57,996 nucleotides of DNA from Prevotella sp. (lineage in GTDB: Bacteria; Bacteroidota; Bacteroidia; Bacteroidales; Bacteroidaceae), in the NCBI GenBank assembly GCA_017940545.1, contig JAGAYI010000015.1, forward strand, positions 1-57,996, in the 5' to 3' direction. The notes beneath the pieces were generated by a model that saw only the letters and a list, made by a program, of their open reading frames with translations, ran no database searches and was not told the origin of the DNA. The number at the start of each line of letters is the position of its first letter. Position 1 is the first letter of the stretch. Both the position numbers and the translations under genes were made by a program. Of the stretch, positions 1 through 57,996 are shown piece after piece.

Positions 1-3
1 GTG

Positions 4-43
4 AAAGTCGCCGCCTCTGCATGCGTAGGGGCGGCGACTTTTT
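4..43 (+). terminator. Rho-independent terminator
   Basis: A 12-bp perfect stem (AAAGTCGCCGCC at 4-15 pairing with 30-41) closes a 14-base loop and runs into a T tract. It probably ends a gene lying left of the window. Confidence 0.75.
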
Positions 44-158
44 CCTAACGGGGTCAGTATTTTATTTTGAAGTAGTCCAGTATGGCTTGGTCACGGAAAT
101 GTAGCCATTCGTCGTGCGCAATATCATAAAAATAAAAAAAATAAGGAAATAAATGCCC

Positions 159-185
159 TTGTTACAATGGTTTTGCGTAATTTTG
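159..185 (+). promoter_or_regulatory. Promoter of the GH3-family gene
   Basis: A TAATTTTG box matches the Bacteroidetes -7 consensus TAnnTTTG. An upstream TTG lies 16 bases away, which is shorter than the usual 19-21. Only seven bases separate the box from the ATG, so the transcript would have almost no leader. Confidence 0.5.
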
Positions 186-192
186 CAGCCAA

Positions 193-1749
193 ATGAGTTT
201 AACAAGTATAGTAAGACACGCGTTTACGCGCCGCATGAAGGAACTGGAGCGACACGTGAACGAGGGAGAGCAGCTGCAGAGACAGGTGCTGACCCGCCTT
301 TTACAGGAGGCGAAAGAAACGGAATATGGCAGGAATCACGTTTTTGAACAGATGAGAGACTACGATGACTTCGCCAGGAACACCCCAGTAAACACCTACG
401 AGGAGCTGAAGAACGACATTGACCGCATGCGGCATGGCGAGCGCGACGTGCTGTGGCCCGGCCGGGTAAGGTGGTATGCCAAGTCGTCAGGAACAACGAA
501 CGACAAGTCGAAGTTTATTCCCGTCAGCAACGAGGGCCTGCAGAAAATTCACTATGCCGGCGGCTTCGACTCGGTGGCCATCTACCTGCGCAACCACCCC
601 AAGTCGCGGCTGTTCGACGGCCGGGCGCTGATTCTGGGTGGCAGCCATGCTTCGAACTACAACATGCCGGGGTCGCTGGTGGGTGACCTGAGTGCCATTC
701 TCATTGAGAACATCAACCCGCTGGCCAATCTGGTGCGCGTGCCGAAGAAGAAGACGGCGCTGCTCAGCGATTTCGAAATCAAGCGTGACCGCATAGCCCG
801 TGAGTCGATGACGAAGAACGTGACGAACCTGTCGGGCGTGCCGTCGTGGATGCTCTCGGTGCTGAACCGTGTGATGGAGCTGTCGGGCAAGACCCACCTG
901 GAGGAGGTGTGGCCCAACCTGGAGGTCTTCTTTCACGGTGGGGTGGCCTTCACGCCCTACCGCCATCAGTACGAGCAGCTGATTACCTCGCCCCGTATGC
1001 ACTATATGGAGACCTACAACGCCAGCGAGGGCTTCTTCGGCATTCAGGACGACCCTGCCGACAAGTCGATGCTGCTGATGCTGGACTACGGGGTGTTCTA
1101 TGAGTTTATGGAAACCTCCCCCAGCCCCTCCCAAGGAGGGGAGCCTGGTTCCTCCCCTTCGGGGAGGTTAGGAGAGGTCGTTCCCCTTTGGGCTGTCGAG
1201 CCGGGCAAGAACTACGCCATGCTCATCAGTACGTCGTGCGGCCTGTGGCGCTACATGTTGGGCGACACCGTGCGCTTCACCAGTACCAACCCCTATAAGT
1301 TTGTCATTACCGGCCGCACCAAGAGCTTCATCAATGCCTTTGGCGAAGAGCTGATTGTCGATAATGCCGAGCAGGGACTGGCCTACGCCTGTCAGCAGAC
1401 GGGTGCCGAGGTGCTGGAATATACCGCTGCACCGGTTTTCATGGATGCCCAGGCCAAGTGCCGCCACCAGTGGCTCATAGAGTTTTCGAAGGCCCCCGCC
1501 GACCTTCAGCGCTTTGCCTCGCTGCTCGACCAGAAGCTGCAGGAGGTGAACAGCGACTATGAGGCCAAGCGCTTCAAGGACATCACCTTGCAGCCGTTGG
1601 AGCTGATACAGGCACGGCCGGGACTCTTCAACGACTGGATGCGCCAGCGCGGCAAGCTGGGCGGGCAGAACAAGGTGCCCCGGTTGAGCAACAGCCGCGA
1701 ACACATAGAGCAGCTGCTAAAACTCGGGTGTGACACTATAAAAATGTAA
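193..1749 (+). CDS. GH3 auxin-responsive-promoter-family protein (acyl-adenylate-type)
   Basis: This 518-residue protein belongs to the GH3 family, adenylating enzymes of the firefly-luciferase superfamily that in plants conjugate amino acids to small carboxylic acids. The bacterial substrate is unknown. Visible hallmarks are the nucleotide-binding segment with YAKSSGTTNDKSKFIPV near residue 95, METYNASEGFFGIQ near 273, and the Y-x-LGDTVRFTS and ITGRTKSFINAFGEELI blocks in the C-terminal half. About 21 residues rich in Ser, Pro and Gly near 308-329 are foreign to the family and are encoded by a palindromic DNA element. The start is the first ATG after a close-spaced promoter. The stop codon overlaps the ATG of the next gene, so the two are probably co-transcribed. 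The family call is firm; whether the insert is tolerated is unknown. Confidence 0.9.
   Translation: MSLTSIVRHAFTRRMKELERHVNEGEQLQRQVLTRLLQEAKETEYGRNHVFEQMRDYDDFARNTPVNTYEELKNDIDRMRHGERDVLWPGRVRWYAKSSGTTNDKSKFIPVSNEGLQKIHYAGGFDSVAIYLRNHPKSRLFDGRALILGGSHASNYNMPGSLVGDLSAILIENINPLANLVRVPKKKTALLSDFEIKRDRIARESMTKNVTNLSGVPSWMLSVLNRVMELSGKTHLEEVWPNLEVFFHGGVAFTPYRHQYEQLITSPRMHYMETYNASEGFFGIQDDPADKSMLLMLDYGVFYEFMETSPSPSQGGEPGSSPSGRLGEVVPLWAVEPGKNYAMLISTSCGLWRYMLGDTVRFTSTNPYKFVITGRTKSFINAFGEELIVDNAEQGLAYACQQTGAEVLEYTAAPVFMDAQAKCRHQWLIEFSKAPADLQRFASLLDQKLQEVNSDYEAKRFKDITLQPLELIQARPGLFNDWMRQRGKLGGQNKVPRLSNSREHIEQLLKLGCDTIKM
1114..1178. repeat. Palindromic REP-like element inserted in frame in a coding region
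   Basis: About 65 bases form two adjacent hairpins: CCCCTCC/GGAGGGG around CAA, then CCTCCCC/GGGGAGG around TTC. The two outer arms (ACCTCCCCCAGCCCC and the reverse complement of GGTTAGGAGAGGT) are imperfect inverted copies. From memory, C-rich palindromes of this type recur between Bacteroidales genes. Here one lies inside the GH3-like gene and keeps the reading frame, adding a Ser/Pro/Gly-rich segment between the core and the LWAVEPGKNYAML block. Confidence 0.75.
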
Positions 1750-3716
1750 TGACGAACAACATGAGGCAACAGCATTTTTTTGTTTTTTCATTTTTCATTT
1801 TCCTGATTGCAACCGCGGTTGCAAGCTGTGCCCGCATGGGCTCGCCTGACGGAGGCTGGTACGACGACAAGCCGCCGCGCATTGTCAACACGTCACCACA
1901 GGACAGAGCCACCAACGTGACTGAACGGAAGGTCACCATTGTCTTCAATGAGTATGTAAAGTTAGAGGATGCAACCAACAAGGTCATTGTGTCGCCGCCG
2001 CAGTTGGAGATGCCCGAGATAAAGGCTTCGGGAAAGAAAATCACGGTGGAGCTGAAGGACAGTCTGATAGCCAACACCACTTACACGATAGACTTCTCGG
2101 ATGCCATTACCGACAACAACGAGGGCAACCCGCTGGGTAACTACACCTATACTTTCTCGACAGGCGAACAGATTGACACCTTCGAAGTGTCGGGAACGGT
2201 GCTCAACGCCGAGGACCTGGAGCCCGTCAAGGGCATTCAGGTAGGTCTTTACGACGACTTGAGCGACACGGCGTTCCAGAAGAAGCCGCTGCAGCGCGTT
2301 TCGCGTACCGACGGTACGGGCCGCTTTGTCATTAAGGGTGTGGCTCCGGGCACCTACCGCATTTATGCCCTGCAGGATGCCGACGGTGAATACACCTTCA
2401 GCCAGATGAGCGAGGCCATAGCCTTCTCGCACCAGACGTTCGAGCCCTCCTGCAAACCCGACATACGCCAGGACACCATTTGGCGCGACTCCCTTCACAT
2501 TGACAGCATCATGCGCATTCCTTACATACATTACTTTCCTGACGACCTGGTGCTGCTGTCGTTCAAGCATCCGCAGACTGAACGCTACCTGCTGAAGACC
2601 GAGCGCCAGGAGCCCAACCAGTTGCGCCTGTTCTTTACATACGGGAACGAGGAACTGCCGAAAATCAGGGGCCTGAACTTCGACAGCGACAGTGCCTTCA
2701 TTGTAGAGCCCAGCGCCAAGCGCGACACCATTACCTACTGGCTGCGCGACACGGCACTCATTAACCAGGACACGCTGCGCTACGAACTGCAATACCTGTA
2801 CACCGACACCACGGGGGTGCTGGTCAGCAAGACCGACACCATAGAGTCGCTGCCCAAGGTGGCATACGAAAAACGAATGAAGGAGCGACAGAAGGACATA
2901 GACAAATGGATGAAGGAGCAGCAGAAGAAAAAAGAGCAGAACAACCCCTACGACAGCATATACCCCGTCAAGCCGCTGGAGCTGAAGTGGCTCAACAACT
3001 CGTCGCTCGACCCCGACAAGAACGTGCTGTTAGAGTCGCCAACGCCGCTGACGGCCATCGATACGGCCATGATACACCTCTACACCAAGGTGGACAGCCT
3101 CTGGTACAGGGCTCCCTTCGAGTTCGGGCCGAAGGACTCCATACCGCGAACCTACGAGTTGCGGGCAGAGTGGCGGCAAGGTCAGGAATACAGTCTGGAG
3201 ATGGACTCAGCTGCCTTCCGCGACATCTACGGCAAAGTGACTGACCCCATCAAGCAGGGACTGAAGGTCAAGCCGAACGACGAATACTCGTCGCTCTTCG
3301 TCGAGCTGAGCGGCCTGCCAACGGAACATCTCGTCGTACATCTGCTGTCAGGCAACGGTGCCGTGGTCAAGACCGTGCGACCCGTCGGGCGCACTGCCGA
3401 GTTCTATTACGTCACGCCCGGCAAATACTATCTGAATGCCTTTGTCGATGCCAACGACAACGGTGTATGGGATACGGGTGACTATGGTGCCGACCGCCAG
3501 CCGGAGGACGTGTATTACTATCCTGACGAGATAGAGTGTAAGGCCAAGTGGGACATTACCGAACGCTGGAACCTGCTGGCAAGGCCGCGCAACGAGCAAA
3601 AGCCACGCTCACTGATTAAGCAGAAGGCCGACAAGGAGAAGCGGAAACTGAAAAACCGCAACGCCGAACGTGCCAATAAGCTGGGCATTCCCATTCCCGA
3701 CGAGTACAAATGGTAG
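1749..3716 (+). CDS. Lipoprotein with N-terminal Ig-like (Big_5/SbsA-type) domain
   Basis: This 655-residue protein starts with a lipoprotein signal peptide whose cleavage cysteine lies in TAVASC near residue 27, so it is probably an outer-membrane or periplasmic lipoprotein. Residues of about 43-135 (PPRIVNTSPQDRATNV, IVFNEYVKL, TYTFSTG) match the bacterial Ig-like Big_5 pattern. A carboxypeptidase-regulatory-like beta-sandwich follows (VSGTVLNAEDLEPVKGIQVGLYD, about 145-230). The C-terminus has another FVDANDNGVWDTGDY-like segment and ends in a basic Lys/Arg-rich tail. The ATG overlaps the preceding stop (TAATG), suggesting translational coupling with the GH3-like gene. An alternative in-frame ATG lies four codons downstream. 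The specific role is unknown. Confidence 0.85.
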   Translation: MTNNMRQQHFFVFSFFIFLIATAVASCARMGSPDGGWYDDKPPRIVNTSPQDRATNVTERKVTIVFNEYVKLEDATNKVIVSPPQLEMPEIKASGKKITVELKDSLIANTTYTIDFSDAITDNNEGNPLGNYTYTFSTGEQIDTFEVSGTVLNAEDLEPVKGIQVGLYDDLSDTAFQKKPLQRVSRTDGTGRFVIKGVAPGTYRIYALQDADGEYTFSQMSEAIAFSHQTFEPSCKPDIRQDTIWRDSLHIDSIMRIPYIHYFPDDLVLLSFKHPQTERYLLKTERQEPNQLRLFFTYGNEELPKIRGLNFDSDSAFIVEPSAKRDTITYWLRDTALINQDTLRYELQYLYTDTTGVLVSKTDTIESLPKVAYEKRMKERQKDIDKWMKEQQKKKEQNNPYDSIYPVKPLELKWLNNSSLDPDKNVLLESPTPLTAIDTAMIHLYTKVDSLWYRAPFEFGPKDSIPRTYELRAEWRQGQEYSLEMDSAAFRDIYGKVTDPIKQGLKVKPNDEYSSLFVELSGLPTEHLVVHLLSGNGAVVKTVRPVGRTAEFYYVTPGKYYLNAFVDANDNGVWDTGDYGADRQPEDVYYYPDEIECKAKWDITERWNLLARPRNEQKPRSLIKQKADKEKRKLKNRNAERANKLGIPIPDEYKW

Positions 3717-3811
3717 TTGGGGTTTAGTTATCAGTTAATAAAACGAAAACTATTAAACTATTAGGGAGTTTTCGCATCATATTGATGTGAAACCTTTAAA
3801 ATAGAAAAGAT

Positions 3812-4633
3812 ATGAACAAGAAAATATTATTTTTGGCATCATTGTTAACGTTGTCGTTAACGTTCCCTGTAAACGCTCAGGCACAGTGCGGCATTGAGAA
3901 CAAGGCATTCAAGTCGGGCGAGTTCCTCTCATACGACCTCTACTTCAACTGGCAGTTCGTGTGGGTAAAGGTAGGAACAGCCTCCATGTCCACCGTGCAG
4001 TCGCGCTATAAAGGGCAGAATGCCTACCGTGCCAGCTTGATAACGCGCGGCAACAGCAAGCTCGACAACATGTTCGTCATGCGCGACACCCTGGTGTCCT
4101 ACAGCACCCTCGACCTCTCACCACTCTATTACCGCAAGGGCGCCAAGGAGGGCAACCGCTACTATGTTGACGAGATATGGTTCAGCTACCCCAACGGCCA
4201 GTGCCACCTGAAGCAGCACGAGATTACCAGCAAGGGGGAGAGCCTCTGGCACCAGATGACTCCGGGAAAGTGCGTCTATGACATGATGAGCATCTACTTG
4301 CGGGCTCGTAACTTCGATGCCGCACAGCTGAGGCAGGGCCAGAAAATCACACTGCCCATAGCCGACGCCAAGCACCTGCAGAACACGTGGCTCGTCTATC
4401 AGGGCAAGGAAACCATCGAGATGAAGAACAGCAACAGCAAGTACCGCTGTCTGGTGCTCTCGTTCATGGAGCGTGAAGACGGCGAGGATAAGGAAATCAT
4501 CCGTTTCTTCGTCACCGACGACCAGAACCACGTTCCCGTGCGCCTGGACATGTTCCTACGCTTTGGTTCCGCCAAGGCCTATCTCACCGGCATGAAGGGT
4601 GTCCGTTCACCACTTACCAGTAAAGTGAAGTAA
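3812..4633 (+). CDS. DUF3108 domain secreted protein
   Basis: This 273-residue protein has a Sec signal peptide ending at about residue 23 (VNAQAQ), and the rest matches the Bacteroidetes DUF3108 family. Typical features are the opening GEFLSYDLYFNWQFVWVKVG, repeated beta strands, and a C-terminal D-x-VPVRLDMFLRFGSAKAYL. It is probably a periplasmic or outer-membrane-associated beta-rich protein; the biochemical role of the family is not established. It follows the Ig-like lipoprotein gene by 95 bases on the same strand and may share its transcript. The last codons (LTSKVK) recur at the end of a 35-codon reading frame about 5 kb downstream. Confidence 0.85.
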   Translation: MNKKILFLASLLTLSLTFPVNAQAQCGIENKAFKSGEFLSYDLYFNWQFVWVKVGTASMSTVQSRYKGQNAYRASLITRGNSKLDNMFVMRDTLVSYSTLDLSPLYYRKGAKEGNRYYVDEIWFSYPNGQCHLKQHEITSKGESLWHQMTPGKCVYDMMSIYLRARNFDAAQLRQGQKITLPIADAKHLQNTWLVYQGKETIEMKNSNSKYRCLVLSFMEREDGEDKEIIRFFVTDDQNHVPVRLDMFLRFGSAKAYLTGMKGVRSPLTSKVK

Positions 4634-4658
4634 GCAGTCAGGGGGACAGGTCGCTTGT

Positions 4659-4720
4659 GTGAATCAGGGGGACAGGTCGCTTGATTCTGTCAAGAATCAT
4701 GGACCTGTCCCCCTGATTCG
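4659..4720. repeat. 62-bp palindromic repeat, copy 1
   Basis: This copy is base-for-base identical to the element at 5241-5302. The outer arms (GAATCAGGGGGACAGGTC and its complement) pair almost perfectly around a smaller dyad (GATTCT...AGAATC). A partial extra copy of the left arm sits just before it (about 4636-4656). The GGGGACAGGTC core is typical of REP-like intergenic palindromes. It lies between the DUF3108 gene and a converging small secreted gene, so it could also act as a bidirectional terminator. Confidence 0.9.
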
Positions 4721-4744
4721 GACGTGTCATTCGTTGTCAAAAAA

Positions 4745-5188
4745 CTACTCCGTCAGTTCCTTGAACATCTTTTTCGAAATCTTAATCCAGAAGCATCCGG
4801 CGGTGGCAGTCGAGAGCTGGCTCAGATCGCCGTGCAAGCCCACTTTTTTGTGGGCTAACTGAATCTCAGCCCTCGTAGGCAGCGAGAAGTACGGGCGGCC
4901 TGCTTCCTGATTCAGAGCTAGCACAAATGATTGCTGATCGGCTAGTGTCACTTTGGCTGCTTTCGAGACGCTGGTATGGGCGTCGTGCTTCTTCTTGCCC
5001 GTTACTACCCAGAATTCGTAGTACGAGATGGGCTCTGGCGTGATGAGCCAAGAACCATCCACAGGTTTCATGCGTCCGATAAGATTGGTGATAACGTTGT
5101 TACGCTCTTCTTCTGAAATTTTCTGTGCATTGGCCGTCAAGCTCATAGCGAAGACGGCTACCATTAATACTAAAATCTTCTTCATCAT
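4745..5188 (-). CDS. Small secreted protein, remote formylglycine-enzyme-like (SUMF1) pattern
   Basis: This 147-residue protein has a clear signal peptide (cleavage after TANAQ, residue 22). I recognise no family outright. Residues 53-64 (PISYYEFWVVTG) and 88-112 (FVLALNQEAG, then LPTRAEIQLA) resemble the order 'PVTQxxYxxVMG ... FxxxLNxxTG ... LPTEAEWEYA' of SUMF1/formylglycine-generating domains. The domain would be heavily reduced and lacks the catalytic C-terminal half, so enzymatic activity is unlikely. The third gene of this group shows the same two blocks. Its signal-peptide codons are closely similar to those of the neighbouring ricin-type gene although the mature parts are unrelated. 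Identical 62-bp repeats flank it. Confidence 0.6.
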   Translation of the reverse strand: MMKKILVLMVAVFAMSLTANAQKISEEERNNVITNLIGRMKPVDGSWLITPEPISYYEFWVVTGKKKHDAHTSVSKAAKVTLADQQSFVLALNQEAGRPYFSLPTRAEIQLAHKKVGLHGDLSQLSTATAGCFWIKISKKMFKELTE

Positions 5189-5240
5189 GCTTTTTGTTCT
5201 TAAAAGGTTAATAATATAATCCGTTTAATCCGAGTCATCT

Positions 5241-5302
5241 GTGAATCAGGGGGACAGGTCGCTTGATTCTGTCAAGAATCATGGACCTGTCCCCCTGATT
5301 CG
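5241..5302. repeat. 62-bp palindromic repeat, copy 2
   Basis: This is an exact copy of the element at 4659-4720 in the same orientation. Together the two bracket the small secreted gene between them. Short reading frames that start inside both copies with the same residues are by-products of the repeat. Confidence 0.9.
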
Positions 5303-5309
5303 TAAACCC

Positions 5310-5822
5310 TTATTTCTGCCTGCCGGCCTTTATAATATTCCACTCCATTTTTCTATCCGATTTGGCCTTCGTCAGCTCAAGAGGCACGTTGTCGCTGACC
5401 TTGCCGTTCTTCGGGCGGATGCAGAAGCTCTTGTCCTGCGCCACCATGATGAGGTAGGCGCCGTTGCTCTGCTTCTCAATCTTCCAGTTCTCGTTGGCAT
5501 ATCCCGTCCAGTTCCACGTGATGATTTCCGCACCGTTCTGCATCAGGGCCTCGCAGACGTTGAGGCCGTAGGCGGGGTTGGCTAACGAGAGGATGGCGTA
5601 CGTGCCGTCCGCGTTCTTCTTGATTTGCCACAGCTGGTTGTCTTTTCTCGCCCATTTCGTCAGAACGACGGCTTCACGGTTACCAGGCTTGGCGTTCTTC
5701 GTCGTCAGCACGTGGGCGGGGTAATCGGCATGACTTATCATGTAGGTCCCCTCTGCGATTTGTGCACTTGCCGTCATCGTCATGGCGAAAACGGCTACCA
5801 TTAATACAAAAATCTTCTTCAT
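5310..5822 (-). CDS. Secreted ricin-B-type (beta-trefoil) lectin-like protein
   Basis: This 170-residue protein has a signal peptide cleaved at about residue 21 (TASAQ). A single beta-trefoil-like unit follows, with the ricin-B repeat pattern: GTYMISHADYPAHVLT, DNQLWQIKKNADGTYAI, AEIITWNWTGYANENWKIE and DRKMEWNII. The repeated Q/N-x-W motifs at the end of each segment are the diagnostic feature. It is probably exported and binds carbohydrate or another surface ligand. No catalytic domain is attached. The first 20 codons are close to those of the neighbouring SUMF1-like gene, suggesting exchange of the secretion module between unrelated proteins. Confidence 0.75.
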   Translation of the reverse strand: MKKIFVLMVAVFAMTMTASAQIAEGTYMISHADYPAHVLTTKNAKPGNREAVVLTKWARKDNQLWQIKKNADGTYAILSLANPAYGLNVCEALMQNGAEIITWNWTGYANENWKIEKQSNGAYLIMVAQDKSFCIRPKNGKVSDNVPLELTKAKSDRKMEWNIIKAGRQK

Positions 5823-5872
5823 TGTAATACTTGTTTTAAGTTAATAACTCGATTCGCTTTCATGTACCATCA

Positions 5873-6388
5873 TCAGCCCACGCCTCCGCCTCGGCCAGGT
5901 GTTCCGTACTTTTTGGCGAGTGCCTTCATGCGCTGGTAACCCGTGTAGTCCGTCGCAAGGTAGAATCCCTTGGTGGCAATGCTGTACGGACCATTCTCAC
6001 TCTGAATGTTGTAGTGCAAGTTCAGCGCCTTGTAGAGCTCAGATGTGCTGGCGATGTGGAACTTCATCTTCTTGTCGAACGCGTTGAGCGCCTTGAGAAA
6101 CTTCTTCTTGTCCGTGTCCGACATCATCATCACGTCGGTGATGCTCTCGTTGCGCGGGCGTTTGTTCATACCTGTCACGCCGTAGTAGTCGCCGTACGAC
6201 ACGGGGAAGTACATCACGGCAAACCAATTCTTCTTGTTCTTCCCAACCTTGACGAGCGTGAACTTCGTTGACGAGGCCTTCAGTTGTGCCCGGCGCTGCT
6301 GGCTCAGGTTTTGAGCTCCGGCCGTCAGTGCAGAGCCCGTCACGAATGCGGCGAGAAGCATCGTCAAAATAAATATTCTATTCTTCAT
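5873..6388 (-). CDS. Small secreted protein, second reduced SUMF1-like protein
   Basis: This 171-residue protein has a signal peptide ending near residue 26 (LTAGAQ). Residues 62-73 (PVSYGDYYGVTG) and 97-121 (FLKALNAFDKKMKFHIASTSELYKAL, split by a short gap) line up with the two blocks seen in the 147-residue protein two genes away. I infer the two are diverged paralogues of a reduced C-type-lectin/SUMF1-like fold. No catalytic cysteine pair is visible. The C-terminus is Gly-rich (GRGGGVG). A -7-like box CAAAGATA (reverse strand TATCTTTG) lies at 6430-6437, giving a leader of about 35 bases. Confidence 0.6.
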   Translation of the reverse strand: MKNRIFILTMLLAAFVTGSALTAGAQNLSQQRRAQLKASSTKFTLVKVGKNKKNWFAVMYFPVSYGDYYGVTGMNKRPRNESITDVMMMSDTDKKKFLKALNAFDKKMKFHIASTSELYKALNLHYNIQSENGPYSIATKGFYLATDYTGYQRMKALAKKYGTPGRGGGVG

Positions 6389-6472
6389 AGTCTTTTGATA
6401 TTTGTTTGTTAGTAATAATTATTTTGTGACAAAGATAATGAGAAATGCCGTAAAAGGACTTGCAATATAAGA

Positions 6473-6509
6473 AAATCGACTTGCAATTTCCGTATTTGCA
6501 AGTCGATTT
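6473..6509 (-). terminator. Hairpin terminator after the AraC-type regulator gene
   Basis: A perfect 14-bp inverted repeat (AAATCGACTTGCAA at 6473-6486 and its complement at 6496-6509) surrounds a 9-base loop, a few bases past the stop codon. On the minus strand the stem runs into TTTTCTTATA. Confidence 0.7.
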
Positions 6510-6517
6510 CTGTGTTT

Positions 6518-8188
6518 TCAGGTTGTCGATATGTTGTTGATCCATTCCTTGGGTGTGATGCCCGTTATGCTTTTGAAGGCGCGGAAGAAGGTTGACTCGT
6601 TGGCAAAACCTGATGCCACCCAGACCTCTGATAGTTTTTTCTCGGGTGATTGCTGCATCATGTGCTGGGCATATTCTACGCGTAGTCTGTTCATGAATTG
6701 TGCGAATGAACAGTCACGTGAGGCATTGATGCTGTCCGATACGTAGCGGCTGTTCACACCCAGTATTGCTGCCACGTCACCCACTTTCAACTCCGGGTTT
6801 AGGAATAGCTGTTCACGCTCCATGAGTTCGTCAATACGTGCCATCAACTTGTCATCGACTCCTGTTACGGTGTTTTCAAGTTGAGCCTTGAAGTCTGAAC
6901 CGTTGTGAGAAGAGTTGCTGCCGTGGTGGAAATGTTTCAAGCCCTTATAGCCGATAAACACGCTGAAGACGGCGAGAAGTGCATAGGGCCACCATCTCCA
7001 TTTGCCGCCGATTCCGTGATTTCCTGCTGCATCGCCCCTGTCACCTACTGGCAAAAGCACTACTGTGGCTTTCGGTTCGAAGTTGTTGACAGGCACCTGC
7101 ACACCGCCAGCTATGACAAGGTTGCCTTCTGCGGTCAGCACCGGTGTTGTATAGCCCATATCGGGTATTGGTTCTGTATAGCCTAATGCCAAGGGCACGT
7201 TGGCATCTTGATACATAATATATAATAGGTATAGGCGTTTCTCCTGCTTACCATATCCTAACAGGTAAGCGCGTCCAGCCTTCCGGTCAGCTATGACTTG
7301 CGAAAACCAGCAGATGGTATCTCCTTGGCTCACCCTCGGCACAGGAGTCTCGGTCTTGAGAAGTGAGAACTGTCCGTTGGCTAGTTTCATGATGGCTGCT
7401 TGATGTGTTAGCGTATCCTCGACAGCCATCAGGTACGTATAGATGCCCTTTGCCTCATCACCGATGAAGCTGTCCATGCTGCGGTGCTCGTGGCCCAGGC
7501 TCAGTGGTTGCCACTTCTCAAATAGCGGTTCTGTGGTCGGTGCTCCTTTCAGGTGGTCAATCCAGATGGTGTCGTACTGTTGCGCCCGTTCGCTAAAGGA
7601 GCTGAAAATGATGGCATCGTCCTTTGCAGTACGAAACAGGAAGGGCATGGCGCGTTGCTGACGCACATCCTTCAGTGGCATGGCGTTGATTTTTCTTTCG
7701 TACAGCTCTATGCCGTCCCCCTCATACCAGTTGCCGCTGATGACGACACGTCCGCTGTCCATCTCCAGCCCCTGTACCCAGCAGCGCTTGCGGTCCATAC
7801 AGCCGTAACTCTTGAATGTATGGTTTGAGGGATTGTATTCCTCGGTCACAAACTGGTTGCCGATGCCCAAGGGTTGTAGATGACCGCCACCTAACAGCAC
7901 CAGACCAGACTTCATGGGCAGTGCGAATCCCTCATCGTGTGTATAGGTCATCGTCATTTCCTGCCATGCTCCATTGCTCAGTCTTTCGGCAGTCTTTACA
8001 GGGATGAAGCCCGTGGTGTGACCACCGGCTACCGTTATCTCACCCCCTGCTACAAATGTCGAATGTCCGTGGCGGGGAGTAATCAGGTCGGGTAGCCGTT
8101 CTGCTGTGATTTTCTTCTCAGGACAGGTTTGTGCCGCTGCTGTTGCTATGCACAAACCTATCAGCAAATGAGCCATGATTCTCTTCAT
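6518..8188 (-). CDS. Membrane-anchored sensor with Kelch-like region and AraC-type DNA-binding domain
   Basis: This is a one-component regulator of about 556 residues. It has an N-terminal signal or anchor segment, then a large beta-propeller/Kelch-like region with repeated Gly-Gly strands (VAGGEITVAGGHTTGF, GLVLLGGGHLQPLG, LVIAGGVQVPV) up to about residue 385. One transmembrane helix follows (WWPYALLAVFSVFIGYKGL, about 399-417), then a C-terminal AraC/HTH_18 domain (about 460-550; LSEVWVASGFANESTFFRAF is the second helix-turn-helix). The family usually senses an extracytoplasmic ligand and acts on nearby genes; the target is unknown. A longer in-frame start exists 12 codons upstream. I chose this ATG because the longer form would begin upstream of the promoter box and spoil the signal sequence. 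Confidence 0.85.
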   Translation of the reverse strand: MKRIMAHLLIGLCIATAAAQTCPEKKITAERLPDLITPRHGHSTFVAGGEITVAGGHTTGFIPVKTAERLSNGAWQEMTMTYTHDEGFALPMKSGLVLLGGGHLQPLGIGNQFVTEEYNPSNHTFKSYGCMDRKRCWVQGLEMDSGRVVISGNWYEGDGIELYERKINAMPLKDVRQQRAMPFLFRTAKDDAIIFSSFSERAQQYDTIWIDHLKGAPTTEPLFEKWQPLSLGHEHRSMDSFIGDEAKGIYTYLMAVEDTLTHQAAIMKLANGQFSLLKTETPVPRVSQGDTICWFSQVIADRKAGRAYLLGYGKQEKRLYLLYIMYQDANVPLALGYTEPIPDMGYTTPVLTAEGNLVIAGGVQVPVNNFEPKATVVLLPVGDRGDAAGNHGIGGKWRWWPYALLAVFSVFIGYKGLKHFHHGSNSSHNGSDFKAQLENTVTGVDDKLMARIDELMEREQLFLNPELKVGDVAAILGVNSRYVSDSINASRDCSFAQFMNRLRVEYAQHMMQQSPEKKLSEVWVASGFANESTFFRAFKSITGITPKEWINNISTT

Positions 8189-8193
8189 GCCGA

Positions 8194-8201
8194 CAAAGAT
8201 A
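8194..8201 (-). promoter_or_regulatory. -7 box of the AraC-type regulator gene
   Basis: TATCTTTG on the minus strand ends five bases before the chosen ATG, so the transcript would start at or next to the initiation codon. No convincing -33 TTTG is seen. Confidence 0.45.
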
Positions 8202-8255
8202 CGAATAAGTGAGTAAAAATCCAAGAGAATCTTGGGATATTTCGAACGGGAGTAT

Positions 8256-9518
8256 TTATTTGTTGACGTTCAGACTTGCGTATGCTTCGCCCATCAGCAA
8301 CAGGTCGCCGTCGTGGAGCAGTTCCACATCGACGCCACGCTGGAAAATCATGACGATGTCAGAGCCTCCGAACTTGAAGAAGCCCATCTCGTCGCCACGA
8401 TGCAGCGTTTGACCTACGTGCAGCGTGGGAATCCAGTTGACGCTGCATATCTGCGACATACCGACGGGAAGCATGGCTACCAAGCCGTAGTCTTCAGTCT
8501 CGATGATGGCGCAAGCACGTGTCTCGACCATCTGGAATCCGAGGTCGTTGACGTAGTAGTAGAGCTTCTCCTCGTCGTCCCAGAGGGTATAGCCTCCGCC
8601 TGCCGACACTCCGGGTACCGTGCGCAGCTCCTTGAGCACACCATCTACGGGGGCATGGTAGCGGTGGTAGCAGTTGACGTCCAGGAAGGTATGTGTCAGC
8701 GTGCCTCCGGCAAAGGCATCCTTGTATTGTGAGTCGTTGCCGATGAGCTGTGCGATGTCGGAAATCTTTGCTGTCTTGATTTGCAGGTCGTCATACACCA
8801 GCTGGTTGCGTTCGTCGATGGCCCAGGTCTTCTTCGGCCAGGAGTCGGCAGGCGCCACCACATCCGCGTCGGCAATGGGGCGTGCATCGGGCGAGGCGAG
8901 CTTGCGGGCAAAGAACTCATTGTACGTACGCCACAGGTTTCCCTCGCCGTACCATCCTTTGTCGAGTCCCCAGTCGGGGTCATTCTTCACCATATTATAA
9001 TAGGCGTCGTTCCAGCTGTCTTCCGTGTCAAGCCAGTCACCCCACGACTGGCTGTAGGTGGAGAGCCATGAGGAAAACGGTTCCACGAACTCGACGGTGG
9101 GGTAGAAGTACCCTCTGTCGCTCAGCTCTTCCAGCGGCTGGTCCACGATGAACCAGAAGTAGCCGATGCCCTGGTCGGTACGTCCGTAAAGTGAACGTCC
9201 ATAGTCGTTGGGCGCAGGGTGTATCATTACGTCCCAGGGCAGTTGGCGCACGTTCCAGTCAACGAAGTCATAGAACTCCGTCAGCGTCTGTGCGGGGTTA
9301 TACCTGCGGTCGGGGTTGATGGATGCCGCCTGTCTGATGGCGTGCTCCAGCAGTGCCTTGACTTCCGCATTCTCGTTACAAATGCGTATTAGTGCTTTTG
9401 TAGCCTCAGAGTGTTCTCTCTCCGGTTCCGGTGCAACGGGGTCTTCGTCCGTACAGGATACCATCAGGACTCCGACAAGGAGCAGTAGTCCTGCTATCAG
9501 TGATAAACTTTTCTTCAT
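8256..9518 (-). CDS. Phosphatidylserine decarboxylase-family lipoprotein
   Basis: This 420-residue protein has a lipoprotein signal peptide with the lipobox cysteine at residue 22 (VLMVSC), so it should sit outside the cytoplasm. The second half matches the phosphatidylserine decarboxylase family: YNEFFARKL (compare NEFFxR), DVNCYHRYHAPVDG (compare YHRFHSPVDG), SQICSVNW, and near the C-terminus FKFGGSDIVMIF, where the serine of GGS corresponds to the residue that becomes the pyruvoyl group after self-cleavage. The first ~200 residues are an acidic, Trp-rich extension without a recognised domain. A normal biosynthetic enzyme would face the cytoplasm at the inner membrane, so the substrate of this form is uncertain; related fungal and bacterial secondary enzymes exist. 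Confidence 0.8.
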   Translation of the reverse strand: MKKSLSLIAGLLLLVGVLMVSCTDEDPVAPEPEREHSEATKALIRICNENAEVKALLEHAIRQAASINPDRRYNPAQTLTEFYDFVDWNVRQLPWDVMIHPAPNDYGRSLYGRTDQGIGYFWFIVDQPLEELSDRGYFYPTVEFVEPFSSWLSTYSQSWGDWLDTEDSWNDAYYNMVKNDPDWGLDKGWYGEGNLWRTYNEFFARKLASPDARPIADADVVAPADSWPKKTWAIDERNQLVYDDLQIKTAKISDIAQLIGNDSQYKDAFAGGTLTHTFLDVNCYHRYHAPVDGVLKELRTVPGVSAGGGYTLWDDEEKLYYYVNDLGFQMVETRACAIIETEDYGLVAMLPVGMSQICSVNWIPTLHVGQTLHRGDEMGFFKFGGSDIVMIFQRGVDVELLHDGDLLLMGEAYASLNVNK

Positions 9519-9614
9519 GTTGTCAACATTTCATCATTTGGGCATAAAGTTACAATAAAAAAAAACAACGACCAAATGATTCCACAAAAAAGAGATTCTC
9601 GGCACCGGTATTGT

Positions 9615-9656
9615 CTCCTTTAACTCCCTTTAACTCCCTTAACCCCCTTAACTCCC
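9615..9656. repeat. Short tandem repeat, TTTAACTCCC-like units
   Basis: Four to five imperfect units of about ten bases (CTTTAACTCC, CTTTAACTCC, CTTAACCCC, CTTAACTCCC) lie directly upstream of the promoter of the next operon. Confidence 0.8.
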
Positions 9657-9666
9657 GATTTTTTCG

Positions 9667-9674
9667 TATATTTG
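9667..9674 (+). promoter_or_regulatory. -7 box upstream of the small secreted peptide and helicase
   Basis: TATATTTG matches TAnnTTTG. It lies 30 bases before the ATG of the 35-codon reading frame. Confidence 0.5.
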
Positions 9675-9704
9675 CACCACATTAAGAAAAAAGCGAAAAC
9701 GAAA

Positions 9705-9812
9705 ATGAAAAAGACGATGATTCTATGCCTGCTCTGGTGCTTCTTCGCCGGAGCAGCAAAGGCCAAGGAGGTACCACAGTTAGCCAATGCGCTTACCAGC
9801 AAGGTGAAGTAA
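9705..9812 (+). CDS. 35-residue peptide with signal-peptide-like N-terminus
   Basis: A short reading frame starts MKKTMILCLLWCFFAGAAKA, a good Sec signal, leaving a mature peptide of only about 14 residues that ends LTSKVK. The DUF3108 protein encoded upstream ends with the same residues. This may be a DUF3108 gene that lost its whole middle, or a chance reading frame. It is preceded by a promoter box and ends four bases before the helicase ATG, which favours translation. The function is unknown. Confidence 0.4.
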   Translation: MKKTMILCLLWCFFAGAAKAKEVPQLANALTSKVK

Positions 9813-9816
9813 ACCC

Positions 9817-12585
9817 ATGTGCGATATTCGCTGCACGGTGAAGCGCTGGGACGAGCGCTACATCTATGCCACCATACGGGACACGCACGAGGAATGCCGC
9901 ACGCCGTATGACGACTACCTGCGGCCACTGCTGCGCGAGGGCATGCAGCTGAACGTGCTCGACGACCTCATTGTGGTGGAACCCGACTTCCTGATTGACG
10001 TGTCGGCACTGGCGGCCATGTTTTCTGAGGGCACCCCCCATGTGCTGCTTTACACCGTGGGGCGCATGCTGCCCAGGGCCAACAGTCAGGCCATCTTGTT
10101 AGGTAACTTTGCGGGCAGTGCGCTCGACGACATCATCAACCAGCCGGACGCCACGCTGGGACGGACGCTGACGGAATCGTTTCGCGAACAGGCATTGCAG
10201 TTCTGTGCCTGTCCGGACTTCTCTCCACAACTCTTTAAGACCGATGCTGAGGTGCAGATGAGAAACCTGCGCCAGACGGTGGCCGTGCTCTTTGACGACT
10301 ACGACCGCGGAAAGGCCGTGCTCGAGCCGTCGTTTGTCTGCGAACGGTTAGGACTGCAGGGCCGCGTGGATATGATGACGACGGACATGCGGCTCTTAGT
10401 GGAGCAGAAGTCGGGCAAGCTGTGGGGCAAGGAGCACGGTGCACGGCAGCCGCACCGGGTGCAGCTGTTGCTCTATTACGGCATGCTGCACTACAACTTC
10501 GGCATTGAGGCTGACGACATAGACATGCGGTTGCTCTACAGCCGTTACCCGGCCCGCGAGGGACTGATAAAGACGCGGTTCGACAAGACGCTGTTTCGCG
10601 AGGCGATGGCCATGCGCAACCGTGTGGTGGCACAGGAGCTGCAGACGGCCCGCGAGGGCTTCGACAGCGTGCTGCCCCGTCTGACGGTGGAAGACAGCTT
10701 CGGGCGGTTCGCATCGCTGACGGCTGCCCTTGCAGCGCTGAACGACGTGGAGCGAAGCTATTTTGAGCGGCAGATGACGTTTGTATATAGAGAACAGGCG
10801 TATGGCAAGATAGGGGTAAGGGACGACCGGCCGACTACAGGCGAGCAGCGTCTTGCTGCGGCTGACCTCTGGAACATGCCGCTGAGCGAGAAGCGCGAGA
10901 CGGGAAACATTTTTACGGGACTCACCATTACCGGCAAGACGCAGTCGGCCGAGGGTAGCGGCTACGACCTGATAACGCTCAGCGTGCCGGACCAGGGTGA
11001 CGACTTCCTGCCAAACTTCCGCAGGGGAGACATGGTGTTGCTCTATGCCTACGGCGGCGAGCCGGACGTCAGGCGCAGCCTGCTCTTCCGTGGCCGCCTG
11101 CTGACCATTGAGACCAGTCTGCTGACCGTCAAGCTGAACGACGGACAGCAGAACCCCATGGTGTTTGCGGCAGCACGTTATGCCGTGGAGCACGACACGT
11201 CCGACGTGGGTACGGTGAGTGCCATCCGCTCGCTCATGGCCTTCGCCACGGCACCGCTGCCGAAACGCCAGCTGCTGTTAGGGCTGCGGGAGCCACAGGC
11301 CGACCTGACCGTTCAGCTGTCACGAAGCTACCACCCCAACTACGACGACGTGCTGTTGCGACAGAAGCAGGCCCGCGACTACTTCCTGCTGGTGGGTCCG
11401 CCGGGAACGGGCAAGACATCGATGGCCCTCCGGTTTATGGTTGAAGAGGAGCTGCAGTCAGGCGACGCGCAGTCGTCACTCCTGCTGCTGTCTTACACGA
11501 ACCGTGCGGTAGATGAGATATGCGGGATGCTGGTGGAGGCAGGCATTGACTTTCTGCGGTTGGGCAGCGAAACGTCCTGCGACCCGCGCTTCAGCCGCTA
11601 TCTGCTGCACGCGGCGTTAGGCGATGCTCCCAAGTTAGATGTCATTCGCCGCTACGTCAGGCAGACGCGGGTCGTAGTCAGCACCACCGCCACGCTGCAG
11701 TCGCGACCCTTCCTGTTCGAACTCAAGCATTTCTCGCTGTGTGTGGTCGATGAGGCTTCACAGATTCTGGAGCCCGACATTGTGGGCTTGTTGGCCAATG
11801 GTGCCGTGGGCCGTTTCGTGCTCATAGGCGACTATAAGCAGCTGCCTGCCGTGGTGCAGCAGCCCGGCCGCTACGAGTCGCTCTTCGAGCGGCTCATCCG
11901 TCTGGAGCGTCAGCAGGGCCGCCGGCAGTTCCTGGGAACGCTGCACAAGCAGGGCCGCATGCACCCCGACGTGGCTGCCTTTGCCAACGAGATGTTCTAC
12001 CGCGAGGAACGGCTTGAGCCTGTGCCCTGCGAGCACCAGTCGGACAACAGCCTGCACTACGATGAGCCCTCGGCGGATGCCCTCGACGACCTGCTGAAGA
12101 CCCGGCGCGTGCTGTTCATGGACAGCGGTACCGACCAGCCGGACGGCCACTCCGACAAGGTCAACGCTGCCGAGGCCCGCATTGTGGCCGACTGGCTGCG
12201 GCGCATTTACAGGCAATACGGGGCAGAGCGCTTCGACAGTCAAAAGACGGTGGGCGTCATTGTGCCCTACCGCAACCAGATAGGCATGATACGCCGCGAG
12301 ATAGAACAGACGGGCATTGCCGCGCTGCAGCAGGTCTCCATTGACACCGTGGAGCGCTACCAGGGCTCTCAGCGCGACGTCATCATCTATTCGTTCACCG
12401 TGCGCCACCGCTACCAGCTCGACTTCCTGACAGCCAACTGCTTTGAGGAGAACGGCCGCGTCATTGACCGCAAGCTGAACGTGGCACTGACGCGGGCACG
12501 CAAGCAGCTACTAATAACGGGCTGCGCTGCCGTTTTGCAGCACAACCCGTTGTTTGCAGAGCTTATCAGAAGGTATCAGCCGTAG
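9817..12585 (+). CDS. Dna2-like PD-(D/E)XK nuclease-SF1B helicase
   Basis: This 922-residue protein joins a RecB/Cas4-type nuclease module to an Upf1/Dna2-type superfamily 1 helicase. The nuclease core is GRVD with D185, then VEQKSGK with E197 and K199, then the QLLLY motif at 216-220. Helicase motif I (GPPGTGKTS) is near residue 527, motif II (VVDEASQ) near 642, motif III (LIGDYKQLPAVV) near 669, motif V (VERYQGSQRDVII) near 843 and motif VI (NVALTRARKQLLITG) near 887. It probably processes DNA ends, replication intermediates or RNA-DNA structures. The start follows the small peptide gene by four bases. It converges with the DUF2207 gene, with only eight bases between the two stops. Confidence 0.88.
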   Translation: MCDIRCTVKRWDERYIYATIRDTHEECRTPYDDYLRPLLREGMQLNVLDDLIVVEPDFLIDVSALAAMFSEGTPHVLLYTVGRMLPRANSQAILLGNFAGSALDDIINQPDATLGRTLTESFREQALQFCACPDFSPQLFKTDAEVQMRNLRQTVAVLFDDYDRGKAVLEPSFVCERLGLQGRVDMMTTDMRLLVEQKSGKLWGKEHGARQPHRVQLLLYYGMLHYNFGIEADDIDMRLLYSRYPAREGLIKTRFDKTLFREAMAMRNRVVAQELQTAREGFDSVLPRLTVEDSFGRFASLTAALAALNDVERSYFERQMTFVYREQAYGKIGVRDDRPTTGEQRLAAADLWNMPLSEKRETGNIFTGLTITGKTQSAEGSGYDLITLSVPDQGDDFLPNFRRGDMVLLYAYGGEPDVRRSLLFRGRLLTIETSLLTVKLNDGQQNPMVFAAARYAVEHDTSDVGTVSAIRSLMAFATAPLPKRQLLLGLREPQADLTVQLSRSYHPNYDDVLLRQKQARDYFLLVGPPGTGKTSMALRFMVEEELQSGDAQSSLLLLSYTNRAVDEICGMLVEAGIDFLRLGSETSCDPRFSRYLLHAALGDAPKLDVIRRYVRQTRVVVSTTATLQSRPFLFELKHFSLCVVDEASQILEPDIVGLLANGAVGRFVLIGDYKQLPAVVQQPGRYESLFERLIRLERQQGRRQFLGTLHKQGRMHPDVAAFANEMFYREERLEPVPCEHQSDNSLHYDEPSADALDDLLKTRRVLFMDSGTDQPDGHSDKVNAAEARIVADWLRRIYRQYGAERFDSQKTVGVIVPYRNQIGMIRREIEQTGIAALQQVSIDTVERYQGSQRDVIIYSFTVRHRYQLDFLTANCFEENGRVIDRKLNVALTRARKQLLITGCAAVLQHNPLFAELIRRYQP

Positions 12586-12593
12586 CCTACGAC

Positions 12594-14261
12594 CTATCTG
12601 ACACCGCCACCCGAGCCGCCGCCCGAGAAACCGCCGCCGCCGCCTGACGAGGCCCAACCACCGCCGCCGCTTTTCCACGTGCTGTTGGCGCTCTCAACGT
12701 CATGCACACCGCGCATGGCAGCCGCCGTAATGAGTGGCAGCACGTCGTTGTCGTTCAGCTGACGACAGATGTCGTCCATCTTCAGGTATTCCGGGTTGGC
12801 TTGCATCATGTCCTTGCGCACCTGTTTGGCTATGCCGAACAGTTCGGCAAATACCAGATAGTCTTTCCACAGGGCCACCTCCGTTGCATGCCGTTCGTTG
12901 GCCAGGGTGAAGTCTTCCAGAAACAGCTTCATGCCCAGCACCTCACGCACGTTCTTCAAGTCCTTGCTGCACGAGTGCAGTGAGCGCGATGCCTTCATGT
13001 TTGTCAGCAGGGTCTCCACGCTGCCCGTATGCTTTTTCATCCACGTCCTCAGCTCGTTGGGCTGCAACAGGTGGTCGTCGCCGGCCGCTTCGTCGAACAT
13101 GGCGAAGAGGCGGTTCAGCAGGAAGCGGTCAGGCGTTTTCTCGCTGATGTGCAGCTCCTTGATGGCTATGAGTTTCTTGAGCTTGGGCTGTCCGCCTGTC
13201 AGTTTCCTGAGTCCTGATGGTTCCACCCAGTGTTCCTCGATGGCCAGTGCGCCTATGCTGATGAGTTTCACCACCAGTGCGCTAATCAGGTTTTCTTTGC
13301 TGTACGACACCCAGCTGTAGGCATTCAGCACTTCGTACGACTTCTTCAGGCTGCCATTGTAGGGCAGTCCGCGAAACCAGAGCAGGTTCTGCTTGGCCTC
13401 GTGGCGCTTCCACCAGATGTAGGCAAAGTAGATGACGCAGCCTATGGGCAACAGCACAAAGATGGCCAGCAGGGCCAGTATCTCGCACAGCCAGTCAATC
13501 CAATCGTCGAGCGACTTCTTGTTGTAGTCGCTGCCCTCGAAGGCACGCTCCCTCAGCTGTTCGAAACTGCCCGCCACCGACTCTGAGGGCTGCAGCACTC
13601 CCTTCTCAAAGCGCAGCATGACAATCATGGACTGGTCGTCGTCCATGGCGCTGGCCGTCTCAGCCACCACTGTGCCGTCCCGCCACTGTATGTCGCCGTT
13701 GTAGCGGAAGGCCCACATCTTGACGTCTTCCTGTGCAATGGGCTGCTCGTCCTGCCGCATAAAGGTGATGCGGGCGTGTTCGGCAGCTGGCTTGATGTTC
13801 TGGGCCACAAACATGAAGTTGAAGCCGTCGGCATCGTCGTAGGCACGCACCAGGTCAGTAACCCTGTAGCTCACGGTATAGGTGCGGCTGCCCTCGTTGC
13901 CCAGGCCCCAGCAGAGCTCGTAGCCGTCGCTCTTCGTCACTATGCAGCACTTGCCGGCCTTCCAGCTGCGGCTTCGGTCAACGTCCCAGTCGCCAATGTT
14001 CTCGTACGTCAGGCCCGTCTCGTCGCTCACCGTCAGGTCCCTCACCGTGCTGCCGTTCATGAAGCCCATGACGATGTAGCACTCGGTGCCCACGTCGTCA
14101 ATCGACATGCGGCGCACCTCGGTGATGTAGGCATCGCCGTCAGCCGCCAGCCTCACCGTCATGTCTAAGTCGTGCAGCGTGGGGCCGGCCTGCAGCGTTG
14201 CGGCAGCCGTCAGCAGCAGCACTGTCAGTGCTGCCGTCAGTTTATTTTGTAAACGCTTCAT
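12594..14261 (-). CDS. DUF2207 membrane protein
   Basis: From this ATG the protein has 555 residues: a signal peptide (cleaved near LQAGP), a ~220-residue extracytoplasmic beta-rich DUF2207 domain, a strong transmembrane helix (EILALLAIFVLLPIGCVIYFAYIWW), a cytoplasmic region of ~250 residues and a tail made almost only of Gly and Ser (GGGGWASSGGGGGFSGGGSGGG). Tails of this kind are characteristic of the family. A longer start 12 codons upstream would lie deeper inside lemA; I chose the ATG that opens the signal peptide. It overlaps the LemA gene by 20 bases, so the two are translationally linked. LemA and DUF2207 are frequent partners; the function is unknown. Confidence 0.88.
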   Translation of the reverse strand: MKRLQNKLTAALTVLLLTAAATLQAGPTLHDLDMTVRLAADGDAYITEVRRMSIDDVGTECYIVMGFMNGSTVRDLTVSDETGLTYENIGDWDVDRSRSWKAGKCCIVTKSDGYELCWGLGNEGSRTYTVSYRVTDLVRAYDDADGFNFMFVAQNIKPAAEHARITFMRQDEQPIAQEDVKMWAFRYNGDIQWRDGTVVAETASAMDDDQSMIVMLRFEKGVLQPSESVAGSFEQLRERAFEGSDYNKKSLDDWIDWLCEILALLAIFVLLPIGCVIYFAYIWWKRHEAKQNLLWFRGLPYNGSLKKSYEVLNAYSWVSYSKENLISALVVKLISIGALAIEEHWVEPSGLRKLTGGQPKLKKLIAIKELHISEKTPDRFLLNRLFAMFDEAAGDDHLLQPNELRTWMKKHTGSVETLLTNMKASRSLHSCSKDLKNVREVLGMKLFLEDFTLANERHATEVALWKDYLVFAELFGIAKQVRKDMMQANPEYLKMDDICRQLNDNDVLPLITAAAMRGVHDVESANSTWKSGGGGWASSGGGGGFSGGGSGGGVR

Positions 14262-14832
14262 CAAGGTTCGGGTAGTTACGTTTCTTCTCGTCGTCAACCT
14301 TCAGGTATTCCTTCTCAGCGAAGTGCAGCATGCTGGCAACAATCGACGATGGCCACTGGCGCACCATGCGGTTCATCTTTGTTGCCGTGTCGTTATACAC
14401 CATACGGCTCATGCGTACGTTCTCCTCGTATTCCTTCTGGCCGTTCTGTGCGTTCACGTAGAGCTCGGAAGCCTTCAGCTCAGGGTAGCGCTCGAACACC
14501 ACGTTCAGGCGACCCATCAGCTGGCCTAACATGTCGCTCTGCTGGTTAATGGCCTCGGGCGTCGATGCCTTGCCACCACGGGCCTCCACGGCCTTGATGA
14601 TGGTCTCCGACTCGTGGGCAGCATACTTCGCAGCTGTCTTTGCCAGGGCAATAACGGCGTCGAAACGTGAATTCAGCTGCACCTCTATCTGGCTCAGCGC
14701 GTTCTTGCAGAGCTCGTCAAGACTGACCAGCTTGCGCTGTGTCATAACAAAATAGGCGGCCACAACAACTAATAACAACACGATGCCCACACAAAGCAGG
14801 GACATCAAAACAAAAACGAATGTCATTTCCAT
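14242..14832 (-). CDS. LemA family membrane protein
   Basis: This 196-residue protein has an N-terminal membrane helix (VFVLMSLLCVGIVLLLVVVAAYFV), then the all-helical LemA domain: LDELCKNALSQIEVQLNSRFDAVIALAKTA (split here for length), RLNVVFERYPELKASE and YNDTATKMNRMVRQWPSSIVA, all family signatures. It is anchored in the inner membrane. The physiological role of the family is not settled. It is first in a two-gene unit with the DUF2207 gene. Confidence 0.92.
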   Translation of the reverse strand: MEMTFVFVLMSLLCVGIVLLLVVVAAYFVMTQRKLVSLDELCKNALSQIEVQLNSRFDAVIALAKTAAKYAAHESETIIKAVEARGGKASTPEAINQQSDMLGQLMGRLNVVFERYPELKASELYVNAQNGQKEYEENVRMSRMVYNDTATKMNRMVRQWPSSIVASMLHFAEKEYLKVDDEKKRNYPNLDEAFTK

Positions 14833-14908
14833 AGGTCTGAAAAATTTTTAAAGGGTTAGATAAATGATTTTTATGTCGCAAAGATAATAAGAAATATTTG
14901 AATTGCGT

Positions 14909-15475
14909 TCAGAACTTGTAGCGCAGACCGGCACACAAAATACCCTTCTCACCGAAGCCTGCCTCTACAAAGCCGCGGAAAGCCTCACCACCGGCCTCGA
15001 CGCCAAGAGCAGAGACATGGAACATGAAACAGGCGGAGTTGTCGCTTTCCACCTTTTTTTCTCCGTTATAGTCTGAAGATACCTTGTCGCTGACTATCAA
15101 TACACCTGCCGATGCAGAAGAATACAGGCCCCAGTGATTCTTGCGAAGCCAGTTGAGCTTTACGGAAGGCATCACCGCGATATATTTCGACTTTAAGTGG
15201 TCATTGCTCCACTGACAACCAGCAATAGAGGCCACACCACCGAGGGCTACGGCAGGCGTGACATGATGGTAATACTCAACACCGATGGGTCCCCAGAACT
15301 TGTCTTGGCTTGAACTGGAGAATGCAGCACTGAACGCACCAGAAAGAAGCCAACCGTAATTGGAGGCAGACATGAAACCATAGTACACACCAATCTCATT
15401 CTTCAACTCGTCATTCTGCGCGTGGGCAGACACTGAAGCCACCACCAAGGCGGCAATCAACATTAATTTCTTCAT
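14909..15475 (-). CDS. Outer-membrane beta-barrel-like protein
   Basis: This 188-residue protein has a signal peptide (cleaved after ASVSAHAQ). The mature region is made of alternating hydrophobic/polar strands rich in Gly, Tyr and Trp and ends with a phenylalanine (GLRYKF), as expected for a small outer-membrane barrel. I do not recognise a specific family. It has a near-perfect two-box promoter and stands alone between the LemA gene and a hairpin-rich intergenic stretch. Confidence 0.7.
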   Translation of the reverse strand: MKKLMLIAALVVASVSAHAQNDELKNEIGVYYGFMSASNYGWLLSGAFSAAFSSSSQDKFWGPIGVEYYHHVTPAVALGGVASIAGCQWSNDHLKSKYIAVMPSVKLNWLRKNHWGLYSSASAGVLIVSDKVSSDYNGEKKVESDNSACFMFHVSALGVEAGGEAFRGFVEAGFGEKGILCAGLRYKF

Positions 15476-15506
15476 GATAGTAATTGTTTGAATAAATATT
15501 TTGCCG

Positions 15507-15538
15507 CAAAGATAATAAGAATTATTCTATTACACAAA
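15507..15538 (-). promoter_or_regulatory. Bacteroidetes-type promoter of the barrel protein gene
   Basis: On the minus strand TTTG, exactly 20 bases, then TATCTTTG: a full match to the -33/-7 consensus. The expected leader is about 25 bases. Confidence 0.85.
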
Positions 15539-15570
15539 TTGTGGCGCATTTTTCCAGACTCCTATATATA

Positions 15571-15733
15571 TAAAGAAGGTACGCGCACACGTGCGTACCT
15601 TCTTTATTCTATAGGGAGGAACTCGTTCCTCGTTTCCTTTACTCATCGAACTGAAGCCCCGTCAGAAAATCGGCTTCAGTGCCTAAACATCAAGCAGCCG
15701 CTTTTCTCCTCAGGAGTGAGCGGCTGCTTTTTT
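15571..15733. ncRNA. Run of four hairpins, candidate small RNA or terminator cluster
   Basis: Four dyads follow one another: 15571-15606 (14-bp stem TAAAGAAGGTACGC), 15616-15631 (GAGGAAC/GTTCCTC), about 15651-15679 (TGAAGCC/GGCTTCA) and 15692-15731 (AAGCAGCCGCT/AGCGGCTGCTT, followed on the plus strand by six T). The last is a textbook plus-strand terminator with no plus-strand gene before it, so a small plus-strand RNA is possible. Alternatively the cluster is the 3' end of the minus-strand ATPase transcript. Confidence 0.45.
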
Positions 15734-15736
15734 CAT

Positions 15737-18187
15737 TTAGACGAATCCAACCCGTCCTTTTATCTTATCATCCCACTTGAAGTGGGCAACGTCCTGAAGG
15801 GTGACTAACCGCTCACCTCCCCTGACGGAGATACGCAGCTGAGCAATATGTGCTATCGTCTGCGCCAGATGGAGAATGGTTCTCGCATTGACGGGAGACT
15901 CCTTCGTCTCGCAACCCTTGACACACTTGACATAGTCATGTACCTTCTTCTTGGCTTCATCCGTCACTTCCAATTGATATTCACTATTGAGCTGCGACAT
16001 CAGTATCTCTGTCAGTTCCTCAACGGTGAAGTCATCAAATACGATATAGTTCCCATAAGATGCAATGCCATTGACCGCAAGGTTCTGGGCAATCATGTCT
16101 TCCGATGCTTTCACCTGTGCAAACACCAATGCTGTCGTTTGTTGATATTCACGGAACTTGTTGAATATCCACATCCTCAGGTGCTCCTGATTCGTAATCT
16201 TTGAATTGGGTGCATCCATGTCAAGGAACAAAAGACCGTCACGAGCTTCTTTGATGGCACGCTCCAACACCTGATAGCCATCATTACCCATCAGTTCGTC
16301 AGCATGAACGCTGACGGTCTGCCCCCGTTTCAAAATTCCCAGTCCCAGCAGTATCTTACCCAGTACTTCGGCCACCGTGCTTTTACCTGTTCCCGTCTTT
16401 CCGATGAAATTCCAGCAGAGGCTTTGTGGTGTTATCATCAGGTCACCCTGTTCATGTCTGAATCGTGAAACGGACACATAGTCGTTCAGTGCCTGTTTGG
16501 CATGCTGTAGTCCTACCATTTTATTCAGTCTTTCAAGTGCTTCCGACAAGATGGAATCATCCAGTTCTCTGGGTTTCTTTTCAAGCAACGTCACGTCTGG
16601 AATATCACATTCCTCGATGGTTGTCATTTCCTCCACACTGATCTCATCCACAGGCTTGGTTAGCAACCTGCGACTAAGGGACGGAATAATATGTGAAGTA
16701 ATCAGTCGGGTAATGAAACGACCATTTCCGAAATGCTCATCCTTGCGGTCATATTCATGGATTATGTACTTACTCAGCTTGCGCTCGGCCTCTGGCGTAA
16801 GGGTATAATGTTCCTTGTCAAGCACCTGTTTTCCAATCTGCATCAGCTGTTCCGGTGTATAGTCATCAAAGTGGAAGATATACGGGAAACGGCTCTTCAT
16901 ACCAGGGTTCGCCTCCAGCATCTTTTTCATTTCCTCTGTGTAACCAGCCAGAATGACAATCATATCTGTATCATCAGACCCCAGATAGGTCAGCAGCGTC
17001 TCTATGACACGCATACCGAAGTCTCTTTTGTTATCACTCTCCGTGAACAGGTTATAAGCCTCGTCTATAAATAGCACTCCACCACTTGCACTATTGATGG
17101 CATCCATCGCATTCTTTTCTGTGGAACCAATATATTCACCAACCAGTTTGGTACGGTCGGTCTCCACCACATGGCCTGATGACAAAACACCGATACTGTG
17201 ATATATCTCACCGATATGTTTGGCAATGGTCGTTTTACCCGTTCCAGGATTTCCAGTAAACACCATGTGCATGGGAGGCATCTTGTTATACATGCCCTTG
17301 CTTGCCCTCAGGTTGTTCAGCTTAACAAGTGCCGTGTGGTCAAGTATCTGCTTCTTCACTTCGTCCAAACCCACCAGCGACTCCAATTTACGGATGGCCT
17401 CCTCTGTATTGGGGTGATTGATTTCCGGCAGGTCTTCAGGCATAATCGTACAGAGGTCCAACTGTTCTGGTGGCAGGTTCTGCCCCATAACCCTTTCAGA
17501 CATCCTCGGAATAATCTCCTTGTCAAAGATTTCCTGGAGGAAGTAGATATTCCTGAAATTCGACCCACGTAACTTATATACGAAATGCAGATACTCCTTC
17601 AGTGCCGGTTCGGTAGAAGGGTCAAGCATGTAGTTTCTGCTATTGACATAATCAACCATGTACTGAAACATCGCATCGGGCGTCAGGTCGTCAAAATGAA
17701 ATATATATGGAAACCACTCTTTGGCTTTCTCATGGCCTTTGACCAGCTCCATAAGCCGGTTACGCTTTCCCGACAAGACGACAATGATGTTACGCATATT
17801 GGAAATACAATTACACAGTTCCTCTATACCCGTTTTAGGATTCGTATTTCCTCGCATGCCCAGCCTATCAGCATTCGTGATGTGCAAAACGGTATCAATG
17901 CTTAAAGCCTCAGCCATGGAACTGCCAAAACCGTCGTTGGCATCAAACATGGCAATAGCATCGCGGGTCGTATAGTTGATGGATTTGGAAGACCCTGATA
18001 CCCTTTTGATGATTTCCTGAACGGCATCGCTCTTCCCGACTCCCTCATTACCTGTCAATACATAATGCTGATAGTTGGAACTACCTCCCAACTCACAACG
18101 AAGTCTGGCACTGTTAAACTTGGCCTTGTTTTCCAATACTTTTAGATGCTCCTTGAAATCGTTTGGCGCAAAAACTGTAAGATTCAT
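15737..18187 (-). CDS. CbxX/CfqX-type ATPase with three AAA modules
   Basis: This 816-residue protein has three AAA modules in tandem. P-loops are TGNEGVGKS at about 45-53, TGNPGTGKTT near 308 and GKTGTGKST near 593. The central module is the most canonical: GVLFIDEAYNLF as Walker B near 370, VILAGYTEEMKKMLEANPGM, and a sensor region FPYIFHFDDYTPEQL. This places it with CbbX/EccA-like ATPases. Module 1 has no clear Walker B acid pair and may be structural. Such ATPases remodel or load partner complexes; the partner is unknown. It is divergent from the Sel1-like gene with 119 bases between the starts, which may be functionally linked. Confidence 0.85.
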   Translation of the reverse strand: MNLTVFAPNDFKEHLKVLENKAKFNSARLRCELGGSSNYQHYVLTGNEGVGKSDAVQEIIKRVSGSSKSINYTTRDAIAMFDANDGFGSSMAEALSIDTVLHITNADRLGMRGNTNPKTGIEELCNCISNMRNIIVVLSGKRNRLMELVKGHEKAKEWFPYIFHFDDLTPDAMFQYMVDYVNSRNYMLDPSTEPALKEYLHFVYKLRGSNFRNIYFLQEIFDKEIIPRMSERVMGQNLPPEQLDLCTIMPEDLPEINHPNTEEAIRKLESLVGLDEVKKQILDHTALVKLNNLRASKGMYNKMPPMHMVFTGNPGTGKTTIAKHIGEIYHSIGVLSSGHVVETDRTKLVGEYIGSTEKNAMDAINSASGGVLFIDEAYNLFTESDNKRDFGMRVIETLLTYLGSDDTDMIVILAGYTEEMKKMLEANPGMKSRFPYIFHFDDYTPEQLMQIGKQVLDKEHYTLTPEAERKLSKYIIHEYDRKDEHFGNGRFITRLITSHIIPSLSRRLLTKPVDEISVEEMTTIEECDIPDVTLLEKKPRELDDSILSEALERLNKMVGLQHAKQALNDYVSVSRFRHEQGDLMITPQSLCWNFIGKTGTGKSTVAEVLGKILLGLGILKRGQTVSVHADELMGNDGYQVLERAIKEARDGLLFLDMDAPNSKITNQEHLRMWIFNKFREYQQTTALVFAQVKASEDMIAQNLAVNGIASYGNYIVFDDFTVEELTEILMSQLNSEYQLEVTDEAKKKVHDYVKCVKGCETKESPVNARTILHLAQTIAHIAQLRISVRGGERLVTLQDVAHFKWDDKIKGRVGFV

Positions 18188-18223
18188 ATTTCGATTGTTT
18201 TAGGCATTGTGTGTATGATGATG

Positions 18224-18231
18224 CAAAGATA
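18224..18231 (-). promoter_or_regulatory. -7 box of the triple-AAA gene
   Basis: TATCTTTG on the minus strand lies 36 bases before the ATG. No TTTG is found at the usual -33 distance. Confidence 0.5.
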
Positions 18232-18294
18232 GACAATATTTTGGTAATTTGATGTTTTTGCCTGACTAAATGCACAATAATGAATAAGTTTTTG

Positions 18295-18302
18295 TATTTT
18301 TG
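18295..18302 (+). promoter_or_regulatory. -7 box of the Sel1-like gene
   Basis: TATTTTTG ends four bases before the ATG, so the mRNA would begin at the start codon. Confidence 0.45.
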
Positions 18303-18306
18303 CATC

Positions 18307-19395
18307 ATGAATACAGAATTACCTACATACGACGAAGCACGTAAGGCCATCAGGAGTGGTCAGGACCCGTTAGCATTCCTGCACCTTGGAATTCTCTACA
18401 ATCAAGGTATTGGCACCCGACAGAACCATGTCCTTGCCAACTACTTCTTTGAGAAGGCCATTGCCTTGGGGTGTCCTGGCGCCGAAGATTATGTCGTACA
18501 GGAATATGAGTTTGGCACCAAGAATATCGTAAGAGACATTGAGAAGGCCATTGATTCCGAGAATCATATAGCGCCTGAGACATTGACACGTTTTAAGAAA
18601 ATCATAGAAAGAGAAAGAGTCAAGAAAAATTACGCCATCCTTTCCAAGGTACACGAACACCTGGACTTAGTCTATCCGAATTATAATATGGAAAAGGCTT
18701 ATGACGATGTATTGAATAATCGTAACACGATAGATGCCGAAATTGCCTATGCTTTGTGTACCGCAGATAATGGTTCGGAAGTCAATATCGAAATGCAAGA
18801 TAGCCTCCTTGAGCAGTTGTTCTCACCCATCACGCAAGACAAGGACCTATTTCAGCGCATCAATGAGTCGCAAGAAACCAAGTTATTGACCAGTGAAACG
18901 AGTGAACTTCTCCAGTGCATTGTCAATTATACTGCAACGTACGAAAAAATCTGTACGAAACACGAAGTGGAGAAACAAGAGATTCTGACCTTGGATACAC
19001 TGAATGTATTCCCCTACGTCAAGGCATGCGACCTGGTACAATTAAGACATCAGGCATTCAGATGCCTATTGTCCGTTCAAGATGTTCATCCCCTTATCAA
19101 AGACCAGTATATATATTCTTTGCATAGTGACGAAAAACTGCTTAACATCTGCGAATTGATAGAAGACAAAGACCTGCAACTATTCCTGATTTCATATGTG
19201 GAGTTGAATTTTGATATTGAGACATTGCACTTCTCCTATCTATCACTCCTGAAAGCATATCGGGAGAATTATCTGGAACCCCTTGTCAGTCATCTCAATT
19301 CTTTTGTCCGAAAGCTGACAGATGGTGAGATTGAACATCAGTTGCCGCTGTTCACTACCGAGAATCTACCATCAATAAATATATACTTTAAGTAG
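18307..19395 (+). CDS. Sel1-like repeat protein
   Basis: This protein of 362 residues has no signal peptide. The N-terminus carries one or two Sel1/TPR-like units (DPLAFLHLGILYNQGIGTRQ, then VLANYFFEKAIALGCPGAED). The rest is helical, acidic and without a recognised family. Sel1 repeats mediate protein-protein contacts. The divergent triple-AAA ATPase is a natural candidate partner. A start nine codons upstream exists, but it lies before the promoter box. Confidence 0.65.
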   Translation: MNTELPTYDEARKAIRSGQDPLAFLHLGILYNQGIGTRQNHVLANYFFEKAIALGCPGAEDYVVQEYEFGTKNIVRDIEKAIDSENHIAPETLTRFKKIIERERVKKNYAILSKVHEHLDLVYPNYNMEKAYDDVLNNRNTIDAEIAYALCTADNGSEVNIEMQDSLLEQLFSPITQDKDLFQRINESQETKLLTSETSELLQCIVNYTATYEKICTKHEVEKQEILTLDTLNVFPYVKACDLVQLRHQAFRCLLSVQDVHPLIKDQYIYSLHSDEKLLNICELIEDKDLQLFLISYVELNFDIETLHFSYLSLLKAYRENYLEPLVSHLNSFVRKLTDGEIEHQLPLFTTENLPSINIYFK

Positions 19396-19520
19396 GCTAA
19401 AACCATAGTTTAAGTAAGACAAACCTATAGTTAATACGGCAGAAAGTATAGGTCTATTGATAGCCGACTGACATCCTACTTCCCCCTAAATCGTCGGGGA
19501 ATCCTTTGTACTGAGGTGAC

Positions 19521-19572
19521 AGACGCAGGTGGATGTCTGGTTTAACATCCACCTCACATCCCCCTGACTTTC
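19521..19572. repeat. Left inverted repeat bracketing the VirE-type gene
   Basis: The reverse complement of this stretch aligns with 21004-21058: TCAGGGGGATGTGAGGTGG, then an AACCAGACATCC block. Each copy contains its own hairpin (here GGTGGATGT/ACATCCACC at 19528-19553). The stem bases differ between the copies but stay paired. Confidence 0.6.
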
Positions 19573-19624
19573 GTTTCCTCTTTTTTCCATCGTGCTTTTT
19601 TCATGAAAATAATTGGCAAAATCC

Positions 19625-19655
19625 TTGGATTTCGGCGAAAAATTTTGTATCTTTG
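19625..19655 (+). promoter_or_regulatory. Promoter of the VirE-type gene
   Basis: TTG, 20 bases, then TATCTTTG. The leader is about 100 bases. The rest of the 367-base gap before the gene holds the inverted repeat and nothing else I can name. Confidence 0.75.
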
Positions 19656-19762
19656 CAGTTGCATTCCCAGGGATGAATGCCTTGTCAATCAACCTTAGAT
19701 AAGCGAAACGAAAAACTCCCAACAAAATCCTTATTATTCATCTTTTAAAACCATTTGTGCTT

Positions 19763-20998
19763 ATGAACAGTACGAACCATGCCACTTGTGGCAAGGCTCT
19801 TAGTGCCAACATGTTGGGAGCACTCTGCGTGGAGTCGTTCCTTAGTGAAAACTATCGTTTCCGCCGTAATGCCCTAAACGGCAAGGTGGAGTTTTTCCCC
19901 TTGTCGGATGCTGCCGACGGAGAACAGTCAGAAGAATCCTCGTTGCCCTTCCGTCCTTTGACACAGGAAGCGCTGAACAGCATCGTGCTCCGTGCCAAAC
20001 GTGAGGCAGTGCGTGAGCAGGGATCACCCAAGCAGGACATTGAGCTATATGTCCACTCCGAGGATGTGCCAGCCTTCAACCCCATTCAGCATTTCCTGGA
20101 AAGCCTGCCCCAGTGGGACGGACAGAACCACGTGGCGCAGCTCTTCTCAAGGCTGCCGGGAGTGAGCAGCGAACAGCTGAGCTTCCTATCCATCTGGCTC
20201 AGAAGTGCCGTCGCCCACTGGCTTCAGATGGACACCCTCCACGGCAATGAGTGTGTCCCAGTATTGATTGGCTCACAGGGCTGTGGCAAGACCACCTTCT
20301 TCAGAAGGCTGCTGCCCGTCGAGCTGCGTCAGTATTATCTCGACCATCTGAATCTCTCCAACAAGTTCGACAAGGAGATGGCGCTGACCAACAATCTGTT
20401 GGTCAACCTCGATGAACTGGAGGCCATCCGTCCCAGTCAGCATGCAGCATTGAAGCAGACACTCTCGAAGAATAAGGTGAATGGCCGTCCCATCTTCGGA
20501 ACAGCACAGGAGGACCGCCCACGCTTTGCCTCCTTCGTGGCAACCACCAACAATCCCCATCCGCTGACGGATGCCACCGGCAGTCGTCGTTACATCTGCA
20601 TCACCATTCGCAAGGGTCAGCTCATCGACAACACGGGCGACATTGACTATTGCCAGCTCTACGCCCAGCTGCTCTATGAGGTACGCGAACAGAAGGCTCC
20701 CTATTGGTTCAACAACACCGAGGTAGCACGACTGCAGCAGCTGAATCAGGAATACACCCAGCAGAAAGACCTCACCCAGATGGTCCAGGCCTGCTTCCGC
20801 AAACCCAAGGAAGGCGAGGCGGCAACGGCGATGACCAGCACCCAGATGCTGGAGATGATCCGCAAGGAGTACCCCTCCGTGCCTTGTAAACACAGCACGA
20901 AGATTCAGTTGGGCTTTGCCCTGAAGGAATTAGGCTACGAACGGCATGAGCGTGGCGGCATCGCCTACTACAAAACCGTTCCGCTCATTGCTGCCTGA
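19763..20998 (+). CDS. VirE-family (virulence-associated E) P-loop ATPase
   Basis: This 411-residue protein matches the VirE/PF05272 superfamily 3-like ATPase found in plasmid and phage replication proteins and in Bacteroidetes mobile regions. The family block FLESLPQWDGQNHV lies near residue 108. The P-loop (IGSQGCGKTTF) is near 168, Walker B-like LLVNLDELE near 213, then FGTAQEDRPRFASFVATTN and TGSRRYICI. The C-terminal ~80 residues resemble the DUF3874 helical tail. The N-terminal primase-like domain that often precedes VirE is absent, and no separate primase gene is next to it, so it may be a stand-alone helicase or a remnant. A GTG six bases upstream is possible. Inverted repeats flank it and the CRISPR array begins 180 bases downstream. 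Confidence 0.85.
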   Translation: MNSTNHATCGKALSANMLGALCVESFLSENYRFRRNALNGKVEFFPLSDAADGEQSEESSLPFRPLTQEALNSIVLRAKREAVREQGSPKQDIELYVHSEDVPAFNPIQHFLESLPQWDGQNHVAQLFSRLPGVSSEQLSFLSIWLRSAVAHWLQMDTLHGNECVPVLIGSQGCGKTTFFRRLLPVELRQYYLDHLNLSNKFDKEMALTNNLLVNLDELEAIRPSQHAALKQTLSKNKVNGRPIFGTAQEDRPRFASFVATTNNPHPLTDATGSRRYICITIRKGQLIDNTGDIDYCQLYAQLLYEVREQKAPYWFNNTEVARLQQLNQEYTQQKDLTQMVQACFRKPKEGEAATAMTSTQMLEMIRKEYPSVPCKHSTKIQLGFALKELGYERHERGGIAYYKTVPLIAA

Positions 20999-21003
20999 TC
21001 ATG

Positions 21004-21058
21004 GCATCAGGGGATGTCAGGTGGAAGCGAGGGGGGATGTCCAACCAGACATCCCCCT
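21004..21058. repeat. Right inverted repeat bracketing the VirE-type gene
   Basis: It begins just after the VirE stop and carries the hairpin GGGGGATGTC/GACATCCCCC. It is the inverted counterpart of 19521-19572, with compensatory changes in the stem. Confidence 0.6.
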
Positions 21059-21064
21059 CTTTCT
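21032..21064 (+). terminator. Terminator of the VirE-type gene
   Basis: A 10-bp GC-rich stem (21032-21041 with 21048-21057) with a 6-base loop is followed by a pyrimidine/T-rich tail. Confidence 0.7.
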
Positions 21065-21180
21065 TTTCCCTTTATCCACTGGTGTTTTGAGCAACTGAGG
21101 GGGATGTAGGGAGTATTCCCTCATTAGCCCCCATCAATCATAGCGTAATCTGCTTTCCTCCGCAGGTTACGCTATTTTTG

Positions 21181-22073
21181 TTTGTAATCCTTATTGTAAT
21201 GGAAGGAAGATAGAACAGATGGTGGACATCACTGACGCACGACGTCACCATGTCTTAATCCTTATTGTAATAGAATGAAGATAGAACATTGCACAAGGAC
21301 GTAACCGAGGCTTATGTCGGAAAGTCTTAATCCTTATTGTAATGGAATGAAGATAGAACGGCCCAACGAGGGGGTTGTATACGCCGGAGACCACAAGTCT
21401 TAATCCTTATTGTAATGGAAGGAAGATAGAACAAACGGTTACGTTTACGATCGCACTCAGGTGCCGGGGTCTTAATCCTTGTTGTAATGGAAGGAAGATA
21501 GAACATTACTATGTCGACAAGGAGAACCCCTTCTTCGTCGAGTCTTAATCCTTATTGTAATGGAATGAAGATAGAACATACTCTTCCGATTTGCTGGCCA
21601 AGAAGTACAATGTCTTAATCCTTATTGTAATGGAATGAAGATAGAACGGTAGTTTGCGCTGCATTATTCTTATTTTACCTTGTCTTAATCCTTATTGTAA
21701 TGGAATGAAGATAGAATCCATCATGGACTATCCCCTCGTTAAGAATGATATGTCTTAATCCTTATTGTAATGGAAGGAAGATAGAACATTACTATGTCGA
21801 CAAGGAGAACCCCTTCTTCGTCGAGTCTTAATCCTTATTGTAATGGAATGAAGATAGAACTCCCAATATACCGCGCAATAGTCACTGCGAAATCTGTCTT
21901 AATCCTTATTGTAATGGAATGAAGATAGAACGCTAAATTCCCAATGTTCCTCTACGGAACATTAGTTGTCTTAATCCTTATTGTAATGGAATGAAGATAG
22001 AACATGCCAAAAAATTTTTTATTATGGCAAATAAGATGTCTTAATCCTTATTGTAATGGAATGAAGATAGAAC
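21181..22073 (-). CRISPR. Type III CRISPR array, 13 repeats and 12 spacers
   Basis: The repeat is 36 bases; on the plus strand it begins GTCTTAATCC and ends GATAGAAC. Repeats start at 21181, 21252, 21324, 21397, 21469, 21542, 21612, 21682, 21752, 21825, 21896, 21968 and 22038. Spacers are 34-37 bases. Spacers 5 (21505-21541) and 9 (21788-21824) are identical. Repeat 1 has three mismatches at its outer end, and most other repeat variants lie in the left half, so the left is probably the old end. Read leftward, the repeat ends ATTAAGAC, which resembles the ATTGAAAC-type 5' tag of crRNAs. I therefore assign minus-strand transcription, away from the cas operon. Confidence 0.97.
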
Positions 22074-22349
22074 ACCCCTTTTTTCTATAGTTTCTCTTAC
22101 CTGTACTTATTCTCTTTCTTTTTATGTATCATATACTCAACGACTTATATTTGCTTCCCTTGTTATTTCGCAAATGTCTATATTTTTTACTCACAAATCC
22201 TAAGATCAGAAGAGTTCCCAACATACAATCTACAAGAAATCAACAATATGCAGATATCGAAAATTACGCAAATGGTTTTGCCATTTAGATTGTATCAATA
22301 AGCCAAAGAACGCCAGATCTTTCGCGTGCGCTCCTAATTTTATATTACA
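22074..22349 (-). promoter_or_regulatory. Probable CRISPR leader
   Basis: This is an AT-rich, gene-free stretch between the last repeat and the end of the cas operon. Polypyrimidine tracts on the plus strand adjoin the first (leader-side) repeat. An imperfect promoter-like pair (TTTG, 19 bases, TTTG) on the minus strand lies at 22171-22197, but the TA of the -7 box is displaced by two bases. It could equally belong partly to the 3' end of the cas transcript. Confidence 0.55.
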
Positions 22350-23432
22350 CTATGACTCGTTTTTTCGTATATTCTCCAACGTACCTGATAAAAGGTTCTT
22401 GATAGATTCATAATCTTTAACCACAGGCAACAGACGATTGTTGTCATCAGTTATTGCTTTACTTTGTCTATAATAGTACAAACTTCGTTGAGGATCCATA
22501 GCCAACAATGTTATCACTCCCCCAATCAATGTCGTTCCGGGAGTCATGTTGAATAGCAAAGAATGATTTTTGTTGATTAATGCATTTATCTCTTTATTCA
22601 ATGTCTTAAAACAAGTACCGAAATCATCATAGTCACAACTGTCAGTCCAACGAATCTTCATATTGTTAATCAAATTCGCCTTATCAGGAAATTCTCTTTT
22701 TGCACATTCCCTAATCAGCACTTCTGCCATTTCCTTAACACCTAATGTGTTACTATTATCATAATCTTTACGAGTAATCAGCTTGTACACTTTAGAGAAA
22801 TTGACAGGTAAACTGCTATCCAAGCCATTAGACCAAAGAATAAGCAAGGAGCACTCCCTTTCGTCATTAGACACCAGTTGAAGGGTTCTAACCAAAGGTC
22901 GCAGGTTAAGTGCCCGGTATCTTTCTTCTTCTGAAGGATTTGTTTCTGGGGATAGATAAGGAACTGATGGAATGGATATTCCTGAAACAATAACTTTGTT
23001 CTTTCCAGATGCGTCCTCGCTTCTCGGGAAGAAGACCACAAGGAACAGTAATCCAAGAGAACCTGTGATAAAGGACACTATTACCTCAGTCCACTCAGTG
23101 TATTCTTTCGGAAGGAAAAGATTCAGTGTACTGTCTGAAATCCATCCTATATGAACAACAAAGAACAGCAAATAAAAGGCGCTAATAGTACGAGGCGTAA
23201 TGGCATTCGCAAGTAAATTGCTTGCCACGCCGCTTTTGGGCCTGAAGTCTAAACCGTTGCTGTTTCCAATTAGTGCAACAATCAAAATGGCAAAAGTTGC
23301 TACAGCGGCTACTATCCATAACCACAAACCGTTTAACGAACGCATTGCGGCTATTGTCGTAACCTCTGCAACAGATATAAGAATCAAAGCAAAAACACAG
23401 TATTTGTCTCTTGTTGCCATAATTAATGTCAT
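22350..23432 (-). CDS. Four-helix membrane protein with CARF-like C-terminal domain, candidate type III effector
   Basis: This 360-residue protein has four predicted membrane helices in the first 135 residues (about 12-30, 36-55, 83-100, 116-135). A soluble region then starts with an alpha/beta-type strand (KVIVSGISIP, 145-155). It contains CSLLILWSNGL (194-204) and, near the end, LLFNMTPGTTLIGGVITLLAMDPQRSLYYYR (split for reading at GTT). The N-x-T-x-G-T-T run at 295-301 followed by a helix and a YYY strand is the pattern of CARF domains (compare 'DxTGGTKxM...A...Y'). It is the last gene of the cas operon. I infer a membrane effector gated by cyclic oligoadenylate, by analogy with Cam1, Csx23 and CorA-type effectors; I do not recognise a named family. 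An alternative ATG lies four codons downstream. Confidence 0.7.
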   Translation of the reverse strand: MTLIMATRDKYCVFALILISVAEVTTIAAMRSLNGLWLWIVAAVATFAILIVALIGNSNGLDFRPKSGVASNLLANAITPRTISAFYLLFFVVHIGWISDSTLNLFLPKEYTEWTEVIVSFITGSLGLLFLVVFFPRSEDASGKNKVIVSGISIPSVPYLSPETNPSEEERYRALNLRPLVRTLQLVSNDERECSLLILWSNGLDSSLPVNFSKVYKLITRKDYDNSNTLGVKEMAEVLIRECAKREFPDKANLINNMKIRWTDSCDYDDFGTCFKTLNKEINALINKNHSLLFNMTPGTTLIGGVITLLAMDPQRSLYYYRQSKAITDDNNRLLPVVKDYESIKNLLSGTLENIRKNES

Positions 23433-23456
23433 TAAAAAATAAATGTTTCTTTATAA

Positions 23457-23810
23457 TTAATATTCTCTAAATTGTACGAACTTGAATTCTGATATTTTCT
23501 TCCCATCGGGAGTCATGATGGTATTACGCTCTGTTGTAGATGCCAGACTGGTGATGCCCAAGTCTTTCAGGGCATTTACAAGATTACAGGTAAAGGTCAT
23601 TTCACCCATCACATGAACAATGGTTTGTTTTTCCCTTATCCCTTTAATCATTTCCGTATATACTTTGACGAAGCGAAGAACATCTTCCTTTGTGAATGTA
23701 GGCTCAATGATGGGAAAAGTCATATCTACGATTTCCCCATAACGGCGAGCAGCCTCTAATTGCTCCTCGCTCCACTTCTCAGACGGGTGATTTGTTAAAT
23801 TGATGAACAT
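23457..23810 (-). CDS. Csx20-like CRISPR-associated protein
   Basis: This 117-residue protein resembles Csx20: the start MFINLTNHPSEKWSEEQLEA, the central IVHVMGEMTFTCNLVNAL, then SLASTTERNT and the C-terminal FVQFREY. From memory, Csx15/Csx16/Csx20 proteins have been linked to ring nucleases (the Crn4 group) that degrade the cyclic oligoadenylate messenger; this should be checked. Its place between a CARF-HEPN nuclease and a CARF-like membrane protein fits an off-switch for signalling. It starts six bases after the preceding stop. Confidence 0.75.
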   Translation of the reverse strand: MFINLTNHPSEKWSEEQLEAARRYGEIVDMTFPIIEPTFTKEDVLRFVKVYTEMIKGIREKQTIVHVMGEMTFTCNLVNALKDLGITSLASTTERNTIMTPDGKKISEFKFVQFREY

Positions 23811-23816
23811 ATATTA

Positions 23817-25190
23817 TTAATTCTCGAAATTACAAATAACATCTATACAATTACTATATACATCCAAGAATTTATCAGTCAAATCTTGATATGAGTATTT
23901 CCCATTTGCATGAGCCAAAGAGTTTCTGCGCAGACGCAGTTCTGAATATCCGCATCTTTTCATTTCCTTGATGAAGGTTGCGTTAACAGAATTTCGCGGG
24001 AATGTATTTCTGACAAAGCGAGGAAATATTTCATCTTTCTGGAACACTCTGTCTGTCAGTTTCATATTATCGAAATCTCTGTCTTTCATCCCCATGATAG
24101 AAGCAAAGATTTCTCTACTGTCTGATTCAGAGATGTCATATTCGCTCCACTTTTCATGAAAAACATAAACGATACGATATATAATGTATTCTTCAGCCAA
24201 CGGATATTCTTGTAAAATCATACCATGACGATTTGCCCATTCTATGGCAGCCTCAATGTTCTGGATATCATCCCTTGGTACAAAGGATGACATTTCCTCT
24301 TCAAGTTTATCCAAAATCTTTGTGATTGGGTGGCTCGCATCGGCAATCTCTCCACTATCCCTCATCCGCTGAAGATATTTATGAAAGCGTTTAACATATT
24401 CACCATGTCGTATGTTCTCCAGTTGGATTGTCGCTATGTATTCATCCAATTCGTCAATAGCCTCACATAGACAACATAAATCGTCTGACGCCTCATCGTT
24501 TTTATAATAAATACTATCACTAATGCTTTTAACACGACCGAATGTTATCAATTCGCTTGCTACTTGATTATATTCCTGCAGACGAGCAATATTAGTGAGA
24601 TTGATGACTGGTGCGATTCTTCCCTCAACGGGTTGTTCTTTCACTTTAAAGGCTGCTCCCAACTTCTCAAAAGCTCCATACATAATGGAAACAAGTCTGG
24701 TATCCTTCATGAACTTGGAGTAGTTGAAGAGTACAATGGAGAACAGTGGAATGGAACGGAATGCATGGGTCACGTCGAAGTAAATCTGATCATCGAATTG
24801 CAACTTGGCATAGACCGTATCGAAGATGTCCCAGATTTCTTCCTCAGAAAAACCTGCCTCAATATCATGCTCCTCAATCTGAGCCTTTAATCCAATACGA
24901 GTTTGTAAATCCTGGAGCCGATGCTGTAAGCCAATCTTTTCCGACTCATCTGTGATACGTGACTGACCATTATCGAACCAGTTGATTTCCTTTGAACCAT
25001 TCTCACCAGACTTTTCCTTGGATGTACAGAATATAAGAATTCTGTCTTCCTCCGTCCAGTCCTTACAGATATGCTCTATGAGAGCCTCCTGCACAAACCG
25101 CACAGGTGCAGATACGACACCATGGATATCGTATCTGCACTGCACGTAATTGTTTGTGCCTAAGAAGGATATAAATACTTTTCTGGGCAT
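23817..25190 (-). CDS. CARF-HEPN ribonuclease, TIGR02221/Csx1-type
   Basis: This 457-residue protein has an N-terminal CARF-type Rossmann fold (KVFISFLGTNNYVQCRYD at the start) with the DxTHG-like motif DVTHAF at 139-144, typical of the TIGR02221/Csx2 group. The C-terminal helical part ends in a HEPN motif, R422-NSLA-H427 (R-x4-H), the catalytic signature of Csx1/Csm6 RNases. By family knowledge it is activated by cyclic oligoadenylate made by Cas10 and cleaves RNA non-specifically in the cytoplasm. It overlaps nothing and lies two bases after the RAMP gene, in the same operon. Which ring size activates it cannot be told from sequence alone. Confidence 0.88.
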   Translation of the reverse strand: MPRKVFISFLGTNNYVQCRYDIHGVVSAPVRFVQEALIEHICKDWTEEDRILIFCTSKEKSGENGSKEINWFDNGQSRITDESEKIGLQHRLQDLQTRIGLKAQIEEHDIEAGFSEEEIWDIFDTVYAKLQFDDQIYFDVTHAFRSIPLFSIVLFNYSKFMKDTRLVSIMYGAFEKLGAAFKVKEQPVEGRIAPVINLTNIARLQEYNQVASELITFGRVKSISDSIYYKNDEASDDLCCLCEAIDELDEYIATIQLENIRHGEYVKRFHKYLQRMRDSGEIADASHPITKILDKLEEEMSSFVPRDDIQNIEAAIEWANRHGMILQEYPLAEEYIIYRIVYVFHEKWSEYDISESDSREIFASIMGMKDRDFDNMKLTDRVFQKDEIFPRFVRNTFPRNSVNATFIKEMKRCGYSELRLRRNSLAHANGKYSYQDLTDKFLDVYSNCIDVICNFEN

Positions 25191-25192
25191 AA

Positions 25193-27178
25193 CTAAAGTG
25201 CTTTAATAAATCTCAATCCTTTCTTAGTTATTTCTACAAGTACTTTTTCGTTTCCTTTAAATTTATCTTTCTTGCCATTCATGTCCAGTAACTGCGGAGC
25301 AGTATTTTTTCCTTCAATTAATCTTGCTTTTTTTATTGAGCCAGAAAAGAAAGTAACAATAGCCTCAGCCTGTATCGGTCCTGACGTCTTCTGTTCTATT
25401 GGATTAAGGAGTTCAGAATAAAGCGGCAGGTATTCTCCAAATTTGTTTTTCCTCGGATTATGCTGCTTACATTTTACAAATTCCTCTAGTTCCATATATG
25501 TCAATGACCTCTTGAGTCTTTCTGTTTGACGAGGATTTGTCATCAGTAGCAGTTCCCTTATTTGCGGACTTCTTTTATAATTGTGAATATGAGTTTCCAT
25601 ATAATCTATAAAAGAAGTGATAAACTTATCAATATCATCGGCTTCGAAACCTGTGGTCTCTGTAATACTATATTGACAAGCTCCATACCCGAATGCTTTT
25701 CCGAAGCCAAGTGTATGGCAATTCTGCTTCTGTAGTAAAATAGAGTAAAGTATTGCTCCTAATTCAACGGCTTTCAGGTTATGAAACCTGATACAACATT
25801 TGAACTCACTTCCTGCTCCTAAAGGTATAGCTGGATTTGTGTTCTCAAGTTGGGCATCATCAACATCAAACTCCGTCTGATAATTAAATCGCGCTGGATA
25901 CATTTTCCATCCACGCAGTCTCGCATTTCGATCCATCATAGTAGAGAATCTCGCATGATCATTCAGATAGCCATTCTCACCTAGCTGTTCAAGATATATA
26001 GGATAATATGATGGCTTAGGTGAGCCCATATAAGGAGCTATTCCGTTTTCATACTCAAATGGATAGGCATCTTCGCACATGGCATGGGAGATTAATACTC
26101 TACCTTTTAAGGATTCTTCTGTCAATGTCTCGCCAAAGATACATTCAGACATGTCGAATTTTTTATTTTTATGCTGTTCATTCAGAAAATCCTTAATTCT
26201 TTGCTTATAAGGCAATTTATACAGATAAGAGAGACCAATAGAACTGATTGTATTGTCTTCCAACTTGAAGAATACGGGAATTTTAAGTCCTTGGTTCTTT
26301 GATTTAGCTTTCCAAAAATGCCAGTCTTCAGAATCCTTATAGATGAATTCAAAATCCTTATACAACTCACTGTCATATTGTATCCTATAAACAACAGGAG
26401 ATTCCATTTCCTTGAAAACAAATTCAAAGAATTTTCCAGAAGCAGGAGTGCCACCCTTCCTTTCTTTTCTATTTCCTGGCTGTCCTGTAAATACAATCTT
26501 TCCTCTAATCGCTCCTTCTTTATTGAAATGTACACCGACTCTTCTGTCAACAGCTGCGCTATTAGGGTACAATTTATACTCATTGAACCGATAGATAGTG
26601 GAAAAGATTTCTGGACTACATTTTCTGTATTTATATTCAGCAGTCCTGTTAGCATCTTTTATTTTAACACCTTCTCCAAATAAACTGCAGAAATCCGTGT
26701 TTAGTTTTTCGTCAATCGTCTTATGTGAAATTCGGTAAGGGATACCATTGTCAGTTATTTCAATTTCACCGTCATCTCTGATAGTCATCCAACCGCAATG
26801 AACAGAATCATAGGGTAGAGAATCACGATATTGTCTATTGTTCACATCTCGGATACTATAACGCTTATTGTCAACACGTTGCATCTTACAAAAAGATAAT
26901 ATTTCCAATAAGTGACGCAACTCTCCCTTAATGGAAGTGGCTGGTATAAAAAAACTTCCGTCGGGTGTCTTATTAAATGACATAAACTCATCAGAACGTT
27001 TGTCAATTCCCTGTACATGACCATTCCTGACAAATATTGGAGTCATCGCCTTAATATTGATGCAGAAACTACCGCTGATTCCATCAGCAAAAGGAATATC
27101 TTGTGATATCTTGTTGGCCCATTCTGGAAACACTACGGTATCTGCCAATGGAACAAAGTTAAATGGTGCTTTTATCAT
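25193..27178 (-). CDS. Large RAMP (Cas7-like) protein, TIGR03986 type
   Basis: This 661-residue protein begins APFNFVPLADTVVFPEWANK, the typical opening of TIGR03986 proteins. The RAMP core signature IPATSIKGELRHLLE lies at about 78-92. Further RAMP-like blocks include RRVGVHFNKEGAIRGKIVFTG near 210-230 and, near 500, a Gly-rich HTLGFGKAFGYG typical of RAMP C-terminal loops. Large RAMPs of this type occur in type III loci and are thought to be part of, or dock on, the effector complex. It overlaps the small upstream gene by four bases (ATGA coupling). Confidence 0.85.
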   Translation of the reverse strand: MIKAPFNFVPLADTVVFPEWANKISQDIPFADGISGSFCINIKAMTPIFVRNGHVQGIDKRSDEFMSFNKTPDGSFFIPATSIKGELRHLLEILSFCKMQRVDNKRYSIRDVNNRQYRDSLPYDSVHCGWMTIRDDGEIEITDNGIPYRISHKTIDEKLNTDFCSLFGEGVKIKDANRTAEYKYRKCSPEIFSTIYRFNEYKLYPNSAAVDRRVGVHFNKEGAIRGKIVFTGQPGNRKERKGGTPASGKFFEFVFKEMESPVVYRIQYDSELYKDFEFIYKDSEDWHFWKAKSKNQGLKIPVFFKLEDNTISSIGLSYLYKLPYKQRIKDFLNEQHKNKKFDMSECIFGETLTEESLKGRVLISHAMCEDAYPFEYENGIAPYMGSPKPSYYPIYLEQLGENGYLNDHARFSTMMDRNARLRGWKMYPARFNYQTEFDVDDAQLENTNPAIPLGAGSEFKCCIRFHNLKAVELGAILYSILLQKQNCHTLGFGKAFGYGACQYSITETTGFEADDIDKFITSFIDYMETHIHNYKRSPQIRELLLMTNPRQTERLKRSLTYMELEEFVKCKQHNPRKNKFGEYLPLYSELLNPIEQKTSGPIQAEAIVTFFSGSIKKARLIEGKNTAPQLLDMNGKKDKFKGNEKVLVEITKKGLRFIKAL

Positions 27179-27576
27179 AATACCTTCTCCTTTTCTTTAA
27201 ATCCAACAAATACGTTTTTAGTGAAAGTGAGTACGGGCATACCCATGCAGTTCTCATCTTTCTTTTCTTCCCAGTAGCACAAGAACTTGAGCCAACGACT
27301 TCCCATTCGATTTGACAGAAAACTCTTTGACTCGTTGTCTTTATTAGTAAAGTCATTGGTTCCCACCTTATATTTATTAATAAGGTATTGGCCATCAACA
27401 TACTTGATGCTATACGACATGTTTTCCTCCTTGTCGTAGAGTTGTCCTTCAATGACGAAAGGATTCTTTGTTTCGTCAAAGCACATGTCTAAAGCATCTC
27501 CTACGTAAGGTTCTGGTTTTTGTTGGTTACTCCACCAAAGATAACCTTCACACTTATTTATTTTAATTGTTTCCAT
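27175..27576 (-). CDS. Small type III CRISPR protein, TIGR04423-like
   Basis: This 133-residue protein has the motif GYLWWSNQQKPEPYVG near the start and NPFVIEGQLYDKEENMSYSI at 38-57. I associate this pattern with the TIGR04423 family of type III-associated proteins, from memory. No catalytic motif is visible. Position and size would allow a structural role in the effector complex. It is coupled by a four-base overlap to the large RAMP gene. Confidence 0.7.
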   Translation of the reverse strand: METIKINKCEGYLWWSNQQKPEPYVGDALDMCFDETKNPFVIEGQLYDKEENMSYSIKYVDGQYLINKYKVGTNDFTNKDNESKSFLSNRMGSRWLKFLCYWEEKKDENCMGMPVLTFTKNVFVGFKEKEKVL

Positions 27577-27579
27577 AAA

Positions 27580-28944
27580 TTAGTTCTCCGTTATTTTAAT
27601 TGTACCTTCAAAACAACCATTGCCACGATTGACACCACCACCTAACGGAAGCATGCCAGAGCAAAGGTCTTTCAGCGTATTTTCGAAAGCAGTCTTGACA
27701 TCATCCTTACCTTCAAAAGCGCTTTTGTTAACTAACAATTTCAACTCGAAAGACAGCCCTTTAGCATAAAGAGTCTCTTCATTGAACAGAGCTCCATCAA
27801 TAGCTCCTCCAGTAAAGCGGTCGATAGACACATGGTTCAGAATCTTTGGTGAGATTGATGCTTCTTGGATAATGTCGGATATCAGAACATTTCCACGAAG
27901 TTTATTCTGCATCTTTCCATCAGCATCCTTTTCGCCTTCTGAACCAAAAACGGCTTTAACCGCCTCATTGTTCTTGCCAACATGGTCTTCAATCTTTTCA
28001 GCTTCTACTAATGTGTCGGCAAATACTCCTTTCAGTTTATTATAATGGAATGCCAAACGATGCGAGAGAGCACCTTTTACAGAAGAAGCGGGAATTAGAA
28101 CAACATGTTCACGGTCTATAACCTTAGCAGGAGCCTTGCTCCAATCAACAAACGATTCTCTAACAAAGGTCATATCCGCCTTGTCGTTACCAAAGCCAGA
28201 GCCGAAAAGTATAAAATCTACAGGCTTTAACTGCATATTGTAGGTTGTCCAACCCATTAGAGGAGTTCTCTTGAGTTCGAAAGGCGGTTCAACATCCGTC
28301 CACTCCTCACTCAACGAAGACGATTTCTTTAAATACCACTCTTTCTGATCTTTGTCAGTGAGGTCAATCAACTTGTACTGGCACTGGCTACCAACAACCT
28401 CTATTTCGCCAAAACCAGAACGGCTTCCAGAACCGATGCGGAAGGTATCGGAATTCAATGTGTTAAGCAATTCTTTGAACTTTGCATCATCTTTGTTGTC
28501 TGAAAGCATCTCCATCTCAAAGCAGAAACGAGTTCCTTTTAATACAACTTCCTCATCAAACTTGCCGCCTTTAACGGTAGCACCGCGATGACCAATCTTG
28601 GCATGCTGACGGATGGGCAATTGGATGAAATTTGCAAGGAAGTCGCTATTGAGTTTCTCCTGAGGGATAATGCCATCAAGGACGGTACAATCGCAGTCTA
28701 ACATCTTGGCCTCTGTGATTATCAGCGGCGACCCCATTTGCTGGCTACCCATATACTTATCTTCGTCCTTACCTAAAGTGTGACGTAATAATCCTGCAAT
28801 CGTAGTGCCAGGAATAAAGGGAAGACCGTTGATGTCTCTCAACACCAATGAATCGGTCTTAATACCTTTATTTCCACTACCAATATTGAGTGGTGTCTTG
28901 GTCTCGATAATAATACGTGCTATAAATCGATATTGATTCTTCAT
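27580..28944 (-). CDS. Tandem Cas7-type RAMP protein (two Csm3-like domains)
   Basis: This 454-residue protein contains two RAMP domains. Domain 1: LNIGSGNKGIKTDSLVLRD (20-37), then FIPGTTIAGLLRHTL and FRIGSGSRSGFGEIEV. D31 aligns with the catalytic aspartate D33 of Streptococcus thermophilus Csm3. Domain 2: VLIPASSVKGALSHRLAFHY near 286-305, SIDRFTGGAIDGALFNEE near 373-390 and LPLGGGVNRGNGCFEG near the end; it has no obvious equivalent of D31. Thus one of the two sites may cut target RNA. Fused Cas7 domains are known in III-D and III-E systems. The gene sits two bases after the Csx10-like gene. Confidence 0.85.
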   Translation of the reverse strand: MKNQYRFIARIIIETKTPLNIGSGNKGIKTDSLVLRDINGLPFIPGTTIAGLLRHTLGKDEDKYMGSQQMGSPLIITEAKMLDCDCTVLDGIIPQEKLNSDFLANFIQLPIRQHAKIGHRGATVKGGKFDEEVVLKGTRFCFEMEMLSDNKDDAKFKELLNTLNSDTFRIGSGSRSGFGEIEVVGSQCQYKLIDLTDKDQKEWYLKKSSSLSEEWTDVEPPFELKRTPLMGWTTYNMQLKPVDFILFGSGFGNDKADMTFVRESFVDWSKAPAKVIDREHVVLIPASSVKGALSHRLAFHYNKLKGVFADTLVEAEKIEDHVGKNNEAVKAVFGSEGEKDADGKMQNKLRGNVLISDIIQEASISPKILNHVSIDRFTGGAIDGALFNEETLYAKGLSFELKLLVNKSAFEGKDDVKTAFENTLKDLCSGMLPLGGGVNRGNGCFEGTIKITEN

Positions 28945-28946
28945 TT

Positions 28947-30380
28947 TTAATCCTCCTCTCTTGCTTTACATTTCTTGGCCATCTCAGATGCCAAATTAAT
29001 CATGATACTTTGTAAATCCTCATTGACGTGCTGCTGCATGAAAACATCAAGTCGCCCTTTACGGTTTTGTTCTTCCCATTTGTCTTTTGCAACTCCATGA
29101 TCAAGGAATGCATCAATCGCCTTGATGAGCTCTTGACTATCAGAGGTTATCATGGCTAAACTACGAATAGACCCCCATTGAGAGGCAAACTTGCCTTTCT
29201 TAAAGAATTGCTCAATATCTTTAACTACCTTTTGAACAATTTGATAGACAGTCTGATTACTATCTGCAGTTTTCTTCTTGTTAGTCAAGAAGTCAATCAG
29301 AGCAGAATTAGGCTTTGGTGCGTTTGTGGTAGCATTTTCCTCCTGCTTTTTCTCTTCTAAGGTAAATAAAGCCTTACCTTGCTCGTCAGGTTTTCCTGCA
29401 AGAAAAACAGGATTGTAGATAACCTTGCCAAAACCTTCGTTCTTGTATGAACCTACATATTGGCTCTTTTCAGGGCAGGCAGCACCATTCAGGTTGACAA
29501 CAAACACACTTCCCTTTTCAATACCACAACGGTCAGCCTCATAAGTATGACGTTTGCCATTCCATGGGGCATATTGGAAAGTACGTATCTGGCTTTTAGA
29601 CCAATCTACTTCACCGCCATCTACCCCAAGGCCTTTTGCTGTTGGTTGGCAGGTGGGATAACCATTTTCATCAAGGAATATCAAACGACCATCTGCATAA
29701 ACAGTTGCATATTCAGTATTAGACTTTGTCGAACTTACTTCTTTAAAGTCTTTTTGCTCAATAGTTACCAAACCAAATTCAGCAGAGCGTGAGTGACCTA
29801 TATGTTTCTTTCCACAGAGACTTTTTATTATCTTTTCATTCATCTCATCGGATAATTCCGATTCCACCTCGAAATACATGACTAATCCTTTGGATAACGA
29901 CTCATAACCAAACATCTGCCCATCTTTGCTACGGCGGACATCACTGTCATAGGCAGATTTGATTGTAAAATTCTTCTCGATAGCAATAGGTTTTCCTGTT
30001 GTCTCTCCAAAAGAGTAGAATCCCTCTCGGCACTGCTTGAGTTGTTTGGACTTAATATCTGGGCTATTATGATCTGTCAGATGGTGGATGTAGCACTCTT
30101 CACTGGCAGATGCCAACTTTGGATAATACATGGACGCAGGAATTTTCAGGCCTCTGATTCCATCAACAGAGGGGTGGGCATCGCCAAAGCGTACTTTTCC
30201 TGAATGAAACAGTTTCAATGATTCTGTTGAACCATCATCATATAACTTGCCTGCTACAATACCAAGGAAATTGTTGCCTGGGATAAAGTCAAGCGTTTTC
30301 TGATTTCCCTCACTACTTGATGTCTGGCTTAATACAAGGTCAGACTCGAGTGTGCATTTGAATTTTAAAGTCTTTGTCAT
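28947..30380 (-). CDS. Csx10/Cas5-like RAMP with helical C-terminal domain
   Basis: In this 477-residue protein the first ~330 residues are RAMP-like: LDFIPGNNFLGIVAGKLY at 30-47, GKVRFGDAHPSVDGIRGLKIPAS at 61-83, GHSRSAEFGLVTIE and a Gly-rich GSYKNEGFGKVIYNP near 312-326. This matches the Csx10 group, which serves as the Cas5/Csm4 subunit in III-D complexes. Residues from about 385 on are helical and basic with GKFASQWGSIRSLAMI; such a tail resembles a small-subunit (Cas11) domain, an inference only. A one-base gap separates it from the preceding cas7 gene. Confidence 0.75.
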   Translation of the reverse strand: MTKTLKFKCTLESDLVLSQTSSSEGNQKTLDFIPGNNFLGIVAGKLYDDGSTESLKLFHSGKVRFGDAHPSVDGIRGLKIPASMYYPKLASASEECYIHHLTDHNSPDIKSKQLKQCREGFYSFGETTGKPIAIEKNFTIKSAYDSDVRRSKDGQMFGYESLSKGLVMYFEVESELSDEMNEKIIKSLCGKKHIGHSRSAEFGLVTIEQKDFKEVSSTKSNTEYATVYADGRLIFLDENGYPTCQPTAKGLGVDGGEVDWSKSQIRTFQYAPWNGKRHTYEADRCGIEKGSVFVVNLNGAACPEKSQYVGSYKNEGFGKVIYNPVFLAGKPDEQGKALFTLEEKKQEENATTNAPKPNSALIDFLTNKKKTADSNQTVYQIVQKVVKDIEQFFKKGKFASQWGSIRSLAMITSDSQELIKAIDAFLDHGVAKDKWEEQNRKGRLDVFMQQHVNEDLQSIMINLASEMAKKCKAREED

Positions 30381-30381
30381 G

Positions 30382-30924
30382 TTAAGCCTCCTTTCTTATT
30401 GATATCTTACAACGTCCATAGCCACGGTTCCTGCCAGTTCCCATTCGTTTGATAAAACACATAGCATCTGCTAAAATCCCTTCCGCACCATCGGGTACGT
30501 TAAGAATCTCGCCTTCCAACTTACAGGGAACAACGGTTTCTATTTTGCGTAACGTGTTGTCTTTCGCAATGCCGTTTTCGTCAATACTCGTAGATGCGAA
30601 AGTTTGATACAGATGAGGGACTAATCCTTGTTCAACGATATATTGGTATTCTGCTATCGGCAGAGTTGCATTACCAAAGAAAGAACTGCCTGTTTTGTGA
30701 CCATCTTCATCACCAGATACTCCAAAGATATTACCGATAGTATCTTTGTCATCAGACAGAGTGGATGCAGCATCACGGAGAAGGCCTTTCAATGTACGTC
30801 CTGGAACGTAAGGCAGTCCGTTATTGTCCTTGATGACCAATGCATCAACGTCAGCGCCAGCAGCCAAACCTGAACCGCAGTGCCAATTAGAGAAAAACTC
30901 TATTTGATATTTAATCGTGCTCAT
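30382..30924 (-). CDS. Single-domain Cas7 (Csm3-like) RAMP
   Basis: This 180-residue protein has the canonical Csm3 pattern: HCGSGLAAGADVDALVIKD (15-33), then LPYVPGRTLKGLLRDA and the C-terminal GTGRNRGYGRCKISI loop. D27 aligns with the backbone-RNase aspartate D33 of S. thermophilus Csm3, so this subunit should cut target RNA at 6-base intervals. It is short but intact. It lies 11 bases after cas10. Confidence 0.88.
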   Translation of the reverse strand: MSTIKYQIEFFSNWHCGSGLAAGADVDALVIKDNNGLPYVPGRTLKGLLRDAASTLSDDKDTIGNIFGVSGDEDGHKTGSSFFGNATLPIAEYQYIVEQGLVPHLYQTFASTSIDENGIAKDNTLRKIETVVPCKLEGEILNVPDGAEGILADAMCFIKRMGTGRNRGYGRCKISIRKEA

Positions 30925-30935
30925 ACCTTATTATA

Positions 30936-32387
30936 TTATTTAGTTTGCTGATTGATGATGGTATTATATGCCAAGACATCGTAAGCCATACAACGGTTGT
31001 CTTTCTCATTGGTCAAAGCCTCAACAGCTTTGTCATCAATGAAGATTTGAAGCATTCTGTTTTTACGTTGGCCAGCCTTGTTCTTGTCTTCAATACGGAG
31101 TGATATCCAGTTTCTGATACCAGACTTGATACCATCGCCATTTTCGCTATTAAGCAATAGGCTTGCCTGTATCAAGTCTTCGACGGTATTCTTTGAGTTT
31201 TGAGGATGGATATAATATGGGCCTGCCTTGAACGAAAGGCCATCTTTGCTTGTCAGTTCTCTCACTACGATATCCTTGTAGTCGACTATAAAACTATCCT
31301 GTACTTTGTGGAACATCAGACATGAAGGCGGCAGATAATTTGTCTCAGCACCATATATAGCCTTTGTGTCCTTCTTCGCTTGACCGCACAAATCTTCTGC
31401 CAATTGATAGCCATAATAGAATGGATAGGAGGACTTGATAAAAGCAATACCCGCACAGGCTGTCAGATAGTCCTTGTCATCAGCAAAGACATGCTGTTCT
31501 TTGAGGATGTCCCCTAAATGCTTTTTAGTGGTTTCTTCAAAAGCAGTTATAAAGGCATTCGCATAGTCTAATGCCAAATCACCACGGATAATAACAGTCA
31601 TGTCATCACCACTTAGTACTACGGGGCGAATGGGAATAATCTTTTTCTCCGTAAACTTATCAGCAACTGCTTCAAAGGCAATATTAGCAGCTTCTTTGGT
31701 TGCGGTGTCCAACTTTTGAGAAAAATCCCTAAATACGTCCTTTTGCTTACCGACAACCTGAACCACTTTTCCCAGTCCATTACCATCAGCATGAATAACT
31801 GCTATCCAGTCGTTTTTGTCTGTTATGTCGGATACATTATATGCAACATTCTTGGCAGAAATGGCATCCTTGCCAAAACTCTTCTCACACAGGCCTTTTA
31901 CATTCTGGAATAACTCTTTTTGTACAGTGGATTCATCCTTGAATCCTTCAACTTTCACAACAGGAAGTCCTGTGTTATTGGCTCGTTTCACTCCAACTAA
32001 ACCTGTGGTTACACTCCGCGTCGGCTTGTTGCGCTGAACTTTCAGTAAAGCTTCAATATCATCGATGGCTTTACCAAAATCATTTTCCATAAGAACAACA
32101 GCCTGGCTGATAGTAACACCTGGTGCCATTGTCATTACTCTCTTGGGAAACTCGCGGACAACCTTTTTGCAGTCATCCTCATTCTCAAAGATAAATTTGA
32201 TGTTTCCAGCTGCACGTACTACAGATTCTCCTGTCTTTATACCACAATCTTCTATCAATTTGTCGAATACTGTTGTGCAAATCTGCTCCACCAATTCGCT
32301 GGCGCCAATGATGTGTTTTAGTTCATTGGTTTTGAAGATGAAGTCCTGGATGCCTTGTACAGCAGCACCATAAAGATACTTACTCAT
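30936..32387 (-). CDS. cas10: Cas10, HD-less with palm cyclase
   Basis: At 483 residues it is much shorter than typical Cas10/Cmr2, because the N-terminal HD nuclease domain is missing. It starts directly with the Cmr2-like YGAAVQGIQDFIFKTNELK and ASELVEQI. The first palm has HADGNGLGK (D201). The second has LSGDDMT (259-264), a variant of GGDD in which the first glycine is serine and both metal-binding aspartates (261, 262) remain. The motif LTACAGIAFIKSSYPFYYGY with AEDLCGQAK follows. I infer loss of DNase activity but intact cyclic oligoadenylate synthesis, in line with the two CARF-type proteins downstream. It lies 13 bases after cas6. Confidence 0.92.
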   Translation of the reverse strand: MSKYLYGAAVQGIQDFIFKTNELKHIIGASELVEQICTTVFDKLIEDCGIKTGESVVRAAGNIKFIFENEDDCKKVVREFPKRVMTMAPGVTISQAVVLMENDFGKAIDDIEALLKVQRNKPTRSVTTGLVGVKRANNTGLPVVKVEGFKDESTVQKELFQNVKGLCEKSFGKDAISAKNVAYNVSDITDKNDWIAVIHADGNGLGKVVQVVGKQKDVFRDFSQKLDTATKEAANIAFEAVADKFTEKKIIPIRPVVLSGDDMTVIIRGDLALDYANAFITAFEETTKKHLGDILKEQHVFADDKDYLTACAGIAFIKSSYPFYYGYQLAEDLCGQAKKDTKAIYGAETNYLPPSCLMFHKVQDSFIVDYKDIVVRELTSKDGLSFKAGPYYIHPQNSKNTVEDLIQASLLLNSENGDGIKSGIRNWISLRIEDKNKAGQRKNRMLQIFIDDKAVEALTNEKDNRCMAYDVLAYNTIINQQTK

Positions 32388-32400
32388 AATACATATAATT

Positions 32401-33078
32401 TTATTTTGTGATTTTAATCAATATTCCATAACCCACGCTGGCATTTTTACCTATGCCAATGTATTGGGGGAGAAACAGGTTCGTTTTGAACTCTATGTCG
32501 AAAGCCATCAATTTTACATTTTTGTAGGTAGTTGGTCTCTGATCTGTTATGTTGGTAATATGTAATTCCAATTGTTCTTCCAAATGAATGTCAACACCTT
32601 TCAGAAAGGAAAGAATATTACCTATTAATACCCGCTCTAATATTTGGATTCTCTCAACAAGGCTTTCTGTATTTTGATACAAAGAATAGTTCTTTGAATT
32701 AAGTGGAAGCCATCGGTGTAAACGATAAGAGACATATTCGTCCTGCATGGAGAACGGAACCTCTTTAGCTGATATCTTTTCTACGCGACATACCTCTTCT
32801 CGCGTACCAATCATAATAGAAATAGGTAATTCCAAAAGTAATTGCCCAACAAGTTCTATTCCTTCTTCTATACAAACGATAGCAGCCTTGCCATTCAGTC
32901 GCTTATATTGAATGAGGGGGTATGAATAACGGAAAGTATCCTCTCCTGTATGGTTATGATACAGCACATCAGCCTTATCACCAAGACTCTTTAATACCGC
33001 TCCACGAAAGAGGGGTATTTCCTTGTGACTAATCTCGGTATCATAAAAGACAATTAGTGTGCGGATATATTTTTCCAT
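32401..33078 (-). CDS. cas6: Cas6 CRISPR RNA endonuclease (Bacteroidetes type)
   Basis: This 225-residue protein is first in the operon. Its pattern fits the Cas6 variant common in Bacteroidetes: an N-terminal ferredoxin-like strand (YIRTLIVFYD), SYPLIQYKRLNGKAAIVCI near 52-70 and the C-terminal glycine-rich loop LPQYIGIGKNASVGYGILIKI. It processes the array transcript at the repeat 3' side to leave an 8-base tag. His and Lys candidates for catalysis exist, but I cannot assign them. It is preceded by a perfect promoter and is 75 bases from the NADAR gene. Confidence 0.88.
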   Translation of the reverse strand: MEKYIRTLIVFYDTEISHKEIPLFRGAVLKSLGDKADVLYHNHTGEDTFRYSYPLIQYKRLNGKAAIVCIEEGIELVGQLLLELPISIMIGTREEVCRVEKISAKEVPFSMQDEYVSYRLHRWLPLNSKNYSLYQNTESLVERIQILERVLIGNILSFLKGVDIHLEEQLELHITNITDQRPTTYKNVKLMAFDIEFKTNLFLPQYIGIGKNASVGYGILIKITK

Positions 33079-33099
33079 AGGATTTAGTTATTGATGCCA

Positions 33100-33131
33100 C
33101 AAAGATAGTAAATAAATGAATATATACCAAA
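33100..33131 (-). promoter_or_regulatory. Promoter of the type III cas operon
   Basis: On the minus strand TTTG, exactly 20 bases, TATCTTTG. The leader to the cas6 ATG is about 15 bases. No other box of this quality lies within the ten-gene operon starts I inspected, so one transcript is likely. Confidence 0.85.
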
Positions 33132-33152
33132 TATATGTGCCACTTATTTTGA

Positions 33153-33644
33153 TTAAACTGGGACTAATTCTTTTAGCAACGTACAGAATTCTTGTTCTGT
33201 CAATATAGTCTTTCTTGGGTCGCGAAGTCCCCTCGTATGATAGAGGCGCTTGCCTTTGGTTGAAAGCAAAGCAATGCGGAAAGTCTCATTTTGCTCAAAA
33301 AGACACTGATAGGCTTTACGAAGGAGGACCTGGAACTCTGGAGATTGGCGCAGGAAAGACCTTCCTTGCCAAAAGACTATCTGCGTAGTTTGCCAATCTG
33401 AGGTGCTTCGCTCTTTTGCTTCTTTACCAGAAAGGGCACAGATTTCCTTTTGGATTTCTATTTCTTCTATTTTCAAGGATTGGAGGAAGCCTTCCATCGA
33501 GGCACATCTGACACCATCTATCTCAAAGGCATTAGGATAGAGATTGGATAGCACATTAGCTGGGTAAGGACTGGTTGACCAAATGTCAACAGCTTTACCC
33601 ATCAATACTAAGAGTTTTACACTAATCCTTCTAAAAGGTTTCAT
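33153..33644 (-). CDS. NADAR-family protein (YbiA/RibX-like)
   Basis: This 163-residue protein matches the NADAR family: VLSNLYPNAFEIDGVRCASM (31-50) followed by EGFLQSLK, then FWQGRSFLRQ near 94 and the C-terminal NETFRIALLSTKGKRLYHTRG. Family members are N-glycosidases for riboflavin intermediates or hydrolases that remove ADP-ribose from bases; some act as antitoxins of ADP-ribosylating toxins. It is the third gene of an operon with a YhcG nuclease and an unknown protein, four bases after the preceding stop, which supports this start. A second ATG 14 codons in is possible. About 1.9 kb beyond the operon lies a PARP-type transferase gene. Confidence 0.8.
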   Translation of the reverse strand: MKPFRRISVKLLVLMGKAVDIWSTSPYPANVLSNLYPNAFEIDGVRCASMEGFLQSLKIEEIEIQKEICALSGKEAKERSTSDWQTTQIVFWQGRSFLRQSPEFQVLLRKAYQCLFEQNETFRIALLSTKGKRLYHTRGLRDPRKTILTEQEFCTLLKELVPV

Positions 33645-33648
33645 GAGT

Positions 33649-34611
33649 TTATTTCAATAGTCTATTCCTCATACTCATACATCTCTCCATTCTCTTACCA
33701 TTAACGGCATAGAGATAGACGTTATGGTCTGTGAGCTGGGAGAGGGATTTGGAGAAGTCACGGAGGGTAGTGATTGTCTGATCAATGGCCTTCAAGGGTG
33801 GCGTGGAGATGCCGTTGAGGCTGCCTTCTGTAAAAAGGGTCATGGGGATGAGCATCTGACGGGCGGTACCTCGGTCTGCATTGAAGGCAGCAAGCTTGTG
33901 ACTGGCCTCAACGAGGAAGTAGTTGGAAATGATGAGGCGGTTGTGCAGCTTGTTATAGATGGAACAGTCGGGAGTGATGCCCAGCACCTCCATCATGATG
34001 GGATAGTCACGACGTAGCTGCGTCTTAATGCGATTGAGCTTGGTGGCAATCTCATCGAAGGAATAGGACTCATGCTTGCTCATATCGTCGAATACGATGG
34101 TAACGTGGTAGTCACCTCCAAGGAACTGCTGAGGCAAAAGCTGATCAAGGATGTCACGGATATTGGCCAAGCCATCACCAGCATTGGGCTGACGGAACGC
34201 AAAGAGATAGCGGTCGGTCAGCAACAAGGCATTGGAAGGCAGCTTCTCTACACTATCCAACACAGAGTCCCATCCTCTGCCTAACTTTTCTTGTTCGTTA
34301 GATATGTGTACATCGTTGGTGTCTATCAGCGTGGAGATGTCTGGACGTTCTCCACTCAAACACATGACACCGTATGACCTCTGGATGCCTAATGCTTCGG
34401 AAGGGCTGATGTCCAAGATGTATAGCGCGGAAGGATTCTTCTGTACTTCTTCTGGATGGCTTTTGATTCGTTCTGTTTCCGCAACGGTCAAAGACAACAC
34501 CTGCTGTTGCTTGAGCAATTTATATAAGTAGGAACGCGCGTGCAAAGGCTTCATCTCCTCTGACAGGATGATGCTTTTAAGCGTTGTTTCTGTGATATAG
34601 ATTTTAAACAT
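33649..34611 (-). CDS. Unknown 320-residue protein in YhcG-NADAR operon
   Basis: I do not recognise this protein. It is soluble, without signal peptide or membrane helix. An alpha/beta region contains SALYILDISPSEALG, SNALLLTDRYLFAFR (125-140) and HNRLIISNYFLVEASHKLAAF (223-243). The last block, with H223-N-R225 followed by hydrophobic strands, faintly resembles the HxR/HKD neighbourhood of phospholipase-D-like or phosphoinositide-binding folds; I would not annotate it as such. It lies eight bases after the YhcG gene and four before NADAR, so it is the middle gene of a compact three-gene unit. Confidence 0.75.
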   Translation of the reverse strand: MFKIYITETTLKSIILSEEMKPLHARSYLYKLLKQQQVLSLTVAETERIKSHPEEVQKNPSALYILDISPSEALGIQRSYGVMCLSGERPDISTLIDTNDVHISNEQEKLGRGWDSVLDSVEKLPSNALLLTDRYLFAFRQPNAGDGLANIRDILDQLLPQQFLGGDYHVTIVFDDMSKHESYSFDEIATKLNRIKTQLRRDYPIMMEVLGITPDCSIYNKLHNRLIISNYFLVEASHKLAAFNADRGTARQMLIPMTLFTEGSLNGISTPPLKAIDQTITTLRDFSKSLSQLTDHNVYLYAVNGKRMERCMSMRNRLLK

Positions 34612-34619
34612 AAGCTAGA

Positions 34620-35774
34620 TTATCGTAACTGTTGCAATTCATCATGTAACCATTTTTCAAGTTCCTCCTTGGATGGGAGCTTGAGCATATATTTGGAGAT
34701 GAATAGATTTTCGTCAATCCCATTGGTGGCATATTCCACCATCTCCTTTCCTGCTGCCGTGCAAAGCAGAATACCGACAGGAGGATTGTCACCTTCCTGC
34801 ATCATATTCTTACGGTAATAGGAGAGATACATGTTCAACTGTGCAACATCCTTATAATCAAGCTTGTGAGACTTAATTTCCAAGATGACTCCAAAACGAG
34901 CAATGCGATTATAAAAGACCAAGTCCATGTAATAGTATTCCTCATCCACAAGAATGCGTTTCTGTCGTTTCTCAAAGCAGAAGCCATTACCCAGTTCGAG
35001 CATGAACTCTTGCAAGTGATCCATCAATGCAGACTCTAAATCAGATTCTTCTACTACATCCTTTGTATTCAAGCCTAAGAACTCAAAAACGAATGGAGAC
35101 TTAACAGTTTCGTTAAGACTTTGTTGTAATGCCCCCTGACTGGCTAATGTCTGAAGGGCTTTCTTATCTTGACTTAATCCGCTTCGAGAGAAGTAACCAC
35201 TATCTATCTGACGTTTTAACTCTCGCGTACTCCATGTTCCTTTTATGCACTCTATTTCATAGAAAGTGCGTTCCAAAGGGTCTTCGATGGGTAGGAGCTG
35301 AACAAAGTGTGTGTAGGACAAACTGTTAAAAAGTTTGTCCGCAGGAACCTGTAGTGAAGTACCTGTTTCCTCTCCTCCCAATTGGGCAATCACTGATTGT
35401 CCTATTCTATCTACCTGATTTACTGATGACTTCAATTGGGCAATCACTGATTGCCTTATTCCGTATGTTCTTATCAGATAGTTGTAAACAGCAGGGAATA
35501 GGGATTTATATTCCATATAGAATTGTCTATATAGTTTTAAATCTCTATGCGAATAACCTTGCATTTTTAATCGCTCTGCCAACTTCTGTAACAACTTCTC
35601 TCCATACTTTGCCCTGTCGCTACCATTCTGTTCATAATGCACGATATAGTAGCCGTTCAACCAGTTGCGGCAGGTAACATGTTTGTTGATGGCACTGGCT
35701 GCACTCTGCCGAAATGAGTCATTCATAGAACGCAGGTTCTGCGCCAATAATTCAAATGATTCTTGTTTATTCAT
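34620..35774 (-). CDS. DUF1016 / YhcG-family PD-(D/E)XK nuclease
   Basis: This 384-residue protein has an N-terminal helical DUF1016_N region (INKHVTCRNWLNGYYIVHYE, YSHRDLKLYRQFYMEYKSLFP) and the C-terminal nuclease core: D284 in MDLVFYNR, E299-I-K301, and QLNMY at 312-316. Members of this family occur in restriction-modification and other defence islands and as stand-alone host nucleases. Residues 108-132 contain an in-frame duplication (QSVIAQL twice, 18 residues apart). It is the first gene of the unit and has a consensus promoter. Confidence 0.88.
   Translation of the reverse strand: MNKQESFELLAQNLRSMNDSFRQSAASAINKHVTCRNWLNGYYIVHYEQNGSDRAKYGEKLLQKLAERLKMQGYSHRDLKLYRQFYMEYKSLFPAVYNYLIRTYGIRQSVIAQLKSSVNQVDRIGQSVIAQLGGEETGTSLQVPADKLFNSLSYTHFVQLLPIEDPLERTFYEIECIKGTWSTRELKRQIDSGYFSRSGLSQDKKALQTLASQGALQQSLNETVKSPFVFEFLGLNTKDVVEESDLESALMDHLQEFMLELGNGFCFEKRQKRILVDEEYYYMDLVFYNRIARFGVILEIKSHKLDYKDVAQLNMYLSYYRKNMMQEGDNPPVGILLCTAAGKEMVEYATNGIDENLFISKYMLKLPSKEELEKWLHDELQQLR
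35379..35453. repeat. 21-bp direct repeat inside the YhcG-type gene
   Basis: CAATTGGGCAATCACTGATTG occurs at 35379-35399 and exactly again at 35433-35453, written here as positions because it exceeds twenty bases when flanks are added. The 54-base period keeps the frame. Confidence 0.9.
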
Positions 35775-35804
35775 CCGTTAGCATTTTACCTTTCATTATA
35801 TCCG

Positions 35805-35836
35805 CAAAGATACAAATTATTTTTTGATTATACAAA
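35805..35836 (-). promoter_or_regulatory. Promoter of the YhcG-unknown-NADAR operon
   Basis: Minus strand TTTG, 20 bases, TATCTTTG. This separates the operon from the transferase-HD pair that ends 30 bases upstream. Confidence 0.85.
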
Positions 35837-35865
35837 ATGTGTTACACAAAATGCGTAATGGGATA

Positions 35866-36348
35866 TTATTTTGCATTACTTCTATCGCAAAGATGCAGGA
35901 AATGCCATAGTTTTGTGGCATCACCGTGTGCTGATACAGGTACATGATGCATGTGGCGACTGATGGCAAGGCGTTCTTCATCAAGAAGTTCAAGACCAAG
36001 GACATCCAGCAAATCAACGGAACGCTGGCCATGATGATGATAACCGACTTCATCATACCCTTCCAATTTGGTGGTGCAGAGGTCGTGGAAGAGGGCAACG
36101 ACACGGCAACTATCGTCTGGCAAGTCTGGAGCTATCTTCCTCATTTCGCGATATACTCCCAAAGAGTGATCTGCCAAACCACCTACATACCGATGGTGGT
36201 GATGGCAATGGGTCGTGAAATAGTCGCTGTTTTCCAGATAGGCTATCACATTGTCCATTCCCCTGCGAGGGACATCACTTAATAAGGAGATGACTTCTGC
36301 CTTAGATGTAATACCACAAGAATTCATTGTAGAAATATTTGTATCCAT
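35866..36348 (-). CDS. HD-domain phosphohydrolase-like protein
   Basis: This protein of about 160 residues has HHHRYVGGLADHSLGVYREM, then VVALFHDLCTT (the HD pair) and YHHHGQRSVDLL, the pattern of HD-superfamily metal-dependent phosphohydrolases. It resembles small HD proteins acting on nucleotides. Its 5' end overlaps the 3' end of the membrane transferase gene by 47 bases; a second ATG 21 bases later is possible, and a longer upstream form is unlikely. Tight overlap with a predicted toxin-like enzyme suggests it modulates or protects against that protein. That is inference. Confidence 0.75.
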   Translation of the reverse strand: MDTNISTMNSCGITSKAEVISLLSDVPRRGMDNVIAYLENSDYFTTHCHHHHRYVGGLADHSLGVYREMRKIAPDLPDDSCRVVALFHDLCTTKLEGYDEVGYHHHGQRSVDLLDVLGLELLDEERLAISRHMHHVPVSAHGDATKLWHFLHLCDRSNAK

Positions 36349-37621
36349 ATATAGCAAGCCATATAACAACAAGAAAAGATAAGATAACGATACACGTGAA
36401 CCATACACTCTCCAAGATATCATCAATGACAATCTTCGAGAAGAGCCAATGACGCAAGCCTGTTTCTATATGCTGCGCCCTTCCTGTGCGGAAGTTAAAC
36501 ACATAAATGGGCCTGATACGCCAAGGATGATTATAACGATTCTTCCAATCGAACATGCAATATTCCCAGTAGCCTCCTCGCTCATTCCACCATTCACCAG
36601 TGGTATAACCATTATTTTCAGCATAGCGGTTAAGAACGGCAGGGTTACCATTGGGTCCTGCATGGTAATAAACATAATCAGGGGCAAGGGAATAATTGAT
36701 GATTTTGCCTAAAGAGACTCTACACACTATCATGACGGGGTTATGGTCATTGAGACGGTAAGGATCCTCTGCGTATCTTCTTGCTACTGAACGACGGGAG
36801 GCAAAATAGACACCAATACCACCCCAACTGCTATGACTTGCTGTGAATGTTCCGTCTGTCCACTGACTGCCTTTCTTGCCTGTAATACATTGTCCTGCCA
36901 GCAGGTCTGTGCCATGATACATGGTAATGGCAGGGATGATTGTGTCAATGATGGTCCAAACGGCACCTTCTATCAAGACGAGGCATCCGTCAAAGATGGG
37001 ATATTTCATGACTCGCCAAGGAAACATATACGTCCACTTCCACCAGTCTGCATATCCCTCTGCCCACTGACTGGGCTGTATCACTTCAGAGATAAGGTCA
37101 TAGAGTTCTGTTATACCATAAATTAGAACATTGTAGATAATAGCATTCAACAGACGTAGCGGCGTGATGGCAATATATAATAGTATCTGAATGAAATAGA
37201 ATAAAGGGCGGAGCACCTTCTTAATTCCATCGCTTGGCCAACTGGTCTTGAAGATATAACGCCAGGGTTCTGTCAAAACATGCTGAAGCCGATTCAAAAA
37301 CCAGAAGGGAATGGAGAATAAATAATAGGCATATTCCAGTGTGGTGGCATATTCTGCCCCAAATGAACTTAGAACAATCCGTAAACCAAAGAAGATAGCT
37401 AAGCAAAAACCTACCACGGCACCTGCACTCGCATTGTCAAAAAGCCACCAGCCAATAAGGGCACCTAAACCCATGTATATTCCAATAAAGAAGAGGGCTT
37501 GGATGATTTGTTCTCTGAAGGCATAAAGAATTAACAACACTATGACGCCTATCACCACCTTGATGATATCTAATGTACTATATAGGAGTATTGTCGTTAA
37601 TAGGATTTCAGATAGTTCCAT
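36302..37621 (-). CDS. Membrane protein with PARP-type ADP-ribosyltransferase domain
   Basis: This 439-residue protein has several N-terminal membrane helices (about 12-33, 40-60, 66-84, with hydrophobic segments near 100 and 140-155) and one C-terminal helix (405-425). Between them, at about 232-390, is a domain with the PARP H-Y-E signature: MYHGTDLL with H236, GGIGVYFASRRSVARRYA with Y272, and YWEYCMFDW with E353. The context PVMIVCRVSLGKI, then RIRPIYVFNF, matches the beta strands of PARP folds. It probably transfers ADP-ribose from NAD to a target near the membrane, or only binds NAD. No named family is recognised. It is upstream of, and overlaps, the HD gene. A -7 box lies at 37639-37646. 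Confidence 0.75.
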   Translation of the reverse strand: MELSEILLTTILLYSTLDIIKVVIGVIVLLILYAFREQIIQALFFIGIYMGLGALIGWWLFDNASAGAVVGFCLAIFFGLRIVLSSFGAEYATTLEYAYYLFSIPFWFLNRLQHVLTEPWRYIFKTSWPSDGIKKVLRPLFYFIQILLYIAITPLRLLNAIIYNVLIYGITELYDLISEVIQPSQWAEGYADWWKWTYMFPWRVMKYPIFDGCLVLIEGAVWTIIDTIIPAITMYHGTDLLAGQCITGKKGSQWTDGTFTASHSSWGGIGVYFASRRSVARRYAEDPYRLNDHNPVMIVCRVSLGKIINYSLAPDYVYYHAGPNGNPAVLNRYAENNGYTTGEWWNERGGYWEYCMFDWKNRYNHPWRIRPIYVFNFRTGRAQHIETGLRHWLFSKIVIDDILESVWFTCIVILSFLVVIWLAIYGYKYFYNEFLWYYI

Positions 37622-37638
37622 AATGAGTTATTAGGCTA

Positions 37639-37646
37639 CAAAGATA
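37639..37646 (-). promoter_or_regulatory. -7 box of the transferase-HD operon
   Basis: TATCTTTG on the minus strand lies 17 bases before the ATG. No TTTG is found at the expected distance. Confidence 0.5.
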
Positions 37647-37695
37647 CAGAGATAATTAGAAAAATGAAAGAATTACAAAATAAATTCAGAAGAAA

Positions 37696-37727
37696 TTTGG
37701 TGGTTTACACTCTTATTCGTACTTTTG
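37696..37727 (+). promoter_or_regulatory. Promoter of the structured-leader transcript
   Basis: TTTG, 20 bases, TACTTTTG: a full consensus match. The expected start near 37733 gives a leader of about 148 bases before the ATG. Confidence 0.85.
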
Positions 37728-37782
37728 CAGCCCGAAAAACAAATGATATGCCAGATATAGGTAACTGAAAATCCACGGAAGC

Positions 37783-37867
37783 AGTGTAACAAAGGGGGTA
37801 CGTAAGTACCTGTAAGACACCTGTCGAAAGACAGGGTCAAGGCGTTCTTTTATCACATTGTTACACT
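37783..37867 (+). promoter_or_regulatory. Structured 5' leader, candidate riboswitch-like or cis-regulatory RNA
   Basis: A perfect 10-bp helix (AGTGTAACAA at 37783-37792 with 37858-37867) encloses two hairpins. One is GGTAC-GTAA-GTACC at 37797-37810. The other is CCTGTC-GAAA-GACAGG at 37820-37835, extended by GAC/GTC (37816-37818 with 37836-37838) past a single bulged A. Both loops are GNRA tetraloops, typical of RNA tertiary contacts. The closing helix ends 13 bases before the ATG, so folding could control translation. I match it to no known riboswitch class. Confidence 0.65.
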
Positions 37868-37880
37868 AAAATTTCCATTT

Positions 37881-38522
37881 ATGAGAAAGAGATTTTACCA
37901 TTTTAGGGTGTGCTCATGCTCACCCACAGAGGGTGTTGTGTATATGGAAAGCAACATGCTGCGGGATATCGTTAATCGGGAAATACACCCCATCCGCTGT
38001 GCCTCAACCTGCGGACGCAAAGCATCGAAGGGATTGGTGCTGGGTGACCTCTGTGCGGAAGCGCACCATCCGCAATGGGCACTAAAGGTGTGGATGTTTG
38101 TCATGGAGCAGATACACTGGAAGGACTACGAGGACTGGTGCAACGTTTGGTTTAACACAAAGTATGTAAGTTTCCACGATGTCATCTCAGACGGCATCTG
38201 CGAGATTATCGGGAAGCGGATTGACAGACTGAACATCCGCTATGGATGGGCCCAACCCGAGGGCAGGAACTGCTGGGAGTATTATGCAGGAGACGGCTTC
38301 TATGACTCGTTCAGCTACGAGAAGTTCGACAATGACTGGGACCGATTGCGCGAGAAATACATCACCATGCGCAACGAGGCGATAGCTGCACAACAGACGG
38401 AACGGATATTCCGTGATGGACAGGGCAAGCTGCCGCCACAAGCGCAGGACTTTTTCTACTACTGGGAGGACTTCGACCCGACAGAGCAGGACATGTACTT
38501 CAAAATTGACGACTGGGACTAA
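37881..38522 (+). CDS. Unrecognised 213-residue protein behind a structured leader
   Basis: I recognise no family. It is a soluble protein, rich in Trp, Tyr, Asp and Cys, with CSCSPTEGVVYMESN near the start, CASTCGRKASKGLVLGDLCAE at about 40-60 and an acidic aromatic tail (DFFYYWEDFDPTEQDMYFKIDDWD). There is no signal peptide. Codon choice and Trp-rich blocks look like a real gene. A later in-frame ATG (MESNMLRD) would remove the Cys-Ser-Cys segment. It has its own promoter and ends in a strong terminator, so it forms a single-gene transcript. Confidence 0.7.
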   Translation: MRKRFYHFRVCSCSPTEGVVYMESNMLRDIVNREIHPIRCASTCGRKASKGLVLGDLCAEAHHPQWALKVWMFVMEQIHWKDYEDWCNVWFNTKYVSFHDVISDGICEIIGKRIDRLNIRYGWAQPEGRNCWEYYAGDGFYDSFSYEKFDNDWDRLREKYITMRNEAIAAQQTERIFRDGQGKLPPQAQDFFYYWEDFDPTEQDMYFKIDDWD

Positions 38523-38525
38523 ACG

Positions 38526-38572
38526 CACGAGGACGCATCAGGATTCTGATGCGCCCTCGTGTTCTTTTTTTT
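38526..38572. terminator. Bidirectional terminator between convergent genes
   Basis: Nested stems CACGAGG/CCTCGTG and GCATCAG/CTGATGC around GATT, followed by eight T on the plus strand and, on the minus strand, preceded by the complementary A run. It serves the unrecognised gene and the converging GH36 gene. Confidence 0.85.
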
Positions 38573-38578
38573 AAAAAA

Positions 38579-40762
38579 CTATTCCGCTTCCAGCAGCAGC
38601 ACGCGGCTGGACCAGTTGTTCTTCTTGCCCCATTCGACGTTGTGGGAATAGGGAATGTCCAGTCCGTGGTTCATGAGAAAGGCTCCGCTGAACGTCTTGC
38701 CCTCGAACGACAAGGGCTCCACGTCGATACGGTTCAGCTCGTGCACGCGGTACTGGCGCTGCGGGTCGAGACCGGCCATCTTGATACGCGGCAGGTGCTC
38801 GTTCTGGAACTGCTCGTACTTCCACCAATAGAAGACGGCACGGTCCTTGGGCTCGGTGACATACATGAGGGAGGCGACGCCCTTGCCGTCGTAGGGAGAG
38901 AGCAGGCGGTAGATGTCGCCGAACTGCACCACGGGGCGCACCTGCTTGTACTCGCTGATGGCCTTGCGGCAGAGCTCCTTCTCGTCGTCGGTCATGTTCT
39001 TGGGCTGAATCTCCATGCCTAAGCGTCCCGACATGGCCACGTCGATGCGGAACTTCAGCGAGGTGGTGCGGAAGACGGTATGGTTAGGAGTTGCCGAGAT
39101 GTGGCTGGCCATGGCGATGGCGGGGAAGAAGTAGCTGGTGCCCCACTGCATGAAGATGCGCTGCAGGGCATCGGTATTGTCGCTCACCCAGAACTCGTCG
39201 AAGTAGGGCAGCAGTCCCCAGTTGGCACGTCCGCCACCCGAGGCGCAGGCCTGGATGGTGAGCGTGGGGTATTTGGCACGAATGCGCTGGCAGACCTTCT
39301 CCAGTCCGCGGTGGTAGGCAATGTAGAGGTGGCTCTGGTCGGCCATGGGCAGATATTGTGAGCCGTGGTTCATGACGGGTGCGTTGGCGTCCCACTTGAT
39401 GTAGTCAATCTCCGGGTATTTGGTCATGAGGTTATCGACGATGCCGAACACGAAGTCCTGCACCTTGGGGTTGGCCAGGTCGAGCACCACCTGCGTACCG
39501 CCACGCCCCAGTGCTGCGTCGCGCTTGGGTGCCTTCAGAATCCAGTCGGGGTGTGCCTCGTAGAGCTCGCTGACGGTATTGGCCATCTCGGGCTCAATCC
39601 ACAGTCCGAACTTGATGCCGTGCTTCTTGGCATCGCGCAGCAGACCCTCAATGCCCTCGGGCAGCTTGTTCTTATCGACCACCCAGTCGCCGAGCGACGA
39701 GTTATCGACCTTGCGGGGGTACTTGTCGCCAAACCAGCCGTCGTCCATGACGAACAGCTCGCCGCCCATGGAGGCAATGTCGCCCATCATCTGGTCCATG
39801 CCCTGCTGGTTGATGTCGAAATAGACGCCCTCCCACGAGTTGAGCAGAATCTTCCGTTCCGTCTGGCCGTTAGCCAGCATGTACTTGCGGCCCCAGCGGT
39901 GGAAGTTGCGTGACACGCCGCTGAGTCCCTGCTTCGAGAAGGTCAGCGCAAGGTGTGGCGTGGCGAAGGTCTCGCCCTTCTTCAGGTGGTATTCAGAGTT
40001 CTCCTCGTCAATGCCGGCAAAGAAATAGTGGTACTCCGTGTCGTCGGTGACCACCTTCAGCTTGTAGTTGCCCCAGTAGCAGAGTGCAGCGCCGATGACG
40101 TCGCCGCAGAGCTCCTGCGGACGACCGTCGAGCGAGAACATGACCTCGGCATGGTCGGTATGCGAGTTGCGGGCACCGTCGCGGTTGACAATCATCTTGA
40201 TGCCCTGCTTCAGGGGCTCCTGTTCCACGCGCCCTTCGTTGGCCCACGAACCGTAGAGGTGGCTCAGCCATACCTCGCCGCGGCGAATGGGCAGCACGCC
40301 CGATGCGAACTGCGTCAGGGTGACGGTCTGCTTCTCGCCATTGGTAATCTCCGTCCAGGTCTCAATCATATCGACATCGGCACGTGTCAGGTAGTTCACG
40401 TTGACGGTAGTAGGATACTGCGGGTCCTTCAGCGTGAAGGTGGTCAGGTCGCCCTGCTGCCTGACGTCAGTCAGGTAGAGGCAGGTGGTCATGTTACCGT
40501 CGGCGTGGCGCATACTGACGGCAGCAGCCGACTGTGGCCACATGCCGTATGCGGGGTAGGCGTCGAAGCGCCCGCCGGTGGGTGCCGGCAGCGATGCCAG
40601 TTCGGTGGCGTTCAGCTTCTGTCCGAAATAGACATACCGTGGCTGGTGGCCTTCGTTAGCTTCAATGACAAGCGAGAGGCTGCGTGTCTCAATGACAACT
40701 TGCTTGGCCATCGTGAACAGCGGCATGGCCAGTAGCAGGGTAATGAATAAATTTTTTTTCAT
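38579..40762 (-). CDS. GH36 alpha-galactosidase, secreted
   Basis: This 727-residue glycoside hydrolase family 36 protein has a signal peptide (MKKNLFITLLLAMPLFTMA). The N-terminal beta-sandwich is followed by the barrel with FVMDDGWFGDKYPRKVDNSS near 342-361, KFGLWIEPEMAN, IKWDANAP (nucleophile aspartate near 457) and WVSDNTDALQR (acid/base aspartate near 525). It hydrolyses terminal alpha-galactosides such as raffinose-type sugars or galactomannan side chains, probably in the periplasm. It is a single gene with no SusC/D pair nearby. A TATCTTTG box lies at 40795-40802 on the minus strand. Confidence 0.93.
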   Translation of the reverse strand: MKKNLFITLLLAMPLFTMAKQVVIETRSLSLVIEANEGHQPRYVYFGQKLNATELASLPAPTGGRFDAYPAYGMWPQSAAAVSMRHADGNMTTCLYLTDVRQQGDLTTFTLKDPQYPTTVNVNYLTRADVDMIETWTEITNGEKQTVTLTQFASGVLPIRRGEVWLSHLYGSWANEGRVEQEPLKQGIKMIVNRDGARNSHTDHAEVMFSLDGRPQELCGDVIGAALCYWGNYKLKVVTDDTEYHYFFAGIDEENSEYHLKKGETFATPHLALTFSKQGLSGVSRNFHRWGRKYMLANGQTERKILLNSWEGVYFDINQQGMDQMMGDIASMGGELFVMDDGWFGDKYPRKVDNSSLGDWVVDKNKLPEGIEGLLRDAKKHGIKFGLWIEPEMANTVSELYEAHPDWILKAPKRDAALGRGGTQVVLDLANPKVQDFVFGIVDNLMTKYPEIDYIKWDANAPVMNHGSQYLPMADQSHLYIAYHRGLEKVCQRIRAKYPTLTIQACASGGGRANWGLLPYFDEFWVSDNTDALQRIFMQWGTSYFFPAIAMASHISATPNHTVFRTTSLKFRIDVAMSGRLGMEIQPKNMTDDEKELCRKAISEYKQVRPVVQFGDIYRLLSPYDGKGVASLMYVTEPKDRAVFYWWKYEQFQNEHLPRIKMAGLDPQRQYRVHELNRIDVEPLSFEGKTFSGAFLMNHGLDIPYSHNVEWGKKNNWSSRVLLLEAE

Positions 40763-40879
40763 GTAGTTATTGGTTTTAGGGTTATTTCCGACTACAAAGA
40801 TAGGTAAAACAACCGAAACGCGGAAATATTTTTTTGCTGAATGTCAGCAAAAAGCATATTTTACAAAGAAAAGGGCAAA

Positions 40880-40915
40880 AAAACAGGAGACAGCTGTTGT
40901 ACTGTCTCCTGTTTT
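40880..40915 (-). terminator. Terminator of enolase
   Basis: A perfect 14-bp stem (AAAACAGGAGACAG at 40880-40893 with 40902-40915) has an 8-base loop and runs into seven T on the minus strand. Confidence 0.85.
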
Positions 40916-40950
40916 TATATATTATAATATGTATAGGAATGCAGCTGTAA

Positions 40951-42267
<1,317 letters not shown>

Positions 42268-42408
42268 TTATTTAAGTGTTAAAAATTATCTAAGTGGTGG
42301 CGAAATTACGAAAAAAAATCGGATTAAAGAAAAACGGATATGGGAAAAGTCTGCTTTTTTAAATATTTTAGAACTTTATGGGAATCTTTCCCTGCCGTTT
42401 GACATGTG

Positions 42409-42448
42409 GGGGTTACAACTCAGATAACAAGAGAGTTGCAAATACCCC
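42409..42448 (-). terminator. Imperfect hairpin after the pseudouridine synthase gene
   Basis: GGGGTTACAACTC pairs imperfectly with GAGTTGCAAATACCCC, 12 bases past the stop. The T tail is poor. Confidence 0.4.
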
Positions 42449-42459
42449 ACTGCTTACAT

Positions 42460-43890
42460 TTAAAACGGCACCTCAACGCGCAGCGTCATCTCCTCACGGG
42501 AAATGGGATGGCGGAAGGTGATTTCGTGAGCATGCAGGAAGAGTCGCTCACGCCCGCCGTGCCCGTAAAGGTCGTCGCCCAGTATGGGCACCCCCAGCCC
42601 TTCCTGGTGGGCGCAGTGCACTCGCAGCTGGTGGGTTCTGCCGGTATGGGGGTACATTTCTATGCGGGTGATGCCATCCTTTACTGACAGGACCTGGAAG
42701 TCGGTTGTGGCAGGCTTGCCGTTTTCGTGGTCAACGATTTGCCGGGGACGGTTGAGTGGGTCGGCCTTCAACGGCAGGGAGATGGTTCCGCAGGTCCGCT
42801 GAATCTCACCTTCCAACAGGGCCACGTAGGTCTTCTTCACTTCGCGGTTTGCAAACTGTGACTGCATGAAGGCATACGTCTCGCGGGTCTTGGTAATGAC
42901 GAGCAGTCCGCTGGTGCCCATGTCCAGGCGGTGAGCCAGTGCCCAGTCTTCGGTTTCGGCATAGTGCTGCCGCAGAATAGACCACACGCTGAGCCTCGAC
43001 TCGCGTCCCGGCACGCTGAGCAGTCCGGAAGGCTTGTTGATGACCATGAGCCAGTGGTCTTCATAAATAATATCGAGCTTCATGGGTGTGCGGCCCAAGG
43101 GGTACATCAGCGGGTCTTTCTCCTGCGGGTTCTCTTCCACCTGAAGCCCCTTCAGCATCCATGTCAGAATGGGCAGGCACTTGCCGCGGCATGACGGATA
43201 GAACTGTCCGTCGTGCCGAACTTCTGCCTTGGGCGATGCCCCCATCCAGAATTCTGCCATGCAGAGCGGCTTCAGCCCCTGCTGGTAGGCATACTGCAGC
43301 AGCTTGGGGGCACAGCAGTCGCCGGCACCACCGGGAGGGTAGGGGAACTTCCGGCGCACCTTTACGCTATGGTAGTCGTGCCATATCTCCAGCAAGTCAC
43401 GCTGTTCGCCGTAGGCATTCAGCATGCGATATTGTTGGAACAGCCACGTCTGCAGGTCTTCAGACATTTGCTTGCGTAGCTCACGCAGCGCGATGGCCAA
43501 CCGCTCTTCAGAAGGGAGCACGTCCAGCACGGTGTTCAACGCCGTGATGACTTTCTCGGTCTGCTTGAAGTGTCCGTCAGGCTGCTGGGCGTCAAACACC
43601 GGCGGCACGAACCACGGCCAGTCGTTGCGACCTGCCAGCAGGCCAGAATAGGCAGCGAGAAAATACAGTTTGCCGTCACCATTCTCATTTTCCTGTTTTT
43701 TTTCGACAACTAATACGCCAAACATTTTACCGTTTTGGGCATCCTCACGGAGCACCTCGTGGGTCGATACATAACGGCGCAGTTTCTTTGATGCCTCAAC
43801 GCACAAGGGGTGAGGTTCATAGCAGAAGGGGTAAGTAAACTTCTGAGGTGGTTCTGCTATCTGGTTGTTTAAAGGATGAAGTAATACCAT
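42460..43890 (-). CDS. RluA-family pseudouridine synthase with N-terminal extension
   Basis: From this ATG the protein has 476 residues. The C-terminal ~220 residues are an RluA-type synthase: IIYEDHWLMVINKPSGLLSVPG, then AHRLDMGTSGLLVITKT (catalytic aspartate in HRLD), FANREVKKTYVALLEG and PHTGRTHQLRVHCAH. It isomerises uridine in rRNA or tRNA. The first ~250 residues form an extension with a Cys-containing GGAGDCCAPKLLQYAYQQGL block, found in a subgroup of Bacteroidetes RluA proteins; its role is unknown. An earlier in-frame ATG 14 codons upstream exists; I prefer this one because it starts the conserved MVLLHPLNN. Confidence 0.88.
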   Translation of the reverse strand: MVLLHPLNNQIAEPPQKFTYPFCYEPHPLCVEASKKLRRYVSTHEVLREDAQNGKMFGVLVVEKKQENENGDGKLYFLAAYSGLLAGRNDWPWFVPPVFDAQQPDGHFKQTEKVITALNTVLDVLPSEERLAIALRELRKQMSEDLQTWLFQQYRMLNAYGEQRDLLEIWHDYHSVKVRRKFPYPPGGAGDCCAPKLLQYAYQQGLKPLCMAEFWMGASPKAEVRHDGQFYPSCRGKCLPILTWMLKGLQVEENPQEKDPLMYPLGRTPMKLDIIYEDHWLMVINKPSGLLSVPGRESRLSVWSILRQHYAETEDWALAHRLDMGTSGLLVITKTRETYAFMQSQFANREVKKTYVALLEGEIQRTCGTISLPLKADPLNRPRQIVDHENGKPATTDFQVLSVKDGITRIEMYPHTGRTHQLRVHCAHQEGLGVPILGDDLYGHGGRERLFLHAHEITFRHPISREEMTLRVEVPF

Positions 43891-43919
43891 AATAAATCCG
43901 GTTGATTGATAGTAGTTTA

Positions 43920-43927
43920 CAAAGATA
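43920..43927 (-). promoter_or_regulatory. -7 box of the pseudouridine synthase gene
   Basis: TATCTTTG on the minus strand lies 29 bases before the chosen ATG. It supports that start over the longer form, which would begin between box and expected transcript start. Confidence 0.55.
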
Positions 43928-43976
43928 GACATTTTATTTTATATCACCAAAATAATTTATATTTTTTCAATATAAA

Positions 43977-44007
43977 TTGTGAAATAAGAATAAAATAACT
44001 ATCTTTG
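43977..44007 (+). promoter_or_regulatory. Promoter of the GH53 gene
   Basis: TTG, 20 bases, TATCTTTG. The leader is about 18 bases. Confidence 0.8.
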
Positions 44008-44030
44008 CAAGCAAAAGTTTTCGAATTGCT

Positions 44031-45044
44031 ATGAAACGTATCAATATGTTATTGTCGCTACTCTGTGTAGCATGGCTCAGCGCCGCCGCCCAGACAACCT
44101 TCTGGTTGGGGGCCGACATCAGCGGCACCACAGCCTTAGAGGCAAAGGGACAGCAACTGTATAACGCTGCCGGCGAGCCTCGCGAGAACACCCGACTGAT
44201 GAAGGAACTGGGCCTGAATGCCGTCCGGCTGCGTGTGTGGGTAAACCCTAAGGAAGGCTTCTGCCGTCCCGACGACGTGTTGCTGATGGCCAGCAGGGCG
44301 AAGGCACTCGGCATGGAGGTGATGATTGACTTTCACTACAGCGACTGGTGGGCCGACCCTGCCCAGCAGAACATTCCTGCCGCATGGAAGGACATGAACT
44401 ACGAAGAAATGAAACAGGCGCTTGCTGAGCATACCCGTTCTGCCTTGCTGCTATTAAAGACGAATGGCATTGACGTGCGCTGGGTGCAGGTGGGCAACGA
44501 AACCACCAACGGGTTCCTGTGGCCCATGGGACGGGCACAGGAAAACATGGCGCAATATGCCGGACTGACGCAGGCCGGCTATGAGGCTGTCAAGCAGGTC
44601 TTTCCGCACGCTCAAGTGATTGTGCACTTAGACCAGGCCCGCGACCCTAACCGGTATGACTTCATCTTCGACGGACTACAGGCCAACGGTGCGCGGTGGG
44701 ACATCATCGGCGTGAGCGTTTATCCCTATTGGGACCAACGGGAAAAGAAGGAAAAGAACGACCGCGGCACGCTGAAGCACGCCCTGAAGAACATGAAGCG
44801 CCTGGTGAAGAAATACCAGACGCCGGTCATGGTAGTGGAGACAGGTTACGAGGTGGCACGCCCGGAAGCCGGCAAACGGTTCATCGGCCAGCTCATCAGC
44901 GAGTGCAGGAAGCTGGATGGCCGCTGCCTCGGCGTGTTCTATTGGGCTCCGGAACTGGAGGGGCACTATCCGCTTGGAGCCTTCAGCGACGGGCGCCCCA
45001 CAGCCATCATGGAGGCCTTCACCGAAGCATCCATGCAGAAATAA
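44031..45044 (+). CDS. GH53 arabinogalactan endo-beta-1,4-galactanase
   Basis: This 337-residue secreted protein has a signal peptide cleaved near residue 20 (LSAAAQ). The GH53 barrel shows FWLGADISG, NAVRLRVWVNP, MIDFHYSDWWADPAQQ, QVGNETTNGFLWP with acid/base E157, and VVETGY with nucleophile E270. It cleaves beta-1,4-galactan in pectin side chains, presumably in the periplasm. It stands as a single gene between two promoters. Confidence 0.95.
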   Translation: MKRINMLLSLLCVAWLSAAAQTTFWLGADISGTTALEAKGQQLYNAAGEPRENTRLMKELGLNAVRLRVWVNPKEGFCRPDDVLLMASRAKALGMEVMIDFHYSDWWADPAQQNIPAAWKDMNYEEMKQALAEHTRSALLLLKTNGIDVRWVQVGNETTNGFLWPMGRAQENMAQYAGLTQAGYEAVKQVFPHAQVIVHLDQARDPNRYDFIFDGLQANGARWDIIGVSVYPYWDQREKKEKNDRGTLKHALKNMKRLVKKYQTPVMVVETGYEVARPEAGKRFIGQLISECRKLDGRCLGVFYWAPELEGHYPLGAFSDGRPTAIMEAFTEASMQK

Positions 45045-45078
45045 AACACAAAAAGGAGTGTTTTTTTAGAAAAATCAT

Positions 45079-45086
45079 TATCTTTG
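45079..45086 (+). promoter_or_regulatory. -7 box of the tat cluster
   Basis: TATCTTTG lies 32 bases before the tatA ATG. Confidence 0.6.
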
Positions 45087-45118
45087 CAAACTGAATAACA
45101 AAAACAACAGATAAAACT

Positions 45119-45301
45119 ATGGGATTTCCTGGCGGATGGGAGCTGCTTGTCATAGCGCTCATTGTATTACTGCTTTTTGGCGGCAAGAAAATACCTGAGC
45201 TCATGAAGGGACTCGGTAAGGGTGTCAAGAACTTCAAGGACGGCATGAACGGTGCCGACGACAAAAAGGAAGAAGTAAAAAAAGCAGATACGGATGCCTG
45301 A
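45119..45301 (+). CDS. tatA: Sec-independent translocase TatA/E
   Basis: This 60-residue protein has one N-terminal membrane helix ([20 protein letters not shown]), the conserved [16 protein letters not shown] hinge and amphipathic helix, and a charged tail. It forms the pore component of the twin-arginine export system in the inner membrane. Its stop overlaps the tatC start region. Two Tat-type proteins lie directly downstream. Confidence 0.95.
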
Positions 45302-46058
45302 TGACGTAGAGAAGACAGGTTCATTCTGGGAGCATCTGGACGAACTGAGGTCATGTCTGATACGCATCATCATTGCAACCGTAGCCGCCATGGTGATAGC
45401 CTTCTGCATGAAGGACTGGCTGTTTGTCGTCATACTGGCACCTGCTCACGGGGACTTTGTCACCTATCGGCTCATGAAGGCAGAACCCGTCGGTATTCAG
45501 CTCATCAACACCGGGCTGACGGAACAGTTCATGATGCACATGAAGGCATCGTTCCACGTCGGACTGCTGGCCGTCATGCCCTATATATTGTATGTTCTGT
45601 TCGGCTTCATTGCCCCGGGACTCTATGAGCGGGAACGTCACTATGCCGTACGCGTCGTAGGCAGCGGCTACCTCATGTTCATCATAGGGACGCTGGTCAA
45701 CTACCTGCTCATCTTCCCCCTCACACTACGTTTCCTGGGCACCTATCAGGTAAGCCCCGACGTGCAGAACATGCTTACCCTCGAGTCGTACATGGATACG
45801 CTGGTAACGATGAACCTCATGTTGGGCATCGTGTTCCAGCTGCCCGTTCTCTGCTGGCTGCTTGCCGTCACAGGCATGTTGCGACATGAGTGGATGACGC
45901 GCTACCGCCGGCATGCCATCGTGGCCATCGTGGTTGTAGCAGCCATCATCACGCCCACCACCGATGCCTTCACGCTGCTCGTGGTGTCGCTGCCCATCTG
46001 GCTGCTGTACGAAGTGAGCATCTGGGTGGTACGCGTAACAGGAAAGAAAAGGAACTAA
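45294..46058 (+). CDS. tatC: Sec-independent translocase TatC
   Basis: This 254-residue polytopic protein has the TatC signatures [14 protein letters not shown] at the N-terminus, then multiple helices and [30 protein letters not shown] near the end (family motif ITPxxD). It recognises twin-arginine signal peptides. The ATG overlaps the tatA end by eight bases. No tatB is seen; in Bacteroidetes TatA alone commonly pairs with TatC. Confidence 0.95.
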
Positions 46059-46076
46059 ACAATACTATATAATAAT

Positions 46077-47567
46077 ATGTTGAGGAAAATAAGAATCATT
46101 CTGGCAACCGTCATATTTCTTGGCATCATGTGGTTGTTTCTTGACTTCACAGGCACAGCCCGTCAGTGGGTTAGCTGGATGCCGAAGCTGCAGTTTTTAG
46201 AGGCCGTCCTGGCCGGTAGTGTTGTCATCGTTTTCGTGCTCACATTGCTGACGCTCTGCTTCGGCAGGCTCTATTGTTCTGTTATCTGCCCGTTGGGCAT
46301 CATGCAGGACATCATCGGCTGGTTAGGCAAGAAACAAAAAAAGAACCGCTATTCCTACTCGAAGGCCGTCTCATGGCTACGCTACACGATGCTGGGCGTA
46401 TTTGGTGCCGGACTGGTGTTGTCGTTTTTTGCAGGAATAGGACTTGTTGTGCAGTTGCTTGCGCCCTATTCAGCTTTCGGCCGCATAGCCACCAACCTGC
46501 TGCAGCCCTTATACACGGCTGGCAACAACCTGTTGGCAGGCATTGCTGAGAGCTACGACAGCTATTTGTTCTATCACGAGGACGTGTGGCTCCGCTCCCT
46601 GCCTTCGCTCATCATTGCTGTGCTGACGCTCGTCATTCTTTTCGTGTTGGCATGGCGTAATGGCCGGACCTATTGCAACACCATTTGCCCTGTGGGTACT
46701 GTGCTCAGCTTTGCGGCGCGGTTTTCATGGCTGAAGATACACTTCGATGCCGACAAGTGTCGCAACTGCTCCCTCTGCTCCAAGAATTGCAAGGCTGCCT
46801 GCATTGACTATAAGAATCACAGCGTTGACTACAGTCGCTGTGTTGTCTGTGGCGACTGCATAGAGAGCTGTAAGTTTGGAGCGTTGAGGTATGGTCGGAG
46901 TAATCAGAATACTCAGAGTACTCAGAATAATTCTACTGACTCCAGTCGTCGTGCATTCCTCATCGGAACGGCGCTTGCTTCCACGGCAGTCCTGGCACAG
47001 GAGAAGAAGAAGGTAGATGGCGGATTGGCCACGATTGCCAAACGGGTTATTCCAGAACGCCAGACGCCCCTGACACCGCCGGGCTCGCTGTCAGCCCAGA
47101 ACATGGCATCACACTGTACGGGTTGCCAGCTTTGCGTTTCAGAGTGCCCCAATCAGGTGCTCCGCCCGTCAACCAGTCTGCTGACCATGATGCAGCCCAC
47201 TATGTCGTACGAACGGGGCTACTGCCGGCCGGAGTGTACGCGCTGCTCAGAGGTGTGTCCTGCCGGTGCCATCAAACCCATCACCCCCATTGAGAAGTCG
47301 TCTATACAGATTGGGCATGCCGTGTGGATCAGGCAGAACTGTGTCTCTGTGAACGACGGTGTCAGCTGTGGCAACTGTGCCCGCCACTGTCCCACCGGTG
47401 CCATTGAAATGGTGCCGCTCGACCCCAACGACGGCGACTCACCCTTAGTGCCGGCCATCAGCGAGACACGCTGCATTGGTTGTGGTGCCTGCGAGCATTT
47501 GTGTCCTGGCAAGAATGGTCAGACAGCCATCATGGTCGAAGGCCACGAGGTACACAGAGAGGTTTGA
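46077..47567 (+). CDS. NapH/NapG-like fused polyferredoxin with internal twin-arginine motif
   Basis: This 496-residue protein has a membrane part (residues 1-220) with NapH-type cysteines (FGRLYCSVICPLG, GRTYCNTICPVG), then cytoplasmic 4Fe-4S motifs (CRNCSLCSKNCKAACI, CVVCGDCIESC). At 290-308 comes S-R291-R292-AFLIGTALASTAVLA, a twin-arginine-like signal, followed by NapG/DmsB-like 4Fe-4S clusters (CTGCQLCVSECP, CRPECTRCSEVCP, CGNCARHCP, CIGCGACEHLCP). I infer that the C-terminal part is exported by the Tat system encoded just upstream and that electrons pass across the membrane to it. The partner reductase is not evident. Confidence 0.85.
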   Translation: MLRKIRIILATVIFLGIMWLFLDFTGTARQWVSWMPKLQFLEAVLAGSVVIVFVLTLLTLCFGRLYCSVICPLGIMQDIIGWLGKKQKKNRYSYSKAVSWLRYTMLGVFGAGLVLSFFAGIGLVVQLLAPYSAFGRIATNLLQPLYTAGNNLLAGIAESYDSYLFYHEDVWLRSLPSLIIAVLTLVILFVLAWRNGRTYCNTICPVGTVLSFAARFSWLKIHFDADKCRNCSLCSKNCKAACIDYKNHSVDYSRCVVCGDCIESCKFGALRYGRSNQNTQSTQNNSTDSSRRAFLIGTALASTAVLAQEKKKVDGGLATIAKRVIPERQTPLTPPGSLSAQNMASHCTGCQLCVSECPNQVLRPSTSLLTMMQPTMSYERGYCRPECTRCSEVCPAGAIKPITPIEKSSIQIGHAVWIRQNCVSVNDGVSCGNCARHCPTGAIEMVPLDPNDGDSPLVPAISETRCIGCGACEHLCPGKNGQTAIMVEGHEVHREV

Positions 47568-47604
47568 CGAATGATTAAAAAATGAAAGAATAACGATTAT
47601 ATAT

Positions 47605-49032
47605 ATGAGCAAAAACATAAGCCGCCGCACTTTTTTAAAGCTCTTCGGAGCTGGCAGTGCCGCTACGGCACTCACCGTAGCGGGATGTAAGAACAAACAG
47701 ACGGAAGCTGCTGTTCAGGAATACAAGCAGCAGGTGGAGCCGCCCTTAGACAAGATGACCTACCGCGTGAACCCGACGTCAAAAGACAAGGTGTCGCTGT
47801 TGGGCTATGGCATGATGCGACTGCCAGGCAAGGCCGACAATCCTGATGAATATGACCAGGAAATGGTCAACAAACAGGTAGATTACGCCATTGAGCACGG
47901 TGTCAACTACTACGACACCAGCCCTGTCTATTGTCAGGGAAAGTCAGAGCGTTGCACGGGCATTGCGCTCAGCCGTCACAAGCGCTCTGACTACTATGTG
48001 GCTACCAAGCTGTCGAACTTCCACCCCGATGCGCAGACACGCGAAGGGAGCATCGGCATGTACCGCAACTCCATGAAGCAACTGCAGGTAGATTACATTG
48101 ACTACTACCTGCTGCATTCCGTTGGCGGTAGCATGGAGGAGTTCAACAACCGCTATATTAACAATGGCATCATGGACTTCCTGTTGAAGGAGCGCGAGGA
48201 CGGACGCATACGCAACCTCGGTTTCTCGTTCCACGGGTACAAGGAGGTGTTCGACGAGGTGCTGGCCATGCACGACAAGTACCACTGGGACTTCGTACAG
48301 ATAGAGCTGAACTACTTAGACTGGAACTTTGCCAACGAAATTAACGACCGTAACGTGGATGCCAGCTACCTGTATGCTGAGCTGCAGAAGTTAGGCATCC
48401 CCTCCGTCATCATGGAACCGCTGTTAGGCGGCCGACTGGCCAACCTGCCGCAATATCTGGTTAACGAGCTGAAGCAGCACGCGCCTGACCGCAGCGTGGC
48501 GTCGTGGGCCTTCCGCTATGCCGGCACGCCCGAGGGAGTGCTGACCGTGCTCAGCGGCATGACCTACATGGAGCACCTGAAGGACAACCTGCTCTCTTAC
48601 TGTCCGCTGAAGCCACTTACTGCCGACGAGCAGAAGTATCTGGACGACGACATTGCCCGGAAGATTGTAGGGCTGGAGAATATTCCCTGCAACGACTGCA
48701 AGTACTGCATGCCCTGTCCTTACGGCATTGACATTCCCGCCATCTTCGTGCATTATAATAAATGTAAGAACGAGGGCACGCTGCCTACCGACTCGGGCGA
48801 CGAGAACTACCGCCGACTGCGTCGCCAGTATCTCATCGGGCTCGACCGTGCCGTGCCGCCCATGCGGCAGGCTTCCCACTGCATACAGTGCGGGCAGTGC
48901 GAGCCCCATTGTCCGCAAAGCATCCGCATTCCCCGCGAACTGAAAAGGATTGATGAGTTTGTGGAGCGACTCAAGCAGGGTGAAGACCTGCAGGCTGCGT
49001 TGGGGAAGATGAGAGATGAAAGAAAAGATTAA
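47605..49032 (+). CDS. Tat-exported aldo/keto reductase with 4Fe-4S domain (lipoprotein-like)
   Basis: This 475-residue protein has a twin-arginine signal (ISRRTFLKLFGAGSA) ending in TVAGC, so it may be a Tat-exported lipoprotein. The aldo/keto reductase barrel follows: GYGMMRLPG, YYDTSPVY, RNLGFSFHGY and VIMEPLLGG. The C-terminus carries two cysteine clusters (CNDCKYCMPCPYGID, CIQCGQCEPHCP) typical of the ferredoxin-linked AKR group. Reading with the polyferredoxin upstream, it probably receives electrons in the periplasm. Substrate unknown. Confidence 0.9.
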   Translation: MSKNISRRTFLKLFGAGSAATALTVAGCKNKQTEAAVQEYKQQVEPPLDKMTYRVNPTSKDKVSLLGYGMMRLPGKADNPDEYDQEMVNKQVDYAIEHGVNYYDTSPVYCQGKSERCTGIALSRHKRSDYYVATKLSNFHPDAQTREGSIGMYRNSMKQLQVDYIDYYLLHSVGGSMEEFNNRYINNGIMDFLLKEREDGRIRNLGFSFHGYKEVFDEVLAMHDKYHWDFVQIELNYLDWNFANEINDRNVDASYLYAELQKLGIPSVIMEPLLGGRLANLPQYLVNELKQHAPDRSVASWAFRYAGTPEGVLTVLSGMTYMEHLKDNLLSYCPLKPLTADEQKYLDDDIARKIVGLENIPCNDCKYCMPCPYGIDIPAIFVHYNKCKNEGTLPTDSGDENYRRLRRQYLIGLDRAVPPMRQASHCIQCGQCEPHCPQSIRIPRELKRIDEFVERLKQGEDLQAALGKMRDERKD

Positions 49033-49067
49033 AGATAAAAAATGAAAAACGAAAGATTGATAAAAGC

Positions 49068-49541
49068 ATGAACATAGAATTAGATTTTATTCTGCGCATA
49101 TTCATTGCGTCACTCCTTGGAGGAGCTATTGGTCTGGAACGAGAATATCGCGACAAGGCTGCCGGTTTTCGCACCCACTTCCTCGTGGCACTCGGTTCCG
49201 CCTTGTTTATGGTGATTTCTGCATACGGTTTTGAGGGTGTGCTGGCTAACGACTTCAACTCACCCATCCGTCTCGACGTGTCGCGCATAGCTGCTCAGGT
49301 TGTCACGGGCATAGGTTTCATAGGTGCCGGCACCATTATCTTCCAGAAGAATGCCGTACGCGGACTGACCACCGCTGCCGGTGTCTGGGTTACCGCCGCC
49401 ATAGGCATGGCATGTGGTGGCGGCATGTATGTGCTGGCAGTAGTTTCTACGGCCCTCGTACTCATCGGCCTGGAAGCCTTCAACTACTTCCTGCACCGTT
49501 TCGACCGTCATCGTGACAGGGAACACGAAGAGCAAGAATAG
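49068..49541 (+). CDS. MgtC/SapB-family membrane protein
   Basis: This 157-residue protein has four to five helices with the MgtC signatures ASLLGGAIGLEREYRDKAAGFRTH (split by function: LGGAIGLERE then GFRTH) and VTGIGFIGAGTII, RGLTTAAGVWVTAAIGMACG. It lacks the C-terminal domain of Salmonella MgtC. It lies 35 bases after the AKR gene. The stop is one base from the converging ABC gene. Confidence 0.92.
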   Translation: MNIELDFILRIFIASLLGGAIGLEREYRDKAAGFRTHFLVALGSALFMVISAYGFEGVLANDFNSPIRLDVSRIAAQVVTGIGFIGAGTIIFQKNAVRGLTTAAGVWVTAAIGMACGGGMYVLAVVSTALVLIGLEAFNYFLHRFDRHRDREHEEQE

Positions 49542-49542
49542 C

Positions 49543-50337
49543 TCAGTGACTTGCAGAGACCACCCGGATGGTCAGGCTTTGTGCATCGAAAACCGTTCCC
49601 ACACGTCCAAAATAACGGTTCAGCGTACCGTCATCGGCTAACTGGCGGGGCGTGCCTATTGTCATGCTGTTACGCTCCATCAGCCAGATGCGGTCGCCTA
49701 ACTGCAGGGCTAACTCCACGTCGTGCGTAGAAAGGAATATTGTCTTCTGCTGCTCGTGTGCAAGGCGCCCTAACAGCTGCATCGTTTCCACCTTGCTCGG
49801 AAAGTCGAGAAAGGCCGTTGGCTCGTCTAAGAATATGACGGGGGTCTGCTGGGCCAGCGCCTTTGCTATCATCACCTTCTGCCGTTCACCGTCGCTGAGG
49901 GTGTGTACCATTCTCGGTGCTAACTGTTCGATGGCTACCAGTCGCAGGGCTTCATCAACGACTTCGTTGTCGGCTGTCGTCAGGCCACCCCAAAAGCCTG
50001 TATAGGGCGAACGTCCCAACTCCACCAACTCGCGGGCCGTCATATTGCGCAGGTCGGGTTTTTCCGTCAGCACCACGCCGATGTGCCGACTCAGTTCCTT
50101 GTCTGAATAACGGTGCAGGGGCTTGTCGGCAACCATGATTTCGCCCCCCAACGACGGCTGGAAGGCCGACAGGGTGCGCAGCAACGTTGATTTGCCAATG
50201 CCGTTTTGTCCTAACAGACAGGTCAGTTCCCCTTTGTAGATGGTTGCCGACAGGTCGCTGGCCACCAGTTTCTCATGGCCCTTCGTCTGGTAGCCAATGC
50301 TTAGCTTTCTGAGTTCTATAGATGCTTCTTGAGTCAT
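49543..50337 (-). CDS. ABC transporter ATPase, FecE/haem-siderophore type
   Basis: This 264-residue ATPase has Walker A GQNGIGKST, Q-loop LTEKPDLRN, signature LSDGERQKVMIAKAL, Walker B PVIFLDEPTAF and the switch histidine STHD. It resembles ATPases of Fe-siderophore or cobalamin importers. No permease or binding protein gene is adjacent in the window, so it probably works with components encoded elsewhere, or is an orphan. Confidence 0.88.
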   Translation of the reverse strand: MTQEASIELRKLSIGYQTKGHEKLVASDLSATIYKGELTCLLGQNGIGKSTLLRTLSAFQPSLGGEIMVADKPLHRYSDKELSRHIGVVLTEKPDLRNMTARELVELGRSPYTGFWGGLTTADNEVVDEALRLVAIEQLAPRMVHTLSDGERQKVMIAKALAQQTPVIFLDEPTAFLDFPSKVETMQLLGRLAHEQQKTIFLSTHDVELALQLGDRIWLMERNSMTIGTPRQLADDGTLNRYFGRVGTVFDAQSLTIRVVSASH

Positions 50338-50440
50338 AGTCGTTACAAAGGTACGAAAAAAGATTATAATCTCCAGTCTTTTCGGGAAGTAAATTCTTTA
50401 AATGTTAACACATGGGGTCGTTCCGTGCCGGCAGCTGCCC

Positions 50441-52468
50441 TCAGAACTTGTAGGTCAGCTGCAGGTCGAGGTCGGTCATGGCGGAATGCATGACCATTTG
50501 CTTGTCGGTGCCTATGGTGGAACGGTCGAAGTATTTGGTCATGCCGAGCTTGGCGGTGAGGGTCAGCCGGTTCAGCACGTCGGTACGGGCCATGAGCCAG
50601 CAGCGTAGCCCTTCGCCGTAGAACATGGGGAACGAGAACTGATACAGTGGCGCACGCTCATACAGGTATAGGCGTGCATCATAGCTGTCGGTGTGGAAAT
50701 AGCCTGCACCAATGTCTATCTTGATGCCCTTCAGCTGGCTGCTCATCCGTTCGCTCACCATGAATCCCAGGTCGTTCCCGTCGTTGTTGACGTATGCCGC
50801 ATCAGCCTGTGTGTGCAGGGTGACTCCCCACGGGGTGTCGTGACTGAGCGTGAGCCGGCCGCGATGCTCCATGCGGTTGGCGAGCAGGGTTTTCTCTGCG
50901 TTGTCACGCTGACGCAGGTGCAGGCGGTAGCGGCCCGCCAGTCGCCAGCGCCGGGCTGTGTAGGCGGCAGAGAGCAGGTTGTCCCAGGCGTATGACGACT
51001 GTGAAGCCTGATACTTAGGCCACGCAAAGTATGCCACGTCGGTGTAGGCAGCCAGCAGCAGTTGCCGGTTGGGTCGCCACGTGGCCCCCACGTAGAGTCC
51101 GCTTTCGTTCTGCACGCGTCCTCCCTCGGCAAAGCTGCGGGCGTGAAGCGCCTGGTAGCGGTAGGCATAGAAGCGTTGCAGTGCCATGATGCTGAAGTCG
51201 GACGTGGGTTGGAAGCTGAGGGCATTGATGGTGGCCAAGGCGCCATTCCCGTCGATGGCCGTTTCGCCGCTGAGCGACAGCCGGTGTGTGGTGTAGCGAT
51301 AGTCTATGGAGGCATTCATGAAGTTGCTGCCCTGCGCATAGTGTCGGCGGTAGAGCGTCTGGGTGTTGGGCTGCAACGGTCGGCTCAGGTGGGTATAGGC
51401 CACGGTAGCCCCAATGCGCAGGGCCTCACGGCGGTAGTCAATATGCAGTCCGGCATCCGTCTGTGTGAGGTTGTGCTTTTTCTGCATCTCGGCCGGTGTG
51501 CGGTGGTAGCCGTCGGTGAGTATTGTGGCCGCCGTCCCGTCAGCGTTTAGCGTGGCATCAACGGGACGGCAGGAGGCATAGGCGGTGAGCAGCAGGGTTC
51601 CTTTCCTACCTGTGCCGAAGGGCAGGAGCGACGTGGGCAGGCGCAGGGTGACGGCACCCCCTTGCAGGTACCCGTACTCCATGCGCGACGAATTGGGGCG
51701 TATGGCGTTATTCGTGCGTCCCAGGTTTTGCAGGGTGGCCAGCTTACCAAGGTTGAAGCCTCCGTTCATAATCAGTCCCATGCCTAACGACAGGCGGTAC
51801 TGTCCCGCGGCCAGGGCCTCGACGGGGCCTAATCGCTGCAGCATGAGATACCAGGCATAGTGGTCGTAGCCCAGACTGTTTCCCTCGGCAAAGAATGGCT
51901 CTCCGGCATCCTGTGCCCCCAACAGTCCGACCCTGACGCGCTGTCCGTAGTGGAACTTATAGCGCACGGTGTGCTTATAGGGATAGCCCAGATAGCCGTT
52001 GCGGTCGCCTTCGCGCCGGTAGAAGGGCACGCGCAGCGAGGCCGTCACGTCGTGCTTTCCCCATCGCAGCAGACTGTCAAGCCGGGGCAGTGGCGGTACT
52101 GCCGGCTGGTGGCCCAGAAAGACGAAGCACTGCAGCAACTGCCGCCGTTCGTAGTCCAGCGACCTGATCATCTGCAGCTCGCCCAGCGTCTGCAGCTCAC
52201 CGTGACGGTAGCGGTAGGCCATGATGTCCTCTACCTGCTGGGCGGTGAGAAAGGGCAGGGCTTCCAGGTCGTCGCGCGTGGCCTGGTTCAGGTCGATGGG
52301 GTGGGTGGCGAGGCTGCTCAGCCATTCGTAGTTCTCCTCCCAGTCGGCCGACTCCACGTCTTCCACGTCAGAAAGCCGCTGGAACATCTCTTGCCACGAC
52401 TCGTCGTCTTGAGCACTGCAGGCGACGGGAACAAGGAGCAGGGCGACGAGCAGCAATCGTTTTTTCAT
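50441..52468 (-). CDS. Helix-hairpin-helix protein with outer-membrane barrel
   Basis: This 675-residue protein has a signal peptide (VACSAQ). A short ComEA-like helix-hairpin-helix region follows: PIDLNQATRDDLEALPFLTAQQVEDIMAYR (57-86, split as LNQATRDDLEALPFLT and EDIMAYR), with a second copy at GELQTLGELQMIRSLD. The rest is a large beta-barrel-like domain ending in a phenylalanine (LQLTYKF). Proteins of this layout are common in Bacteroidetes, and their role is not established; DNA uptake has been suggested from the hairpin motif. The start is eight bases after nrdG. Confidence 0.8.
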   Translation of the reverse strand: MKKRLLLVALLLVPVACSAQDDESWQEMFQRLSDVEDVESADWEENYEWLSSLATHPIDLNQATRDDLEALPFLTAQQVEDIMAYRYRHGELQTLGELQMIRSLDYERRQLLQCFVFLGHQPAVPPLPRLDSLLRWGKHDVTASLRVPFYRREGDRNGYLGYPYKHTVRYKFHYGQRVRVGLLGAQDAGEPFFAEGNSLGYDHYAWYLMLQRLGPVEALAAGQYRLSLGMGLIMNGGFNLGKLATLQNLGRTNNAIRPNSSRMEYGYLQGGAVTLRLPTSLLPFGTGRKGTLLLTAYASCRPVDATLNADGTAATILTDGYHRTPAEMQKKHNLTQTDAGLHIDYRREALRIGATVAYTHLSRPLQPNTQTLYRRHYAQGSNFMNASIDYRYTTHRLSLSGETAIDGNGALATINALSFQPTSDFSIMALQRFYAYRYQALHARSFAEGGRVQNESGLYVGATWRPNRQLLLAAYTDVAYFAWPKYQASQSSYAWDNLLSAAYTARRWRLAGRYRLHLRQRDNAEKTLLANRMEHRGRLTLSHDTPWGVTLHTQADAAYVNNDGNDLGFMVSERMSSQLKGIKIDIGAGYFHTDSYDARLYLYERAPLYQFSFPMFYGEGLRCWLMARTDVLNRLTLTAKLGMTKYFDRSTIGTDKQMVMHSAMTDLDLQLTYKF

Positions 52469-52476
52469 TTCATGCC

Positions 52477-52944
52477 TTATTTCCTCCAGAAGTGCGAGGT
52501 AATGTCTTCAAAGCTGCCATCCTCGGTCTGGCGGTAGAAGCGTTGGTTGGTGGTGGGTTTGTTGAGCGGTCCGAGGTGTCGTATGTAGGGCCCTATTTTC
52601 AGGTAGTCGAAATCGGTCTTGCAGACGAATGACGGAATGCGCAGCCGTCCGCTGTACCATGCCACCTTGAATTGCGGGTGTTCCTCATGAATGTATTGTG
52701 CCAGAAGGTTCACGCTCTTGGGGTCGCTGTCTCCGCCCATGAAGGAAAAGCAGGTAATGTCGGTGCCGTATCTGTTGACGAAGGCATCAATGGCATTGGT
52801 GTCGAGCGGCAGTCCGATGTCTTCCCACAGGTACTGGCTGTGGCAGCCCGGGCAATGACACGGACAATTGGAGATATTAATAGCTAGCGTCACCTCGTCA
52901 GGAATTTCCTGAAAGACGACGCTGGAATTCACATACTTTAGCAT
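52477..52944 (-). CDS. nrdG: Anaerobic ribonucleotide reductase activating protein
   Basis: This 155-residue radical-SAM enzyme has the CxxxCxxC cluster in NCPCHCPGCHS and GGDSDP downstream. It installs the glycyl radical on NrdD under anaerobic conditions. It follows nrdD by 17 bases on the same strand. Confidence 0.94.
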   Translation of the reverse strand: MLKYVNSSVVFQEIPDEVTLAINISNCPCHCPGCHSQYLWEDIGLPLDTNAIDAFVNRYGTDITCFSFMGGDSDPKSVNLLAQYIHEEHPQFKVAWYSGRLRIPSFVCKTDFDYLKIGPYIRHLGPLNKPTTNQRFYRQTEDGSFEDITSHFWRK

Positions 52945-52961
52945 TGTTCTATCGTCTTACA

Positions 52962-55058
52962 CTACTCCGCATGAGCATAGAATCGACGGGCGGCCTCCTG
53001 CTGGCGCGGCTCCGAGAAGTTGCTGACACGCTTCAGATAACCGATAATACGCGTCATGTAGTCAATGTTCTTCGAGTGGCAGTGCGGGCACTCCTTCAGG
53101 TAGCGCTTGTCAATGGTTCCGCAGTCGTTGCACACGGTGTTGGGAATGTTGAACGTAAAGTAGTTGCAACCCTCCTTGGCGGCCACCTTCAGCAGGTGCA
53201 TGTACTGCTCCTTCGAGAGGTGCTCGTCCAGGTTCATGTGCAGGGCGGAGCCGCCAGTCAGGTGTTCTATGTAGGGTGCTCCGTGCAGCTTGAACTTGTC
53301 GATGATGGTCAGCGAGTCGTCCTCTACCACGTAGAAGTAGCTGTTGTAGCAGTCGCGGGGCACGAAGTATCCGTCCTCGCGGTCCCACTTGGCGTGCTTC
53401 ACGCCGACGTTCTCGGCCGGTATCATCTCGCAGTTGAACATGACGTCCTTCGTACGGTACTGCCTGTTGTACTTCTCAATGAGTCCCAGAATGCCCTGTA
53501 CGAAGTGCAGATAGTCGTCGTTCGGCGTAATCTTCAGTCCCATGAACTCGGCAGCCTCTACCAGTCCGTTGATGCCGATGGTCAGGTACTGCCTACCTAT
53601 ATTAATATAGCCGGCATCAAACAGCGGCAGCATGCCGTGTGCCTGCAGGTCCTTCAGGTTCTCGTTGTAGGCTAACTGCACCTTGTGGCAGAGGTCGATG
53701 ACCGTTCCGAGGTACTCCAGGTAGTCCATCTTGTGGTTCACGGCATACTGTATGCAGCGGTTCAGGTTGATGGTCAGCACGCTCTTCGAGCCCGTGCTCA
53801 CGCCGCCGGCGCCCAGCGTGTAGCTGAAGCCGTTGTCGGTAATCTCGTTGCGCAGGCGGCAGCACGAACTCAGCGAGTCGGCATTGTCGCTCATGTAGGT
53901 GAAGAACGAGTGGCCCTCGGCATACATCTCGGCCGTAAACTCGCCCCACTCCTTGTCCTTGCACTCGCCGTTTTCATCGACCAGCAGAGCCATGGTCTCC
54001 ACGGGGAAGGTGAGCAGGGTCTTCGTACGCTCGTGGTTAAACCACTTCATGAAGCGTTTCTGCAGCCAGCTCAGTCCGTTCCAGTCGGGCTTCGAGCCGT
54101 CGGGGAAGTAGAACTCGCCGAAGATGCTCTCGAAGTAGTAGCGGTCGTAGTAGGCCACGTTCCAGAACACGGCCTGGTAGTTGCGTGCGCCGGTGGGCTG
54201 GTTGAGCGAATAGACTATCTGCTCGAAGTAGTCGGTAATCACCTTGTCCAGCGTACGGTGCTTCAGCGAGAGATCGACCACCTCGTCGGCCCGCTGCCAG
54301 TAGTCCAGACCGAACTCCTTGCCTATAAAGTAGTTCATGTACATCAGGAACTCCGGCGTGGCGCAGGCACCGCTCAGCATGGAGCTGACCATGAACACCA
54401 TGTTGATGAACCCGCCGCAGTACGACTTCAGGTTGGTCGGGGCCGTCGAGTTGCCGCCTATGCTGGTCGTACCGCCGATAAGCCAGGGGTACATGGTGAT
54501 GGAGGCACAGTAGTTGGCCAGCGAGGTTTCATCATTCTTATATATAAAGTGGTGTGTCAGTTTGTCGATGTATTCGTCGGCCAGCTGCTTGCCGTACATC
54601 TTCTTGATGCGGTCGGTCAGCAGTCGGCGGTTCAGGCGTATGAAGCTCGACTTGGGCAGTTCGCCAATGAGGGTGGCAATGTTCTTGTGCTCCACGTTGG
54701 CATTGGCGTCGTACTTCGAGCCCGTGGCCGCGTTCACCGACTCCACGTAGTCGGAAAGGAACTGCAGGCGGGCCAGCGTCTCACGGTCTTCACTGTGTGC
54801 CTGACGGTACAGCATGAACGACTTGGCCACCTGGTAGTAGCCCTCGCGCATGAGAGCCTCCTCCACCTGGTTCTGAATGTCCTCCACCTTAATGTCGTCG
54901 TGCATGTCCAAGTGGCTCAGAATCTTGGAAATGGTGCTCAAATCAGCCGGCACGTTTACACTTTCGAACGCCTTGACGATGGCGTTCATAATCTTGTCTA
55001 ACGAAAAACGGTCCTTCGAACCGTCGCGTTTGGTAATGGTGAAATTCTTGATTTCCAT
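52962..55058 (-). CDS. nrdD: Anaerobic ribonucleoside-triphosphate reductase, class III
   Basis: This 698-residue protein has an N-terminal ATP-cone (TKRDGSKDRFSLDKIMNAIVKAF region, from residue 8), the catalytic barrel, and the C-terminal zinc site CNDCGTIDKRYLKECPHC followed by RIIGYLKRVSNFSEPRQ, where the glycine carries the radical. It makes dNTPs anaerobically with NrdG. A start 31 codons upstream would lie beyond the normal family start and within a repeat-rich leader; MEIKNFTITKRDG is the usual beginning. Confidence 0.95.
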   Translation of the reverse strand: MEIKNFTITKRDGSKDRFSLDKIMNAIVKAFESVNVPADLSTISKILSHLDMHDDIKVEDIQNQVEEALMREGYYQVAKSFMLYRQAHSEDRETLARLQFLSDYVESVNAATGSKYDANANVEHKNIATLIGELPKSSFIRLNRRLLTDRIKKMYGKQLADEYIDKLTHHFIYKNDETSLANYCASITMYPWLIGGTTSIGGNSTAPTNLKSYCGGFINMVFMVSSMLSGACATPEFLMYMNYFIGKEFGLDYWQRADEVVDLSLKHRTLDKVITDYFEQIVYSLNQPTGARNYQAVFWNVAYYDRYYFESIFGEFYFPDGSKPDWNGLSWLQKRFMKWFNHERTKTLLTFPVETMALLVDENGECKDKEWGEFTAEMYAEGHSFFTYMSDNADSLSSCCRLRNEITDNGFSYTLGAGGVSTGSKSVLTINLNRCIQYAVNHKMDYLEYLGTVIDLCHKVQLAYNENLKDLQAHGMLPLFDAGYINIGRQYLTIGINGLVEAAEFMGLKITPNDDYLHFVQGILGLIEKYNRQYRTKDVMFNCEMIPAENVGVKHAKWDREDGYFVPRDCYNSYFYVVEDDSLTIIDKFKLHGAPYIEHLTGGSALHMNLDEHLSKEQYMHLLKVAAKEGCNYFTFNIPNTVCNDCGTIDKRYLKECPHCHSKNIDYMTRIIGYLKRVSNFSEPRQQEAARRFYAHAE

Positions 55059-55108
55059 TATGTTATGTCTAATATTTATAGTTGTTTTTTCATTTGTCTT
55101 TGTATTGT

Positions 55109-55162
55109 AAAGTTTTCCGTTTTGGACAACTTTTCCGCTTTCTCTTTCCAAAAAGTTTTCCG
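55109..55162 (-). promoter_or_regulatory. Three direct repeats in the nrdD leader
   Basis: On the minus strand CGGAAAACTTT, CGGAAAAGTTG and CGGAAAACTTT (positions 55152-55162, 55127-55137, 55109-55119) lie about 18 to 25 bases apart. They may be binding sites for a regulator or RNA elements. They do not fit the NrdR box. Confidence 0.5.
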
Positions 55163-55185
55163 TTTTTGAAAACCGAAACCGGTTG

Positions 55186-55193
55186 CAAAGTTA
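55186..55193 (-). promoter_or_regulatory. -7 box of nrdD
   Basis: TAACTTTG on the minus strand, giving a leader of about 120 bases that contains the three repeats. Confidence 0.5.
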
Positions 55194-55313
55194 CAAAAAT
55201 ATTCTAACATTGTATCTGTTTAGGGCAAAATTTTTTATTTTTTTTCTGTGTCCGCTAACACTCCCCGTTCGTTAATCTTCTCAAAAAAGTTAGCCGGTTA
55301 CACCAAATTATTG

Positions 55314-55321
55314 TACCTTTG
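55314..55321 (+). promoter_or_regulatory. -7 box of the SF1 helicase gene
   Basis: TACCTTTG ends 11 bases before the ATG, predicting a leader of only about five bases. Confidence 0.5.
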
Positions 55322-55332
55322 CAGTCATTTAA

Positions 55333-57207
55333 ATGGACGCACTACAAGCACTTACCCAACAGCGACTGCTGCTCCAGCTGGAGTACAGCACCGAGAAGGA
55401 AGCCTTCCGCCGGCAGACCGAGGAGTCTGGCATTGAACGGAAGGTCAGGCGCGGCGATGCCTGGTGGCCGCTGCGCCTGGGGCGTTCGTACTACAACTCC
55501 ATGAACCAGCTGACCCTTGAGGTGGTTCGCGAGGCTGACACCGACGTGGAGCACAACTTTGAGTTCGGCCGGCCAGTCGTGTTCTTTGCCATGGCGCCAG
55601 CACCCCACGCAAAAACCGCAACGCTCAGCTACCTGCCCTTCACGGCCACCGTCAGCTACGTCGATGGCGACCGCATGGTCGTCATACTGCCTGACAGCGG
55701 ACGGCTGCTCGACCTGCAGCGCAGGGACGAGCCCCTGGGCGTGCAGCTGTCGTTCGACGAGACCAGCTACCGCTGCATGTTCGACGCCCTCGACCGCACC
55801 ATGCGGGCCAAGGGGCGGCTGGCCTACCTGCGCGACCTCTTCTTCTCGCGGCAGCGACCGGCCACGCTGACTTTCCAGAACATGCGCTTCCCCTACCTGA
55901 ACAGCACCCAGGAGCGGGCCGTCAACGAGGTGCTGCGGGCCAAGGACGTGGCCATCGTGCACGGCCCGCCCGGCACGGGCAAGACCACCACGCTCGTAGA
56001 GGCCATTCGCGAGACGCTGATGCGCGAGCCGCAGGTGCTGGTGTGCGCACAGAGCAACATGGCCGTCGATTGGATTTCAGAGAAGCTCGTCGATCGCGGC
56101 ATCAACGTGCTCCGGCTGGGCAACCCCACGCGCGTCAACGACAAGATGCTATCGTTCACCTACGAGCGGCGCTTCGAGGCGCACCCTGACTATCCGCAGC
56201 TGTGGGCCATACGCAAGGCCATTCGCGACCTGCGCAGCCACCGCCGGCGGGGCGACGAGAAGTTTCACCAGAAGCTGGAGAGCCTGAAGGGGCGGGCCGC
56301 TGAACTGGAAATACGCATCAACGGCGACCTGTTCGCCGAGGCACGCGTCATTGCCTGCACGCTGGTAGGCTCTGCCCACCGGCTGCTGGAGGGCATGAAG
56401 TTCGGAACGCTGTTCATCGACGAGGCCGCACAGGCCCTGGAGCCTGCCTGCTGGATTCCCATGCGGCGCGTCAGCCGCGTGGTGCTGGCCGGCGACCACT
56501 GCCAGCTGCCGCCCACCGTGAAGAGCATTGCCGCACTGAAGGCCGGACTGGGACGCACGCTCATGGAGCGACTGGTGGAGCTGAAGCCCGAGGCCGTCAC
56601 GCTGCTGCAGGTGCAGTACCGCATGAACGACGACATCATGCGCTTCTCAAGCAACTACTTCTACCACGGAAAGGTGGTGTCGGCACCCGAAGTGAAGTTC
56701 CGCAGCATCCTCGACTTAGACAGGGCCATCACGTGGGTGGAGACCGCACCTACCGACGAGCAGCAGGGCGAAGCGTCAGCCGACGGACTGTCGCTCGTCA
56801 ACCAGGCGGAGGCGGTGCTGACACTCGACGCGCTGCAGCAGTACTTCAGCCGCATAGGCAAGCAGCGACTACTGGACGAGCGCATCGACGTGGGCATCAT
56901 TTCGCCCTACCGTGCACAGGTGCAGCTGCTCAGACGACTGCTGGCGAAGCGCGAATTCTTCAAGCCCTTCCGCCGATTCATTTCCGTCAATACCGTCGAT
57001 GGCTTCCAGGGTCAGGAGCGCGACGTCATCGTCATCTCGCTCGTACGCTCCAACGACGAGGGACAGATAGGCTTCCTGCGTGACCTGCGCCGCATGAACG
57101 TGGCCATGACCCGCGCACGCATGAAACTCATCATTCTCGGCGACCGGCACACGCTGGCACGCCACCCTTTCTACCGCCAGCTGTGCGACTATGTAGATAG
57201 TCTGTAA
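55333..57207 (+). CDS. SF1B helicase, IGHMBP2/Upf1-like
   Basis: This 624-residue helicase begins with a beta-barrel-type N-terminal region. Motif I is HGPPGTGKTTT near residue 210, motif II LFIDEAAQALEP near 360, motif III VLAGDHCQLPPTV, motif V NTVDGFQGQERDVIVIS and motif VI MNVAMTRARMKLIILG. It resembles eukaryotic SMUBP2/IGHMBP2 and acts on RNA or DNA 5'-3'. Unlike the 922-residue helicase it has no nuclease domain. It is a single gene divergent from nrdD. Confidence 0.9.
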   Translation: MDALQALTQQRLLLQLEYSTEKEAFRRQTEESGIERKVRRGDAWWPLRLGRSYYNSMNQLTLEVVREADTDVEHNFEFGRPVVFFAMAPAPHAKTATLSYLPFTATVSYVDGDRMVVILPDSGRLLDLQRRDEPLGVQLSFDETSYRCMFDALDRTMRAKGRLAYLRDLFFSRQRPATLTFQNMRFPYLNSTQERAVNEVLRAKDVAIVHGPPGTGKTTTLVEAIRETLMREPQVLVCAQSNMAVDWISEKLVDRGINVLRLGNPTRVNDKMLSFTYERRFEAHPDYPQLWAIRKAIRDLRSHRRRGDEKFHQKLESLKGRAAELEIRINGDLFAEARVIACTLVGSAHRLLEGMKFGTLFIDEAAQALEPACWIPMRRVSRVVLAGDHCQLPPTVKSIAALKAGLGRTLMERLVELKPEAVTLLQVQYRMNDDIMRFSSNYFYHGKVVSAPEVKFRSILDLDRAITWVETAPTDEQQGEASADGLSLVNQAEAVLTLDALQQYFSRIGKQRLLDERIDVGIISPYRAQVQLLRRLLAKREFFKPFRRFISVNTVDGFQGQERDVIVISLVRSNDEGQIGFLRDLRRMNVAMTRARMKLIILGDRHTLARHPFYRQLCDYVDSL

Positions 57208-57372
57208 CCCTGTTTCCCCTACCCAAAGTCCCCGTTTCCCCGGCACTTTCTCCCAGTTTCCCCGGCAGTGTCTTCCTAACAGTCGGCACCGTCCGACGGG
57301 AAACGGCATGGTGCCGTGACAGGAGGTTCCCCGTTTTTTTACTTCTCTACTGCAATTTTTTTACTGTGAAAC
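57208..57372. other. Non-coding stretch with repeated pyrimidine blocks
   Basis: GTTTCCCC occurs several times in the first ~60 bases (two of them in AGTTTCCCCGGCA / CGTTTCCCCGGCA contexts), followed by an inverted repeat GGCACC/GGTGCC. No reading frame is convincing. Confidence 0.4.
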
Positions 57373-57402
57373 TTGTTTTTTTAGAAAAATTGCGTATCTT
57401 TG
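57373..57402 (+). promoter_or_regulatory. Promoter-like pair
   Basis: TTG, 19 bases, TATCTTTG: a near-consensus promoter that would transcribe a 34-codon reading frame and the structured stretch before the last gene. Confidence 0.65.
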
Positions 57403-57443
57403 CATGCAAGATTAAAAACAGAAACACCCTAAAACAAGAAGAC

Positions 57444-57548
57444 ATGCTTTTGACTTTGACCACACAGACAGGCCACCAGACTGACTGCCGACACGCTTTC
57501 GTTGCCGGATTGGAGCATGTCATTTTACCCCCCCCATACACGCTGTAA
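57444..57548 (+). CDS. Possible 34-residue peptide
   Basis: A short ATG frame lies about 36 bases after a good promoter and ends PPPYTL. There is no signal peptide or recognisable motif. It could be a leader peptide for the secreted gene about 180 bases downstream, or chance. Confidence 0.3.
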   Translation: MLLTLTTQTGHQTDCRHAFVAGLEHVILPPPYTL

Positions 57549-57577
57549 GTAGCTTAGAATCAATTATTTCGGCGCTC

Positions 57578-57633
57578 GTGGCATCGAAGGCCACACGGCG
57601 CGTTTGCGCCCCGCTACGGGGCTCAGACGCGCC
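57578..57633 (+). promoter_or_regulatory. Hairpins in the leader of the terminal gene
   Basis: GTGGC/GCCAC at 57578-57594, then a long stem GGCGCGT/ACGCGCC (57597-57603 with 57627-57633) enclosing GCCCCG/CGGGGC. The rest of the gap to the gene is AT-rich with nothing else visible. Confidence 0.5.
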
Positions 57634-57729
57634 TGTTGCGTGTTGGCTAATTTCAAAAAGATAGCCAGTACTATATCAGCATCAATTTTTATTTAAATAA
57701 ACAATTTTATTAATCAAAAAACAAAAACA

Positions 57730-57996
57730 ATGAAAATGAAACAAAAAGTACTTTCAATTCTCGCCCTGCTGATGATGACAGCGACGGGCGCATGGGCGCA
57801 AGCCTCCATGCTGGAGACTCCGCTGACCCTCGAGGCACTCACGGATGGTACCATCATGGTGAATTGCATCAGCACGCTGCCGAATGAGATGAAGTACTCC
57901 GTGAACGGTGGCGCGAAGACGGCCTTTACCACAACTACGACCATCGAAGGCTTGAAGGCTGGCGACAAGGTACAGTTCTATGGCAACAACGGCAAC
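57730..57996 (+). CDS. Secreted BspA/leucine-rich-repeat-type surface protein, 5' end only
   Basis: The first 89 codons are present; the window ends inside the gene. It starts with a signal peptide (MKMKQKVLSILALLMMTATGAWAQ, split here as MKMKQKVLSIL... and ATGAWAQ). The next ~60 residues, with TLEALTDGTIMV, KYSVNGG and LKAGDKVQFYGNNGN, match the N-terminal module common in Prevotella BspA-like surface and repeat proteins. The rest cannot be judged. Confidence 0.7.
   Translation, partial: MKMKQKVLSILALLMMTATGAWAQASMLETPLTLEALTDGTIMVNCISTLPNEMKYSVNGGAKTAFTTTTTIEGLKAGDKVQFYGNNGN

What the first reader, a model, noticed from the sequence alone, without database searches (positions are those of the whole stretch)
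36302..37621. Membrane-embedded PARP-type ADP-ribosyltransferase beside type III CRISPR
H236 (YHGT), Y272 (GVYFA) and E353 (EYCMFD) reproduce the H-Y-E triad in the right order and spacing for a PARP fold, set between membrane helices. A multi-helix membrane PARP in bacteria is unusual and could be an abortive-infection toxin that consumes NAD or modifies a membrane-proximal target.
Basis: partly seen in the sequence, partly recalled or inferred. Interest (0 to 1): 0.85.

Follow-up and report, generated by a model that had tools for sequence, protein, structure and literature searches.

The report
Membrane-anchored bacterial PARP-like enzyme
A bacterium related to gut Bacteroidales carries what looks like an enzyme of the PARP kind, which tags molecules with ADP-ribose, built onto a membrane-embedded platform; relatives add a probable outer sensor domain, so it may pass signals of envelope damage or infection into the cell.

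Summary
All three are invariant in 20 of 20 aligned family members (36-73% identical to the window protein). Pfam's PARP profile matches 17 of 20 (best E 3e-8; window copy 2.3e-4, below the gathering score). A fair full-length AlphaFold model matches PARP structures in nearly every listed row, with moderate scores. A PARP-type ADP-ribosyltransferase on a membrane-embedded helical body is well supported. Catalysis, target and pocket geometry are untested.

The CRISPR link is not conserved: 0 of 22 relatives' loci hold any of nine proteins of the window's cas block. The family is rare (10 of 399 family genomes, own included). 11 of 20 members carry an SH3b domain. SH3b-less members instead tend to have a partner: an HD-domain gene overlapping the ART stop codon in the window and five relatives. 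NADAR, RyR and TIR neighbours occur in a few loci.

Best reading: a membrane-tethered, probably cytoplasm-facing PARP-type transferase in an envelope-sensing or conflict module. An abortive-infection toxin is possible, not shown. New variant of a known kind.

The parts
36302..37621 (-). ART gene, 439 aa: N-terminal membrane helices, helical platform, PARP-type catalytic domain, C-terminal membrane helix
37358..37603 (-). three N-terminal membrane helices (about residues 7-88); no residue of 1-88 invariant in 20 of 20 members, i.e. a variable anchor
36929..37357 (-). helical platform (residues 89-231), hydrophobic or amphipathic, 22 residues invariant in 20 of 20 members, including polar R156, N159, N164, E179, E188, R203, E218, D226
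36467..36928 (-). PARP-type ADP-ribosyltransferase domain (residues 232-385), 28 residues invariant in 20 of 20
36914..36916 (-). codon of H236 (triad residue 1)
36806..36808 (-). codon of Y272 (triad residue 2)
36563..36565 (-). codon of E353 (triad residue 3)
36332..36412 (-). C-terminal membrane helix (about residues 404-430); absent from L009-L012, which carry SH3b
35866..36327 (-). HD-domain protein (Pfam HD E 3.2e-4, just below its cut-off); its ATG lies inside the ART gene (26-base overlap)
34620..35774 (-). YhcG/DUF1016 PDDEXK nuclease (PADLOC candidate PDC-S02); no relative in the 22 loci searched
33649..34611 (-). 320-aa protein of unknown function (C4), hit in 5 of 22 relatives' loci
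33153..33644 (-). gp30.3/NADAR-like protein (PF08010 8.8e-44; NADAR PF08719 0.002, below cut-off)
37881..38522 (+). 213-aa protein of unknown function (C2), divergent from the ART gene, hit in 6 of 22 relatives' loci
37639..37646 (-). TATCTTTG, resembles the Bacteroidetes -7 box TAnnTTTG (consensus recalled), shortly before the ART start codon
   Evidence: read by eye; not scored

Best explanation
A membrane-tethered PARP-type ADP-ribosyltransferase whose catalytic domain probably faces the cytoplasm. A conserved helical platform (residues 89-231) holds the catalytic domain (232-385) at the inner membrane; a variable N-terminal anchor, in 11 of 20 members preceded by an SH3b domain of the secreted type, links it to the periplasm. 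On an envelope or infection cue the enzyme would use cytoplasmic NAD+ to ADP-ribosylate a membrane-near target, arresting growth or altering the envelope. In SH3b-less members such as the window's, the co-translated HD protein (and NADAR-like proteins in some loci) would set the threshold or process or reverse the product. Shown: frame, triad, family-wide conservation, PARP-like fold prediction, SH3b domain, overlap with HD. Inferred: topology, catalysis, cue, target, and the roles of HD and NADAR.
Confidence: 0.48

Rival explanations
1. Toxin of a toxin-antitoxin or abortive-infection module: the ART kills or arrests the cell on phage attack, and HD (or NADAR) is the antitoxin.
For: HD start codon overlaps the ART stop codon in the window and 5 relatives; NADAR-like gene in the window and L003, and NADARs are the antitoxins of DarT1 (PMC11543638, passages); YhcG and CRISPR neighbours; patchy spread.
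Against: 14 of 21 ART-bearing relatives' loci have no HD relative in the stretch held, and only 1 of 11 SH3b-bearing ones has it; NADAR-like gene is four genes away; no hit in phage or plasmid collections or viral contigs; no PADLOC model at E <= 0.1.
Confidence: 0.25
2. Membrane effector of the neighbouring type III CRISPR system.
For: Lies about 3.2 kb from cas6 in the window, on the same strand as the cas genes.
Against: 0 of 22 relatives' loci hold any of nine cas-block proteins (tblastn, E <= 1e-4); no CARF or SAVED match for this protein in Pfam or PADLOC; a type III effector survey has no occurrence of ADP-ribos- or PARP in its main text (PMC11229360, word search).
Confidence: 0.04
3. 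NADase: the domain hydrolyses NAD+ to deplete the cell rather than modifying a target.
Against: PARP profile in 17 of 20; ART-only model is poor; membrane tethering with a conserved platform suggests a localised target.
Confidence: 0.12
4. Catalytic domain on the outside: an exported or surface ART acting on other cells or on the envelope.
For: SH3b is a secreted-type domain; the helix count is not clean across members, and the borderline segments at 140-158 and 214-232 leave the topology open if only one of them crosses.
Against: Near absence of Lys/Arg in the helix 2-3 loop; the HD partner is co-translated and its alignment starts without a signal-like stretch (by eye); NAD+ is cytoplasmic (established knowledge).
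Confidence: 0.09

Closest known systems
PARP/ARTD catalytic domains (Pfam PF00644), including bacterial PARPs such as C. difficile CD160 PARP (PMC5966428)
   Same: H-Y-E residues in order; GxGxYFA stretch shared with PARP4 and with Bacteroidota PARPs; PARP profile in 17 of 20 members; PARP-like model
   Different: The passages seen of that paper describe WGR, PARP_reg and PARP_cat architectures, and its main text has no occurrence of transmembrane or SH3; this family has membrane helices, a helical platform and optional SH3b
PARP16 (membrane-anchored human PARP; anchoring recalled)
   Different: No N-terminal membrane helices or SH3b in PARP16 (recalled)
DarT1-NADAR (DarTG1) toxin-antitoxin
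   Same: ART superfamily enzyme with a NADAR-like gene in the same run of genes in the window
   Different: DarT is soluble (recalled) and shares an operon with NADAR; here the NADAR-like gene is four genes away, and in 2 of 22 relatives' loci, one hit a 25-residue fragment
NAD+/ADPr conflict network (TIR, RyR, NADAR; PMC9503650, PMC13232231)
   Same: TIR (L007, L013, L015), RyR (L004, L014) and NADAR-like (window, L003) neighbours
   Different: No membrane SH3b-ART in the passages seen of PMC9503650 or in the titles listed by searches; two searches listed nothing

Membership tests
PARP-type ADP-ribosyltransferase (PF00644) | H-Y-E residues in order on core strands | tested here: met
   Invariant in 20 of 20; on strands 232-239, 270-274, 351-357 of the model
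PARP-type ADP-ribosyltransferase (PF00644) | The three residues align with, and share a pocket like, the triad of a true PARP | tested here: inconclusive
   hhalign local run pairs all three but with 5.5% probability; MAFFT pairs H and Y only; global run fails; distances not measured
PARP-type ADP-ribosyltransferase (PF00644) | Recognisable PARP catalytic profile | tested here: met
   17 of 20 members at E <= 0.01, best 3e-8; window copy 2.3e-4, 21.2 bits, below the 26.7 gathering score
PARP-type ADP-ribosyltransferase (PF00644) | PARP fold | tested here: met
   Full-length model: 50 of 50 listed Foldseek rows and 49 of 50 listed VIA rows are PARP domains, all moderate scores; ART-only model ambiguous within the ART superfamily
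PARP-type ADP-ribosyltransferase (PF00644) | NAD+-dependent ADP-ribosyl transfer | not testable with these tools
   needs an enzyme assay
Type III CRISPR ancillary effector | CARF/SAVED or other cyclic-nucleotide sensor domain | tested here: inconclusive
   no PADLOC hit, no Pfam CARF/SAVED hit; an unknown sensor is not excluded
Type III CRISPR ancillary effector | Recurrent linkage to cas genes | tested here: not met
   0 of 22 loci with nine cas-block queries; several stretches end within 10 kb, and unrelated CRISPR types would be missed
DarTG1 (DarT-NADAR) | ART and NADAR adjacent in an operon | tested here: not met
   NADAR-like gene four genes away in the window; in 2 of 22 relatives' loci, one a fragment; in L003 on the opposite strand
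Toxin-antitoxin module | Obligate neighbouring antitoxin | tested here: inconclusive
   HD in 7 of 21 ART-bearing relatives' loci: 6 of 8 SH3b-less, 1 of 11 SH3b-bearing
SH3b-bearing envelope protein | SH3_3 domain | tested here: not met
   Met by 11 of 20 family members, not by the window copy

The most novel reading that the evidence does not exclude
A previously undescribed class of bacterial one-component receptor: a periplasmic SH3b domain senses cell-wall damage or phage lysis, and a conserved membrane helical platform switches on a cytoplasmic PARP, so that envelope injury is answered by ADP-ribosylation. A second branch, the window's, has dropped the sensor and taken on a co-translated HD enzyme (and sometimes NADAR) to set or reset the mark.
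Probability: 0.25. Interest if true: 0.82.

Novelty: new variant of a known kind. Interest (0 to 1): 0.58.

Why it matters
The bacterial PARPs in the paper consulted (PMC5966428, passages) are WGR/PARP_reg/PARP_cat proteins. A family in which a PARP domain sits on a conserved membrane platform, in about half of the members joined to an SH3b domain, would link envelope state to ADP-ribosylation in gut-type Bacteroidales, and gives a compact, testable receptor-like design. It also warns against reading function from a CRISPR neighbour: the partners that recur are an HD protein and two uncharacterised proteins.

Tried and rejected
CRISPR effector: put very low on 0 of 22 loci. Phage or plasmid cargo: no match in viral contigs, phages or plasmids. 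Direct solved-structure match of the single protein: none at E <= 10; the domain profile gives only weak hits, led by chain 7xoz (ADP-ribosyl cyclase/hydrolase, a plant TIR as I recall, E 0.019) ahead of PARP4 (E 0.023). ART domain folded alone: poor model, kept as evidence against. Absence of other ART families from the Foldseek/VIA lists is not taken as exclusion. HD, C4 and NADAR-like against solved structures: no convincing match. PHROGs and NCBIfam: nothing for the ART. A sample of 61 family genomes with the ART domain alone gave 2 strong hits (own, G042) and 4 matches with E 0.08-0.34 taken as noise. Profile comparison with Bacteroidota-phylum PARPs was weak. Neighbour annotation is incomplete: 28 neighbour proteins from relatives plus 16 of the window's own frames were scanned against Pfam, PADLOC, PHROGs or NCBIfam, not all frames.

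Rows dropped: L015 (contig edge), L025/L036 (fragment with stops at a contig edge) and L027/L028/L035 (gene in two frames, apparently a frameshift) were left out of alignments A2 and A4; their pieces were not joined. L017-L019 show the same protein as L005, L012, L013 and were left out. L012 and L013 are near-identical, so counts per locus overstate independent events slightly; the Fisher tests ignore relatedness. Alignment A3 mixed domain-only and full-length rows and was used only. The automatic cut for L006 hit a wrong HG motif; I corrected the start by hand. HD background counts whole genomes at E <= 1e-15, loci at 1e-4, though all seven loci hits are below 1e-61.

Full report
What is there. 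The gene has 42% G+C against 50% for the window. A TATCTTTG box lies shortly before its ATG (consensus recalled, read by eye).

Family. One scan of genome contigs with the protein gave 14 relatives, 50-73% identical in the best segment; 13 are labelled Bacteroidetes/Bacteroidales/Prevotella, five titles name ruminant foregut samples or deer, and one is labelled Lachnospiraceae and starts at a contig edge. Profile searches of whole genomes found it in 10 of 399 family, 3 of 393 order and 1 of 395 phylum genomes, each count including the window's own genome. One of the ten is a fragment with stops (G209) and one order hit is a gene lying in two frames (G892). Nothing in viral contigs, phages or plasmids.

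Direct comparison with true PARPs. I took three PARPs over the Pfam cut-off from genomes of the window's phylum (read). Default hhalign aligns only about 20 columns round GxGxYFA, placing Y272 on the PARP tyrosine, at 2.5% and 1.0% probability. A local run with forced full alignment spans the domain and pairs H with H, Y with Y and E with E, but at 5.5% probability and with no confidence round E; a global run aligned 11 meaningless columns; MAFFT pairs H and Y but not E. The family alignment is shallow (Neff 2.3), which limits this test. Inter-residue distances were not measured.

Membrane part. The model has helices 2-34, 36-61, 64-87, 89-117, 131-151, 153-181, 193-228 and 406-438. The anchors (1-88, 396-439) contain no residue invariant in 20 of 20; the platform 89-231 contains 22 of 143, the catalytic domain 28 of 154, and the short tail 386-395 4 of 10. 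So the conserved unit is platform plus PARP domain, with exchangeable anchors. Of the 11 SH3b-bearing members 9 show a signal-like hydrophobic segment before SH3b at my threshold. Most members have three hydrophobic segments between that point and the platform; L022-L024 have two, the second of which runs into the platform's first helix, L026 two, L011 four and L014 two. In 16 three-helix members the loop between helices 2 and 3 holds 1 Lys/Arg and 16 Asp/Glu, against 13 and 17 in the loop between helices 1 and 2. This favours a cytoplasmic PARP domain, without proving it.

Neighbourhood. I searched 22 relatives' loci (3.1-21 kb; 21 contain the ART by tblastn) with 15 window proteins. The nine proteins of the cas block hit 0 of 22. 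HD hits 7, C2 6, C4 5 (two of them cut by the edge of the fetched stretch), NADAR-like 2 (one a 25-residue fragment), YhcG 0. In 101 family genomes HD is found in own plus one distant (46% identity) and C4 in own plus four. Fisher tests give p 1.3e-5 for HD and 0.008 for C4, ignoring relatedness. HD's start codon lies 23-29 bases inside the ART gene's end in the window, L002, L003, L007, L008 and L014; in L004 it is about 1.75 kb downstream and in L011 convergent. HD goes with the SH3b-less form: 6 of 8 such relatives, against 1 of 11 with SH3b (p 0.006). HD keeps the metal-binding His/Asp residues (motif recalled). A SpoVK/CbbX-like AAA protein of 816 aa lies near the ART in L003, L006, L008 and L009, and in the window at 15737-18187 on the far side of the CRISPR locus beside a Sel1 protein. 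That AAA is matched over at least 780 of 816 residues in 5 of 101 genomes, own included. It looks as if the CRISPR block was set into, or next to, this island; that is inference. Other neighbours: TIR in L007, L013, L015; RyR in L004, L014; kinase-AAA in L007; SpoIIE with a sensor domain in L003; PrsW in L015. L029-L032, L034 and L035 have no HD, C4, C2, NADAR-like or cas relative in the stretch held; by eye several of their neighbours look like housekeeping genes, which were not scanned.

Literature. PMC5966428 (passages): WGR/PARP_reg/PARP_cat architectures. PMC11543638 (passages): NADARs are DarT1 antitoxins. PMC13232231 (abstract and opening): RyR-domain phage proteins cleave cyclic ADPR signals. 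PMC9503650 (passages): NAD-ADPr network. PMC11229360 (word search and passages): no ADP-ribos- or PARP in a survey of type III effectors. PMC7159879 (passages): AAA-based conflict systems. No title listed by the searches names a membrane SH3b-PARP; two searches listed nothing. Most subscription papers are not held.

Verdict. A PARP-type transferase domain is very likely (about 0.85). A membrane enzyme, probably cytoplasm-facing, in a sensing or conflict module is the best overall reading (0.48). A toxin-antitoxin or abortive-infection role is the main rival (0.25). The CRISPR link is most likely a coincidence of neighbourhood.

Noticed in passing
window 37782-37868 (+): Structured element: outer inverted repeat AGTGTAACA...TGTTACACT enclosing two hairpins, just before the C2 gene; RNA fold of 37740-37885 -39.2 kcal/mol, z -3.38, no Rfam match in the window.
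   Followed up: partly
window 21166-33078: Type III CRISPR locus (Cas7 III-D-like, Cas10, Cas6) with a 13-copy array, a CARF-TM-like protein (22350-23432) and Csx1 (23817-25190).
   Followed up: partly
window 15737-19395: 816-aa SpoVK/CbbX-like AAA protein and a Sel1 protein; relatives of both lie near the ART in L003, L006 and L008, and of the AAA alone in L009.
   Followed up: partly
L035 9616-10963: ART gene lying in two frames in genome G892, apparently a frameshift; pieces left apart.
   Followed up: no
L009 4244-4426: Short frame right after the ART resembling (by eye) the start of the HD protein; perhaps a decayed partner (not hit by tblastn).
   Followed up: no
L002 13530-13604: 25-residue NADAR-like stretch, 64% identical to the window protein's C-terminus, between an AAA gene and another frame: perhaps what is left of a NADAR-like gene.
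   Followed up: no
L034 3779-8678: Several small related-looking frames (by eye) before the ART plus an OmpA-family protein; function unknown.
   Followed up: no
L004 14519-15478: Peptidase C39-like domain fused to an RyR domain, about 3 kb from the ART.
   Followed up: no
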